From Nymphaea colorata (taxonomy: Eukaryota > Streptophyta > Magnoliopsida > Nymphaeales > Nymphaeaceae), in NCBI RefSeq assembly GCF_008831285.2, contig NC_045145.1:1054001-1118000 (forward strand): a DNA stretch of 64,000 bases. The letters are read 5' to 3'. Both the position numbers and the translations under genes were made by a program. The notes under the pieces are model-generated. The model did not search any database. It had not been told where the DNA came from and saw only the letters and a program-made list of their open reading frames with translations. Positions 1-64,000 of the stretch are shown piece by piece (the first letter of the stretch is position 1; each line of letters starts with the position of its first letter).

Positions 1-128
1 ATTGGAGCTAAAGGGAGCTAACGCCAAACGTCTGAAGCATCACCTAATTCTGTGAAGTCTCTCCTTCGACACATAGTTTTTTAGAGGAGCTCTTATGCTC
101 ACCAACTATTGTTCTGCCTGAGTATAAA

Positions 129-686
129 ATGGCTGCGTCATCTTTGTCCAATGTCTCTTCACCTGCTTCTGCTGCACCAGGTACACAATGGAATGCTTTC
201 TCAAGTTTGGTTTCAATTAAGTTTGATCGATCAAATTATCTCCTATGCACTCTCAAATTTAAAGTGTTATGAAAAGTCAAAATCTGATTAAGTATGTGAA
301 TAGAAAATGTTCTGCGCCTCCTGAATTTCTTGATGAAGCACACACTCAAGAAAATCCTGCTTATGTGTTATGGTATCATGAAGACTAACTTGCATTAAGT
401 TGGATCAAAGTCATTGTGACTCAACCAATCATGTCACAACTGGTTTGTGTTGGCACCGCTAGAGATGCTTGGTGCATCCTTGAAAAACAGTATGCCTCAC
501 AAAATAATTTTCATATTATTCAACTCAAACAAGAACTACAAAACGTCAAAATAGGAGGACTGTGTATGACTAATTATCTTCAACATATCAGTTTATTACA
601 TGATTCTCTTAGCACTGTGCAACATTTTGTTTCTGATACAGATCTAGTTCTCCATACTCTGAATGGGTTGAGTTCTGAATATGAAT
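129..686 (+). pseudogene. Copia-type retrotransposon gag relic (5' part)
   Basis: Reading frames spliced by eye give a Copia Gag N-terminus: a Met-Ala start at 129, then FDRSNYLL, CSAPPEFLDE, LSWIK, and an open stretch from 416 with DAWCILEKQYASQN, the YLQHISLLHDSL helix and TDLVLHTLNGLSSEY. This is the usual order of the UBN2/retrotran-gag region, which forms the capsid of the cytoplasmic virus-like particle. Lesions are a frameshift near 270 and a stop near 387. The zinc knuckle and all of pol are missing: homology stops at about 686, where a different repeat beginning TGTATGGGA starts. It is a dead fragment. The family call is firm; the lineage within Copia cannot be told. Confidence 0.8.
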
Positions 687-805
687 TGTATGGGAGGGGT
701 CCAAGAGGAGGTGAGGTGAAATAAAGAGAGGTAGAGAGAGTGAGTGGTTTTGCAAGTTCTTGCGTGCTGTTTTCTCTCTTTTTTCTTTTCTTTCTTCACA
801 CACAC

Positions 806-881
<76 letters not shown>

Positions 882-890
882 TGGTAGAAA
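687..890 (+). repeat. Module beginning TGTATGGGA, followed by CT/CA/TA microsatellites
   Basis: The roughly 100 bp from 687 match 40859-40960 closely: TGTATGGGA, GGGTCCAAGAGGAG, then AAGAGAG and GAGAGTGAG blocks, then GTTTTCTCTC. Both copies then run into pyrimidine-rich microsatellite, here (CA)n from about 797 and (TA)n to about 875. Both copies start abruptly at the same TG, which suggests a transposable-element end, possibly an LTR or non-autonomous element. The downstream end is not defined. Confidence 0.6.
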
Positions 891-1081
891 CCAGACCAAC
901 AGGTCAAGTTTAAGAATAGATTGACACAAACTAAATATAAGTTAATCATTTTCTGGGCTTTAATAGTGTTTTCATAATTAGCAAAAATGAATGGCTATCA
1001 TAGCATCAACATTTTTATAATAGACAAATCAACTTTTTTCGTAAAAACAACTTGATTCAAAGCATGTTTTTATAACAAAAG

Positions 1082-1219
1082 CGTTTTTATAAATATATTT
1101 AGATGTAAGTATTTTATTTAAAATACGTTTTAAGCAAAATGTTAAAGTGTCTGGTTTTTACCAATTTCTCTCTCTCTATCCATATATATATACACATACA
1201 TATATATATATATATATGC

Positions 1220-1276
<57 letters not shown>

Positions 1277-1477
1277 TATATGCATATATATATATAAAAA
1301 TTGTCCCTCACTTATGTGTGTGTGTGTGTGATTTGCAAAATAATATCAATAATCGTTTTTATAAATATATTTAGATGTAAGTATTTTATTTAAAATATGT
1401 TTTAAGCAAAATGTTAAAGTGTCTGGTTTTTACCAATTTCTCTCTCTCTATCCATATATATATACACACATACATAT

Positions 1478-1553
<76 letters not shown>

Positions 1554-1603
1554 TGTCCTTCACTTATGTGTGTGTGTGTGTGATTTGCAAAATAATATCA
1601 ATA
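1082..1603 (+). repeat. Two-unit tandem repeat, period about 272 bp, with (TA)n cores
   Basis: Unit 1 starts at 1082 and unit 2 at 1354. Each begins CGTTTTTATAAATATATTTA, continues through AAGCAAAATGTTAAAGTGTC and CTCTCTCTATCC into a long TA/CATA tract, and ends TTGTCC.TCACTTATGTG plus (TG)n and GATTTGCAAAATAATATCAA. The units differ mainly in TA-tract length. Predicted proteins here are Ile-Tyr repeats and are not genes. Confidence 0.85.
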
Positions 1604-2280
1604 AATATATTGATTGATGTGCAAACACCCATGATCCATCTAATCATCATGGTTTGTAGTTCACACATAAAGACATGCACAAATGGCTTGTGGTGTTGCA
1701 TACTAGTTTTTGCATTCTTTTGTGCTCATGTACACAAATATGTCTTGGTGACATGTTTTCAAACAAGCAATAATCTTCAATTGATCTTTTTCCTTTATCA
1801 TAAGCTCACTTTTTTGTTCCTTTTTTGTATTAAAAATCCCTAATCACACGTACCCATCTACTGAATGGCTTAAGATTGGCTGGCAATTGACACTATTAAA
1901 TAATTCACACAATTTATGAGATATTTAGGAGAACCTGGAGATCTGTCACAGGAGAATTAAAAGCAACACCATACAATTAATGAACCTCAACAAACCTCAC
2001 AGGCTCTACAATAAATAAATAAATAAATATATATATATATATATATATATATTAATATATGTATGTATACATGTTTGATTTCTTTTAAGGGTACTTGAAC
2101 ATCATATATGTTGGACTTCTGTTCTATATAATAATCTTGTATTCTTTTTAGATGTGTATCAAAATAACAAAATGACAAAGGCCCGATTGGAGGTTCAATG
2201 GATCTTAAGTCCATTAATTTCCAAGCCTCCTGCCCAAAATCAATTAGTGCAATTGTGTCATAGATGAGCGTTAGCCAATT
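1604..2280. other. Intergenic stretch, no gene seen
   Basis: No recognisable coding signal on either strand. It holds an AATA/TA microsatellite at about 2012-2053. The last few hundred bases precede an RLK exon and may include a decayed intron, but only the final 50 bases align with the intron of the copy at 35 kb. Confidence 0.6.
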
Positions 2281-2328
2281 ATATTGTGCTTGCTTATCAT
2301 GTCTGATATTGTTGAATGGTTGAATTAG

Positions 2329-2691
2329 AATTTGGGATGGCCGGAAAGGTGTCAACCAAAGCCGATGTCTACAGCTACGGAAATTCTCCTTCTTGAGGTG
2401 TTTACAGGAAGTAAGCCTACTGATGAACAGTTTGATGGGGATTTTAGTTTGAGGCAATGGGTGGCTGAAGCATTTCCTGTTGCAATTTCAGATGTCATTG
2501 ACAGCCATCCTCTAAACAAAAGCAACAACACAGCAACTAAAAGATCAGCTGCTATCAATGATCTGTTGGTGATGATCATGGAGATAGGCTTGTCATGTTC
2601 AGGGGTGTCTCCAAATAAGAGAATGGACATGAAGGAAGTGGTTGTAAAGCTGAGTAGGATACGACAGAAGACAAGAATGATAGAAGGATAA
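2329..2691 (+). pseudogene. LRR receptor-like kinase (LRR-XII type), isolated second exon
   Basis: This is the C-lobe end of a plasma-membrane LRR receptor kinase. The preceding intron end (TTGAATTAG) aligns with the acceptor at 35673, so the exon starts at 2329 with AATTTGGG, completing a split Glu codon. The frame reads KVSTKADVYSYG (APE-loop/αF region), then after one extra A in 2381-2383 ILLLEVFTGSKPTDEQFDGD, LRQWVAEAFP, LLVMIMEIGLSCS, RMDMKEVVVKL and a TAA stop at 2689. The +1 shift breaks the frame. Exon 1, with the LRRs, membrane span, ATP loop and catalytic loop, is absent upstream. It is the exon-2 homologue of 35674-36020. The EFR/Xa21-like assignment rests on family motifs and the intron site. 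Confidence 0.85.
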
Positions 2692-2766
2692 TTCAAATAT
2701 CTTCATAGATACAATGAGTTTAATTCCAGGCGCGACCATCCATTGGCTAAAATAGTTTAATTCCAA

Positions 2767-2789
2767 GTGTCAACCAAAGCCGATGTCTA
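2767..2789 (+). repeat. 23-bp copy of RLK exon-2 sequence
   Basis: An exact repeat of 2349-2371 (the codons for VSTKADV), lying 76 bp beyond the stop codon of the same exon fragment. It is a templated insertion or a local duplication scar. Confidence 0.8.
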
Positions 2790-2799
2790 AAATAGTTGG

Positions 2800-3190
2800 A
2801 GGTGGAAATGTAGTTTGATTGCTTTCATTGAGAGCCCTCACTTGCATTGCTCAATTACAGTTGCTTATAGGATTTAATAAAGATATGCTTGTGTATTCTA
2901 TTCCTAAGGCATTTGAGTGACTAATCTTGTAGAACAACTCACATTTCCAGTGCCAGTTATGTGAAAGAGGCTTGGAACTTTATCCATTATTGCAGTTTGT
3001 GCTTTGTTCTAAGTAAGGACACCACTATAGCCATAGTTCACATAATTCCTTTCAATTTTCTAGAATTTTGATGTACTATATCCTCAGCACAATTTCTCAA
3101 ACCTACCAAAAAATGCACAACAAGAAGAATGAATAAAAATGCACAATTCCATATGTTTTGCACCGATGTCCAATGTTATCAAAAGAAAGG
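2800..3190. other. Intergenic stretch, no gene seen
   Basis: AT-rich sequence with stops in all frames and no recognised family. It separates the RLK exon relic from a Copia RT relic. Confidence 0.5.
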
Positions 3191-3234
3191 CCCTTGAATG
3201 AGGATGAGAATTATATGCCGTGAGTCAAATAGAA

Positions 3235-3600
3235 GACCCTTCCCTCTACAAGCAAAAGTGAAACTTGGAAAATCTTCATTTTATTTCCTAGGAAGTGAAT
3301 CCACCAATCTTAACATGAAGCTTGGTGTTTATCAAAGAAAGTAATATCTGTAATCTTTTCAAGCATACAAAAATACATGAAGCCAAACCCATGAACACGC
3401 CCGATGGCCACATTCATAAAATTATTCACTGGTCACAATTTAAAAGTTTAAGGTTGCTTCTTTATATTGAAGTATTGTGGGTGCATTGCAATATGTGTCC
3501 CTCACCAAGCCAGATATTGCCTTCTGTGTAAATAGGGTTGTTTGCGTCCCAATATATTAAAAGTGATGTTTATTTTCAAAAGAGGAAAAAAGGGACTAGC
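3235..3600 (+). pseudogene. Copia reverse transcriptase / RNase H junction relic
   Basis: Conceptual translation gives LHFISxEVNPP, the degenerate counterpart of the LG-EV RT segment, then NLFKHTKIHEAKPMNTPDGH (Copia: DLLKRT-MHEAKP--TP). In another frame from about 3470 it reads SIVGALQYVSLTKPDIAFCV and NRV, the diagnostic Copia stretch before RNase H. Lesions are a TGA inside the YRSIVG-like motif and at least one frameshift. The RT catalytic YVDD region is not preserved. It is dead pol sequence, 2.5 kb from the gag relic at 129 but not clearly the same element. Confidence 0.8.
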
Positions 3601-3976
3601 CTCTCGCTATGAGGCTTGGCCATTCCTGACACATTTATCATGAATAACTAGTCTTAAGGCTATGTTCATTTTCAATGCATTTCACATTCACCCAAACATC
3701 ATCTTCAAGCTATATGTGGTGTGGTACTTGGTAAAGAAGTTAAAATTTTATAAAGCCAAGGAAGGAAATTCTTTTTAAAGGAAAGTATTTCATTAACCTC
3801 TATCAAAACAGTTAGAGAGGGTGAGGTAAAGATTGTTAACAGAGAGAAAATATAGGCAGAGAAAAAGTACTAAAAGAGCAATAAATTTTAAGAGAAAATT
3901 AAGAGAGAGAAATTGAAAGATTTATAAGTGAGTGGAAAGAAATAAAGAGAAAAACTAGTAGAAGAGTAAGAGATAA

Positions 3977-4087
3977 TTGAGAATTGATTCTTGGGCTCGG
4001 CCGGCGCCCACCCATATTTCCCACCCAAATTGAGTGAAAAGCAAGGGGGAGCTGACGAATGATGTTGAGAATTGATTCTTGGGCTCG
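3977..4087 (+). repeat. 23-bp direct repeat flanking 65 bp
   Basis: TTGAGAATTGATTCTTGGGC plus TCG occurs at 3977-3999 and 4065-4087. The bases between are GC-richer than the surroundings (GGCCGGCGCCCACCC). This could be a duplication scar around a small insertion. Confidence 0.7.
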
Positions 4088-4194
4088 ATTTCAAACATTT
4101 GAGTGATCTAATCTGGACCTGTGGGCGATTTTCTGAATATATGTTCTATTGCATTTTTTATTCTCGAGTGTAATTATGAACTTTTAACTTTCTT

Positions 4195-4460
4195 TTTGGA
4201 TCTAGGGCTGGATTTTAGATTTGGAGCTTGGATTTGGAGTTGGATCTAGATCTAAGTTCAATTTTTGATCTAAAACTTTGAATTTGGATCAAAGGCTTAG
4301 TTTTAGATGTAGAGCTCAGTTTTAGATCCAGATTGGGACTATGGACTTTTTTTATCTAAGGTTGGGATTTGGATCCATATCTGGATCTAGGGCTCGGTTT
4401 TTGGATCTTGACTTGGGATTTTGGATTGGGTTTAAATCTTGATTTGAGGTAGGGCCTGCG
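4195..4460. repeat. Degenerate GATCT/GGATTT simple-repeat tract
   Basis: Irregular repetition of units such as GGATCTAGGGCT, TTTTAGATCC and TTGGATTTGGA. No period is fixed and it is not coding. Similar GATCT-rich sequence is at 62380-62560. Confidence 0.6.
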
Positions 4461-4905
4461 TTGGAAGTTTATATTTAAATTCAGATGAGTCTAGTATAGT
4501 CGGTAACCAAATTAGAAGGAAACTGGATTAGAATTGCAATAAATTGAAGTATTTGAGACCCAAAATTGTTGAAAATAATTGTGAAAACGCTAGATATATA
4601 TTAACCTTGAAATGTTGGGGGTAATTACAAGGTTCAGCCAATTTATTAGGATGCAGTAGAGTCACAATGGGTAGCTGTCGAGAATATTAAGATTCTCAAA
4701 AGCTACTGTTCATTATGGTCTAATCTTCAAAGTTAGAACTACCCAAGAACAAAGAAACAGCAAATTGTTTATCAGTCTAGCATAGAGGCCAATCAAATAT
4801 CATGCAGTGGCCAACATAGTAGAAGATGCATTGTGGTAGTCATAATTCTAGTTGGACTTCGAATAAGAGCAAAAAGAATCCACCGTCCATATGGTGGTAA
4901 CTTAA
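4461..4905. other. Intergenic stretch, no gene seen
   Basis: No coding or structured repeat recognised on either strand. Confidence 0.5.
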
Positions 4906-4909
4906 CTTT

Positions 4910-5090
4910 GAAAAAAAATTGAAAAATCTTAAAAATTAGAGGGATAAATGAGTAATGATCAGTCAAGATAAGCAACAAATAAAAAGTACAAAATGGAAAC
5001 AAGCAATTTGACATTTAGAAAGTATGAAAAATGCTAAAAATGAAAAAGACAGGAAAACCATTGGCATTTTTTTCAAAAAAAAGAGTTTCA
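4910..5090 (-). repeat. Relic of the RLK upstream region, minus strand
   Basis: On the minus strand this matches the block upstream of the RLK pseudogenes at 31860-31990, 37985-38110 and (minus) 45000-45110. Shared landmarks are a TTTTTTGAAAAAAATGCCA tract, CATTTTTCATACTTTC and CAAATTGCTTGTTTCCA. No RLK coding sequence follows, so it is a truncated promoter-side copy. It continues into an element at 5165-5870, giving the same order, inverted, as 37180-38100. Confidence 0.6.
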
Positions 5091-5164
5091 GAAAATTTAG
5101 CCTTGTTTTTCTCCAATTAAAATAGATGTAAGACTAAGCCTGCTATCTTGAAAAGTATGCAATA

Positions 5165-5870
5165 TCGCTTTTTATTTCCACACTTTGGGTTTTCGGCATG
5201 CTCTTCTTATCTCTATGTCGAATCGCTTAATTAGTGCAATAGATTACATCAGCATGATTTTGTCTTACCTTGGCAAACATAATTTCAATATCATGCTATT
5301 TTTGTTAGTTTTCGACTCTAGTTTTTTTTTTTAATTTCTATTTTTTTTTTAAATCAAAGTTGAGTACACTGCATACAGTGGAAGGGCCTGTTGGACATTT
5401 AACAGCAAACTATTCCCACCGATCAGATGATCGATGTTACCAGAATGGGCCGAGACATTGTTTCCAATAAATGCTTCAGTTCTGTGGTCAACTCAAAAGC
5501 ACTAGTCCTCGGGCTGCACACATGCAGTCGTTGCTGTGCTCAAGCTCCAGTTGATCTGTATAAGATCAGCAAAAGGTTGACTCGATAGACCAAAATCGTG
5601 GCTTGAGCTTGACTCGAGCTGTACAAGATCAGCAAAAGGTTGACTCAATAGACCAAATCGTGGCTTGAGTTTGTCTTGTTTAAGTTCCTTTACCAACTTT
5701 TCCTTCAATTTCTTTGTTTTAAATATGAAAATTTTTAAAAGAAGCTAAATTAAAGAAAATAGAGACAAATTCATGTAACTCAAACTCGACTCCTTTATAA
5801 ACTTGAGTTATCAAATCGAGCATAACTGAACAAGCTCGAGTCGAGTTTGAGTTAGCTTGACTAATTGTAC
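5165..5870 (-). mobile_element. CTCGAG-rich non-autonomous element, inverted copy of 37180-37870
   Basis: The reverse complement aligns along its length with 37180-37870: TTATTTCCACACTTTG, GATTACATCA, ACCTTGGCAAACAT, the GGAAGGGCCTGTTG block, TGCTTCAGTTCTGTGGTCAA, then a run of AGCTCGAGTCGAG-type motifs. A 63-bp unit is tandemly repeated inside it (5562 and 5625). No transposase is encoded. The name is descriptive; related ends occur at 30640-31065 and 53418-54670. Confidence 0.65.
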
Positions 5871-5876
5871 AGGGCA

Positions 5877-6800
5877 CTACTTAACTACTCTGGCCCCCTT
5901 TCTTACAGCTGTTCTTCCATTTTCTCTCCTTGACAAACCTGGTGGTGAGTCGTTCACCATAACCTCACTCTCCAAACCAGTCATTTCTTTGCTAGTTTTC
6001 ATTCCATCCAAACAAAAAAAATCCTGAAATTTATTTTTTAATGGAGGAGAAAGAATCAAACCTGATGAGGAATCATGGTTCTCCCATCCGATTCTTTTTG
6101 TTATCAATTGAATCTCCATCTCCTGCTCTATCTTCTCGTCTCCCACCAGCTGCTTGGTCTTCAAGTTACTCTGCAATTGTTGGTTTCCTGTAAATGAATC
6201 TCTGCATTCCAATCTTTCGTCTAACATTCATTTTCAACTTCCATCTGCCTATGGAGAAACCGAAACTTGTTATCCCCCAATTCTGGTTCTGCTTTTGATC
6301 TGAGTCTCTCTTTTGTTAACTCCTTAGCTCTCCTGACATAATGATAATCTTCAATTCCTTCCACCCATCTTTCTTTGCCGCTCTTGAGAAGAAACCACCA
6401 ATTGATCAACTCTACACCGACTTGTAATATGAGTATATATTCGTTTTGCAATGGGAGGAAAATTTAATGTTACTCACATAGTTGATTTCTTGAAGAACAA
6501 TTCCTTCCTTTTCTAATTCCAATTCAATCTCGGATTTTGGATTGAAATCCAATGCTACCTGCACACAGATTCTGCAAGCCCCATTCTTGACATCCATTGA
6601 GTATGGATGTCATCTATCATCGGTTCTCCCCCATAGCGCTCTGGCAATAGATTGGAAAGTGCATCGATTCCATTAAATTACTGGCAAATTAGGAACCCTA
6701 ATCCAGATTGGTACTCCCATATTCTCCTCAATCTATAAGGAGCATCTTGGATCCCATCTGCTGCCAAACATCACTCTTCCACCCAGTTTCAATTCTACTC
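5877..6800 (-). pseudogene. Plant LINE ORF1 (DUF4283-like) relic
   Basis: Reading leftward from about 6740, the frame gives GVPIWIRVPNLPVI, a stop, WNRCTFQSIARAL, then (after shifts) DVKNGACRICVQVALDF and a Glu-rich turn ending QEINYV. This is the DUF4283 pattern of plant LINE ORF1 proteins: W-R-P-LP, WN--F--IA--LG, then AR-CV-VDL. The nucleic-acid-binding protein would coat LINE RNA. Sequence farther left (6451-5877) stays partly open in two frames, with an SPPGLSRR motif like ORF1 tails, but no CCHC knuckle is seen. Several stops and shifts kill it. A second copy of the N-terminal part is at 52990-53300. ORF2 (EN/RT) is absent. Confidence 0.55.
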
Positions 6801-7365
6801 TAATGAAATTTAATAGTTCAACCAAGTATTTGGTTAAGCATACTACCTAATTTAGAAATGCTTTCGCAGTTGTGCTGGAACTTTTGAATTCATGAAAGAA
6901 CTTGGGAATTAATTTGGGGCAAGTAATCACCACCAAATTTCTCAAAACAGAAATGAAAGAAATGCTCTGTGTCATTTGATTGTGTTACTTGTTAGTCAAA
7001 AGCATAATTTATGTTGCACGAACAGCTTGCTGGGGATTAGGCCCCTTACATTTGTTAAGCAAAATCAATATGCGCAATGGAAAGAGGTCAGCAGAGCTGC
7101 AATTAATTTTGACATACATGGTGATGTTCGCCAAGAGTTGACTCAACCCTTCAAAAGCACACAAAAGGAAGCAATCTAAAACCCACAGATACATGTTAGC
7201 AGTTAAACTGCACAAAAAGAGAGCTTAATTTCTACGTAAGACTGAAGGAGCCAAAAGGCATATTATTTGACAATCATTTCGTTGGCGACTTATAGCATCA
7301 CCAGTACTCAAATATTTAATTCACAAGAAAAATAAGATCAAAATCACACAATTGATCCACTTGTA
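6801..7365. other. Intergenic stretch, no gene seen
   Basis: Short open frames of about 67 codons exist on both strands near 6976-7215, but they overlap each other and resemble no family I know. Confidence 0.5.
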
Positions 7366-7369
7366 GGGC

Positions 7370-8830
7370 CATATACGGGCTGAGTCAAAATTGAGCTCGT
7401 TCGGCTTGGCTTGAGCACGAGTTTAGCTATACAAGGTCAGCTTGAACTCCATTTGATAGACCAAGCCACAGCTCGATTATGACTCTTTTAAGCTTGTTTC
7501 CCATTTGACCTGATTTCTTTTTTTGGTTTTAAGTTTGAAAATTTTCAAAAGAATGCCTAGATATGGTTTACTCAAGTTCAATCAAATCAATTTTATGAAA
7601 CTTGAACTTGACTTGTTTATAATCACGAGTTTTGAGTTAACCTTGAGCTTAACAGAGCAAATTCGAGTTGAGCTTGAGTTGGCTCGACTCGTTTTACAAC
7701 TCTATCCACATGACACACATTTGGACTCGTCCCCTGTTTATAATGGTGAAACATGTCAGTTAGAGTGGGGAAGCTTCAACCTAAGGATGTCAATATGTCT
7801 CATTTGAATTGAATGTCCAAGCCAATTGCTCCAAAAATATTTGGATGAAGAAAAGAAATTTACTAATCAACTAAAAAATCACATAGGATTTGAAATTAAG
7901 AAATGACATCCGATTAGATTTAGATTCATATATGCATAAATATTCGAACAGATTCAGATTTAGTTATATTCAGTCGAATTCAGTTCAGATTCAGATATAC
8001 AAAAATATCTGATCAGATCCAGATGGAACTTAGGTTTAAATAAAAATTCTATATTCAATGCTCTTACAGTTTGTAAATCAGCCAGACTCAGTTCAAAATA
8101 ATGATTCAGATTCAAATTCATATATGAATATAAAAATAGGATTCGGGTTGGATTTTGATTGTGACATCTGATTTCAGATTCAGATTAGGATGAAAAAGAT
8201 GGACTTAGATCAGATTCAAATTATGAAATCTGATTTTGGATTCAGTTTTGGATGAGGAAAAAAAATCAGATTCAGATTGTGGAATCTGATTTTGGATTCA
8301 AATTTGGATATAATTTTTTTTAAATTTGTATTGAAACTCGAACCAGAGTATATAAGTATCCATCATCATCGCCAACATCTCATTCCAAGCAGATGGCGAT
8401 CAATGACGCCTAAGATTGGAACAGGAAGTGCTTTGGGCCCCACTGCCTTTCTTTCCTTTTCTGTCTAAAGCGATGTTCTTTGCAAGTGGGGATGTTAATG
8501 GATTGGATTTAAATTGGGTATACTCTTCACCATATCCATTTCTTTAGGTATTCACATACTGGTATTCGAATTCAGATTTTAATAGAATGGAGAGATATCA
8601 TGTCTGAATCTGAATTCCAGATCTGGTTTCACAATCCGAATCCAAATTTTGAACTGTATCTAGAAGATTTTCAAAAGGTAAGAGCATTGGATATGAGTAA
8701 TTACTTAAAACTAAATCTGATCTGAATCCATATCCGATCCGGTACTTATATATGTCAGAATCTGAATTTGAATCCACTCGGATGTTATTTTTTAAATCCG
8801 AAGAGGATCAATTTCTTAATCATAGACTAT
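7370..8830 (+). mobile_element. Composite repeat copy A: CTCGAG head and GATTCAGATTC body
   Basis: The head (7370-7730) has GGGC.GAGTCAAAATTGAGCT, TTTTCAAAAGAATGCCT and TTGACTTGTTTATAATCACG. The body (7860-8330) is a degenerate array of GATTCAGATTCAAAT motifs with TGACATC.GATTAGATTTAGA and TGCTCTTACAGTTTGTAAATC landmarks. A further block at 8485-8830 (GGGATGTTAATGGATTGGAT, CCATATCCA) matches 57790-58170. Copies B (14690), C (24470), D (47160), E (49850) and F (56150) share the body. It encodes nothing recognisable and is probably non-autonomous. Confidence 0.75.
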
Positions 8831-9200
8831 TTTTTTCCCAATATCTGTTTTTTTTTTTGGAGTGGTTCAATTGGACATGCGATCAAGATGGAAAATGACA
8901 TTTAAAGTCTACCCATCTTACCAAGTGATGAGGCAGTTCCAATTCTTTTGCTTACATTACATGGAAAGGCACGATATCTAGATAAAGGTAGAAAGAGAAA
9001 CAGAACATATCATTAAGTGACAAATTTCAATGATTTTGCAAAAATTGTCCAAAACAATAATGGAATATGGAAAAGGTATTCGAAAAAGTGAGGAAGGTGG
9101 TGGTGGGGCTCAAAAGAGGAGTTCGAGTTGTGTTTGCCGGCCAGTGCACGCAACAATCATATGCCAAAAGAAAAAGAAAAAAGGGGTGTCTTTGAAATTA
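8831..9200. other. Linker between composite repeat and gene-fragment repeat (copy A)
   Basis: A/G-rich sequence including GGCTCAAAAGAGGAGTTCGA, which recurs twice in copy D (47718 and 47859). No gene seen. Confidence 0.5.
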
Positions 9201-9210
9201 GAGAGAGAGT

Positions 9211-9562
9211 TCAGGGATCTGTTAGAGCCACAAAGACTGGTAGCCTTCGCTTGTTGTGGGCCGCACCAGCATTGGAATTGATACCACATCCACCATCGCT
9301 TCAAATTCTTCCGACTGAGGTGTTATCTTCTTTTCCTCTTCACTTGACACCACTTCCTGAGGTGTGCTTAATCCTTGAGTGCTCACTCTTGGCCTGCTGA
9401 CCTGCTCAAATGCAAAAGATACGAATCAATTACTTGAAAACGTCACCGGTTTCATAATTTGTCATGCTTCAGTAGGCCTAGTGACAGTAGTGTTTTCTTA
9501 AGCCGTACTTCGGGCTTGTTCCTCTGAGGCTCTGGCCGCAGCTCCTGCTTCCCATGTGCAAA
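9211..9562 (-). pseudogene. Repeat-borne gene fragment with intron, copy A (unidentified product)
   Basis: Minus strand. An upstream exon of 54 bp (9562-9509) follows GTGGTTGCAG and reads FAHGKQELRPEPQRNKPE. A 107-bp GT...AG intron (donor GTACGG, acceptor TTTGAGCAG) joins it in frame to an exon from 9401 reading VSRPRVSTQGLSTPQEVV and on through EEEKKITPQSEEFEAMVD. A frameshift then replaces the VINP segment seen in the other copies. I do not recognise the protein. The same exon-intron-exon unit occurs at 16579-16169, 26373-25955 and 48332-47939, each time upstream of the Copia LTR on the opposite strand. It looks like a host gene fragment carried along with the repeat. Confidence 0.55.
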
Positions 9563-9904
9563 CTGCAACCACATAGGTGTGAGAATGAGATGTTAGAACC
9601 ACATATCACATATGCTAGTGCAGATATAACTAAACAAATGCATGCACACTCTACTAGCCTCCTACGAAAGAAGTGTTAAATCATGGAAAAAAAAAAACTT
9701 ATGTGGTTGTGGTTCGGCATTTTGATCCCTGCATTCACGGGAAAGGGAGCTTTCTCATTATTCATCCTATGATGTTATTGAGAAAAGATGGACTCTCAAT
9801 ATTGAGAGTACAGGCCCGACTATTTTAGGTAAGACAGTCACCTAGGAATCCTACGTGGTAAGTAAAGTGTCAAGAAAAAAGGAATCAGATCTCTTATCAA
9901 GATC

Positions 9905-10052
9905 TGTTATTGTTATGCACACTACATTTTCGGTGGTTAAGGGATAACCTTTTTTTGTACTATATATATGTTGCTCAAAGGAATCAATAAAAACAAGTTC
10001 TCTCCAGCTTTATCTTTCACGCTTCCTCTGTTTTGTTCTCTAAGTTTTCTCA
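9905..10052 (+). mobile_element. Copia LTR, copy A 5' side, internally deleted
   Basis: Begins TGTTATTGTTATGCAC and ends TTTTCTCA directly before the primer-binding site. It holds a TATATATATG box and a CAATAAAAAC polyadenylation-type signal. Compared with 10306-11283 it lacks some 830 bp. The start is tentative because sequence upstream of it is also shared among copies. Confidence 0.6.
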
Positions 10053-10064
10053 TGGTATCAGAGC
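10053..10064 (+). promoter_or_regulatory. Retrotransposon primer-binding site, tRNA-iMet
   Basis: TGGTATCAGAGC is an exact match to the complement of the initiator tRNA-Met 3' end used by most plant Copia elements. It lies immediately after the LTR's terminal CA. Confidence 0.9.
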
Positions 10065-10305
10065 AAAACGAGGGAGGGAAATCAACTGCTCCCTTCCGTT
10101 AACTCCAAAAAATCCAAGCTTTTGTAGAGAGGTTCTTCAGACACCTGGAATTGGAATAATCTTCTGCTCGACAGCTAGAATCGCCTGAAGAATCATCACC
10201 GGCCTTCCTCTCTGCTGCCTGATACACCTTCATCTCCAGAAAATTATTTTGAAGAACAGCGGGAAAGGAAGTCAGGGAAGGGCGCCTTTCTCGCCGGATT
10301 CTTGG
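10065..10305 (+). mobile_element. Copia leader fragment, copy A
   Basis: Matches the untranslated leader at 17887-18115 and 49084-49240 (GGTTCTTCAGACACCTGGAA, CTGATACACCTTC). It stops at CGGATTCTT and passes straight into a second LTR, so the whole coding interior is deleted. Confidence 0.65.
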
Positions 10306-11283
10306 TGTTATCGTTATGCATATCTTGATAAAAATTACATGATAATACACTATCTTGGATTGTATTATCCAAGTGCGACATGGCAGGTCATACTTTTCAA
10401 CCTGCCATGTCGTAATCACAGGTTCTTTTGGCAATCCATGGTAATTAGTGAAAAAGAGGCAGGCCCGTATCAAGAGAACTGAAAATATGAGTACCATATT
10501 TAGAATTTCTAGAAGAATCAAGCCCCTAAATACAATTTTTTCCACAACGGATCCGTTCTTTTCATCTCTCCAATTTACTGCATCACATGGAGTTATGTGT
10601 CCTATTTCCTACCTTACTCTGTTTGAATTAATATGGAAACATGAAGATGTGGTTCTCTTTTAAAAAAAAAAAAAAAAAAAATCTGTCATTCTTATCTCTG
10701 GTGTATAATATTCAAGTTTGTTATAATACAATGTTCATTTTCATTTTGGTTTTTCAGCTTTTCAGGGATGAGAATGATATCTGTGCGATACTTTGTCACA
10801 GAAGACAATCAATGGATTATCCTGACTGAGTATAAACCACAAGGGTGAACAAAAATATATCTTTTTTTTTCGTTTTCTTTTTTTGTTTTTGGCTCCCAAA
10901 TTCAAATTTTTTTTTAGAAGCCAAAAAAAAAGAACATTTATCTATTTCAGCATAAACAGAATAGACCAATTAAAATCGACGAGACATTCACCATATAATA
11001 GCAAGAGGAAGGAAGTCGTGTGGCACCGACAGCTTAAAGAAACAAATTGAAATATTCATTTTGCCTTTATGTATTTTCTTCCAAATTGTAATTAGAAAGA
11101 AGCCTTTAGCTTTTTTAGAGATAGAAGTTGGGTATTATCATGATCTTGTATACCAAAAATCTTGTAAGCGATAACCATTTTTTGTACTGTATATAGATAT
11201 GTTGCTCAAAGGAATCAATAAAAACAAGTTCTCTCCAGCTTTATCTTTCACCCTTCCTCTGTTTTCTTCTCTAAGTTTTCTCA
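10306..11283 (+). mobile_element. Copia LTR, copy A 3' side, near full length (about 0.98 kb)
   Basis: Starts TGTTATCGTTATGCATATC and ends TTTTCTCA. It contains a perfect 12-bp hairpin (GACATGGCAGGT with ACCTGCCATGTC, about 10377-10411), poly-A/T tracts, a TATA-like GTATATAGATATG and CAATAAAAAC. The next bases (CAGAGCAAC) look like a primer-binding site missing TGGTAT, so this may be a 5' LTR of another element rather than a 3' LTR. No target-site duplication was found. Confidence 0.6.
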
Positions 11284-12415
11284 CAGAGCAACAAGATCTT
11301 GATGGGTAAGGGAACAATGAGATAAGCAACTATAAGAAAGGCAGCTGTAGATAATCTTTTCCAACAGAAAAGTTAGGTAATGGAGACAATCCCTGTGATT
11401 GTACCTAGGGACTTGTGAGGAGTATGACTCATTCTTGGAAGTCTTGTAGTTTCGTCACTTATGATGGCTGTGAAGGGTAAAGCATTTAGACTAGACTTGA
11501 ACCATGGCTTCCATGCACGCTGTGAGAATTTTCAAAAAGGTTTCTTAAACATTGAGGAGAAAAGACCAAAAATTTACAAGAAGATGGTAACTGAAACTTG
11601 TTTAGATTCCTAACTCAGTCAGACTCACATACGAGCCAAGATTGGAAGGCTGCATTGGATCTACAGTGAAATTTTGATTCCCATTCTACCATCTTTTCTG
11701 GGTATTTGGGATTTTCCTAAGAAAACAATAAGATGGTGGTGGGACAAACATATAATTTCTGAGCAGCAGCATCTTTGAACGAATTCCCATCCATAAAGTA
11801 AATTTCACAAAAAACATGAGTTTTATTGCTCCAGACAATCAGAATCCTAATTTTTGACCTCAGTTGTTATTTTGGTTATGAACGCGACCACTCTTTGAAA
11901 CCTTAATTTAATGTCCAAATTTGGGTGAACTTGGGCCCAATTATATGGAGTAGCCCCATGAGATCTGCCTCAAAGTCAATTGAAAATATGTTAACCATAT
12001 ATTAAGTGCTTTATGAAAGGAAAAAAAATCTAGCTCCACCCCTGATTGCAGAAGAAAAAAAATCCCACAAAAATGAAAAAAGAACAGACAAGTCATGGGC
12101 TTGGTGCTGGGTGTGCAGGGCACCATTAATCTCTCCATCTGACTATCCGTGTAAGTTGTGGCCCCTTGTTTTGCAGTTACCTCTGTTCTAATTTTCTTTC
12201 CCTTGTTGTTATCTGAGCCAAGAACACCCTTTGGATCATGTCACCTATGCTATGGAAAAGTGCATCATGGCTCGAGTTTGACACGCAAGTTCGAGTTAGC
12301 CAGTATTTAACTGTTCCTTTACTATATATCATTTCTAGCGTAGGCAGCATATTTTCGTGGCTAATAATATGGAATGAATAAAAATTATTACCATTAAAAA
12401 GACATGTTTTTTTTT
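11284..12415 (+). other. Unidentified sequence following the LTR
   Basis: No coding signal. It may be the interior or flank of an LTR element but shows no gag or pol similarity. Repeated at 21062-22187 in the second copy of the block. Confidence 0.4.
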
Positions 12416-12724
12416 CTTTGCATCCTTGTATTGCCGAATGCATTGGAAGAAGCGGCGTATATATGAAAGAACCAGCACCAATGGAATTACAACAGAACAG
12501 CTACAAAGAACCAGCACCAAAGGATTTGCAACAGAACGACCTACCGCAAACAGAATCAGCTTCAAACCAAACCATGCAATTGTTGCGACCTGGAACCAAA
12601 ATTTTCAACAAATTAGCCAATATAAATAAATGAACATATTGCATGGACCAAATTGTACATATATCATAAGTTCTTCATATAGGTTAAGTTGATCTTTTAC
12701 ATACAAGAACTTGCAAGAAAAGAT

Positions 12725-13022
12725 GAAGAAGTCTTCCAAAATAAAGGCACTGCTTTCTGTCAACAAATATGAACTTTACCACCTTGTAGATAATAATAAG
12801 AATCATAGTGGGGTACTAAGTTGAGCAGTACTACTTCGAGGCTACCCTTTAATTGCACTTTGTAATATTTTTAATTGAAGAAGTCTTCCAAAATAAAGGC
12901 ACTGCTTTCTGTCAACAAATATGAACTTTACCGCCTTGTAGATAATAATAAGAATCATAGTGGGGTACTAAGTTGAGCAGTACTACTTCGAGGCTACCCT
13001 TTAATTGCACTTTGAAATATTT
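12725..13022 (+). repeat. Two-unit tandem repeat, period 152 bp
   Basis: Units start at 12725 and 12877 with GAAGAAGTCTTCCAAAATAA and run through TGGGGTACTAAGTTGAGCAG to TTAATTGCACTTTG. They differ by one base in CCACC/CCGCC and at the end. The same pair is at 22497 and 22649 in the second block. Confidence 0.9.
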
Positions 13023-13458
13023 TCGATACCCACTCCGAAGAAGTGCCATCCCAACTCAGACTTTCACTTGGATTGACCAAATGCATTTAAAATATTTGTA
13101 TACCCACTCAAACGTGCTCTTCTTCACAATTACAAGATTGGTTTGATTCGATAAGAAAGAAGATGAGATGGTTGCAAAAGATACTTTCGAACTTTTTATT
13201 TACCTCCTCAAATTGAATACAAGAGAACAAGAACATAGGTCGGATGATTGTCTTTTTAAACAATTTAAGAAGTTTTTTGCTACCTGAAAGTTTAAGTATC
13301 CTTTATAATTCTTTCTTTTCAATAACAAACCCACACTCTGCTGCTCCAAATAAGAAAATAAAGAAAAAAACAGTAAAAACGATGAAAAAGAAAGATAAGT
13401 GATTATGGAGCGAGCTTTTATATTAAACGAGCATTTAAGTTAAAAAGTTGAATTCCTC

Positions 13459-13982
13459 CATTCATGCTTCCCCTCCTTCTTAGAAGCACCCCCAACCTAT
13501 TCAGAATTCTATTTAAAAAAATAAATACATAAAATTCATTTTGGCCTGGACATGCTTTTCTCATTGTCATTTGTCTTAACACTGTTTGAAAACCATGCCT
13601 CAGTTTTCCGCTGGACAATTCATTTTAACACAAGTTATCCAGTGAAACTCATTTGAGACAGTTTCTACCAAAATTCATGCTTCCTCTCCTTCCTAGAAGC
13701 ACCCCCAACTTACAATTTTCAGAATTCTATTAAAAAAAATCTAATACTGCGGCTTTGGCAGCATCAAAATCAAGTGTGAATGTCATGTTTCGCAGCAGAT
13801 CTTTAATTCAATGTACCAAAAGTTTGGATGGGTTAGCATACCATCCATCTAGATGTTGGCCTGGACACGCTTTTCTCATTGTCTTTTTGTCTTAACACTA
13901 TTTGAAAACTTTGCCTCAGTTTTCCACGGACAATTCATTCAAGACAAGTTATCCAGTGAAACTCATTTGTGACAGTTTCCAC
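13459..13982 (+). repeat. Imperfect tandem duplication with internal insertion
   Basis: Unit 1 (about 13459-13671) and unit 2 (about 13672-13982) both run from TTCATGCTTCC.CTCCTTC through AGAAGCACCCCCAAC, TTTTCTCATTGTC, TGCCTCAGTTTTCC and GTTATCCAGTGAAACTCATT. Unit 2 carries about 100 extra bases around 13740-13855. Copied at about 23234-23760. Confidence 0.8.
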
Positions 13983-14329
13983 TTACAATGTCATTTATGT
14001 AGTGACTCATGGACCAATATTGGATTAGAAATTATCGTGCTTGATCAGATATATCCCAATTAAATAATTATGTCAATATTTGAAAAATTTATAATAACAA
14101 CCAAGTGGTGGAGTATGGTATATAAGTTGAAGGGAGCATTGGTGGTACTACTAATGTACCTAGCTCAAAGCCCTATAGACTTGGGAAACGAGGGGTCATA
14201 ATGCTTCTTCTTTTTTGAGTGGTGAGTTATTGACTTTGAAAGGGTAACAACAACTCGCTCAAGTTTAATAGAGTAACTGCTTGTATTACATAAAATGTGT
14301 TAAACAGAGAAATTTAAACTTGTGCTTTT

Positions 14330-15840
14330 AAGTGTGGATCAGACTCAACACTCCAACAGCAGTCACTGAAGCCATCATGTTTTTAAAAATTTTTGAAGGG
14401 GCCAAAGTGACTTTTTTTTTTCTTTTTCTTGACTGCCAAAGAGCAAGTTAATTTACATTTCTCAAAATCTGGGAGGGTACACTGAACTCATGATAACAGG
14501 GTAATTCTTTCCCTAATTCTGAAGGGCATTTTTTCCTCTTTCTAACTTGGGTAATTTGGCACCCGACCATTGACTTGAGTGCTGGGGGCTATTGACTTAG
14601 CATGAGGAAGAACAACTTATGCAAGACAAGTTCCACAGGGACAAATTATCACCATTCTGAGGTCAGTTCTTCAATGCATAGATAAATGGTTTACTCAAGT
14701 TCAATAAAATCAATTTTATGAAACTCGAACTTGACTTGTTTATAATCACGAGTTTTGAGTTAAGCTTGAGCTTAACAAAGCAAATTCGAGTCGAGCTTGA
14801 GTTAGCTCGACTCGTTTTACAGCTCTATCCACATGACACACACAAATGGACTTGTCCCCTATTTATAATGGTGAAACATGTCATGGATTTGGAATTGAAT
14901 GTCCAAGCCAACTACTCCAAAAACATTTGGATGAAGAAAAGAAATTCACTAATCAACTAAAAAATGAGATAGGATTTGAAATTAAGAAATGACATCGGAT
15001 TAGATTTAGATTCATATATGCATAAATATTCGAATGGATTCAGATTAATTAATTCAGTCGAATTCAGTTCAGATTCAAATATACAAAAATATCTGATCAG
15101 ATCCAGGTGGGACTTAGATTTAAATAAAAATTTTATATTCAATGCTCTTACAGTTTGTAAATCAGACAGATTCAGTTCAAAATATGGATTCAGATTCAAA
15201 TTCATATCTGAATATGAAATAGGATTCGGGTTGGATTCTGATTGTGACATCTGATTTCAGATTCAGATTAGGATGAAAAAAATGGATTTAGATCAGATTC
15301 AAATTATGAAATCTGATTCTGGATTCAGTTTTGGATGAGGAAAAAAATCAGATTCAGATTGTGGAATCTGATTTCTGATTCAAATTTGGATATAACCTTT
15401 CTTAAATTCGTATCCAAACTTGAATCCAAGTATAGAAGTATCCGTACGGACAAGAATATATTTTATTTGAATCGGATCCATTGGCATCCATCGTTGCAGA
15501 TTTTCTCACTTTTCTAATATTTACATTTTTAGTTTTTGTATTTAGGTCCATCGATTTTCAAGAAAACCATGGTCAGTCGTTCTATTGAGTCCTCCCAACT
15601 CCTCCAAGAGTATCGGTGACGACTGTTCCCGATGTTCTTAATGATAAGGTTGCGGAATAACTTCAGCTTCTCCAAGAGTACACCCAAAATTGCGTAACGT
15701 ACCAGCATGCTGGAGCTGTGGACATTGAGAAATGATTCATAATTGGGTGGTGGCCTTTTGGATATGAGTAATTACTTAAAACTAAATCTGAACTGAATCC
15801 GTATCCGATCCGATACTTATATATATATATCAGAATCTGT
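14330..15840 (+). mobile_element. Composite repeat copy B
   Basis: A 5' block (GGATCAGACTCAACACTCCA, TTTTTGAAGGGGCC, TCTCAAAATCTGGGAGGGTA) leads into TTGACTTGTTTATAATCACG and the GATTCAGATTC array. The block ends with TTTAGGTCCATCGATTTTCA and GTAACGTACCAGCATGCTGG. The head block recurs at 47015-47190 and the end at 57240-57440. It is non-coding; frames that stay open follow the degenerate array. Confidence 0.75.
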
Positions 15841-15921
15841 AAAACAAATTTCTTTTTTCTATTTAGACAGGAGCATATGTCATAAACGCGAATCTCTCTT
15901 CTGAAATCCTTCCTTAAATAT

Positions 15922-15922
<1 letters not shown>

Positions 15923-15957
<35 letters not shown>

Positions 15958-15963
15958 ATATAT
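15923..15963. repeat. (TA)n microsatellite
   Basis: AT dinucleotide tract, about 40 bp here and longer at 25701-25749 in the second block. This is the kind of length difference expected of alleles or assembly error. Confidence 0.85.
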
Positions 15964-16168
15964 CAATGAGCGGCGCCACCCAGTAAGAGAATCAATAAGA
16001 TTTTGCCAGGTAAAAAGTTTTAAAGTCTATCTTAAGTAGTCATCCTCCAAACGCGTCACAACTTCTCACAATGGAAAATTCTTTATATCATGCAAGCGAA
16101 CACATATACATGGAAAGAATGGTAAGGCGATGTTGGTCAAGCTAATGCTCCAGACAAGGATTGGACGC

Positions 16169-16579
16169 TCATTTAAGCCAAAACTCCCTTTGAGTGGGAT
16201 CCATTAGAGCCACAAGGACGGGTAGCCTTCGCTTGTTGCAGGCCACATCAGTATGGGGATTGATAACCGCGTCCACCATTGCCTCGAATTCCTCCGATTG
16301 AGGCATTATCTTCTTTTCCGTTTCGCTTGGCACCACTTCCTTAGGTGTGCTTAATCCTTGAGCGCTCACCCTAGGCCTGCTGACCTGCCCAAATGCAGAA
16401 GACACAAATCAATTTCTTGAAAACGTCACCGGTTTCATAATTGCCGCGAAGTGTGAATGGTTATCATGCTCAGTAGCTAGTAACAGTGAGTAGGCCTAGT
16501 AACAACAGTGTTTTCTTAAGCCATACCTCGGGCTTCTTCCTCTGAGGCACCGGCGCAACTCCTGCTTCCCGTGTGCAAA
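16169..16579 (-). pseudogene. Repeat-borne gene fragment with intron, copy B (unidentified product)
   Basis: The first exon, 16579-16527, is 53 bp here against 54 in copies A, C and D. The missing base (CGGCGCAAC against CGGCTGCAAC) is probably a sequencing error near a contig end. The intron donor is GTATGG and the acceptor TTTGGGCAG. The second exon, 16384-16169, is fully open for 71 codons plus stop. It reads VSRPRVSAQGLSTPKEVV, then EKKIMPQSEEFEAMVDAVIN, then KRRLPVLVALMDPTQREFWL and K. No domain is recognised. The exon lies tail to tail with the LTR beginning near 16929. Confidence 0.55.
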
Positions 16580-16928
16580 CTGCAACCACATAGGCATGAG
16601 AATGAACTATTACAACCACATTTCACATATGCAAGTGCAGATATAACTAAGCCAATGCATGAACACTCTACCAGCCTCCTATGGAAGCAGTGTTAAAACA
16701 TGGGAAAAAAAGAACTAAAGCATGTATGTGGTTGTGGTTCGGCATTTGGATGCATGCATCCATGGGAAAGGGAGCACTCTCTTTATTCATTCTTTGATGT
16801 TCTTGAGAGAAGATGGACTCTCAATATATAGAGTACAGGCCAGACCATTTTAGGTAAGATAATCAAGCAGGAATCTTACTGATAAACAAAGTGTCAAGAA
16901 AAAAGGGATCAGATCTCTTATCAAGATC

Positions 16929-17874
16929 TGCTATTGTTATGCAGATCTTGATAAAAATTACATTATAATACACTAGCTTGGAGTGTATTAACAAAGTGTG
17001 ACATGGCAGGTCGCACTTTTCAACCTGCCATGTCATAATCACAGGTTCTTTTGGCTATCCATAGTAAGTAAAAAGAGGCAGGCCCGTATCAAGAGACTGA
17101 AAATATGAGGACCATATTTAGAATTTCTAGAAGAATCAAGCCCCTAAATACAATTTTTTTCCACAACAGATCCGTTCTTTTCATCTCACCAATTTACTGC
17201 ATCACATGGAGTTTCTTTCTATTTACTGCCTTACTCTGTTTGAATTAATATGGAAAAATGAAGTGTGGTTCTCTTTTTTTAAAAAAAAAAAATCTGTCAG
17301 TTCTTATCTCTGGTGTATAATATTCAAGTTCTTATAATAAAATATTCATTTTGATTTTGGCTTTTCAGCTTTTCAGGGATGAGAATGATATCTACGCGAT
17401 ACTTTGTTACATAAGACAATCAATGGATTATTTATCCTGATTGAGTATAAACCCCAAGGGTTACCAAAAATATATCATTTTTTTCGTTTTCTTTTTTTTT
17501 GGCTCCCAAATTCAATTGTTTTTTTTTTTAGAAAAAAAAAAATGAACATTTATCTATTTCAGCCTAAACAGAATTTTAGACCAATTAAAATCGACCAGAC
17601 ATTCACCATATAATAGCAAGAGGAAGAAAGTCGTGTGGCACTGACAGTTTAAAGAAAAAATTGAAATATTCATTGTGCCTTTGTTAATTTCTTCCAAATT
17701 GTATTGAAAGCAGCCTTTAGCTTTTTAGAGATAGAAATTGTGTATTATCATCTTATGTACCAAAAATCTGTAAGCCATAACCTTTTTTTTACTCTATATA
17801 TGTTGGTCAAAGGAATCAATAAAAACCAGTTCTCTCCAGCTTTATTCCTCAGTTTTCTTCTCTAAGTTTTCTCT
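16929..17874 (+). mobile_element. Copia LTR, copy B (about 0.95 kb)
   Basis: Starts TGCTATTGTTATGCAG and ends TTTTCTCT (CA in other copies) against a primer-binding site. It holds the 12-bp-arm hairpin at 17000-17034, a TATATATG box near 17790 and CAATAAAAACC about 20 bp later, which is the U3-R order expected of an LTR. Confidence 0.7.
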
Positions 17875-17886
17875 TGGTATCATGAG
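17875..17886 (+). promoter_or_regulatory. Degenerate tRNA-iMet primer-binding site
   Basis: TGGTATCATGAG departs from the consensus TGGTATCAGAGC after the eighth base. The same variant is in copy C at 27689-27700, so it is not a sequencing slip. Confidence 0.75.
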
Positions 17887-18982
17887 GAAAATGAGAGAGG
17901 AAAATCGACTGCCCCTTCCGTTAACTCCAAAAAATCAAAGTTTGTAGAGAGGTTCTTCAGACACCTGGAATTGGAATAATCTTCTGCTGACAGCTAGAAT
18001 GCCTGAAGAATCAGCGCCGGCCTTCGTCTCTGCCACCTGATACACCTTCGTCTCAGTAAATTATTCCAGAGAACGGTGGAAAGGAAGTCAGGGAAGGGTT
18101 CCTTTCTCCCGGATTCTTCTGTACTCCGGCAGCAACACCTATCACCGGAATTTCTCAGGGTCGACTGAATTTCTCTGCTGCGGATGTCAGTGACGAGCCC
18201 ATTGCAGATCCTCACAAATCATCTCCAGAAATCTCCTCTCGGCAGCTCCTGTTCTCAGCCTACAGGTTCAGCTCGACAGCAGGTTCCCTCAACCATTCAC
18301 CGAGTCACAAACTCAGACAGTCATATTTGCTTCTGTTCAAAGGCTATGGTTTCTTCTCTGATTTAAGACGGCAAAAGGGCTTCTCCAACGGACGAAAGAG
18401 GGTGGAAACAGAATTTGGGCTGTCGGACTGTAATGAGGTTTTTTTTTTTGGCGTGCTTTGAACTATTTCTCTGTTTTCTCTGAGGAGAGCTTGACGGTGA
18501 TAGTCTGAGATCCCTGGATTTTCTGCCCCTTGAACGTGAGCATCAAAGAGAAATTCACGAAGCCTGCTCTGTTCGGTAGAATGAACACCACTGACTCGGG
18601 ATTCATCAAAGATCTTCATTCACTCCTCTCTATTTTGCTCTCGGCTCTGCAACTATGGCTTCTCTATTTTCTGAAGGTTAGTTTTTTTTCTCTTTCTCTG
18701 CGTCAAGAGAATTTGAGTTTTGGAAGTCGTGGAGTCAATACTTGGAGCCGGAAAAGGAGGAGGAAGACGTCTCTGCTGCTCGAGGGAGACCTGCTGCTTG
18801 GCTTGCTTGCCGAAGGAGGGGATAGTGAACCCTCATCCCCTCATATATCTCTGCCTCCTCTCCCTCCATGGTCGTGTCTCCGGATCGATCTTTGCGTGAT
18901 GACAGGAAGAGACGCAAGTGATTGTTTTTCCCGAAGCCCAGCTGACCATTGTCTTCCTTCTCTAAGAAAATGAGAAGGAACT
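17887..18982 (+). mobile_element. Copia untranslated leader, copy B
   Basis: About 1.1 kb between the primer-binding site and the gag start. It is full of short frames on both strands that break at single-base differences from copy C (28 kb), so none is credited as a gene. It includes a poly-T/GCGTGCTTTGAACTA landmark also at about 49540. Confidence 0.6.
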
Positions 18983-20046
18983 ATGGCAGACCAAGAAAAG
19001 AATAATGGCGACATCAGCAATTCAAAAATTCTCATGACTGATTCCTTCTTTTTACATCGTTCTGATATGATAATCCAGAAGTGTTTCCTTCTTTTACATC
19101 ATTCTGATAATCCAGAATGTGTTGGTATCTCAAGCACTTAACGGTGACAATTATGCCATTTGGAGTAGAGCAATGTAATGGCCTTGTCACAAAAATAAAC
19201 TAGGCTTCATAGATGGATCTATCAAAGAGCCAAAAATGGAGATAGAGAATCGTGCCTTATGAGTTAGATATGCAATAAGATGATTCTTTCATGGATTTAA
19301 AATTCATTAGCAAAGAAATTGCTGCTAGTATTGCTTATGCTACTTCTGCTCAAGATGTATGGGAAGATTTAAAAAGCAGGTTTACTCAGAGTTTAGCACC
19401 AAGAATATATCAACTGCAGAGTTCTATATGACAATTTCAACAGAGACTCTATCAGTTACTATGTACTACACAAAAACTAAGGTGGTTTATGGATGAACTT
19501 AACTCTTATTCTCCCATACCGTCTGGTTCATGTGGTGCTATGAGAATTTACTCAGATCATATTAAAAGAGAAGAGTAATCCAATTCTTGATGGGGCTAAA
19601 CGACTCGTAGTGAGCAATTCATGGTCAAATCTTACTACTGGATCCCTTGCCAAACATTAACAAAGTTTATGCTTTAGTTCTACAGGAAGAAAAACACATG
19701 AAGCAAGATTCTCGATGTCACATTCCTCGTCACCAGTTTGGCCTCCATTGGAACTGGCCGAGGTCATCTCTGCAGCCACCGATCTTCAATTGTCGACGAC
19801 ATCATTGTCATCGACATTGGTGCTATATAAGACGACAATGTACTGGTCTTGGGAGGAGACGGGCAATGTCATTATGGTGCCAGGTGCAAGGTGCTTTATC
19901 TCTCCCTCTTTCTGTATGTGTGGTACACTAGACAGACCATGTCATGCTTGGCTGGCAAGACAACAGAATTCCTTGCAGAATTGGGTTCACCAAGTGCTCT
20001 TAGGATGTTAGGAGGAGAGTCCACTATACGGTGCAACCATAGTTGA
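18983..20046 (+). pseudogene. Copia gag pseudogene, copy B
   Basis: The start MADQEKNN is at 18983. Frames then give the Gag N-terminal pattern LGFIDGSIKEPK, a decayed SWI-like block, EIAASIAYATSAQDVWEDLK, SRFTQSLAPRIYQLQ, the VTMYYTK segment, LNSYSPIPSG, FLMGLND and PNINKVYALVLQEEK. It is riddled with stops and shifts, and several lesions are missing bases relative to copy C. There is no zinc knuckle and no pol. As Gag it would have formed capsids; it cannot now. Confidence 0.8.
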
Positions 20047-20429
20047 ACTGGCAAGCTTCACACGGTTATATGAAATCGTAAGCTTGTCCAAATGGGACTC
20101 AAGAAACCATGGTTAAACTCTGAAAGAAATAACCGGTGACATGTCGTGGACCATTTAACCTTCGAAGTTTGAAATCCGTATTCACTAGAACCTGCAGGTA
20201 TCTTAGTTAGAACATGTTCTTTGATGTTTGCCGTTGGAAACAAAAAAAAAGAGCCGACAATAGCTGAGCGCAGCTAATATTCGTCCCAGGTCAAAACTGT
20301 AGGTTATGAACATAACCTATACAGCTTGCTAGCAGTTCCATTCAGATGATGAGGCAAGATTTGATCTGGCAAGCTCTTATCTCTTATTACAACTTGTGCT
20401 TTTAATTAATTTACACATGAAGAAAATGT

Positions 20430-20529
20430 NNNNNNNNNNNNNNNNNNNNNNNNNNNNNNNNNNNNNNNNNNNNNNNNNNNNNNNNNNNNNNNNNNNNNNN
20501 NNNNNNNNNNNNNNNNNNNNNNNNNNNNN
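20430..20529. other. Assembly gap, exactly 100 N
   Basis: A fixed-length run of N, which by convention marks a gap of unknown size. The flanks are the end and the start of the same 9.7-kb sequence. Confidence 0.99.
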
Positions 20530-20530
20530 T

Positions 20531-21061
20531 TTTTCAGCTTTTCAGGGATGAGAATGATATCTGTGCGATACTTTGTCACAGAAGACAATCAATGGATTAT
20601 CCTGACTGAGTATAAACACAAGGGTGAACAAAAATATATTTTTTTTTTCGTTTTCTTTTTTTGTTTTTGGCTCCCAAATTCAAATTTTTTTTAGAAGCCA
20701 AAAAAAAAAAGAACATTTATCTATTTCAGCATAAACAGAATAGACCAATTAAAATCGACGAGACATTCACCATATAATAGCAAGAGGAAGGAAGTCGTGT
20801 GGCACCGACAGCTTAAAGAAACAATTGAAATATTCATTTTGCCTTTATGTATTTTCTTCCAAATTGTAATTAGAAAGAAGCTTTAGCTTTTTAGAGATAG
20901 AAGTTGGGTATTATCATGATCTTGTATACCAAAAATCTTGTAAGCGATAACCATTTTTTGTACTGTATATAGATATGTTGCTCAAAGGAATCAATAAAAA
21001 CAAGTTCTCTCCAGCTTTATCTTTCACCCTTCCTCTGTTTTCTTCTCTAAGTTTTCTCACA
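20531..21061 (+). mobile_element. Copia LTR 3' portion, second-block copy of 10751-11283
   Basis: Runs from the gap through TATA-like GTATATAGATATG and CAATAAAAAC to TTTTCTCA, then CAGAGCAAC. The LTR start is lost in the gap. Confidence 0.65.
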
Positions 21062-22496
21062 GAGCAACAAGATCTTGATGGGTAGGGAACAATGAGATAA
21101 GCAACTATAAGAAAGGCAGCTGTAGATAATCTTTTCCAACAGAAAAGTTAGGTAATGGAGACAATCCCTGTGATTGTACCTAGGGACTTGTGAGGAGTAT
21201 GACTCATTCTTGGAAGTCTTGTAGTTTCGTCACTTATGATGGCTGTGAAGGGTAAGCATTTAGACTAGACTTGAACCATGGCTTCCATGCACGCTGTGAG
21301 AATTTTCAAAAAAGGTTTCTTAAACATTGAGGAGAAAAGACCAAAAATTTACAAGAAGATGGTAACTGAAACTTGTTTAGATTCCTAACTCAGTCAGACT
21401 CACATACGAGCCAAGATTGGAAGGCTGCATTGGATCTACAGTGAAAATTTTGATTCCCATTCTACCATCTTTTCTGGGTATTTGGGATTTTCCTAAGAAA
21501 ACAATAAGATGGTGGTGGGACAAACATATAATTTCTGAGCAGCAGCATCTTTGAACGAATTCCCATCCATAAAGTAAATTTCACAAAAAACATGAGTTTT
21601 ATTGCTCCAGACAATCAGAATCCTAATTTTGACCTCAGTTGTTATTTTGGTTATGAACGCGACCACTCTTTGAAACCTTAATTTAATGTCCAAATTTGGG
21701 TGAACTTGGGCCCAATTATATGGAGTAGCCCCATGAGATCTGCCTCAAAGTCAATTGAAAATATGTTAACCATATATTAAGTGCTTTATGAAAGGAAAAA
21801 AAATCTAGCTCCACCCCTGATTGCAGAAGAAAAAAATCCCACAAAAATGAAAAAAGAACAGACAAGTCATGGGCTTGGTGCTGGGTGTGCAGGGCACCAT
21901 TAATCTCTCATCTGACTATCCGTGTAAGTTGTGGCCCTTGTTTTGCAGTTACCTCTGTTCTAATTTTCTTTCCCTTGTTGTTATCTGAGCCAAGAACACC
22001 CTTTGGATCATGTCACCTATGCTATGGAAAAGTGCATCATGGCTCGAGTTTGACACGCAAGTTCGAGTTAGCCAGTATTTAACTGTTCCTTTACTATATA
22101 TCATTTCTAGCGTAGGCAGCATATTTTCGTGGCTAATAATATGGAATGAATAAAAATTATTACCATTAAAAAGACATGTTTTTTTTTCTTTGCATCCTTG
22201 TATTGCCGAATGCATTGGAAGAAGCGGCGTATATATGAAAGAACCAGCACCAATGGAATTACAACAGAACAGCTACAAAGAACCAGCACCAAAGGATTTG
22301 CAACAGAACGACCTACCGCAAACAGAATCAGCTTCAAACCAAACCATGCAATTGTTGCGACCTGGAACCAAAATTTTCAACAAATTAGCCAATATAAATA
22401 AATGAACATATTGCATGGACCAAATTGTACATATATCATAAGTTCTTCATATAGGTTAAGTTGATCTTTTACATACAAGAACTTGCAAGAAAAGAT

Positions 22497-22795
22497 GAAG
22501 AAGTCTTCCAAAATAAAGGCACTGCTTTCTGTCAACAAATATGAACTTTACCACCTTGTAGATAATAATAAGAATCATAGTGGGGTACTAAGTTGAGCAG
22601 TACTACTTCGAGGCTACCCTTTAATTGCACTTTGTAATATTTTTAATTGAAGAAGTCTTCCAAAATAAAGGCACTGCTTTCTGTCAACAAATATGAACTT
22701 TACCGCCTTGTAGATAATAATAAGAATCATAGTGGGGTACTAAGTTGAGCAGTACTACTTCGAGGCTACCCTTTAATTGCACTTTGAAATATTTT
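22497..22795 (+). repeat. 152-bp tandem repeat, second-block copy
   Basis: Same two units as 12725-13022, starting at 22497 and 22649. Confidence 0.9.
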
Positions 22796-23233
22796 CGATA
22801 CCCACTCCGAAGAAGTGCCATCCCAACTCAGACTTTCACTTGGATTGACCAAATGCATTTTAAAATATTTTGTATACCCACTCAAACGTGCTCTTCTTCA
22901 CAATTACAAGATTGGTTTGATTCGATAAGAAAGAAGATGAGATGGTTGCAAAAGATACTTTCGAACTTTTTTATTTACCTCCTCAAATTGAATACAAGAG
23001 AACAAGAACATAGGTCGGATGATTGTCTTTTTAAACAATTTAAGAAGTTTTTTGCTACCTGAAAGTTTAAGTATCCTTTATAATTCTTTCTTTTCAATAA
23101 CAAACCCACACTCTGCTGCTCCAAATAAGAAAATAAAGAAAAAAACAGTAAAAACGATGAAAAAGAAAGATAAGTGATTATGGAGCGAGCTTTTATATTA
23201 AACGAGCATTTTAAGTTAAAAAGTTGAATTCCT

Positions 23234-23760
23234 CCATTCATGCTTCCCCTCCTTCTTAGAAGCACCCCCAACCTATTCAGAATTCTATTTAAAAAAATAA
23301 ATACATAAAATTCATTTTGGCCTGGACATGCTTTTCTCATTGTCATTTGTCTTAACACTGTTTGAAAACCATGCCTCAGTTTTCCGCTGGACAATTCATT
23401 TTAACACAAGTTATCCAGTGAAACTCATTTGAGACAGTTTCTACCAAAATTCATGCTTCCTCTCCTTCCTAGAAGCACCCCCAACTTACAATTTTCAGAA
23501 TTCTATTAAAAAAATCTAATACTGCGGCTTTGGCAGCATCAAAATCAAGTGTGAATGTCATGTTTCGCAGCAGATCTTTAATTCAATGTACCAAAAGTTT
23601 GGATGGGTTAGCATACCATCCATCTAGATGTTGGCCTGGACACGCTTTTCTCATTGTCCTTTTTGTCTTAACACTATTTGAAAACTTTGCCTCAGTTTTC
23701 CACGGGACAATTCATTCAAGACAAGTTATCCAGTGAAACTCATTTGTGACAGTTTCCACT
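23234..23760 (+). repeat. Imperfect tandem duplication, second-block copy
   Basis: Counterpart of 13459-13982, with the same insertion in the second unit. Confidence 0.8.
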
Positions 23761-24119
23761 TACAATGTCATTTATGTAGTGACTCATGGACCAATATTGG
23801 ATTAGAAATTATTCGTGCTTGATCAGATATATCCCAATTAAATAATTATGTCAATATTTGAAAAATTTATAATAACAACCAAGTGGTGGAGTATGGTATA
23901 TAAGTTGAAGGGAGCATTGGTGGTACTACTAATGTACCTAGCTCAAAGCCCTATAGACTTGGGAAACGAGGGGTCATAATGCTTCTTCTTTTTTGAGTGG
24001 TGAGTTATTGACTTTGAAAGGGTAACAACAACTCGCTCAAGTTTAAATAGAGTAACTGCTTGTATTACATAAAATGTTGTTAAACAGAGAAATTTAAACT
24101 TGTGCTTTTAAGTGTGGAT

Positions 24120-25620
24120 CAGACTCAACACTCCAACAGCAGTCACTGAAGCCATCATGTTTTTAAAAATTTTTGAAGGGGCCAAAGTGACTTTTTTTTT
24201 TCTTTTTCTTGACTGCCAAAGAGCAAGTTAATTTACATTTCTCAAAATCTGGGAGGGTACACTGAACTCATGATAACAGGGTAATTCTTTTCCCTAATTC
24301 TGAAGGGCATTTTTTCCTCTTTCTAACTTGGGTAATTTGGCACCCGGACCATTGACTTGAGTGCTGGGGCTATTGACTTAGCATGAGGAAGAACAACTTA
24401 TGCAAGACAAGTTCCACAGGGACAAATTATCACCATTCTGAGGTCAGTTCTTCAATGCATAGATAAATGGTTTACTCAAGTTCAATAAAATCAATTTTAT
24501 GAAACTCGAACTTGACTTGTTTATAATCACGAGTTTTGAGTTAAGCTTGAGCTTAACAAAGCAAATTCGAGTCGAGCTTGAGTTAGCTCGACTCGTTTTA
24601 CAGCTCTATCCACATGACACACACAAATGGACTTGTCCCCTATTTATAATGGTGAAACATGTCTGATTTGAATTGAATGTCCAAGCCAACTACTCCAAAA
24701 ACATTTGGATGAAGAAAAGAAATTCACTAATCAACTAAAAATGAGATAGGATTTGAAATTAAGAAATGACATCAGATTAGATTTAGATTCATATATGCAT
24801 AAATATTCGAATGGATTCAGATATAATTAAATTCAGTCGAATTCAGTTCAGATTCAAATATACAAAAATATCTGATCAGATCCAGGTGGGACTTAGATTT
24901 AAATAAAAATTTTATATTCAATGCTCTTACAGTTTGTAAATCAGACAGATTCAGTTCAAAATATGGATTCAGATTCAAATTCATATCTGAATATGGAAAT
25001 AGGATTCGGGTTGGATTCTGATTGTGACATCTGATTTCAGATTCAGATTAGGATGAAAAAAATGGATTTAGATCAGATTCAAATTATGAAATCTGATTCT
25101 GGATTGAGTTTTGGATGAGGAAAAAAATCAGATTCAGATTGTGGAATCTGATTTCTGATTCAAATTTGGATATAACCATTCTTAAATTCGTATCCAAACT
25201 TGAATCCAAGTATAGAAGTATCCGTACGGACAAGAATATATTTTATTTGAATTGGATCCATTGGCATCCATCGTTGCAGATTTTCTCACTTTTCTAATAA
25301 TTTACATTTTTAGTTTTTGTATTTAGGTCCATCAATTTTCAAGAAAACCATGGTCAGTCGTTCTATTGAGTCCTCCCAACTCCTCCAAGAGTATCGGTGA
25401 CGACTGTTCCCGATGTTCTTAATGATAAGGTTGCGGAATAACTTCAGCTTCTCCAAGAGTACACCCAAAATTGCGTAACGTACCAGCATGCTGGAGCCTG
25501 TGGACATTGAGAAATGATTCCATAATTGGGTGGTGGCCTTTTGGATATGAGTAATTACTAAAAACTAAATCTGAACTGAATCCGTATCTGATCAGAAACT
25601 TATATATATATATCAGAATC
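24120..25620 (+). mobile_element. Composite repeat copy C
   Basis: Second-block counterpart of 14330-15840, with identical order of head block, GATTCAGATTC array and TTTAGGTCCATCAATTTTCA end. Confidence 0.75.
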
Positions 25621-25696
25621 TGTAAAACAAATTTCTTTTTTCTATTTAGATAGGAGCATATGTCATAAAGGCGAATCTCTCTTCTGAAATCCTTCC

Positions 25697-25700
<4 letters not shown>

Positions 25701-25749
<49 letters not shown>
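25701..25749. repeat. (TA)n microsatellite
   Basis: Uninterrupted AT dinucleotides; the counterpart at 15923 is shorter and interrupted. Confidence 0.85.
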
Positions 25750-25751
<2 letters not shown>

Positions 25752-25954
25752 ATGAGGGGCACCACCCAGTAAGGGAATCAATAAGATTTTGCCAGGTAAA
25801 AAGTTTTAAAGTCTATCTTAAGTAGTCATCCTCCAAACGCGTCACAACTTCTCACAATGGAAAATTCTTTATGTCATGCAAGCAAACACATATACATGGA
25901 AAGAATGGTAAGGCGATGTTGGTCAAGCTAATGCTCCAGACAAGGATTGGACGC

Positions 25955-26373
25955 TCATTTAAGCCAAAACTCCCTTTGAGTGGGATCCATTAGAGCCACA
26001 AGGACGGGTAGCCTTCGCTTGTTGCAGGCCACATCAGTATGGGGATTGATAACCGCGTCCACCATTGCCTCGAATTCCTCTGATTGAGGCATTATCTTCT
26101 TTTCCGTTTCGCTTGGCACCACTTCCTTAGGTGTGCTTAATCCTTGAGCGCTCACCCTAGGCCTGCTGACCTGCCCAAATGCAGAAGACACAAATCAATT
26201 TCTTGAAAACGTTACCGGTTTCATAAGTTGCCGCGAAGTGTGAATGGTTATCATGCCTCAGTAGGCCTAGTAACAACAGTGAGTAGGCCTAGTAACAACA
26301 GTGTTTTCTTAAGCCATACCTCGGGCTTCTTCCTCTGAGGCACCGGCTGCAACTCCTGCTTCCCGTGTGCAAA
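25955..26373 (-). pseudogene. Repeat-borne gene fragment with intron, copy C (unidentified product)
   Basis: The best-preserved copy. The first exon, 26373-26320 (54 bp), reads FAHGKQELQPVPQRKKPE after a GTTGCAG acceptor. The intron is 26319-26171 (donor GTATGG, acceptor GGGCAG), longer than in copy A because AGTAGGCCTAGTAACAACAG is duplicated inside it. The second exon, 26170-25955, is open for 71 codons plus TGA and identical in predicted protein to copy B. The phase-0 junction gives KPE-VSR. The upstream end of the gene is not found. A small secreted or membrane protein is unlikely, since no hydrophobic segment is seen. Function unknown. Confidence 0.55.
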
Positions 26374-26723
26374 CTGCAACCACATAGGCATGAGAATGAA
26401 CTATTACAACCACATTTCACATATGCAAGTGCAGATATAACTAAGCCAATGCATGAACACTCTACCAGCCTCCTATGGAAGCAGTGTTAAAACATGGGGA
26501 AAAAAAGAACTAAAGCATGTATGTGGTTGTGGTTCGGCATTTGGATGCATGCATCCATGGGAAAGGGAGCACTCTCTTTATTCATTCTTTGATGTTCTTG
26601 AGAGAAGATGGACTCTCAATATATAGAGTACAGGCCAGACCATTTTAGTTAAGATAATCAAGCAGGAATCTTACTGATAAACAAAGTGTCAAGAAAAAAG
26701 GGATCAGATCTCTTATCAAGATC

Positions 26724-27688
26724 TGCTATTGTTATGCAGATCTTGATAAAAATTACATTATAATACACTAGCTTGGAGTGTATTAACAAAGTGTGACATG
26801 GCAGGTCGCACTTTTCAACCTGCCATGTCATAATCACAGGTTCTTTTGGCTATCCATAGTAATTAGTAAAAAAGAGGCAGGCCCGTATCAAGAGAACTGA
26901 AAATATGAGGACCATATTTAGAATTTCTAGAAGAATCAAGCCCCTAAATACAATTTTTTTCCACAACAGATCCGTTCTTTTCATCTCACACAATTTACTG
27001 CATCACATGGAGTTTTCTGTTCTATTTACTGCCTTGCTCTGTTTGAATTAATATGGAAAAATGAAGATGTGGTTCTCTTTTTTTAAAAAAAAAAAAATCT
27101 GTCAGTTCTTATCTCTGGTGTATAATATTCAAGTTCGTTATAATAAAATATTCATTTTGATTTTGGCTTTTCAGCTTTTCAGGGATGAGAATGATATCTA
27201 CGCGATACTTTGTTACATAAGACAATCAATGGATTATTTATCCTGATTGAGTATAAACCCCAAGGGTTACCAAAAATATATCATTTTTTTTCGTTTTCTT
27301 TTTTTTTGGCTCCCAAATTCAATTGTTTTTTTTTTGAGAAGCCAAAAAAAAATGAACATTTATCTATTTCAGCCTAAACAGAATTTTAGACCAATTAAAA
27401 TCGACCAGACATTCACCATATAATAGCAAGAGGAAGAAAGTCGTGTGGCACTGACAGTTTAAAGAAACAAATTGAAATATTCATTGTGCCTTTGTTAATT
27501 TCTTCCAAATTGTATTGCAAAGCAGCCTTTAGCTTTTTTAGAGATAGAAATTGTGTATTATCATCTTATGTACCAAAAATCTTGTAAGCCATAACCTTTT
27601 TTTACTCTATATATGTTGGTCAAAGGAATCAATAAAAACCAGTTCTCTCCAGCTTTACTTCCTCAGTTTTCTTCTCTAAGTTTTCTCT
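26724..27688 (+). mobile_element. Copia LTR, copy C (about 0.97 kb)
   Basis: Counterpart of 16929-17874, with the hairpin near 26790-26830, TATATATG near 27608, CAATAAAAACC and the primer-binding site at 27689. Confidence 0.7.
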
Positions 27689-27700
27689 TGGTATCATGAG
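27689..27700 (+). promoter_or_regulatory. Degenerate tRNA-iMet primer-binding site, copy C
   Basis: TGGTATCATGAG, identical to copy B. Confidence 0.75.
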
Positions 27701-28809
27701 GAAAATGAGAGAGGAAAATCGACTGCCCCCTTCCATTAACTCCAAAAAATCAAAGTTTGTAGAGAGGTTCTTCAGACACCTGGAATTGGAATAATCTTCT
27801 GCTCAACAGCTAGAAATGCCTGAAGAATCAGCGCCGGCCTTCGTCTCTGCCACCTGATACACCTTCGTCTCAGCAAATTATTCCAGAGAACGGTGGGAAA
27901 GGAAGTCAGGGAAGGGTGCCTTTCTCGCCGGATTCTTCTGTACTCCGGCAGCAACACCTATCACCGGAATTTCTCAGGGTCGACTGAATTTCTCTGCTGC
28001 AGATGTCAGTGACGAGCACATTGCAGATCCTCACAAATCATCTCCAGAAAACTCCTCTCGGCAGCTCCTGTTCTCAGCCTACAGGTTCAGCTCGACAGCA
28101 GGTTCCCTCAACCGTTCACCGAGTCACAAACTCAGACAGTCATATTTGCTTCTGTTCAAAGGCTATGGTTTCTTCTCTGATTTAAGACGGCAAAAGGGCT
28201 TCTCCAACGGACGAAAGAGGGTGGAAACAGAATTTGGGGCTGTCGGACTGTAATGAGGTTTTTTTTTTGTGCGTGCTTTGAACTATTTCTCTGTTTTCTC
28301 TGAGGAGAGCTTGACGGTGATAGTCTGAGATCCCTGGATTTTCTGCCCCTTGAACGTGAGCATCAAAGCAGAAATTCACGAAGCCTGCTCTGTTTGTGTA
28401 GAATGAACACCACTGACTCGGGATTCATCAAAGATCTTCATTCACTCCTCTCTATTTTGCTCTCGGCTCTGCAACTATGGCTTCTCTATTTTCTGAAGGT
28501 TAGTCTTTTTTCTCTTTCTCTGCGTCAAGAGAATTTGAGTTTTGGAAGTCGTGGAGTCAATACTTGGAGCCGGAAAAGGAGGAGGAAGATGTCTGCTGCT
28601 GCTCAAGGGAGACCTGCTGCTTGGCTTGCTTGCCGAAGGAAAGGGGATAGTGAACCCTCATCCCCTCATATATCTCTGCCTCCTCTCCCTCCATTGTCGT
28701 GTCTCCGGATCGATCTTTGCGTGATGACAGGAAGAGACGCAAGTGATTGTTTTTTCCCGAAGCCCAGCTGACCATTGTCTTCCTTCTCTAAGAATAATGA
28801 GAAGGAACT
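27701..28809 (+). mobile_element. Copia untranslated leader, copy C
   Basis: Counterpart of 17887-18982. The open frames (for example a 125-codon frame from 28394) are not conserved in frame with copy B, and none is called a gene. Confidence 0.6.
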
Positions 28810-29876
28810 ATGGCAGACCAAGAAAAGAATAATGGCGACCAAGAAAAAATTCTCATGACTGATTCCTTCTTTTTACATCATTCTGATATGATAATCCCAG
28901 AAGTGTTTCCTTCTTTTTACATCATTCTGATAATCCCAGAAGTGTGTTGGTATCTCAAGCACTTAACAGTGACAATTACGCCATGTGGAGTAGAGCAATG
29001 GTAATGGCCTTGTCAACAAAAATAAACTAGGCTTCATAGATGGATCTATCAAAGAGCCAAAAGATGGAGATATGAGAATGTTGCCTTATGAGTTAGATAT
29101 GCAATAAGATGATTCTTTCATGGATTTAAAATTATATTAGCAAAGAAATTGCTGCTAGTATTGCTTATGCTACTTCTGCTCAAGATGTATGGGAAGATTT
29201 AAAAAGCAGGTTTACTCAGAGTTTAGCACCAAGAATATATCAACTGCAGAGTTCTATATGACAATTTCAACAAGAGACTCTATCAGTTACTATGTACTAC
29301 ACAAAAACTAAGGTGTTATGGGATGAACTTAACTCTTATTCTCCCATACCGTCTGGTTCATGTGGTGCTATGAGAATTTACTCAGATCATATTAAAAGAG
29401 GAAGAGTAATCCAATTCTTGATGGGGCTAAACGACTCGTAGTGAGCAATTCATGGTCAAATCTTACTACTGGATCCCTTGCCAAACATTAACAAAGTTTA
29501 TGCTTTAGTTCTACAGGAAGAAAAACAACATGAAGCAAGATTCTCGATGTCACATTCCTCGTCACCAGTTTGGCCTCCATTGGAACTGGCCGAGGTCATC
29601 TCTGCAGCCACCGGATCTTCATTGTCGACGACATCATTGTCATCGACATTGGTGCTATATAAGACGACAATGTACTGGTCTTGGGAGGAGACGGGCAATG
29701 TCATTATGGTGCCAGGTGCAAGGTGCTTTATCTCTCCCTCTTTCTGTATGTGTGGTACACTAGACAGACCATGTCATGCTTGGCTGGCAAGACAACAGAA
29801 TTCCTTGCAGGAATTGGGTTCACCAAGTGCTCTTAGGATGTTAGGAGGAGAGTCCACTAATACGGTGCAACCATAG
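28810..29876 (+). pseudogene. Copia gag pseudogene, copy C
   Basis: Better preserved than copy B. It starts MADQEKNNGDQEKILMTDSF at 28810, then, in shifting frames, the NYAMWSRAMVMAL-like block, NKLGFIDGSIKEPKDGDM, SAQDVWEDLKSRFTQS, LAPRIYQLQSS, VTMYYTKTKVLWDELNSYSP, RGRVIQFLMGLNDS and PNINKVYALVLQEEKQHEAR. The order and motifs are Copia Gag. Real lesions shared with copy B include a stop after the QLQSSI segment and one after LNDS, so the element was dead before any duplication. No protease, integrase or RT follows. Confidence 0.85.
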
Positions 29877-30268
29877 TTGAACTGGCAAGCTTCACACGGT
29901 TATAGAAATCGTAAGCTTGTCCAAATGGGACTCAAGAAACCATGGTTAAACTCTGAAAAGAAATAACCGGTGACATGTCGTGGACCATTTAACCTTCGAA
30001 GTTTGAAATCCGTATTCACTAGAACCTGCAGGTATCTTAGTTAGAACATGTTCTTTGATGTTTGCCGTTGGAAACAAAAAAAAAAGAGCCGACAATAGCT
30101 GGAGCGCAGCTAATATTCGTCAATCCCAGGTCAAACTGTAGGTTATGAACATAACCTATACAGCTTGCTAGCAGTTCCATTCAGATGATGAGGCAAGATT
30201 TGATCTGGCAAGCTCTTATCTCTTATTACAACTTGTGCTTTTAATTAATTTACACATGAAGAAAATGT

Positions 30269-30635
30269 AGTCTCCCTCAAACACAAAAAGTGAATATAGC
30301 CTGACTCAACAGTTAAATTAATGGACAATGTGTCATAACAGGAAAATAAGTGACACAGAATATGAAGTTATAAGTTATAAGCACAAGCAGAGTGATGAGA
30401 TCAATTAGCACGTCAGCCGTGCAGCTTCTTTGCTGATCATTTGTTTGACGAGTTATGTGTGACTCTATGTCAGCAGTAACACATTATTACTGCCTTACGA
30501 ATCTGCCTTAAAAATTCCTATAACATGTGTTCCATGGATCTGGTTCATTTTTTAAGTAAATTAGGCTTCATAGATAGATCTATCAAAGAGACAAAATAAA
30601 TAATCGTGCTTTCGTTTTTTTGTTAAATTCAAGTT
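30269..30635 (+). other. Mostly unidentified; short gag echo at 30550-30600
   Basis: Positions 30550-30600 repeat the gag sequence for LGFIDxSIKE (AGGCTTCATAGATAGATCTA) found at 29025-29060. The rest shows no gene. Confidence 0.5.
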
Positions 30636-30639
30636 GTTG

Positions 30640-31065
30640 GAAGAGTCTTAAGTCTGGTGCTCTTGAAAAGTAAGTGATATCGCTTGTTGTTTTGCACACT
30701 CGGTGTCTCCAGCAGGGCGGAAGATCACTTCAATGAGACTTTTTTTAATTTCAAGGACTTCTTAAGTCTGGTGCTCATGAAAAGTAAGTGATAACCCTTG
30801 TTGTTTTCCACACTCGGTGTCTCCGCAGGGCAGCAGATCACATCAATGTGATTTTTTTTAATTTCAAGGACTTCTTATTTCCACATCCAGCAACTTAGTT
30901 GGCACATAAGATTACATCAACAAGACTTTTTCTTCACAACCATTAACAACATATTTCCAATGTCATGTTCCCCTCCCTTATTGTCAGTTTTCAACTTTTT
31001 TTTGTGGTCTTTTCAATTGAATGGCCTACACTGCATTTAGTAGACGGGACTGTTGGTAGGGCTGC
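30640..31065 (+). mobile_element. Foldback-family end with internal tandem duplication
   Basis: Two units of about 117-120 bp from about 30645 and 30763, each with AAGTCTGGTGCTC.TGAAAAG, CACACTCGGTGTCTCC, AGATCAC.TCAATG and poly-T/AATTTCAAGGACTTCTT. Then come GATTACATCAACAAGACTTT, TTGAATGGCC and GTTGGTAGGGCTGCA. The same order, single-copy, forms the left arm of the foldback element at 53418. Confidence 0.7.
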
Positions 31066-31780
31066 ACAGGAGTGTCGAGCTTGGCCAGCTCGTAATCATT
31101 TCTTACAAGACGACCGTGTGATATGGGCCGGCAGGCAGACAGTTTATATTTGAGTGTTAGGAGTGTCAACCTCTGATACTGGAAAAGCTGAGTCAAAGAG
31201 GTCATAGTGGGGCGGCACCCCAAAACACCAAACACAGGCTGTAGACCAAGTTTGGGTTGGGTAAGAGTTTCGGCTCTGTGCCACACGATGGGTCCGCCGC
31301 ACAACCCGAATAACATTGCTTAGCACCTCAATCAAATGCCACCTAATTTGAGTCAATAGTCATTCACATTCAACACAGCCAGCCACAATAGTGTGACTGC
31401 GACGCTGAAAAATTCTGCTTTTGAAAGGAGTCGATGAAGCTGGCCTAACTCCAGTCCGGTGATTTGGATGAAGTTGTGAGTCAGCACAAAAATATTAACA
31501 CTTGGATTTGTTTTTTAAAGAAAAACATAATCAGACAATGTATAAAAACTAATAAAAAACAATAAGAGGTGGACTGAATCAAATTGATTTAGTATAGATT
31601 TGAAGGAATCGGCTGATTCAAGCCAATATTTCCAACTAATCTGATGAGATAGTTTGACTAGCAAGACACAGCGTACTCAACTTGATCCCATCCTTGCTTC
31701 ATTTACGTTGGTTAAAACTAAACTATGCATGCTATTATATGGATCCCCATATTTGCACTAACCAAGCAATAGAGTAGTTG
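31066..31780. other. Intergenic stretch, no gene seen
   Basis: Includes CGTGTGATATGGGCCGGCAG at about 31116, also present near 37876 upstream of the next RLK locus. Minus-strand frames of 70-96 codons match nothing known to me. Confidence 0.5.
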
Positions 31781-31784
31781 CATT

Positions 31785-32490
31785 TTTTTAAAAAAAAAGC
31801 ATTAAATGTGTGAAAAATAAGTCAGCCTAATAAAAAGACAAAAACTGCCGTTTCATTTTTGAAAAAAAAAATGGCATAGCAAAAAAACGCATTTTTCTGC
31901 ATTATTCTCATTTTTCCTTTTTTTCACTTTAGGCATTTTTTCACTTTTTTCTATCGTCAAACTGCTTGTTTCCACTTTCTAATTCTTATTTATTTCTTAT
32001 CTATTTTTTTAATGTTGCCTTATTAGTTTCCCATTTATTTTATTTTTCTCTGACTTTCAAGTTTTTTTAATTTTTTCTAAAAATGTACCATATTTTTCCA
32101 TTATTTTTATCCTTTTTCTAGGCTCATCGTTGACAAAAACGTCTCCATTTAAAAGGCAAAAACGATCTTTGTGACTATGGTTGAAGCCCAGATTTGGGAA
32201 TCTTTGAAAAAAAAAGTTCAAATTGACAACTTTGATTTGGGACTGAATAGAATGGAAAACTGGCAAAGGAAAATAAGATAAGACCTGCCAAGAAAAAGTC
32301 TGATTGATGTAATCATTAGTCGTGCAGATGGATTTGGAATTGTGAAGCAATATGTTCCAAAGCACTAGACCTGAGTTTTCTTCAATTTGTAAAGAAACTC
32401 ACAAATTTTCTAGAAGTGAATCCTTACATAAATTAAAGACCTAGCTTCTTCTTCTGTTCGTGCATGTTCTACATAACAAATTTGACAGGC
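31785..32490 (+). promoter_or_regulatory. Conserved upstream region of RLK pseudogene 2
   Basis: About 700 bp that aligns with 37925-38533 and, inverted, with 44590-45110: GTGTGAAAAATAAGTCAGCC, poly-A/TGGCATAGC, TCAAACTGCTTGTTTCCA, ATTTAAAAGGCAAAAACG, AACTTTGATTTGGGACTGAA and ATTAAAGACCTAGCTTCTTC. It was duplicated along with the genes. No TATA box can be picked with confidence among the AT tracts. Confidence 0.6.
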
Positions 32491-35400
32491 ATGACAACCA
32501 CCGGTCAGTCACCTCAGTCGCTTGTCTTTCTTTTGTGTTTTTCTTCCTTCACCTTGATTGTGGTTCTCAGCCAAAATGAGGTGCCCTCAGCCCATGTTTC
32601 TCTAAGCAACGGGATTGATCAATTCGCATTGCTGTCTTTCAAATCCCTTGTGACTAAAGACCCTTATAATGTGTTATCAAATTGGAGTCCCAATATTTCC
32701 TTATGTGAGTGGAATGGAGTTTCATGCAGCCCTGGTTCACAAAGGGTCGATGGTCTGAACCTCAGCCACACAGCACTTGAAGGTACTCTCTCTCTCTATA
32801 CATCAGCAATCTCTCCCTCTTACAGGTTCTTGATCTTACAGATGTCAGATTCCATGGTCATCCTCCCATTGATTTTAGTCGCGTCCCTCAGTTAGAATAT
32901 CTTTCTATAAGAAAAAACCATTTTGAGGGGTTGATCCCACAAACACTGAGCCATTGTCCAGGTCTCGAAATACTGCAAGCAATAGATAACCAATCCTGTG
33001 GAAGCATCCCATAGTTTGTAGGCAGTTTGCGAGAACTCGAACTCTTAAGCATTGGTGTTAATAGGCTCAGCGGCACTATTCCAGTTGTGTTGGCTAATCT
33101 CACAAAACTGGAGTGGTTTAGTATTGGTCAAAAGCAGATACAGGGGAACATTCCTCCTGAGTTGGGACACCCAACTCACTTGATCAGCTTTGACGTGCAA
33201 ATGAACAATCTCACTGGTACAGTGCCTGAGACCTTGTTTAACGTATCCGATCTTTGGGGTTTGGGTTTCACGACCAATCAACTGGCAGGGCATCTCCCAA
33301 AAGATGTTGGCCGCATCCTGCCCAATCTCCAACAACTCTATATGGGTGAAAACAATTTTGATGGCCCTCTCCCAGCTTCTCTTTCTAATGCTACAAGTTT
33401 TAGAGTTCTTACTGCAGAAAACAATAAATTTAGTGGTCTTATACCATTAGAATTAGGTATCTGTCACAACTCAGGCGCCTGCACCTCTACAGAAATAGGT
33501 TGACCAATGTCCCAGGCAACCATGAGCTATCTGTTCTCACATCCTTGACCAACTGTTGACTGCTAGAGGAAGTTCGTCTATCAAAAAACCTTCTGAATGG
33601 CATTCTTCCGGCCTCTGTTGGAAATTTGACAGCCACCTTGTTGAAACTTCAGCTTTCCTTTAATCTGATTGAAGCTACTATCCCACTGGCTTTATCCAAC
33701 TTGACCAAGCTAACTGCCCTAGATTTGAGTTTGAACAAAATAAAAGGGCTCATTCCACCAAATATAGGACAGATGCACAGCTTACAGCAGCTGTTTCATG
33801 ATAAAAATGCACTAGAAGGCCCAATCCCACTATCAATCTACCAGTTGGTCCGCATATATGTTTTTTATATTGGACACAACATGCTAATTGGGTCAATTTC
33901 AAGCTCTATAAACAATCTCACTAGTTTGCAATGGCTGGATCTGAGCTCAAACAATTTGAAATAAACACTACCACCTGGTCTTTGTGAGTTGAAGGACTTT
34001 TTGGTTTTATACTTGCAAGACAACTCTTTCACTAGTCACCTCCCTTTGAATCTCGGAAATTTAGCCGCGACGGTCATCACTGATATCTCTGCAAACAAGC
34101 TGAATGGAGAGTTGCCTACATCATTATCAAAGCTCCAAATGTTAGAGTATTTGAATCTCTCTCGGAACACATTTGTTGGTCATATTCCTGAACAACTTGA
34201 CCACATGTTAAACCTTGACACTATTGACCTTTCTCATAACAAGCTTTCTGGTGACATACCAAAATCATTGGAGAAACTTCAGCACATCCAGGTCTTGGAC
34301 TTGTCCTTCAATCTATTGGAAGGAGAGATTCCAAGTGGTCGAAAGTTTGCAAACCTTTCTGCCTAGTCGTTCCTAGGGAACTTTGTACTATGTGGAGCTC
34401 CCAAATTCCATGTGCCAGTATGTTCAGATGGAGCGAAGAAGCACAATAATGTCAACATGCCCAGAGTTGATATTTTTTTTAGCAAGTGGGGGCTTTGCAC
34501 TTGTACTCATTGTTTGGATAATCATTTTTGTCACAAAATGTAGAAATAGGGGGTTGGAGAAACATTATCAGGAGGTTGAAAGATTTCGTGGAATTGCCCT
34601 CCAAGTGATCACATACAAAATGTTATCTCAAGCGACAAACAATTTCAGCGATGCAAATTTTTTGGGGAGTGGAAGCTTCGGTTCAGTGTATAAAGGAATT
34701 TTAATAGATGGAACAACAGTGGCTGTTAAGGTCCTAAACTTGTTTTTTGGTGGAGAATAAAAAAGTTTTGACATTGAATGCAATGTGATGTATCAAATTA
34801 GACCGAAACATTCTTAGAGTCATCACATCTTGCTCAAGTGCAGATTTCAAGGCTTTAGTACTCCAATACATGCCCCTTGGGAGCCTAGAAGTCTGTCTAC
34901 ATTCAGGTGGCCATCACTTGAGTATCTTCCAAAGATTGGATGTCATGATTGATGTTGCTTGTTCTCTAGAATATCTTCACCATGGTCGTTGGGAGACTAT
35001 AGTTCATTGTGATCTAAAGCCAAGTAATGTTCTTCTAGATGAGAACATGACAGCACATGTTGGTGACTTTGGCATTGCAAAGATGCTAGTTGTTCACAAA
35101 TCTTCAACTCTTACAAGCACCCTTGGAACCACCGGATACATTGCGCCAGGTACCAACTCTTTGTCCTATCATAAATTCTATGTTTGAGCTGCTTCTTAGA
35201 TGACTTGGTCCTGCTTACAATAGAGAGGAAGTTCTATCAACATCCATAATTTCATAATATCAAGCTTTAATTTTAGATTACCAACCCGTTGACTACTGAT
35301 TACTTGAATTTTATTATGAAAAAGAGAAAAACAGATTAATAAGTGAAATTAATGGGGATGATGATTACCCAATTTTTGCATTCGAATATGAGTCTTAGTC

Positions 35401-36020
35401 TGAGAAAAAACCTAATTGTTCACACACATACCCTAATGCCAGAAAGTTTTCCTTTTGAGTATGTTTCTTTCTTTAGTAAAATTTCACTTCCTCCTTATAA
35501 ATGCATGGAAAGAAAAAATAGAGTTTCATGTACACCATAAATCAAAATAAAATAATTCGTCCTAATTTTTTTTACTGCTTTCTTTATTTGTGAAACCATC
35601 TCCTTAATGACAATGTGCATTCTCTACTACTATTGCCATTATCATGTCTGACCTTGTTGAGTGGATGAATTAGAATTCAGGGCGGATGGAAAGGTGTCAA
35701 CCAAAGCAGATGTCTACAGCTACGGGATTCTTCTACTTGAGGTATTTGCCAGAAGGAAGCCCAGCGATGAACATTTTGATGGTGACTTTACTTTGAGGCA
35801 GTGGGTGGCTGAAGCGTTTCCGCTTGCAATTTCAGATGTCATCAATGGTCATCTTCTGAAGCAAAATAACTGTGAAATTTTTAGAAATGAGCTTCTTCTC
35901 ATGATCATGGAGACAGGGTTGTTCTGTTCAAGGAAAGCACCAACAGAGAGAATCGACATGAAAGAGGTCATCGTCAGGCTTAAAAGTATACGACGGAAGG
36001 CTTCCCTTTTGGAAGAATGA
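32491..36020 (+). pseudogene. LRR receptor-like kinase pseudogene 2 (LRR-XII type, non-RD), two exons
   Basis: Complete architecture, broken frame. A signal peptide (FLLCFSSFTLIVVLSQ) is followed by the LRRNT cap (DQFALLSFKSLVTKDPYNVL, WNGVSC), about 20 LRRs (LxxNxLxGxIP type, 32.75-34.34 kb), a membrane span near 34480-34545 ([13 protein letters not shown]) and the kinase: [11 protein letters not shown] at about 34675, AVKV lysine 34728-34730, HCDLKPSN at 35005, DFG at 35065, TSTLGTTGYIAP. Exon 1 ends at 35149 (CAG|GTACC); exon 2 is 35674-36020. HCD instead of HRD marks it as non-RD, typical of immune receptors such as EFR and Xa21. Lesions: frameshift in a CT run near 32787, TAG 33012, shift near 33460, TGA 33557, TAA 33962, TAG 34364, TAA 34758, shift near 34800. 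An in-frame ATG at 32464 is an alternative start. Confidence 0.9.
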
Positions 36021-37175
36021 CAAAAATAAAACCATCCTATACATTTATATGGAAAACAAGGGACCTGCTTTTGCTTCTATTGGTAACATCTATGACATCT
36101 ATTGGCTAATGCAGTTCCATTTCTCTTCAACCTTATGTTTAATAAGGTAGGAATAGCCTTCCTCTAGCTGCTATGAAAACAAATCGGTTGGGTCTTTATA
36201 TCCTATCCTAATTAAGAAACAAATTCAGATCCGACATTTATATGTATATGTATCATTTCACATCCTTATTGGATCCCACTGGAACATTGGACTCCCATTC
36301 TCATTCACTTATGAAAGAGCATGACCAATCTAAACCCGTTTTTTCCAAATTTCTGCACCAAAAATGGATCCAAAATCCGGTCAAGTGGTAATTGAACATA
36401 TTAAATCTATTTACATACCTAATCAAAGTGGATTTGCAAAACCAAATTAGTGATGTTTCATGACGATGGTCAGGGCAACAATGGGACTTCGGTGGAAATC
36501 CAACCAGATCGAGTCCGAGATCCAGAACGGAGAATTCCTAGTTCCACCAGGAAGCATCTGGCGACTGACAAAAATACACCTAACCTTTGTTATTATAAAA
36601 ACAGCACAGTTGTTCCATCATAAACTAAAACATATACAAACTTAGTACCCTTTAAACGAACATTTACACTTGCCTATGTTTTCTTCCCTAATAATTGTAT
36701 AATTAAGTAAAAGCAACATCGATTTTAATCTTTTTATAACTTCATGTAATAATAAAAGGGCATAACTGGTTGGGACATAGTTAACCATGTATGTATGTTA
36801 TTTGGTATTGTCACAGTGGCCGATAATGGAAATCAATGAGCTAATTAATTTGCTTATGTGGAAACTACTTTTAGTCCTTTCATCTTAATAATTATAAGTA
36901 AGCTATTTAGTAACTAGCAGAAGTTTACTCTTAATCAACAGTGCAAATATCTTGTTTTTCTTCTTGTCCCCTTATATTTAATAAACTTTCAAATGTTCAT
37001 ATCAACTTATTTGGAAAAATTAGTGCCTTCACCATTTATATTAACATAAAACCACAAGGATATACACCTTGCCCTCCAACGATTGCCGAGTAAAAGAAAT
37101 ATTCTTTTGAAACAGGGAAAGCTGGAACATAACTTGTTCATGGTTTCACTTCTCTTCATGAGCACACACTAACCC
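36021..37175. other. Intergenic stretch, no gene seen
   Basis: The 3' flank of the RLK pseudogene, AT-rich. Nothing recognised. Confidence 0.5.
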
Positions 37176-37179
37176 TTAA

Positions 37180-37870
37180 CTTTGTGCTAACTCAAGCGCG
37201 ACTCAAGCTTGTTCGGTTATGCTCGATTTGATAACTCAAGTTTATAAAGGAGTCTAGTTCGAGTTACATGAATTTGACTCTATTTTCTTTAATTTAGCTT
37301 TTTCTTAATTTTCAAATTTAAAACAAAGAAATTGAAGGAAAAGTTGGTAAAGGAACTTAAACAAGCCAAACTCAAGACACTATTTGGTCTATTGAGTCAA
37401 CTTTTTGTTGATCTTGTACAGCTTGAGTCAAGCTGAAGCCACAATTTTGGTCTTTCGAGTCAATGTTTTGCTGGTCTTATACAGCTCGACTCGAGCTTAA
37501 TCCCAGCAACGACTCCATGTGTGCAGCCCGAGGACTAGTGCTTCTGAGTTGACCACAGAACTGAAGCATTTATTGGAAACAATGTATCGGCTGGTAACAT
37601 CGATCATCTGATCGGTGGGCATAGTTCTGCTGTTAATGTCCCTTCCACTATATGCAGTGTACTCAACTTCGGTAAAAAAAAAAAGAGAAATTAAAAAAAA
37701 GCTAGAGTCGAAAACACGCAAAAAGAGTATGATATTGAAAATATGTTTGCCAAGGTAAAACAAAATCTTGTTGATGTAATCTATTGCACCAATTAAGGTA
37801 TTTGATGTGCTGATAAAAGACCGTGCCGAAAATGCAAAGTCTGGAAATAAGAAAGCGACATCGCATTCTT
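37180..37870 (+). mobile_element. CTCGAG-rich non-autonomous element, inverted relative to 5165-5870
   Basis: Homologous on the opposite strand to 5165-5870, with CAAGCTTGTTCGGTTATGCT, a diverged pair of the 63-bp unit, TGTGTGCAGCCCGAGGACTA and the AGATTACATCA-type block. It abuts the RLK upstream region at 37925, the same neighbour as in the other copy. Confidence 0.65.
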
Positions 37871-37924
37871 TTCGGCCGTGTGATATGGGCTGGTAGGCAG
37901 ACAAAAAAAAAACACATTCTTTTT

Positions 37925-38533
37925 AAAGAATTAAATGTGTGAAAAATAAGTCAGCCTAATAAAAAGACAAAAAGTGCCATTTCATTTTTGAAAAAAAAAA
38001 TGCCATGGCAAAAAAACGTGTTTTTCAGCATTATTCACATTTTTCCATTTTTTCACTTTAGGTGTTTTTTCACTCTTTCTTATTGTCAAACTGCTTGTTT
38101 GCACCTTCTAATTCTTATTTATTTATTATCTATTTTTTAGTGTTGCCTTATTAATTTCTCATTTATTTGATTTTTATATTTCATTGAAAAAAACCTCTCC
38201 ATTTAAAAGGCAAAAACAGCCTTTGTGAACATGGTCGAAACCCAGCTTTGGGAATCTTTTTTTTAAAAAAAAGTTCAAATTGATAACTTTGATTTGGGAC
38301 TAAATCGAGTGGAAAACTGGTAAAGGAGAAAAAGATAAGGGCGGCCAAGAAAAAGTCTTGTTGATGTAACCATTAGTCATGCTGCTGGATTTGGAATTGT
38401 GAAGCAGTAGACCCTGAGTCTTCTTCAGTTTGTAAAGAAGCACACAAATTTACTATAAGTAAATCCATACATAAATTAAAGACCTAGCTTCTTCTTCTAT
38501 TCGTGCATATTTTCCATAGAAATTTGGACAGGC
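37925..38533 (+). promoter_or_regulatory. Conserved upstream region of RLK pseudogene 3
   Basis: Matches 31785-32490 with small indels, for example a deletion of the TTTTTCTAAAAATGTACC part. Confidence 0.6.
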
Positions 38534-40762
38534 ATGGCAACCACCGGTAAGTCACCTTAGCCACTTGTCTTTCTTTTGTGTTTCTCCTCCACCTTCATTG
38601 TGGTTCTCGGCCAAAGGGAAGTGCCCTCAGCCCTTGTTTCTCTGAGCAACGTGTCTGATCAATGTGCATTGTTGCCTTTCAAATCCCTCGTCACTAGAGA
38701 CCCATATAACATGTTATCAAATTGGAATTTAAACATCTTTTTCCTCGACTGGAATGGGGTTTCATGCAGTCGTGGTTTACAGGGGGTAGTTGCCCTGAAC
38801 TTCTCCAGAAAGGCACTATCTCCCCCTACATCGGCAATCTCTACTTACAGGTTCTTGATCTCTCGTACGACAGTTTCTGTGGTCACCTTCTCTTTGTTTT
38901 TAGTCACCTCCCTCTGCTAGAAAATCTTTCTATAAGAAGAAACAATATTGAGGGGTTGATTCCACAAAGACTAAGCCATTGTCGAGGTCTCCAAAGACTG
39001 TCAGCGGGAAATAACCAATTCTATGGAAGCATCCCAAAGTTTCTAGGAAGTTTCTTAGAACTCAAGCACTTAAACACTCAAGGTAATAGGCTCACCGGGC
39101 ACCATTCCAGTTGCTTTGGCTTATCTCACAAAACTAGAGTGGTTTATTCTCAGTCAGAATAAGATACATGCAAACATTCCTCCTGAGTTGGGAGTCCTAA
39201 ACCACTTGAAGGCCTTTAGTGTGCAAATGAACAATCTCACTGGTACACTGCCTGAGAGCTTGTTTAACCTATCCGCTCTTTGGGTTTTGAGTTTCATGAT
39301 CAATCAACTAAGAGGGCATCTACCAAAAGATGCTGGCCGCTTCCTGCCCAATCTCCAACAACTATATATGGGTAAAAACAATTTTGATGGCCCTCTCCCG
39401 GCTTGTCTTTCTAATTCTACAAGACTTCAAGTTCTTAGTGCAGAAAGCAATAAATTCGTGAGCTCTCCATTCTCACATCCTTCACCAGGTGTCGGATGCT
39501 AGAGGGAGTTTACCTATTACATAACCTTTTGAACGGCATTCTTCCTGCCTCTGTTGGAAACCTAACAACCACCTTGTCGGAAATTATCCTTTCCTCTAAT
39601 CAGATTGAAGGTACTATCCCATTATCCCTAGCCAACTTGACCAAGTTAATTGCCTTAGATTTGAGTTCCAACAAAATAAAAGGGCTCATTCCACCAAATA
39701 TGGGACAGATGCACTTACAGATATTGCAATTTAACAAAAATGCATTAGAAGGCTCAATCCCACTATCAATCTACCAGTTGGTCCGCATGTATGCTTTTGA
39801 TATTAGACACAACATGCTAACTGGGTCAATTTCAAGCTCTATAAAAAATCTCACTAGTTCGCAAATGGTGAGTCTAAGCTCAAACAATTTGTCATCAACA
39901 CTACCACCTGGTCTTTGTGAGTTGAAGGACTTGTGGCAGCTAGACTTGCAGGACAACTCCTTCACTGGTCACCTGCCTTTGGGTCTCGGGAATTTTGCCA
40001 TGATGATCAACATGGATATCTCTGAAAACAAGCTGAGTGGAGAGTTGGCTGGATCATTATCAAATCTCCAATTGGTAGATCATTTTAATCTCTCTTGGAA
40101 CACTTTTGATGGTTAACATTCCTCAACAACTTGATCACATGGTAAACATTGAAGCTATTGACCTTTCCCACAACAAGCTTTCTGGTGAGACCAAAATCAT
40201 TGGAGAAACTTCAACACATCCAGGTCTTGGACTTGTCCTTCAAACTATTGGAATGAGAGATTCCAAGTGGTGGATAGTTTGCAAACCTTTCTACCGAATC
40301 GTTCCTAGGGAACTATGCACTATGTGGAGCTCCCAAACTATGCACTATGCAATGTAAGAGCAACGCTGTTAGAGTCATCGCCGCTTGTGCAATTGGAGGA
40401 TCAGCACTTTTGGTCATTGTTTGCTCATTGGTATCTCATGCTATAGAAAGAGGGGGTTGTCAAAACGTCCTCACGACATTGAAAGATTACCAGGAATTAC
40501 TCTCCCAATGATTTTTGCATGCAACTTTCTTGGAAGTGGAAGCTTTGGTTTAGTGTACAAAGGAATTATAGTAGATGGAACGACAGTGGCTGTTAAGGTC
40601 CTTAATTTGTTATTTGAGGGAGCATCTAAAAGTTTTGACATTGAATGCACTGCATACGTTGGTGATTTTGGCATTGCAAATTTTATAGTTGGTCACAAGT
40701 CATTGACTCTTACCACCACCCTTGGAACCATGGGATACATTGCACCTGGTACTATCTCTTAA
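38534..40762 (+). pseudogene. LRR receptor-like kinase pseudogene 3, catalytic loop deleted, exon 2 missing
   Basis: Starts MATTGKSP with TAG at 38558, eight codons in. The signal peptide, LRRNT (DQCALLPFKSLVTRDPYNML) and LRRs follow in shifting frames; the longest open run, 39496-40116, is all LRR. The kinase part begins [14 protein letters not shown] and AVKVLNLLF, then jumps from SFDIEC straight to AYVGDFGIANF. Against pseudogene 2 this removes about 268 bp, including HCDLKPSN, near 40646. The juxtamembrane segment [13 protein letters not shown] is also gone. Exon 1 ends at the conserved donor CCTG|GTACT (40748); soon after 40800 the intron runs into unrelated sequence and no exon 2 follows. 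It could not phosphorylate even if the stops were absent. Confidence 0.9.
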
Positions 40763-40858
40763 TTTGTTTTCTTTTTGTAAATTTTGCCTCTGTCATTCGT
40801 GTGCATTCTCTCTCTTCAATAATGCTCTCATTTAGAGATTGAGAAAGGGAGGGGGGAG

Positions 40859-41013
40859 TGTATGGGATGGGTCCAAGAGGAGTTGACGTGAAATCAAGAG
40901 AGATAAAGAGAGTGAGAAGTTTTTCCAGTTCTAGCGAGTTGTTTTCTCTCGGTTATTTCTCTCTTTTCCTCTCTCTCTCTCTCTTTGTCTCTCCCTCTCT
41001 CTCTCTCTCTTTG

Positions 41014-41046
<33 letters not shown>

Positions 41047-41056
41047 GTATATATAG
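40859..41056 (+). repeat. TGTATGGGA module, second copy, with (CT)n/(TA)n
   Basis: Matches 687-790 from its first base, then extends into a CTCTCT tract (40970-41036) and TATATATGTATATATA. It interrupts the intron of RLK pseudogene 3. Confidence 0.65.
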
Positions 41057-41796
41057 GAATTGAAATAGCCGACTACCTCTAGATGTCTTTCTTTTATTTT
41101 GTATCACTAAAAATATTGCAAAAAATGCATTGGTGATAGTTAATCACTTGGCTACAGTTTTAAGCATTGCGACTGCTCTTAGGGACACAAAAATTTTTGA
41201 ACAAAAAGGTGTGCCGCTCGCTTGTCAGCCGACCACGCTGTCGCGGGAGCGACCTCTTAGACAAGCAGGCTTCATTTAAAAAAAAATGAGCCGTTTGGGT
41301 TTTTTTTTTGTCATTTTGAGTGGGCATTTGCCCTCCCTACACTTGAAAAAGTGATTTTCAGGCCTAATGGCCAATCAATACTCATTTCAAACCATTTCTT
41401 TTTCAAAATAATTCAAAATTATGTGAAATTCTAATGAAAATGTTATAAAATTAAAAAAAATCAAAATTTGGGTTTTGGCTCTAAAATCTTCTACAAATAC
41501 CCCCCACTTCCCCCCTCTTGGGTAAGAGTGGCCATTGGGAAAAACCCTAGAGTATTCTCATTTGAAGACTTAAGGTTTCTCTCTCTCTCTCTCTCCCTCT
41601 TCCTCTTTCAATTTCTCTTCTTCCTCTCCAACTTGGAGCAGGCTACAACTCTCCTGGAGACATCCTCTTCATTATCTTGGAGATTCTTTCAAGGTAAGTA
41701 CAAGATCATTTCAAACATTGTTTTTCATTTTCTTAAGTCGTTTCTCATTAGAGGTATGTAATCATCATCCCTCTCATTTCTCTCTTATTTTTTTTT
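41057..41796. other. Intergenic stretch, no gene seen
   Basis: Contains a short GC-rich patch (CTGTCGCGGGAGCGACC near 41230) and a pyrimidine tract at 41578-41620. No coding signal. Confidence 0.5.
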
Positions 41797-42265
41797 CTTC
41801 TCATCTTCATCTCCCCAAGGCCAAAGGAGATAACACTCAACCTCTTTTTAGAGACAAGAGGCCATGCTCAAGTGCACCAGGAGCATGGAAAGATGAGATG
41901 ATCTTTCATTTCATGATTAAATCATGTTTTTCTCTTTATTGAATATAGCATTGTCTTTCTTTCTTCATTTTCTTCTCATCTTCATCTTCCCACGGCTAAA
42001 TGAGATAGTACTCAATTTCTTTTTAGAGACAAGAGGTTATGCTCAAGTGCACTGGGAGCATGGAAAGATGAGATGATCTTTCATTTCATGATTGAATCAT
42101 GTTTTTTCTTTTATTGAATATAGCATTGTCTTTCTTTCTTCATTTCCTTCTCATCTTCATCTCCTCATGGGCAAAGGAGATAGCACTCAACCTCTTTTTA
42201 TAGACAAGATGTTATGCTCAAGTGCACCGAGAGCATGAAAAGATGAGATGATCTTGCATTTCATA
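41797..42265 (+). repeat. 175-bp tandem repeat, 2.7 units
   Basis: Units begin at 41797, 41972 and 42147 with CTTCTCATCTTCATCT and contain GAGATA..ACTCAA, TTAGAGACAAGAGG, ATGCTCAAGTGCAC and GAGCATGGAAAGATGAGATG, then TTGAATATAGCATTGTC. The period is exactly 175 both times with a few percent divergence. It is satellite-like in length; I know no homologue. Confidence 0.9.
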
Positions 42266-43760
42266 GTTACAGTATGCCCTCCCTCCTAGTTGAACCTTTC
42301 TCTCTCTCTTGTTCTCTCTCTCTCTCGTTCTCTCCCTCTCTCTTTCCTTCCTTGAATATTGTCTATATATTATCCACGCAAAGTTGCATGGTTTTTTATT
42401 TATATGTGAATGTATGGTGGGAAAGAGAGTATGGTTTGGGGTTCTTTATCTTAATCTTCATATTAATTTTTGAGGTTGGGACTTGTCCAACCTGAGAAAA
42501 CCCTCACGAAAATGTACATGTTAATAGGCATTTGCTTGTCATTTTGTGCTAGTTTCCTTCCTAATCACCCCATTTGGAACCTTAATGAGTACCTCGTCGT
42601 ATTGCTTGTTTTCTTCCGTACCCAAAAAATATATCCCTTGTAGCAAACTAAGTAACAATATTCTATGTTTATATATAAATCATATTTTCTAAAACATTTT
42701 CAAAATAAACTTTCTAATGCGGCCTTAGAGACTTAGCATAGACTCTTGCATGAGATTTTTGGTTATTCATTGATTTCTCATCTTGTAAAGGCACGTATGT
42801 ATATACATGTTATATAAATATATGCACACATGATGATCCCCCCATTTTTCTCTCTCTATGCTTTCACTTTTCATTTTATAAATTTTCATAAGCGCATGAA
42901 TGCGTGTGCACATGTGCTCTATTTCCACTCTTTAGAATATTTTATTCTTCTTTTCAAGACAAATATCTTCTCTTATGAAATTTCTTATACATACCCATAT
43001 ATACATATGTATATTTTTCTTTTTCTCTAAATCCTCTATCTCTTTTCAAATCAATACATCTTTTTCTCTCAAGCTTTCGTATGTGTATATGTGATAGTAT
43101 GTACACATATAAAAACGTGTTTCTCTATCGCTCTCTCTTTCTTTTCATGATAGTGTTTTATCTCTTGTATTCTTTTTAACATTCTCCTCCCATGATCTTT
43201 TTATTTACCAACTTCATTAACACCATAAACCAAGTAATGACCCAATATTGGAATCATGCTTGATGGTCTAGAACCCCAATCCATTTTCAAAAACTTTTCC
43301 TTCTTATATATGATATTCATCAAAACAAAAATCTTCGATGAACGTTATGGTAGAAATGAATGATTTTTCTTTCTAATCTTATAGTATCAATGCATTCATA
43401 CATTCCAACCCACTTTATTTCACTTATGATCACAAACACCTCTCCAAAAGAACTTAAGCAAGATGAGATGACGCTCTAACTAGGTGGTAACCAAATTAGA
43501 GCAAAATTTCAAACGTACTTAAAGTCTTAAGAGACATTTTCAAGCAACTTTTCAAGAATCTTTTCCAAAGTTTGAAACTTCAAACTTTCAATATTTTCAA
43601 CACCGCATATAGAATCAAAAGGATGTTTAAGTTAAACTGAAATGCATCAATGATGAATGTAGCCCTTAGATTGATTACTCCCAGTAAAGGCACCGGGAAC
43701 AGTCGATCCTCGTACCGATGGGCGAGTCTCTTTCTTTCCTATTTCAAAACAAAACTTCAT
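42266..43760. other. Intergenic stretch, no gene seen
   Basis: Pyrimidine microsatellite at 42300-42345. Short frames rich in Phe, Tyr, Ile and His are composition artefacts. A GC-richer motif at 43690-43730 (CACCGGGAACAGTCGATCC) was inspected for a tRNA fold and did not make one. Confidence 0.5.
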
Positions 43761-43764
43761 TTTT

Positions 43765-44589
43765 CTAGAGCACTCCAAAACCAACCAAAACTTTTGGGAT
43801 GCAAACAGTCATGAAACTCAAAAACTCAATAGCAAAAGGGTTAAACAAGCTCTCAGGTAGTGTACCAGTTAGATTGTTCATTTCCACATTAAATAATGTT
43901 AAGTGGGTTAATCTTCTCAACTTAGAAGGAATGGTCCCGTACACATGATTTTGACCAATATTAAGGTACTCCAGTTTTGAGATGTTGGCAAAAGTGACTA
44001 GAATGGTGACCATGAGCCTATTACCATAAAGGTTTATGCGCTTGAGTTCCAGCAAACTGCCTAGGAACTCATGAATGCTTCCATAGAATTGGTTATCTCG
44101 AGCTGACAGTATTTGGAGACCTTGGCAATGGCTCAGTGTTTGTGGGATCAACCCCTCAAAATTGTTTTTTCTTATAGATAGATTTTCTAACTGAGAGAGG
44201 AGACTAAAATCAATGGGAAGATGACCATGGAAACTGTCATTTGTAAGATCAAGAACTTGTAAGAAGGAGAGATTGCTGATGTATGGAGAGAGAGTACCTT
44301 CAAGTGCCTTTTTGGAGAGGTTCAGAGCAACTACCCTTGGTGAACCACATCCACATGAAACTCCATTCCAGTCACAGAAAGAGATGTTGGAATTTCAATT
44401 TGATAACACGTTATGAGAGTCTTTAGTGACAAGGGATTTGAAAGATAGCAATGCGAATTGATCAGTCACGTTGCTCAGAGAAACAAGGGCGGAGGGCACC
44501 TCCCTTTGGCCAAGAACCACAATCAAGGTGAATGAGGAAAAACACAAAAGAAAGACGAGCGGCTGAGGTGACCGACCGGTGGTTGCCAT
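43765..44589 (-). pseudogene. LRR receptor-like kinase pseudogene 4, truncated 5' half
   Basis: Read leftward from 44589: MATTGRSPQPLVFLLCFSSF and the rest of the signal peptide, then LRRNT DQFALLSFKSLVTKDSHNVL, a TGA at 44397-44395 where pseudogene 2 has TGG (LSN-W), WNGVSCGCG, and about six LRRs in one uninterrupted frame to a stop at 43765. Homology to the other RLKs ends after LSFMT near 43810; the last dozen residues come from unrelated sequence. The LRR array's end, the membrane span and the kinase are missing. Apart from the single nonsense codon the frame is clean for 274 codons, so it is the least decayed ectodomain here. Confidence 0.9.
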
Positions 44590-45110
44590 GCCTATCCAAT
44601 TTGTTATGCAGAACATGCATGAGCAGGAATTCAAGGTCTTCAATTTATGTATAGATTCTCTTCCAGAAAATTTGTCCTTTTCTTTTTTCAAGTGGTAGAA
44701 GGCTCGGGTCTTAACTGCTTTGGAACACATTGCTTCATATTTCCAAATTAAGAGGCATCGCTGATAATTGCATCAATGAGACTCTTTCTTGTTTCCCTTT
44801 ACCACTTTCAACTCTATTCAATCCCAAATCAAAGTTATCAATTGAACTTCTTTTTTCCCCAAATATCCCGAACTGATTTCGACCATAGTCACAGATATGC
44901 TTTCTGCCTTTTAAATGGTGAGGTTTTTCTATCATATAATATGGTTAGCATGGAGAAAACAGAAAAAATGTGGTAAATTTTTTAAAAATAAGGTAAAATT
45001 TAAAAGTAGAAGTTGGAAACGAGCAGTTTAGCAATAAAAAAGTATGAAAAAATGTCTAAAATAGGGTAGAAAAGAAAAAAAAACTGGAAAAAAGTGTTTC
45101 TTTGGTGTGG
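44590..45110 (-). promoter_or_regulatory. Conserved upstream region of RLK pseudogene 4
   Basis: The reverse complement aligns with 31860-32490: AAACTGCTCGTTTCCAACTT, ATTTAAAAGGCAGAAAGC, TGATAACTTTGATTTGGGAT and AGCAATGTGTTCC. Confidence 0.6.
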
Positions 45111-45162
45111 CATTTTTTTTCCAAAAAATACTTGAATCGGCTGGTTCGTTCAAATTTATGCT

Positions 45163-45268
45163 AAATCAATTTGATCTAGTTCATCTGTGTTTAAACAAAA
45201 AGTTATTGTTTTTTATTAATCAATTTGATCTAGTCCATCTGTTTTTTAAAAAAAGTTATTGTTTTTTA
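45163..45268 (+). repeat. Two-unit tandem repeat, about 54 bp
   Basis: AATCAATTTGATCTAGTTCA to AAAGTTATTGTTTTTTATT at 45163, repeated from about 45218 with small indels. Confidence 0.8.
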
Positions 45269-45595
45269 TTATCCTATATAGGTTGTTTGTTTATTTCTCT
45301 AAAGAATATAATTTTCATATTTTGTGCTGATTAACAACCAAATCGTTTAATTCACCGGATCAACCAGCACATGGAAGTTGGGTAGCAACTTTATCCACTC
45401 ATTTCAAAAGATGAATTTTCAAAGGTCGCAATCAGACGGACCACGATGGCCAGTTCTTGGTTTTTAAGGAGTCCAAATTTGCTTATATCCGGGATGGATC
45501 TGATTTATTTGGGTTAATCCAAATTGAGACCCAATCTAACTTATATCTTTTATTATTTTTCAATATTCAGATTTAATGATCTGGGCCAGATCCAA
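45269..45595. other. Intergenic stretch, no gene seen
   Basis: No coding or repeat signal recognised apart from weak GGATC/CCAGATCC motifs. Confidence 0.4.
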
Positions 45596-45597
45596 CC

Positions 45598-45732
45598 CGT
45601 TGACAGCGCTAACTCCATAAAGCCACGCGTTCTAACGGGGTCATAGTTAATTATGCTCACGTCCCACTTGTATATATTATATACATACATACATACATAT
45701 ATATATATAGTGAGAGAGAGAGAGAGAGAAAA
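45598..45732 (+). repeat. Dispersed module, copy 1 (GACAGCGCTAACTCC)
   Basis: GTTGACAGCGCTAACTCCAT, then AAAGCCACG, ACGGGGTCATAGTTA and CTCA.GTCCCACTTGT, followed by ATAC/TA and GA microsatellites. The same order is at 57555-57676. Likely a transposon end or small non-autonomous element. Confidence 0.7.
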
Positions 45733-46395
45733 TGAGAGTTATTAATATGATTATCAAATGCCCAACATTTTGTGCCCCCACGCGCCCTCCACATCCCATG
45801 CCCAACTATCGTTGTTGTGTAAACGACAGCTGCCTGTATAGCATCCTACAGCCTTTCAACCTTCACAGCCTCCATTATAGCCCTCAATTTTTTTTCACCA
45901 CCATGACTCTGCCTGTCCAATAGTTGTTCCTTATAATTACCTCATCTCCATCGCTACCAAATAAGAAGTACCAAAATACAATAAAACATCATCTTGTATT
46001 TAATGAAAAAGAAAATAGCTCTAAGCGGCGTTTTATAATCCATATTTTTTGTTAGTTTTTATATGGTTTTAAAAAAGGAAATAGGTGAACATGAAATTGC
46101 AAAAAGAATAATATGAAAAGCATGACTTGCAAACTTTTCTAAACTGAAAAAATATATATATAACTTTAAAGATATTGTAATTTTAAATATCATATAAGTT
46201 TCAGCATTACAGTAAAATAAGATCTCCCACAATGTATAATATAATTTTGTACATATAATATATAATCTAAAGGATTTAGACGCAAATCAGCAAAAAAACA
46301 AAATTTGAAAATTCAAATTCTCTTTCAGAAAAATGAACTAAAGAATATAAAAATTGATTAATAATAAAGAAAAAAGCTTTTATAACTAGTAAGAA
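45733..46395. other. Intergenic stretch, no gene seen
   Basis: AT-rich. A 63-codon frame at 45732 has no recognised similarity. Confidence 0.5.
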
Positions 46396-46436
46396 ATGCA
46401 TAACGAAACAACATGTCGAGTTGACAACCTTCGATC

Positions 46437-46853
46437 TCATTCATCAACGATTGTAGACTCCCTTGAACATGATAGCCCTATCTCCATGATCATCACCAAC
46501 AGATCATTCCAAGCAGCTGATCTTTCAGTTGCAGTACCAATGCTTTCCTTCAGAAGATGGCCAACAAACACTCTAGGACCAACTGTTGTTAGAAACTTGG
46601 CTCTCTCTTTCATGTCCATTCTTACAATTGTAGACTCCCTTGAACATGACAGCCCTATCTCCATGATCATCACCAACAGATCATTCCAAGCAGCTGATCT
46701 TTCAGTTGCAGTACCATTGCTTTCCTTCAGAAGATGGCCAACAAACACTCTAGGACCAACTGTTGTTAGAAACTTGGCTCTCTCTTTCTCTCTCACTTTC
46801 TTAACACACCAAGAAAATTGAATCAGAAGAAAAGAAAGACATAGTAAGAACAC
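46437..46853 (-). pseudogene. RLK kinase C-lobe fragment with in-frame 177-bp tandem duplication
   Basis: Read leftward, an open frame of 138 codons holds two nearly identical 59-residue units: ERAKFLTTVGPRVFVGHLLK, ESxGTATERSAAWNDLLVMI, MEIGLSCSRESTIVRMDMK. The part from GHLLK to RMDMKE matches exon 2 of the RLKs at 2329 and 35674 (αG-αI region of the kinase C-lobe). The period is exactly 177 bp (46451 against 46628), so the duplication keeps the frame. The sequence before GHLLK is not RLK-like. No other RLK part adjoins, so this is a rearranged exon scrap. Pseudogene 4 on the same strand lacks this part but lies 1.9 kb downstream in reading direction. Confidence 0.8.
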
Positions 46854-47010
46854 ACAAAGATTTTACCTGGTTTGAAACAACGTTTTTTTACGTCCACACA
46901 AAGCTATTTCCACTATCAGAAAAAAATAACAAAGTACAAGCTAAAATGCTGAACAAAGCTATTTCCACAAAATAAAAAATTACATAAATAATCTTACAGA
47001 AATTAGGGAA
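46854..47010. other. Short linker, no gene seen
   Basis: Contains a local repeat, ACAAAGCTATTTCCAC, at about 46899 and 46954. Confidence 0.5.
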
Positions 47011-47014
47011 GGCT

Positions 47015-47700
47015 ATCAAGTATGGATCAGACTCAACACTCCAACAGATGTCACTAAAGCCATTTTGTTTTCAAAAATTTTTGAAGGGGCCAAAATGATT
47101 TTCTTTTACTTTTTCTTGACTGCCAAAGAGTAACGTAATTTACATTTCTCAAAATCTGGGAGGGTACACTGAACTCACGATAACCAAAGTGAATTCAAAT
47201 ATGTATAAATATCCAATCCGATACGGATTCAGTTGTACAAAATGTCCAATTGATTCAGATTCAGAAACACAAAAATATCCAATCAGACCCAGATTGGACT
47301 TAGTTTTAAATAATATTCTATATTCAATGCTCATATATTTTGTAAATCAGTGAGATTCAGTTCAAAATTTTGGATTCAGATTCAAATATAAAAATAGGAT
47401 GAGAAAAAAATGGATTTAGATCAGATTCAAATTATGAAATCTGATTTTGGATGAGAAAAAAAATTACATTCGGATCAGATTCAGATTGTGGAATCTGATT
47501 TCAGGTTCAAATTTGGATATGACTTTTTTTTCACTTGTTTCGGAGCTCAAAACCGACAGACGGTTAATAATATATTTTATTTCAAATATTTTTCATTTTT
47601 ATTTTTTGTATTTAGGTCCATTGATTTTCAAGAAAAATAAGGTCAGTCGTTCTCTGGAGTCATCCCAACTTCTCCAAGGGTATGGGTGACAACTGTTCAC
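47015..47700 (+). mobile_element. Composite repeat copy D
   Basis: The head block (GGATCAGACTCAACACTCCA, TTTTTGAAGGGGCC, CTGGGAGGGTACACTGAACT) is joined after CACGATAACC directly to a shortened GATTCAGATTC array, so the middle part seen in copy B is deleted. It ends with TTTAGGTCCATTGATTTTCA. Confidence 0.7.
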
Positions 47701-47717
47701 GTTGTTCTTAATGAGCA

Positions 47718-47890
47718 GGTGGTGAGACTCAAAAGAGGAGTTCGTAGAAAGAGAGAGAGAACATATAATTTTGCGACAAATTGTAAATGATTTTGGCAAA
47801 AATTGTCAAAAACAATAAAGGAATACAGAAAACGTATAAGAGAGAGGGAGGAAGGGGTGGTGAGACTCAAAAGAGGAGTTCGAGTTGGTA
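47718..47890 (+). repeat. Direct repeat GGTGGTGAGACTCAAAAGAG, two copies
   Basis: GGTGGTGAGACTCAAAAGAG plus GAGTTCG occurs at about 47718 and 47859. Copy A has it once near 9100. Confidence 0.75.
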
Positions 47891-47938
47891 AGGCAATGTT
47901 GGTCAAGCTAGTGTGCCTGATAAGGCTCAGACGCCCCT

Positions 47939-48332
47939 TTAAGCCAAATCTCCCTTCGAGTGGGATCCCGTTAGAGCCACAAAGATGGGCAGCCTTCGCT
48001 TGTTATAGGCCACATCAGCATTGGGATTGATAACCGCATCCACCATGGCCTTGAATTCCTCCGTCTCAGGCATTATCTTCTTTTCCTCTTCGCTTGGCAT
48101 CACTCCCTCAGGTGTGCTTAATCCTTGAGTGCTCACTTTAGGTCTGCCGACCTGCCCAAATGCAGAAGGCACAAATCAATTCTTTGAAAACGTCACCGGT
48201 TTCATAATTTGTCGCGAAGTATGAATGGTTATCATGCTTCAGTAGGCCTAGTAACAACAGTGTTTTCTTAAACCATACTTCGGGCTTGTTCCTCTGAGGC
48301 ACCGGCCGCAGCTCCTGCTTCCCGTGTGCAAG
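47939..48332 (-). pseudogene. Repeat-borne gene fragment with intron, copy D (unidentified product)
   Basis: The first exon, 48332-48279 (54 bp), reads LAHGKQELRPVPQRNKPE. The intron is GTATGG...GGGCAG. The second exon, 48151-47939, reads VGRPKVSTQGLSTPEGVM, PSEEEKKIMPETEEFKAMVD, AVINPNADVAYNKRRLPIFV, then shifts frame near 47965. Compared with copies B and C many changes are conservative (SETEKK/SEEEKK, PHTDVAC/PNADVAY), leaving the exon open for most of its length. Gene identity unknown. Confidence 0.55.
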
Positions 48333-48678
48333 CTGCAACCACATAGGCATGAGAATGAACTATTAGAACCACATATCACATATGCTAGTGCAGATATAAC
48401 TAAGCAAATGCATGCACACTCTACCAGCCTCCAATGGAAGAAGTGTTAAAACATGGAAAAAAAAACTGAAGCATGTACCTGGTTCTGGTTGGGCATCTTG
48501 ATGCCTACATCCACTGGAAAGGGAGCGCTCTCTTTATTCATTCTCTGATGTTCTTGAGAGAAGATGGACTCTCAATATATAGAGAACAGGCCAGACCATT
48601 TTAGGTAAGATAATTACGCAAATCCTGGGTGATAAACAAAGTGTCAAGAAAAAAGGGATTAGATCTCTTGTCAAAGTC

Positions 48679-49071
48679 TGTTATTGTTATGCAGACAATT
48701 TTTTTTTAGAACCCAAAAAAAAAAATGAACATTTATCTATTTCAGCATAAACAGAATTTTAGATCAATTAAAATCGACGAGACATTCACCATATAATAGC
48801 AAGAGGAAGAAAGTCGTGTGGCACTGACAACTTAAAGAAACAAATTGAAATATTCATTGTGCCTTTATTTAATTTCTTCCAAATTGTAATTGGGAAGCAG
48901 CCTTTAGCTTTTTTAGAGATAGAAATTGTGTATTATCATGGTCATGTATGCCAAAAATCTTGTAAGCCATAACATTTTTTTTTACTATATATGTTGGTCA
49001 AAGGAACCAATAAAAACAAGTTCTCTCCAGCTTTATCTTTCACGCTTTCTCTGTTTTCTTCTATTTTCTCA
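48679..49071 (+). mobile_element. Copia LTR, copy D, internally deleted (about 0.39 kb)
   Basis: Begins TGTTATTGTTATGCAG, loses about 550 bp (including the hairpin), and resumes at the poly-T/AGAACCC tract. It keeps CTATATATG, CCAATAAAAAC and a TTTTCTCA end next to a perfect primer-binding site. Confidence 0.7.
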
Positions 49072-49083
49072 TGGTATCAGAGC
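49072..49083 (+). promoter_or_regulatory. Retrotransposon primer-binding site, tRNA-iMet
   Basis: Exact TGGTATCAGAGC directly after the LTR end, as in copy A. Confidence 0.9.
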
Positions 49084-49686
49084 AAAACGAGAGAGGAAAA
49101 TAGACTGCTCCCTTCCGTTGACTCCAAAAAATCCAATCTTTTGTAGAGAGGTTCTTCAGACACCTGGAATTGGAATAATCTTCAGACAACAAATCAGTGC
49201 TGGCCTTCCTCTCTGCAGCCTGATACACCTTCGTCTCCAGCAAATTTCTCAGGGTTGACTGAATTTCTCTGCTGCGGATGTCAATGACGAGCCCATTGCA
49301 GATCCTCACGAATCATATCCAGAAATCTCCTCTCGGCAGCTCCTGTTCACAGCCTACAAGTTCAGCTGGACAGCAGGTTCTCTCAACCCTTCACTGAGTC
49401 ACAAACTCAGGCAGTCATATTTGCTTCTGTTCAAAGGCTTTGGCTTCTTCTCTGATTTAAGATGGCAAAAGAGCGTCTCCAGCGGAGGAAAGAGGGAGGA
49501 AACAGAATTAGGGGCTGTCAGACTGTAATGAGGTGGTTTTTTTTTTGGACGCGCTTTGAGCTATTTCTCTGTTTTATCTGAGGAGAGCTTGACGGTGATA
49601 TTCTTATTATCAAAGCATAAATTCGTGAAGCCTGTTCCGTTCATGTCGTACGAACACCACCAAGTCGAGATTCATCGAAGATCTTA
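49084..49686 (+). mobile_element. Copia leader fragment, copy D
   Basis: Aligns with 17887-18615 with deletions. It stops at TCGAAGATCTT before the gag start and is joined at 49687 to the head block of another composite repeat. Confidence 0.7.
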
Positions 49687-50590
49687 AGGGCATCTTTCCT
49701 CTTTCAAACTTGGGTAATTTGGCACGTGGACCATTGACTTGAGTGCTGGGGGTAACTTGGGTATTCGATTTATTGACTTAGCATGAGGAAGAACAACTTA
49801 TGCAAGACAAGTTCCACGGACAAATTGTCACCATTCTGAGGTCAGTTCTTCAATGCATAGATAAATGATTTGCTCAAGTTCAATCAAATCAATTTTATGA
49901 AACCCAAACTTGACTTGTTTATAATCGTGAGTTTTGAGTTAAGCTTGAGCTTAACAGAGAAAATTTGAGTCGAGCTTGAGTTGGCTTTACTCGTTTTACA
50001 GCTCTATCCACTTGACACACACAAATGGACTCGTCCCCTGTTTATAATGGTGAAGCATGTCAGTTGGAGTGGGGAAGCATCAACCTAAGTCGATATGTCT
50101 GATTTGAATTGACTGTCCAAGCTAACTGCTCCAAAAACATTTGCATGAAGAAAAGAAATTGACTAGTCAACTAAAAAATCAGATAGGATTTGAAATTAAG
50201 AAATGACATCCGATTAGATTTAGATTCAAATATGCATAAATATCTGAACGGATTCAGATTTAGTTATATAAAAATATCCAGTCGAATTCAGATTCACATT
50301 CCAATACACGAAAGTATCCGATCAGAACCAGACGGGACTTAAATAAAAATTCTATATTCAATGCTCTTAACAGTCTGTAAATCAGCCAGATTCAGTTCAA
50401 AATATAGATTCAGATTCAAATTCAAATATGAAGATAAAAATAGAAATCGGGTTGGATTCTTATTGTGACATCTGATTTCATATTCAGAATATGATGAGAA
50501 AAATGGATTTAGATCAGATTCAAATTATGAAATCTGAGTTTGGTCAGTTTTGGATGAGGAAAAAACATCAGATTCATAAGAACTTAGTAC
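49687..50590 (+). mobile_element. Composite repeat copy E
   Basis: Starts inside the head block (GGGCATCTTTCCTCTTTCAA), then GACAAGTTCCACGGACAAAT, TTTATAATCGTGAGTTTTGA and the GATTCAGATTC array. It breaks off at AAAACATCAGATTCATAAG. Confidence 0.7.
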
Positions 50591-52985
50591 CCAAGATTAC
50601 AATTGTTAACTTCATAAGGACTTATTATGCAAGATAATTGGGTAATGCATCTTCCCATTTTCATGAAATAAATTACAAAATTTATAACTATATTAATGTT
50701 AGGTTTGCAATATTTTCCAATAGTCCTGCTGTCAATAATGGTATATGTCTGTTTATATGTGTATTTATAATCATTGCCACCACGAAGTGTGATTTGTCAC
50801 AGTCCCGTTTGTTGATGAGAACGAGTGACCAGACCGAGTCAAGGTCATTTACTGCTAGCAAGGCTGCCTGAACCCACTTTGCAGCTCAACTAATCCTTAA
50901 CTGAGAACAAGCCAATGGATGGCGCAGCTTGTGCTCGAAAGGTTCGGACTACCAACTTCTAATTTCATTGATAAGATGTTGACCTTAACAAATCCCCATT
51001 AATATTGGACTCGTTCGAAAAAGATGGGCACGTACACCGCTGGTTCATACCTATCCGTTTATAAATGTGTCACAAATTCATGAAACACATTGTTAAGACC
51101 TTTGGTTCATATCTTAATGTATCTTAATACAGTCTATTACACGCATGCCATCTGTTTGACTTTTAAAAGGCTCTCTCCTCATAGTTAGACCTGGGTGTCG
51201 GGCTGGGTTGCCACCGGGTACCTGGTACTGGGCCTGGTCAGGCCCGGTGGTTTGGCCTGCCCCGGCCTGATTTATAACAAAAAAATATTTTTTAAATTAT
51301 AAAATAATTTTTTTAATATCAAATATATTTTAAAATAATAAAGTGAAACGTGCCTTCAACATTGTCTGCTAGCCTTTCAATTGGGACAACTGAAGCGTGC
51401 AGCATATATAGCCCATGGGATTGGAACGTCAACACTTTGAAGATATTAGAAAATTCCAACGCCATATTCTCTTTCCTTACTTTGTCAGTCACATAGCCAA
51501 GCAAGCTTTGTGAGTTATTTGTGCTTCGGTTTAGAGCTTTTTCAGGTCAATCATTTATGCATTGGCTTTTTGGAAGCATTGTTTGGTCAAGATTTTCTGC
51601 ACGGAAGAATGAAGCATGCACCGACAAAGATGCCTGCAGTTGTCGGCAAAGACAACAACTTATTTTATTTCTGAGAGGTTTGCGAAGGAATATTTCAAAT
51701 GATGAGCTGAGTTAATCAGGATTTACGAATTAATTGAGCACTTTCCAAGGAATTGTCCAGGATGAGTTTCAAGGTTTCTATCTTACATCTAAGATAGGAG
51801 AGATTTCAAAACTGAATGACCTTTGGTATCCGATCAGAGGTTTGCCCACCGAGCTTCTTAGATCGCTTGAGAATAGAAAAGTTAGAAGTAAAGTGAAGGC
51901 TAGGATGAGCAATGATCAGATCGTTCGAGATCAAAGAGCAAAAAGACGACCAAAGGGACAAAGTCTTACCATGCACGGGATCAGAATATCATGGAACAAA
52001 GTCTTACGATCAGAATATTTGTTTAGATATGATCAAATTCATGAGATCTTATTTTGGCAACTGAATTGTGTATAATTTACTAAAGCAACGTTTTTATGTG
52101 AATATGACTCCAAACTTTAACTGTTGGCTAGGGACTTTCACTTCTGCAACTATGATCACCTCTTTGCTCTTCCATCCTATCTTCCATGAAGGAATCGGTC
52201 TGCAAGGAAGCAGAACAAAACCAGATGTCATCGTCAATTTTGTCTATACCCTTCTCGACCTTCTGTTCGGTGGTCAACTCGACCTGGTGTTTCCTTATGC
52301 ATTTCTTAATAGATATAAAAATATTTGTATTTTTAATTAGTTTTTATATTCTTCCATTCATTTTTCCCTTTTTTTTTGCTGATTTGCATCGAAATCATTT
52401 ACACTATTGAATTGGCCGGTTCACCAAATTGGCAGCATACATTGTCGACTTGATTTGGAAACCGGTTCTTATGACACAACGATCAGACCATGAGGTAGCC
52501 TTGAATGTTTGATTGCTTCAAAAATAAGGTAGGGAACATCTGGGCGTACGTTGTTTGTATTGGAATATATGGAGACTAGTTCTTGGGTTTCACAAGAGGA
52601 GTCGAGATCAAGTCGGCTCATATGTTGCTGCTTCAATCTCGAGAAGAGCTTTACCGAGCTCGACTGGTTCAAGCTAAATAAAATTTTTATTCATAATTAA
52701 TTTTTATATATATTATTCCATTAAATGTTCCAAAAATTAACAAATATATGTATATTTTTATATGTATTTCGTTCCATGAATTGAGAACCGGAGAGCAGAG
52801 CTTCTTTTGCTGCCCCCTTTTTTCGACCGTCACTCCTTCAATCACCACTCTGTGCTACTTTGCTTGCCTTTACTACTATCAGATTTTAAACACAGGCATA
52901 CAATAGACACTAACATTTTGAAGGCAAGAGTGAGAGTCGTTATTGTTGTAATGGAAAGGGGTTGTGGTTGTTCATAATGAAGGAT
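50591..52985. other. Long intergenic stretch, no gene recognised
   Basis: A GC-rich patch at 51195-51270 (GGGCCTGGTCAGGCCCGGTG) resembles the GGCCCGG-type low-complexity repeats common in plants. Frames at 51521-52410 reach 113 codons but show no domain or composition I can place. Positions 52680-52770 are AT-rich. Confidence 0.5.
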
Positions 52986-52989
52986 GACA

Positions 52990-53300
52990 CCGGACGCCTA
53001 GTAGTGGAATCTGTTTCCCCTTTTTCCTGCCTCAGTTTGACATCGATTAAGTATGGATGTCATCTTCCGTCGGTTCTCCCTATAGCACTCTGGCAATAGC
53101 TTGGAAACTGCGTCGATTCCATAAAAATACTGGCAATTTAGGAACCCTAAACCAGATTGGCACACCCATATTCTCCTCAATCAATAAAGAGCATCTTGGA
53201 TCCCATCTACTGCCAACCATCACTCTTCCACCCAGTTTCCATTCTCCCCTTCTAAAAACTGCCCTGAGTTCGTCCTCACTCTGAACCCTTACAAGGAAAG
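52990..53300 (-). pseudogene. LINE ORF1 (DUF4283-like) relic, second copy
   Basis: Read leftward the frame gives GVPIWFRVPKLPVFLWNRRS and FQAIARVL, then a stop, GEPTEDDIHT. This is the same DUF4283 core as in 6740-6560, and the two copies are highly similar in DNA (GGCAATAG.TTGGAAA, TATTCTCCTCAATC, AGCATCTTGGATCCCATCT). It lacks everything after the T-box-like turn. Non-functional. Confidence 0.6.
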
Positions 53301-53417
53301 CATCCCTCCCTAAGAAAGAGAACTTAGGGTTTGCAACTGGAATGTATTTACTTAAATAATCTTATCGCCTTGAACAATTATTAAGCTGCTTTTATATCTT
53401 CTGTTCCACAAATATTT

Positions 53418-54670
53418 GTGTTTTTTTTTTGTTAAATTCAAGTTGTTGGAAGAGTCCTAAGTCTGGTGCTCATGAAAAGTAACTGATGTCTTTTGTTGTT
53501 TTCCACACTCGGTGTCTACAGCACGACCATAGATCGCCGCAGATCACATCAATGGGACTTTTTTTTAATTCCACATCCAGCACCTTGCTTGGCACACAAG
53601 ATTACATCAACAAGACTTTTTCTTCACAACCCTTAACAACATATTTCCAATGTCATGTTCTTCTCTTCTTGCCTTCTCTTATCTTCTTGCCACTTTTTAG
53701 CTTTTTTTCTTTTGGTTTTTCAATTGAATGGCCTGCACTGCATTTAGTAGACCGGGCCTGTTGGTAGGGCTGCATGACGGATCGACTCAGCTCAAACATC
53801 TTGTGCTCAAGGTCGAGCTCGAGTCAAACTCTTTATAGCAAGCTCGAGCTCGAGTCGACTAGACAAAATCAAGCTCAACATCAACTTGTTTAACTCACTT
53901 AACTTGTTCAGGCATAACTCATATAAGCATTAACTCGTGTAACTTATGTAAGTGTTAAGGTTGCGTAAGCATTATTTCATGTAATTGTTTAACTCATGTA
54001 ACTTGCAAAAATTTGTTTTTGTCCTCAAAGTTTAAACCAGTGAATCAGTGAACTGGTTTTCGCAATATCATATAGAATACTGGTGTGAGTCGAGTAGAGT
54101 ATAAATGAGTTTTCCTGAAACTCAAACTCGATTCACACCGGTACTCTATAATATTTGCCAAAACCGGTTCACTGAATCACTGGTTTTAATTTGAGGGCAA
54201 AAACAAATTTTCATATCTTATACAAGTTAATGCTTACACAAGTTAATGCCTAAACGAGTTAAATGGGTTAAACGAGTCTAGTTCGAGCTTGATTTTCTGT
54301 AGTCGAGTCGAGCTTGATCATGTTATAAGGAGCTTGACTCAAGTTTGAGCTGAGCTCAAGCTCACGTTTTTTTAGTTGAATCAAGCGTGAGCTGGCTAAT
54401 CTCAGGTCCTACTTGTGAAGAAAAAGTCCTACAAATATGAATATGTTGAAAACTGGCAAGGAATTATGTTTTTAAGGGTTGTGAAGAAAAAGTCTTGTTA
54501 ATGTAATCTTGGGTGCCAACTAGGTTGCTGGATGTGGAAATAAGAAGTCCTGCAAATTAGAAAAAGTCTCGTTGATGTGATCTGCGGCCGTGCCGTAGAC
54601 ACCGACTGTGGAAAACAACAAGTGATATCACTTGCTTTTCATGAGCACCAGACTCATTTTTTTAAAAGTT
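53418..54670. mobile_element. Foldback element, about 1.25 kb imperfect palindrome
   Basis: The left arm carries AAGTCTGGTGCTCATGAAAA, GTTGTTTTCCACACTCGGTG, AGATCACATCAATG, CCACATCCAGCA and CTTTTTCTTCACAACCCTTA. These return inverted at 54656, 54620, 54590, 54540 and 54490. Inside, AGCTCGAGTCGA motifs and AACCAGTGAATCAGTGAACT (54035) mirror AGTTCACTGAATCACTGGTT, reading inverted, at 54167-54186. The axis is near 54110; the left arm has about 100 bp extra around 53640-53760. No coding capacity. It matches the foldback/long-TIR MITE type. Confidence 0.75.
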
Positions 54671-55860
54671 AACAGTAGAAAAGCTAGCTCTTTTTGATAA
54701 ATCCTGTTTCACTTTTTATTTGGCTTACTAATCAACTGATCAATTGGTCAAAGCAGGTAATTTTAAACAGTGAAGAAAGAAACGAAATTTTGACAGAAGT
54801 CATTAAGAATGTCTTCAAGCTATGCAGAATTTGCCAAGTCAATTTTTAAGATATGCAGTTCATTAGCTGATTTATTCATGTCATCTCTTATTGTTAGATG
54901 TCATATGCAAAGTCTGGATGATGCGAAATGTACATGACCTTGAAATTTGACGATTGAAAGCTCCAATCTGATCACATTTTATTTCACTACAGAAATGACA
55001 TTTGGAAAACTTAAGAATGTAGGAAAACAATCAAAATTTCAAATCTCAAAGACTGATTGAAATGTTCCCATGCAAAGGTTCTTAATTTTTGTCTCCTACA
55101 TATGGGCCTAGTTGTTTCCAAGTATCAGACGATAAGGGCAACGATCAAGAACACAAATTCATCAGAGGAGAAAAGAACAATCCAAACGTATTCTGTAAGA
55201 GAGGAAGCCCTGGTACAGGTTGAGTCTTTCGATTCCGACGATGGAAACAATATGCTGATGAGACTATGCAAAAGAATGAGGAATGAAATCATAATCCAAG
55301 CCGACCTGAAACAGAGCCTCAGGGGATTGATCGCATTCCCAGTCAGCCTTAAAGGGAATTGATTACAAGTTAGCACTCCATATCAGAGTGGAGTCAGAAA
55401 TTTTCTTTAAACTTCAACCTTTAAAGAACACTCTAAGTTTAAATTTCAATCTTTAAGGGGTACTTATATGCAAATAAGTAAATTTGATAGGCCAGTGTGC
55501 CTACAACATTACTCCGCCACTGCATCAGCCCAATTGGAAGTCTTCTCTTAAATTTGGTAGTCTATTATAGCTTTCATGGATGAATGGTCCCAAAATGCAC
55601 CTTTGAGACACTTTATCCAGCATATGAGGGTGTATCTGTGACACTCAACTCTTTTATCTTTTTGCATTTTATTAAATTTTTGAAATACCAATATGGATCA
55701 GACCAAAGTTCTTGCGTACCTAATACCTTGTCCTCGATGGAGCATTATAGAACCCAATCCAACCCAAACCGATGGATGGGATGGATGGAATTCCAAGAAT
55801 ATAATATGTTGTCACAAAAGTACATCTCCACAAACAAACAGGCGAAGTTACAGTCAGTTG
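54671..55860. other. Intergenic stretch, no gene recognised
   Basis: The longest frame (55057-55362, 101 codons) has a polar second half but no recognisable domain. A 20-bp direct repeat, CAGTTGGATGAAGGGAA, lies at about 55855 and 55907. Confidence 0.45.
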
Positions 55861-55879
55861 GATGAAGGGAACTACACCA

Positions 55880-57540
55880 CAGGGATAAATTATCACCACT
55901 TTGAGGTCAGTTGGATGAAGGGAATATCTTATAGGAGAATGATCTCATTATATCCTTTTGAGGGAAGAAGCCACCCAAGAGTTTAAACATTCAGCACGAA
56001 AAGGCTCGGATACAGTGATGGGGCAAACCATTCAACACGAGTGAGTGCTGTCAAAATTAAAACTAAGAAGTGAATCAGTAACACTTGCACATGCCATGAG
56101 CTGACTACACAGGGACCTCACACCACTTCAGCACACACTTGTAGGGCTGTATACGGCGAGTCAAAATTGAGCTTGTTCAGCTTGGCTCAAGTTTGAGTTC
56201 AGCTATGCAAGGTCAGCTTGAACTCCATGCGATAGACCTAGCCACAGCTCGAGCATGACTCTTTTAAGCTCGTTCACCGACTCCCCATTTGACCTGATTT
56301 CTTTTTTTGGTTTTAAGTTTGAAAATTTTCAAAAGAAGGCCTGGAATAATGGTTTACTCAAGTTCAATCAAATCAATTTTATGAAACTCGAACTTGACTT
56401 GTTTATAATCATGCCTTTTGATTAAGCTTGAGCTTAACAGAGCAAATACGAGTCGAGCTTGAGTTGGCTCGACTCGTTTTACAGCTCTATCCACATGACA
56501 CACACAAATGGACTAGTCCCCTGTTTATAATGGTGAAACATGTCAGTTGGAGTGGGGAAGCTTCAACCTAAGGATGTCAATATGTCTGATTTGAATTGAA
56601 TGTCCAAGCCAACTGCTCCAAAAACATTTGGATGAAGAAAAGAAATTTACTAATCAACTAAAAAATCAGATAGGATTTGAAATTAAGAACTGACATCCGA
56701 TTAGATTTAGATTCATATATGCATAAACATCCAAACGGATTCAGATTTAGTTATATAAAAATATTCAATCGAATTCAGATTCACATTCCAATATACAAAA
56801 GTATCCTATCAGAACCAGATGGGACTTAATTTAAATAAAAAGTATACATTCAATGCTCTTAACAGTTTGTAAATCAGCCAGATTTAGTTCAAAATATGGA
56901 TTCAGATTCAAATTGTATATGAATATAAAAATAGGATTCAGGCCGGATTCTGATTGTGACATCTGATTTCAGATTCAGATTAGGATGAAAAAAATGGATT
57001 TAGATCAGATTCAAATTATGAAATCTGATTTCAGATGAGAAAAAAAAAGATTCAGATGAGATTCAGATTGTGGAATCTGATTTCGGATTCAAATTTGGAT
57101 ATGACTTTTTTTTCATTTGTTTGGGAGCTCAACATCGACGGACAGTTAATAATATATTTTATTTGAATCCGATTCATTGGGTATCCCATCCATCCTTGCA
57201 GATTTTCCCACTTTTCAAACATTTTTCATTTTTATTTTTTGTATTTAGGTCCATCAATTTTTTAAGAAAAACAAGGTCAGCCATTCTCTCGAGTCCTCCC
57301 AACTCCTCCAAGAGTATCGGTGACGACTGTTCACGATGTTCTTAATGAGAAGGTTGCGAATATTACTTGAGCTTTTCCAAGAGTACACCCAAAATTGCGT
57401 AACGTACCAGCATGCTGGAGCTTGTGGACATTCAGAAATGGTTCAATATTTGGGTGGCGGCCTTTTCGATATGAGTATTACTGAAAACTAAATCTAAACT
57501 GAATCAGTATCCGATCCGATACTTATATATATCAAAATGG
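55880..57540 (+). mobile_element. Composite repeat copy F
   Basis: The closest relative of copy A: CACAGGGATAAATTATCACC, a head at 56145 (GGGCTGTATACGGCGAGTCA), TTTTCAAAAGAAGGCCT, TTGACTTGTTTATAATCATG, the GATTCAGATTC array, then TTTAGGTCCATCAATTTTTT and GTAACGTACCAGCATGCTGG. No gene fragment or LTR follows, so the composite repeat exists without them. Confidence 0.75.
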
Positions 57541-57554
57541 TTCCATATATCCAT

Positions 57555-57690
57555 TGACAGCGCTAACTCCATAAAGCCACGTGTTCAGACGGGGTCATAG
57601 TTATTTACGCTCATGTCCCACTTGTGTATATATATACATACATACATATATATATATATAGAGAGAGAGAGAGAGGCAGAGAGATTAAAA
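57555..57690 (+). repeat. Dispersed module, copy 2 (GACAGCGCTAACTCC)
   Basis: Matches 45598-45732 including the ATACATACATAC/TA tract and GAGAGA run. Here it follows composite repeat F directly. Confidence 0.7.
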
Positions 57691-57789
57691 ACCTTTAAAT
57701 GCAGAAGAAATTTATTTTGATTGGTTTTGAAGCATCAAAGGTAAAAAAGGGCAACACCATCGCCAATGTTCCCATATCCTAGCCCTTGC

Positions 57790-58170
57790 TAGGGATGTCA
57801 ATGGATCGGATTTGGATCAGATATATCTTTTACCATATCCAATTTTTCAGATATTCATATATTCAATTCAGATATGAATTCAGATTCAGATGAAAAACAG
57901 TTTATATCATATCCGAATCCGATTTTAAAATGTATATCCGAATTCGATCCATATCTGATTTACAACTTATTTTGAATCTAATCCGAATCCAAATTTTAAA
58001 TTATATCTGAATCTGATCTGAATCCAAATTTTAAATATATCAGAATCCGATCCGAATCCAACTTTTAAGTTATACCCGAATCCAACTTTTAAGTTGAATC
58101 CGACCTGAATCTGATTTATGACTTTTAAACCATATGCAAATCTGATCCAAATTCGATTTATGTGTCAAAA
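57790..58170 (+). repeat. GAATCCGAATCC degenerate array
   Basis: Starts GGGATGTCAATGGATCGGAT like 8487, then irregular ATCCGAATCC / TTTTAAATTATATC motifs. It is the tail block of the composite repeat or a related element. Confidence 0.65.
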
Positions 58171-58270
58171 ATTTATAGTAAACACCAAATGACTACCAAT
58201 ATTAACGTTGGTGATAATTGTCAAGCTTATTAAGGGAGAGAGAGAATATATATATATAGCCAAGTTATCA

Positions 58271-58692
58271 AAAGCTGTCTTTGGGAGTTCTAGCCAAGTT
58301 ATCAGCATGCCAAGAGAACAAAAAGTACATAGCAAGAGCAGGTGCTGTCCCTCACGTTCTTGATTTATCAGCCGACATCTCTACCCTCATTAGCGAAAGC
58401 TGCGCCGTGATCCTTGAATGGCTTGTGGCAAACAGTTGAATTCAATTTCTTGTTGATGCATGTGCTGTTGCTTTAGGCCTGCAACCTATAGTCACCAACT
58501 TGCTGTGCTTTCTGCAAAATCCAATTTCAAACCATGTGCTTAGGAAGCTAGCTTTAGGGTCATTAGTTGGTATATGCCATCAAGGGAAGAGTCTGTAAAT
58601 AAAGCTTTCTCTTATGCTAATGGCATTTCTATTATTCTGCCTCTCCTAAAAGACTCGAACTATGAAAGATTGAAATCCAAGAAATGCCATTA
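58271..58692 (+). pseudogene. U-box/ARM-repeat E3 ubiquitin ligase relic (SAUL1/PUB43-like)
   Basis: Conceptual frames give LSLGVLAKLSACQENKKYIA, RAGAVPHVLDL, STLISESCAVILEWLVANS, a TGA, QFLVDACAVALGLQPIVTNL, LCFLQNPISNHVLRKLALGS and LVGICHQG. After one shift, ESVNKAFSYANGISIILPLL and KDSN follow. These are consecutive armadillo repeats as in plant U-box ligases of the SAUL1/PUB43 group, where ANG-SIILPLL is a recognisable stretch. Such proteins ubiquitinate targets at the plasma membrane or in the cytosol. Here the U-box, the N-terminus and the last repeats are missing, with a stop and a frameshift. No intron is seen inside the fragment. It may be a processed or captured copy. Confidence 0.7.
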
Positions 58693-59365
58693 ACTTGGTG
58701 TTCTGCTTCTGTGCTCTGCAAATACTAAAATGAAAATCATAGGTTAAGAAAGAGAAAGGGGACAGCAAATTGGTAGCTTTGAAACTTCACATTTTTAAAG
58801 TGAAAACTTACACCTTAGATTCTTGCACATTTTCGTAACTGTTTCCCAAAAACACAGCTTGTTCGCACGTTTCTAGGCCCATCTCTCTATTGATTCCTGC
58901 AGATTGATGTAAAATTAGCTCAGAGATAAGGAAAGACCAGAAATTTCTAGCAGCCAAACACTCTTCTGCGAATTTGTTAACCTTTCTGATTCAATGCATA
59001 TAAAATATCGACAAAAAGTAGACCAGCAAGATTTTGTTCAGAAAATGGAAATAGATCACCGTTCCTTTAACTTTGCAAACAACTCATGCCGACATGACAC
59101 TCTAGTTTCTTGACCATCAAATTTGAGAAAAGAAAAACAACAAACAAGAGATAGAAATAAGACCCATTTTGAAATAAAGAATGGGGACAGTTTGGGATCT
59201 CAACTTCAAGTCTGGACAAAAAATAGAGAAGAATCCGATAGAGAGAATCATACTGCATGAAAACGAGTGCCGAGTTTCTTCCTCATCTTCCCTCCACCGA
59301 TCCCTTCTTCCTATGCAGCGACTCGAGCCACGCCCACTTGACATCCCAACCGACATATGTTAGAA
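58693..59365. other. Intergenic stretch, no gene recognised
   Basis: A 60-codon plus frame (59181-59363) and overlapping minus frames were considered, with no family match. Confidence 0.45.
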
Positions 59366-60458
59366 AAAACAAAAATGCAAAAAAAGTTATTTATTACTTA
59401 ATTTTCACATGGTTGGTTAAGATGTTTTAACTGTTACCTTATCAATTTCTCCATAAGCTCTTCATGCTCATAATTTATCATATTTGACTTCTATGTCTTC
59501 AAGTTGTTTAAGGACGCTTTAAATTATTTTCACATATATTTTTTGATAAATTTCTTTTTTTAAATACTTGTCGAAAACAAATAGTATATTGACTTGATTG
59601 GTCTATTGAACACTAGTATGTTGACTTTTGTATTTTTTTTACATTAACTGTGCATATTGAACATTGATAGGTCTATTTTTAAATAAAAACATATTTTAAT
59701 TGAGTAAACTATTATTTCATGATGATCTCTTATTAAGAATTATTAAATCAAGTGACCCACATTATTTATCATTTAAAAAAAAACATTGTTTAATGTTTTT
59801 TCATTTCATTGGTTAATTGAAATAGTTTGTGTTACATCCGTAAAAAGAGTATTCCATGATATATCAAATAATTATTAGTCCTTTATCTTATTACAATAGT
59901 TGTTTTTTTTACATAAAATTGTATAATTACTCCAATGATATATAAGATAGTTTATTAAATCTTACGATTTGTTGTCTGCCTACTAGTTAGAGGCTTTTGT
60001 TTTCAAGTTTGTGAATTATGTGTTATATATCAAATTCTTAAGTTTTTTGAATGAATTGTATGATTATACAAAGTAATTTTCTTGATTGATTAAATAAGTA
60101 AATTGATAATTTGATAAATAAACTTTTTTATACGCTTAGCAGTTTTTATATTGAGATTATGCACAATGAAGATGCTTTCAATTTAAAATGAATATCATAA
60201 TATGTTTAAGATTTTATTTATTATAAAACATTTTTTTAAGTTAGTTTTTTAAAAAATTATATTTTGGGTATCTTTTTTTTCATACGTGATGTACATGCCA
60301 ATATTTTTTTTTAAACCTACTATTTTTAAAATATATAATATAACTATTATTGTAACCAAATTCAGATAATGGTCCATTAAAAAATTTGTAGCTCTAAAGT
60401 GTATGTTTCAATTTTTTAACAATTCCCATTTTGTTGAATTTCTTGGTTGAAGTTTTCT
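59366..60458. other. Very AT-rich stretch without genes
   Basis: Long A/T runs with stops in every frame and no repeat structure seen. Confidence 0.6.
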
Positions 60459-60558
60459 NNNNNNNNNNNNNNNNNNNNNNNNNNNNNNNNNNNNNNNNNN
60501 NNNNNNNNNNNNNNNNNNNNNNNNNNNNNNNNNNNNNNNNNNNNNNNNNNNNNNNNNN
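60459..60558. other. Assembly gap, exactly 100 N
   Basis: Second fixed-length gap. Unlike the first, its flanks show no duplication of each other within this window. Confidence 0.99.
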
Positions 60559-60616
60559 CTTAAGGATGTGAACCTTAACCTAATCTTGAAAGAATAATAG
60601 CCATTTTCATATGAGA

Positions 60617-60619
<3 letters not shown>

Positions 60620-60660
<41 letters not shown>
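60620..60660. repeat. (TA)n microsatellite
   Basis: About 40 bp of AT dinucleotides 60 bp past the gap. Confidence 0.9.
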
Positions 60661-60959
60661 GTAAATGTTGCTTTTTGAATTAAAAAATTGATTAAAGGGC
60701 CACATAACACATGAACAGTGATAGTTTATAGCTGGGATTTTTACATCAAAGGGGTTGAAGGCATGGCTTCTAACCTCCTTGACCACCTCTCTCAAAAGGA
60801 ACTACAGTAAATTATGAGAAATATAGATTGAAATGGAAGAAGATCAGTGGATCATCTCAACCAATTATTCATTATGTAAGGGTGGATCTCATCTATAATA
60901 ACGAATCTTTCCCTAATAAGCTTTTGAGAAGGGAAAATGCATGGATTGAAACATTTAAA

Positions 60960-62060
60960 TAAAAATTCTCTCTCATTTGGAGACTAACTCAACCAGCCAG
61001 AAAAAGAGCAGTGGCAGTGGCCTTCTCGGAGCTGCGGCAGAGGTGGAGCCTGCTCAGGAAGAGCTTGCCGGTGGTGAGGTTTTTGTTGGAGGTGATGGTG
61101 TAGCTAGCATCCCACGATTCACCAGAAAGCTCGTTGGAGTGATGTGTGGGTTGCTGGAAGAGTGGCTCCTCTCACTGGGAGAGCTCCACCTGTGGGTGGT
61201 AGGGATGTTACCGTGGACTGATAGCTGTGGCAGTGGAATTCAGGCAATGGTCACCGGTTTCAAGTGGGGCACTGCCCCAACACAAATAGTTCAGAACAAG
61301 AAACGAGACAACATTAATGCAGGAATAAATGAACTTATTAACTAAGAGAGCGAAAGTAGAGGGTGCCATGTTGACATGGGATGACATGATGCTGATATGG
61401 TGCCAAGGTGGAACTTGTGGGGCTGACTGGGCGCTAGGCTAGAGCCTGCACAAGAAAGGCCAGCTTAAGGAGCTAGCACCGCATGGACTGGCTTGGGAAG
61501 TGCCTTGAGCAAGTGACTGTGGAGAGGAGCACGGCCCTTGGTTTGGTTGGTCCAATAATGGCAACGTAGGTAGTCGATGGGCAGAGAGTGTGTGTGTCCT
61601 AAGAAGCTAGCAGTTTGGGTCGAATCTCTGTGACATGTTGCTATAGTGTCTGGTCCACGGTGGCCAGCTCAGTCTGAGTCATCCTAGAAGCTGGGCTGAT
61701 GCCTAGGGCAGCAAATCAGCCCTCTACGTGATCAATGTGGTAAAAAAAAAAAGGATGAATTTGGATCAGCTGCATACCCATGCCATGTGGCAATCTCTGG
61801 GGTCTGCTAGTGCATCCTTGGCCACTGGTTGGTCCTACATGGCATTGGGCAGGTCGGCCTCTAGCTATTTATTGGCCAGGTTGCCCTTATGCACCCCAAC
61901 TTCCCTCCCTAGTTAGCAAAGGGTGCCAAGGTGGAGGGCATTAATAGTTCCACGCAGAATTTTGGGGTGATGTCAAGTCCACTATGGAGGACCCAGGAGG
62001 TCAACCTCTTGAGTGGCCCCATCTATGTCAAGCGGCCATATAGGTGACGGTAAATTCTGA
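60960..62060. other. GC-richer block of unknown nature
   Basis: Base composition changes sharply from the AT-rich flank. One frame (60977-61345, 122 codons, Gly/Glu/Leu-rich start) and one of 62 codons (61728) are open, but I recognise neither and see no splice-linked continuation. Words such as GGTGCCAAGGTGGA occur twice (about 61400 and 61925). It may be an old LTR interior or a gene remnant. Confidence 0.35.
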
Positions 62061-63390
62061 AATTCATGAGCACGTACATGCACAATCAGTGAACTCTAAT
62101 ATGATGTTGCCAAAGATGGAGAGTTAAACCATGGGAGAAACAAACATTTGCTTTCGATCAATGCTTAATTTGAAAGGGGTTGTATGGATTCTAAATGTAA
62201 GTGAACATGAATAAATCACTCTCAATTCTAAGTCCTAATGCACACAACACTATTAAATGGTTCTGAACCAAAGTACTCTACTTACAGGTTTGCATGAATC
62301 TATAGCAACTATTTGGATTGACATCTCGCATAGTGTTCAAAATCAAATTTTGCATATATGTACATTTATGCATTTGGATCTTGGGTTGGGATGTGGTTCT
62401 GAGATTCAGATCATGATATCCATAGAAGATTCTAGATGATAGGTATGGGCATGGATCTAAGATTCAGATCAAGATCTAAATCCATATAAAGTTTCTACGA
62501 AATGGATCTTAAGAGATTTGGATTAGAATTCTAGATAAGAGATCTGCTTGACAATAGTTTGTAGATCTAAAAATGTTGATGTAAACATTGTAATTGATGC
62601 TTCGAATACCATAACGTCAAGTATATCTAGCATATAGACTAAGTGCAAAATGATATTATTGCAGATGAAATTGTTGTTTTACGCTTGGTCATGGGTAAGA
62701 GATTTAAAATGAAATGAACTTTTACCCTTGGGTGAAGATTTGGGCCATCTATTATGTGTTTGAAATGATTTCAAGTTGGAGCTTTGATGATTTAATAATG
62801 ACAACTTGATGACGTTAAGTATATATGACACATAATCCTAGGTTTATGTGGAAAATATGGATTAGAAAAAAATTCATTGGTTTACTCCTTTGTAGATTTT
62901 GAACTCAAATAAGCATAAATCATGGATTTGACTTTGCTTAACGCTATAGGAATCAAGGAAAGCCATAAACTAATGTATGTGAGACATATGTCCTATGTTT
63001 GTGTTGAAGAATATGGCTTAAAAGAAAATGACTGTTGTGTCCCTATTCGTAATTCTGAAGCCCCGGGTGAGTTTGGCAAATCTGATTAGACCAGCCTATA
63101 TGCCTATTTCTAGATTGGCTTTAGTTAAAATATTACTAAAAAACCCTCCAACATTGTTCTAAAAATCAATTTTCTAAATTTACAAGCCGTGAATGTCATA
63201 TATATAAAGAGAAACATAGAAGGTTTTCAAAAATTAGGTTATGATTGTCATCTTCATTAGTTGAGTTGCGGGCCTTAGATCAGCCATTTACTGGTAAGGA
63301 TATGTTGAAAGATCAGAAAGTTTTGCTCTGAGTTAACTGAATTAAGCTCGATAGATGTTTACAGAGTGTAGCAAGTATTATGAATGAGTT
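62061..63390. other. Intergenic stretch with GATCT-rich tract
   Basis: Positions 62375-62570 carry repeated GATTCAGATC/GGATCTAAG motifs similar to 4195-4460. No gene seen elsewhere in the stretch. Confidence 0.5.
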
Positions 63391-63392
63391 CC

Positions 63393-63855
63393 AGGACCTT
63401 CAATACTGAATTGAACTCAAATTGGGTATGAATAAACTCAAACCCTAAAACTAAGAAAAGATAGATTCATACATGATAAATACGATTTTGGCTCTATTAG
63501 GTTGAGGTCAAATTCAGCTTAAATCCAAAAAAAAAAAGAAAGGGAGAGAGAGAAAGAAAATGAGCTTTAGGACCTTCCAAACAAAAATGAACTCAGATGG
63601 CTTCATAAATGAACTCAAACCAAACTAAAAGAAGATAGATGTATACATGATAAACATGATCCTAGCTCGGTTTCAGCTCACTCCACTAGGTTGAGCTGAA
63701 ACGCCTTAAAAACAAAGAAGAGAGTGAAGTTTGGACCTTTGGAACAAAATTGAACTCAAACCAAGATGAATAAACTCAAACCAAACTAGGGGAGGATAGA
63801 TTTATAAATGATAAATATGATTCTAGTTTGGTTTGACCTAACTCAACTCGGTTGC
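63393..63855 (+). repeat. Three-unit degenerate tandem repeat, about 165-175 bp
   Basis: Units start near 63393, 63569 and 63732 with GGACCTT, followed by AA.TGAACTCA, AATAAACTCAAACC, AGATAGATT.ATA.ATGATAAA and TAGGTTGAG-type motifs. A purine-rich AAAGAAAGGGAGAGAGAG insert separates units 1 and 2. Non-coding. Confidence 0.75.
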
Positions 63856-64000
63856 TCTATAACTTAATTCGAACAATGCTAAATAGGGGAGAGAGTGGCC
63901 TAGTGGAAATCTGCAAATAACTTTAAAACCAAAATGTGAGCTTGGTAACTCAAAGTAAGTAAAAAAAATAATTTTTCCCACTAAAGCAAACCTATCCTGA
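63856..64000. other. Window end, nothing recognised
   Basis: No gene or repeat identified in the last bases. Confidence 0.4.

Follow-up and report, generated by a model that had tools for sequence, protein, structure and literature searches.

A 9.7-kb stretch of the Nymphaea colorata window (the whole 64,000-nucleotide stretch of DNA that was analysed) is very probably represented twice, as a false duplication either of the same sequence or of two alleles. BLASTN within the window gave one match, on the same strand, in which positions 10750-20429 (copy 1, plus strand) align with 20530-30268 (copy 2, plus strand) over 9,769 columns at 98.32%. As in homotype false duplications, the copies stand in tandem, share one orientation and are separated by an assembly gap, the N run of 100 bases at 20430-20529; a second 100-base N run lies at 60459-60558. 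The match runs end to end: 10750 is the partner of copy 2's first base, and 30268 that of copy 1's last. The overlap stops exactly at both contig ends, as in a dovetail, and no base is left unpaired at either 20429 or 20530. The repeat boundaries, and with them the junction between the copies, thus coincide with the gap to the base on both sides. The offset between the copies started at 9780, was lowest, at 9772, after 12162 (1.4 kb into copy 1) and had risen to 9839 by the end. An earlier note on this DNA had described one sequence in the same orientation on either side of the gap, repeat boundaries lying on the gap in dovetail fashion, and this course of the offset, and the alignment agreed on each point. 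We read copy 1 as the tail of the left contig, carrying the overlap (duplicate) sequence, and copy 2 as the head of the right contig; the gap is probably a negative gap, that is, an overlap.

The copies lie within a block with sharp ends at 5085-31101 (plus strand), which belongs to a segmental-duplication family in this genome. Three collinear paralogues, C8:815951-828268 (minus strand), C8:1300398-1313702 (plus strand) and C4:4480174-4491875 (plus strand), have the left flank, the 9.7-kb stretch once and the right flank, and no second copy of the stretch was present in the 20-30 kb fetched for each. As assembled, the block in the window is 26,017 bp long. With the overlap merged it is 16,237 bp, compared with 16,211 bp in the best paralogue (C8:1297492-1313702). 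The high-numbered, presumably unplaced contigs C780, C774 and C496 were among the matches listed, at 93%, 87% and 82%. A mobile element with a target-site duplication was considered as the source of the sharp block ends and rejected, the 5-mers at the two ends being mismatched, and no terminal inverted repeat was seen at 5085 and 31101.

We next consider the quality of the two contig ends, for which short deletions were counted against paralogues, using only matches of at least 700 bp and at least 94%, all of them C8 relatives. Moving away from the gap in 1.5-kb steps, the left contig had 11.7, 9.0, 7.6, 5.7, 4.9 and 0.7 short deletions per kb, so that the rate of 11.7 per kb in the last 1.5 kb had dropped to 0.7 per kb in the step lying 7.5-9 kb away. 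The right contig had 7.6, 1.0, 1.3 and 0.0 per kb in steps of the same size, and 0.0-2.1 per kb beyond the first 1.5 kb, out to 10.5 kb. The copies therefore differ in consensus quality, and in both contigs short deletions become scarcer farther from the gap. We read the quality of copy 1 as falling towards 20429, while copy 2, by the same counts, is the better version for most of the duplicated stretch, with low quality mainly in its first 1.5 kb. Short insertions in the left contig, too, were densest in its final 1.5 kb, at 10.7 per kb, and given this peak its tail is not purely deletion-prone. Single-base losses towards the gap side of each copy had been proposed earlier and are supported by this decay, which was repeated at two control contig ends of the same assembly (C8:838998 and C8:838897) without a dovetail. 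Probable false deletions reached 38 per kb at one control end. A dovetail was present at one of the three gaps examined and is not the rule in this assembly.

Global alignment of copy 1 with copy 2 under three scorings gave 43-46 substitutions and 101-103 indels, and indels thus outnumbered substitutions (103 vs 43). Bases were missing in copy 1 at 77-78 places and in copy 2 at 24-25. A first count from a multiple alignment had given 95 substitutions, many of which were shifts beside indels; the pairwise alignments reduced it to 43-46. Polarisation by paralogues assigned a loss to copy 1 in 45 of 78 events and to copy 2 in 16 of 25, and the copy 1 losses lay closer to 20429 than the copy 2 losses did (Mann-Whitney p=6e-6). 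This polarisation is noisy: among the 78 events missing in copy 1 the paralogues sided with copy 1 in 17, with 15 ties and 1 unscored, and among the 25 missing in copy 2 they sided with copy 2 in 8, with 1 tie. When repeats inside the window were used instead, the split was 18 vs 5 for bases missing in copy 1 and 5 vs 3 for bases missing in copy 2, ties and events lacking a relative making up 55 of 78 and 17 of 25, respectively.

The substitutions had been taken earlier as a sign of two haplotypes, and a heterotype false duplication, in which a heterozygous individual contributed one allele of the locus to each contig end, would account for the 43 substitutions being present at all. The middle filter left 27 sites private to copy 2, among them 13 C>T or G>A changes, and 12 of these 13 coincide with a CpG in copy 1, a pattern of real methylated DNA that also fits this reading. 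However, variants that could be haplotype-specific were confined to 14997-19305: all 43 lay in these 4.3 kb, and the other 5.4 kb had no substitutions and many indels. Equal-age alleles should carry private changes on both sides. At the strictest filter we counted 26 private substitutions in copy 2 vs 1 in copy 1 (27 vs 2 and 30 vs 6 at looser filters), which is not expected of such alleles unless gene conversion replaced one. This asymmetry argues against alleles, and on the clustering and the asymmetry we rejected the two-haplotype reading of the substitutions and consider a heterotype duplication unlikely. Further copy-1-private sites appeared in 19306-20429 in a five-way alignment (11, 8 and 6 at three filters), mostly in two groups at 19782-19788 and 20289-20293. 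Pairwise alignment shows indels there but no substitution, and the sites were left out of the substitution count.

Within the false-duplication reading, the tract at 14997-19305 (plus strand) of copy 1 probably has a consensus into which paralogous reads were mixed, and misassigned reads from one or more other paralogues in the contig tail are the somewhat favoured source. Copy 1 lacks 26 of the 31 locus-specific substitutions of copy 2 here at the strictest filter, and its rate of 1 private substitution per 3,285 sites resembles that of a majority consensus. Over 17750-18249 it shows 2 differences from the C8:1305 paralogue in 496 sites, compared with 7 from copy 2 in 499, and at four sites copy 1 matches the C8:1305 paralogue against both copy 2 and the C8:823 paralogue, two of them (18100 and 18295) being pairwise substitutions and the other two lying beside indels. 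A contribution of the C8:1305 paralogue to 17750-19305, where it is the nearer sequence, thus appears likely. Against such a source, copies 1 and 2 agree at five sites in 17750-19305 where the C8:1305 paralogue differs, and after 19305 copy 1 returns to the variants of its own locus. The idea that the whole tract was simply copied from the C8:1305 paralogue was rejected, since the two differ at 7-14 sites per 500 bp in 14750-17749, counts that take in some alignment shifts. At 15300-16400 copy 1 is nearest by BLAST score to copy 2 (98%) and then to C8:1307790 (97%), and no donor locus scored above copy 2 among the 40 of 497 first-look candidates that were scored. We think it improbable that the tract is instead real DNA, either an allele or an unassembled extra copy in which gene conversion from another member of the family replaced a 4.3-kb segment; the overlap would then join two haplotypes differing only there.

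Repeats break assemblies at their ends, and given the paralogous family to which the block belongs, a true tandem array that the assembler did not resolve could likewise break the assembly here, but we regard a genuine tandem duplication of recent date, or a longer array, with the gap at its junction due to the repeat, as highly improbable, because all three collinear paralogues lack a second copy of the stretch in the 20-30 kb fetched, 5.4 of the 9.7 kb is without substitution yet rich in indels, those indels track contig-end quality, and hardly any substitutions in the divergent tract are private to copy 1. With indels following contig-end quality and no substitution over 5.4 kb, there is no independent sign that two copies have diverged.

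The best explanation is an unmerged dovetail overlap. The left contig (to 20429) and the right contig (from 20530) would both have read through the same 9.7-kb stretch, and the assembler would have left them unfused, probably because of their error-laden tails, which were no more than 98.3% alike, and of the segmental-duplication family to which the sequence belongs. The scaffolder would then have joined the two in head-to-tail order across a 100-N gap of standard size, and the stretch would be written twice because overlapping, poorly polished contig ends were placed side by side and not merged. Contamination of the copy 1 consensus by paralogous reads would account for 14997-19305, and reads would be expected to show one copy. 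An unmerged dovetail with poor tails and features counted twice was also the proposal of the earlier note, and it is upheld by direct observations, namely the end-to-end match, its coincidence with the gap, the collinear paralogues in which the stretch is single, and base loss towards both contig ends.

A gag gene had been claimed for both copies. No Pfam gag match was found among the stop-to-stop open reading frames of at least 85 aa that were tried (10 of the 13 listed for 20530-31101, and two from copy 1), and the claim was not sustained. An EXS-like open reading frame at 22107-22376 (minus strand; Pfam E=1.7e-5, slightly below the Pfam cutoff) may be the "gene fragment" mentioned with it.

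About 9.8 kb of scaffold, including repeats and gene remnants, is thus probably counted twice, which bears on annotation and copy-number work. The many probable false deletions at contig ends of this assembly would also break reading frames. False duplication at contig boundaries is a known artefact with published precedent (PMC8081667, PMC9516828, PMC7649008), and there is no biological novelty in the duplication itself. In the Vertebrate Genomes Project account (PMC8081667), homotype false duplication includes a type with overlapping sequences at contig boundaries; it shares with this locus the contig-boundary dovetail, tandem copies around a gap and unequal consensus quality. That type was described in vertebrate genomes from overlap-layout-consensus assemblers, whereas this locus adds a paralogue-like tract. 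Unfused contig overlaps, for which PMC8389630 uses the terms negative gaps and artifactual tandem duplications, are corrected by BiSCoT (PMC7649008). The BiSCoT cases resemble this locus in that scaffolds of large eukaryotic genomes, those of plants among them, retained overlapping contigs without fusing them. They differ in that a 13-N gap from Bionano scaffolding is the marker and the overlaps are usually allelic duplications, whereas here the gap is 100 N and an allelic origin is unsupported.

The window contains two runs of 100 N, and the 9,680 bases leading up to the first run (copy 1, 10750-20429) are the same sequence in the same orientation as the 9,739 bases after it (copy 2, 20530-30268), with 98.32% identity over 9,769 columns. 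The match starts at the first base past the gap (20430-20529) and ends at the last base ahead of it; because its limits coincide with the gap edges, the two contigs dovetail with no bases left over. The earlier note had described the offset between the copies as running from 9780 to 9772 and then to 9839, a course that our alignment reproduced, and its reading of the block as a contig-overlap artefact agrees with the structural marks that we observed. Dovetails are not general at gaps of this assembly, since among three gaps examined one was present at 20430 and none at 60459 or at C8:838898 (C8 being NC_045145.1). At the last of these, two family copies in opposite orientation flank the 100-N gap C8:838898-838997, forming a large inverted repeat (C8:814678-860738), and the contig to its right starts in sequence matching C8:828411-833772 reversed.

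When the genome (407,766,735 bases, 783 contigs) was searched with 601 bases of the block, relatives turned up both on this chromosome and outside it. Three of these were taken with flanks, 20-30 kb each: C8:815951-828268 (minus strand), C8:1300398-1313702 (plus) and C4:4480174-4491875 (plus). In all three, collinearity with the window begins in the left flank (at 8.0 or 8.8 kb), continues over 10750 and the block, and passes 30268 to reach 31.1 kb. Within the region taken, each carried the block once; some parts are absent from the C4 paralogue. A fourth relative, C8:846155-857003, has an internal rearrangement. The larger segment enclosing both copies, 5085-31101, is 26,017 bp as assembled and 16,237 bp with the overlap merged, while its length in the paralogue C8:1297492-1313702 is 16,211 bp. 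Judged from the sequence, the duplication is almost certainly an ordinary assembly artefact.

Segment 5085-31101 as a whole is inverted relative to its own flanks when compared with four paralogous loci (C8:815951-828268, C8:846155-857003, C8:1297492-1313702 and, on the left-flank side only, C4:4477278-4491875), with breakpoints at 5081/5085 and 31097/31101. Both breakpoints lie inside contigs, so this appears to be a genuine inversion, some 16.2 kb long, and it would be the window, not the paralogous loci, that has the changed arrangement. Each overlap copy includes two units of a 152-bp tandem repeat (12724-13023 and 22496-22795), and extra partial hits in the genome search suggest the same pair in several paralogues. 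A minus-strand ORF at 22107-22376, with a weak EXS domain match (E=1.7e-5, 24.7 bits vs a cutoff of 25), is perhaps a captured gene fragment. Leucine-rich-repeat gene fragments (Pfam LRR_1, LRR_8) occur in direct and inverted copies in 32000-45000, for example at 33015-33503 and 39454-40116 on the plus strand and 43765-44394 on the minus strand.

Pairwise alignment of the copies gave 43 substitutions (45 and 46 under two alternative scorings) and 103 indels, with bases missing from copy 1 at 78 places and from copy 2 at 25. A separate alignment gave 85 indels, 72 of them single-base, and 52 of those 72 fell in runs of two or more, a count without a chance baseline. An indel excess of this kind is a sign of consensus error, not of evolution, and the differences between the copies are of the error type. 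Of the 78 losses seen in copy 1, comparison with the paralogues assigned 45 to that copy (17 contrary, 15 ties, 1 unscored); of the 25 seen in copy 2, it assigned 16 to copy 2 (8 contrary, 1 tie). By subtraction of lists, 12 of the 17 contrary copy 1 events lie in 16750-19749, largely within the odd tract treated below. Assigned losses had a median position of 17845 in copy 1 and 12055 in copy 2 (copy 1 coordinates; Mann-Whitney p=6e-6).

We calculated rates of 1-2 base deletions in 1.5-kb steps outward from the gap, using as reference C8 paralogue matches of at least 700 bp and at least 94% (no C4 match passed). For the left contig the rates per kb were 11.7, 9.0, 7.6, 5.7, 4.9, 0.7, 1.3, 1.0 and 0.0; for the right contig they were 7.6, 1.0, 1.3, 0.0, 2.1, 1.2 and 0.2, with 0.0-1.9 in the remaining, farther steps. 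Substitutions against the C8 paralogues showed no rise toward the gap over these steps. Short insertions ran at 2.0-10.7 per kb in the left contig, peaking in its last 1.5 kb, and at 3.4-11.0 in the right, save for 15.8 and 17.7 over 13.5-16.5 kb, a stretch compared with the eroded beginning of a control contig that starts at C8:838998. That contig had 9.4, 38.1, 26.0, 7.1 and 9.7 deletions per kb in its first 7.5 kb, then 1.3-4.4 up to 15 kb. In the control contig ending at C8:838897, the final 2.9 kb had no match and hence went unscored; rates were 8.3 (on just 121 bases) and 6.1 between 1.5 and 4.5 kb from that end and 0.3-2.0 deeper. The two controls partly act as reference for each other. 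Thus bases are lost toward contig ends at all four ends tested. The start at C8:838998 is a very poor end: relative to its paralogues, short stretches are missing at a rate that reaches 38 per kb 1.5-3 kb in, and any gene there would be frameshifted.

All 43 substitutions lie within 14997-19305, the odd tract of copy 1, and none in the remaining 5.4 kb; the paralogues voted with copy 1 at 32, with copy 2 at 5 and tied at 6. We then counted private and shared sites against the two best paralogues under three filters. Under the strictest, 10750-14996 (3,006 sites) had 27 locus-private substitutions common to both copies and none in one copy alone, while 14997-19305 (3,285 sites) had 5 shared, 26 copy-2-private and 1 copy-1-private (shared vs copy-2-private, Fisher p=8e-12). 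Looser filters gave 27 copy-2-private vs 2 copy-1-private (5 shared) and 30 vs 6 (7 shared) in the tract, and in 10750-14996 apparent private sites numbering 2 and 8 for copy 1 and 0 and 1 for copy 2. Beyond the tract, 19306-20429 (796 sites, strictest filter) had 5 shared and no copy-2-private sites; six apparent copy 1 sites there were rejected as alignment shifts. These counts indicate that locus-specific changes are present at a normal load along the whole of copy 2 and that in one tract copy 1 has lost most of them. The 27 copy-2-private sites of the middle filter include 13 C>T or G>A changes, 12 of these at CpG in copy 1, and the fourth paralogue sides with copy 1 at all 16 of the 27 that it covers.

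The odd tract thus looks like a consensus formed or polished with reads from other family members. The paralogue at C8:1300398-1313702 differs from copy 1 at 7-14 sites per bin in 14750-17749 and at only 2 of 496 in 17750-18249 (copy 1 vs copy 2, 7 of 499); in 18250-18749 copy 1 is about equally near to it (4/493) and to copy 2 (3/499). At four sites, two of them also substitutions in the pairwise alignment, copy 1 agrees with this paralogue against copy 2 and the paralogue at C8:815951-828268. This nearness and agreement make a contribution from that locus to the last part of the tract likely; a plain copy of it was rejected, as both copies stand against it at five sites there. A gene-converted allele is a possible alternative for the tract, and for 15300-16400 of copy 1 no assembled locus outscored copy 2 among the matches listed (40 of 497 first-look candidates scored). 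For practical purposes, copy 2 should be retained for most of the block, and the left contig's last 7.5 kb and the right contig's first 1.5 kb should be distrusted.

Homotype false duplications with a dovetailing overlap at a contig boundary are described for vertebrate genomes in PMC8081667. Among the marks of false duplications, the later PMC9516828 names a gap that separates the two members of a duplicated pair within a scaffold. BiSCoT, tried on plant genomes among others, was made for merging such overlaps in optical-map scaffolds (PMC7649008, PMC8389630). Compared here from assembled sequence alone, the block bears the structural marks of a homotype false duplication, in which the same sequence is written twice at a contig boundary.
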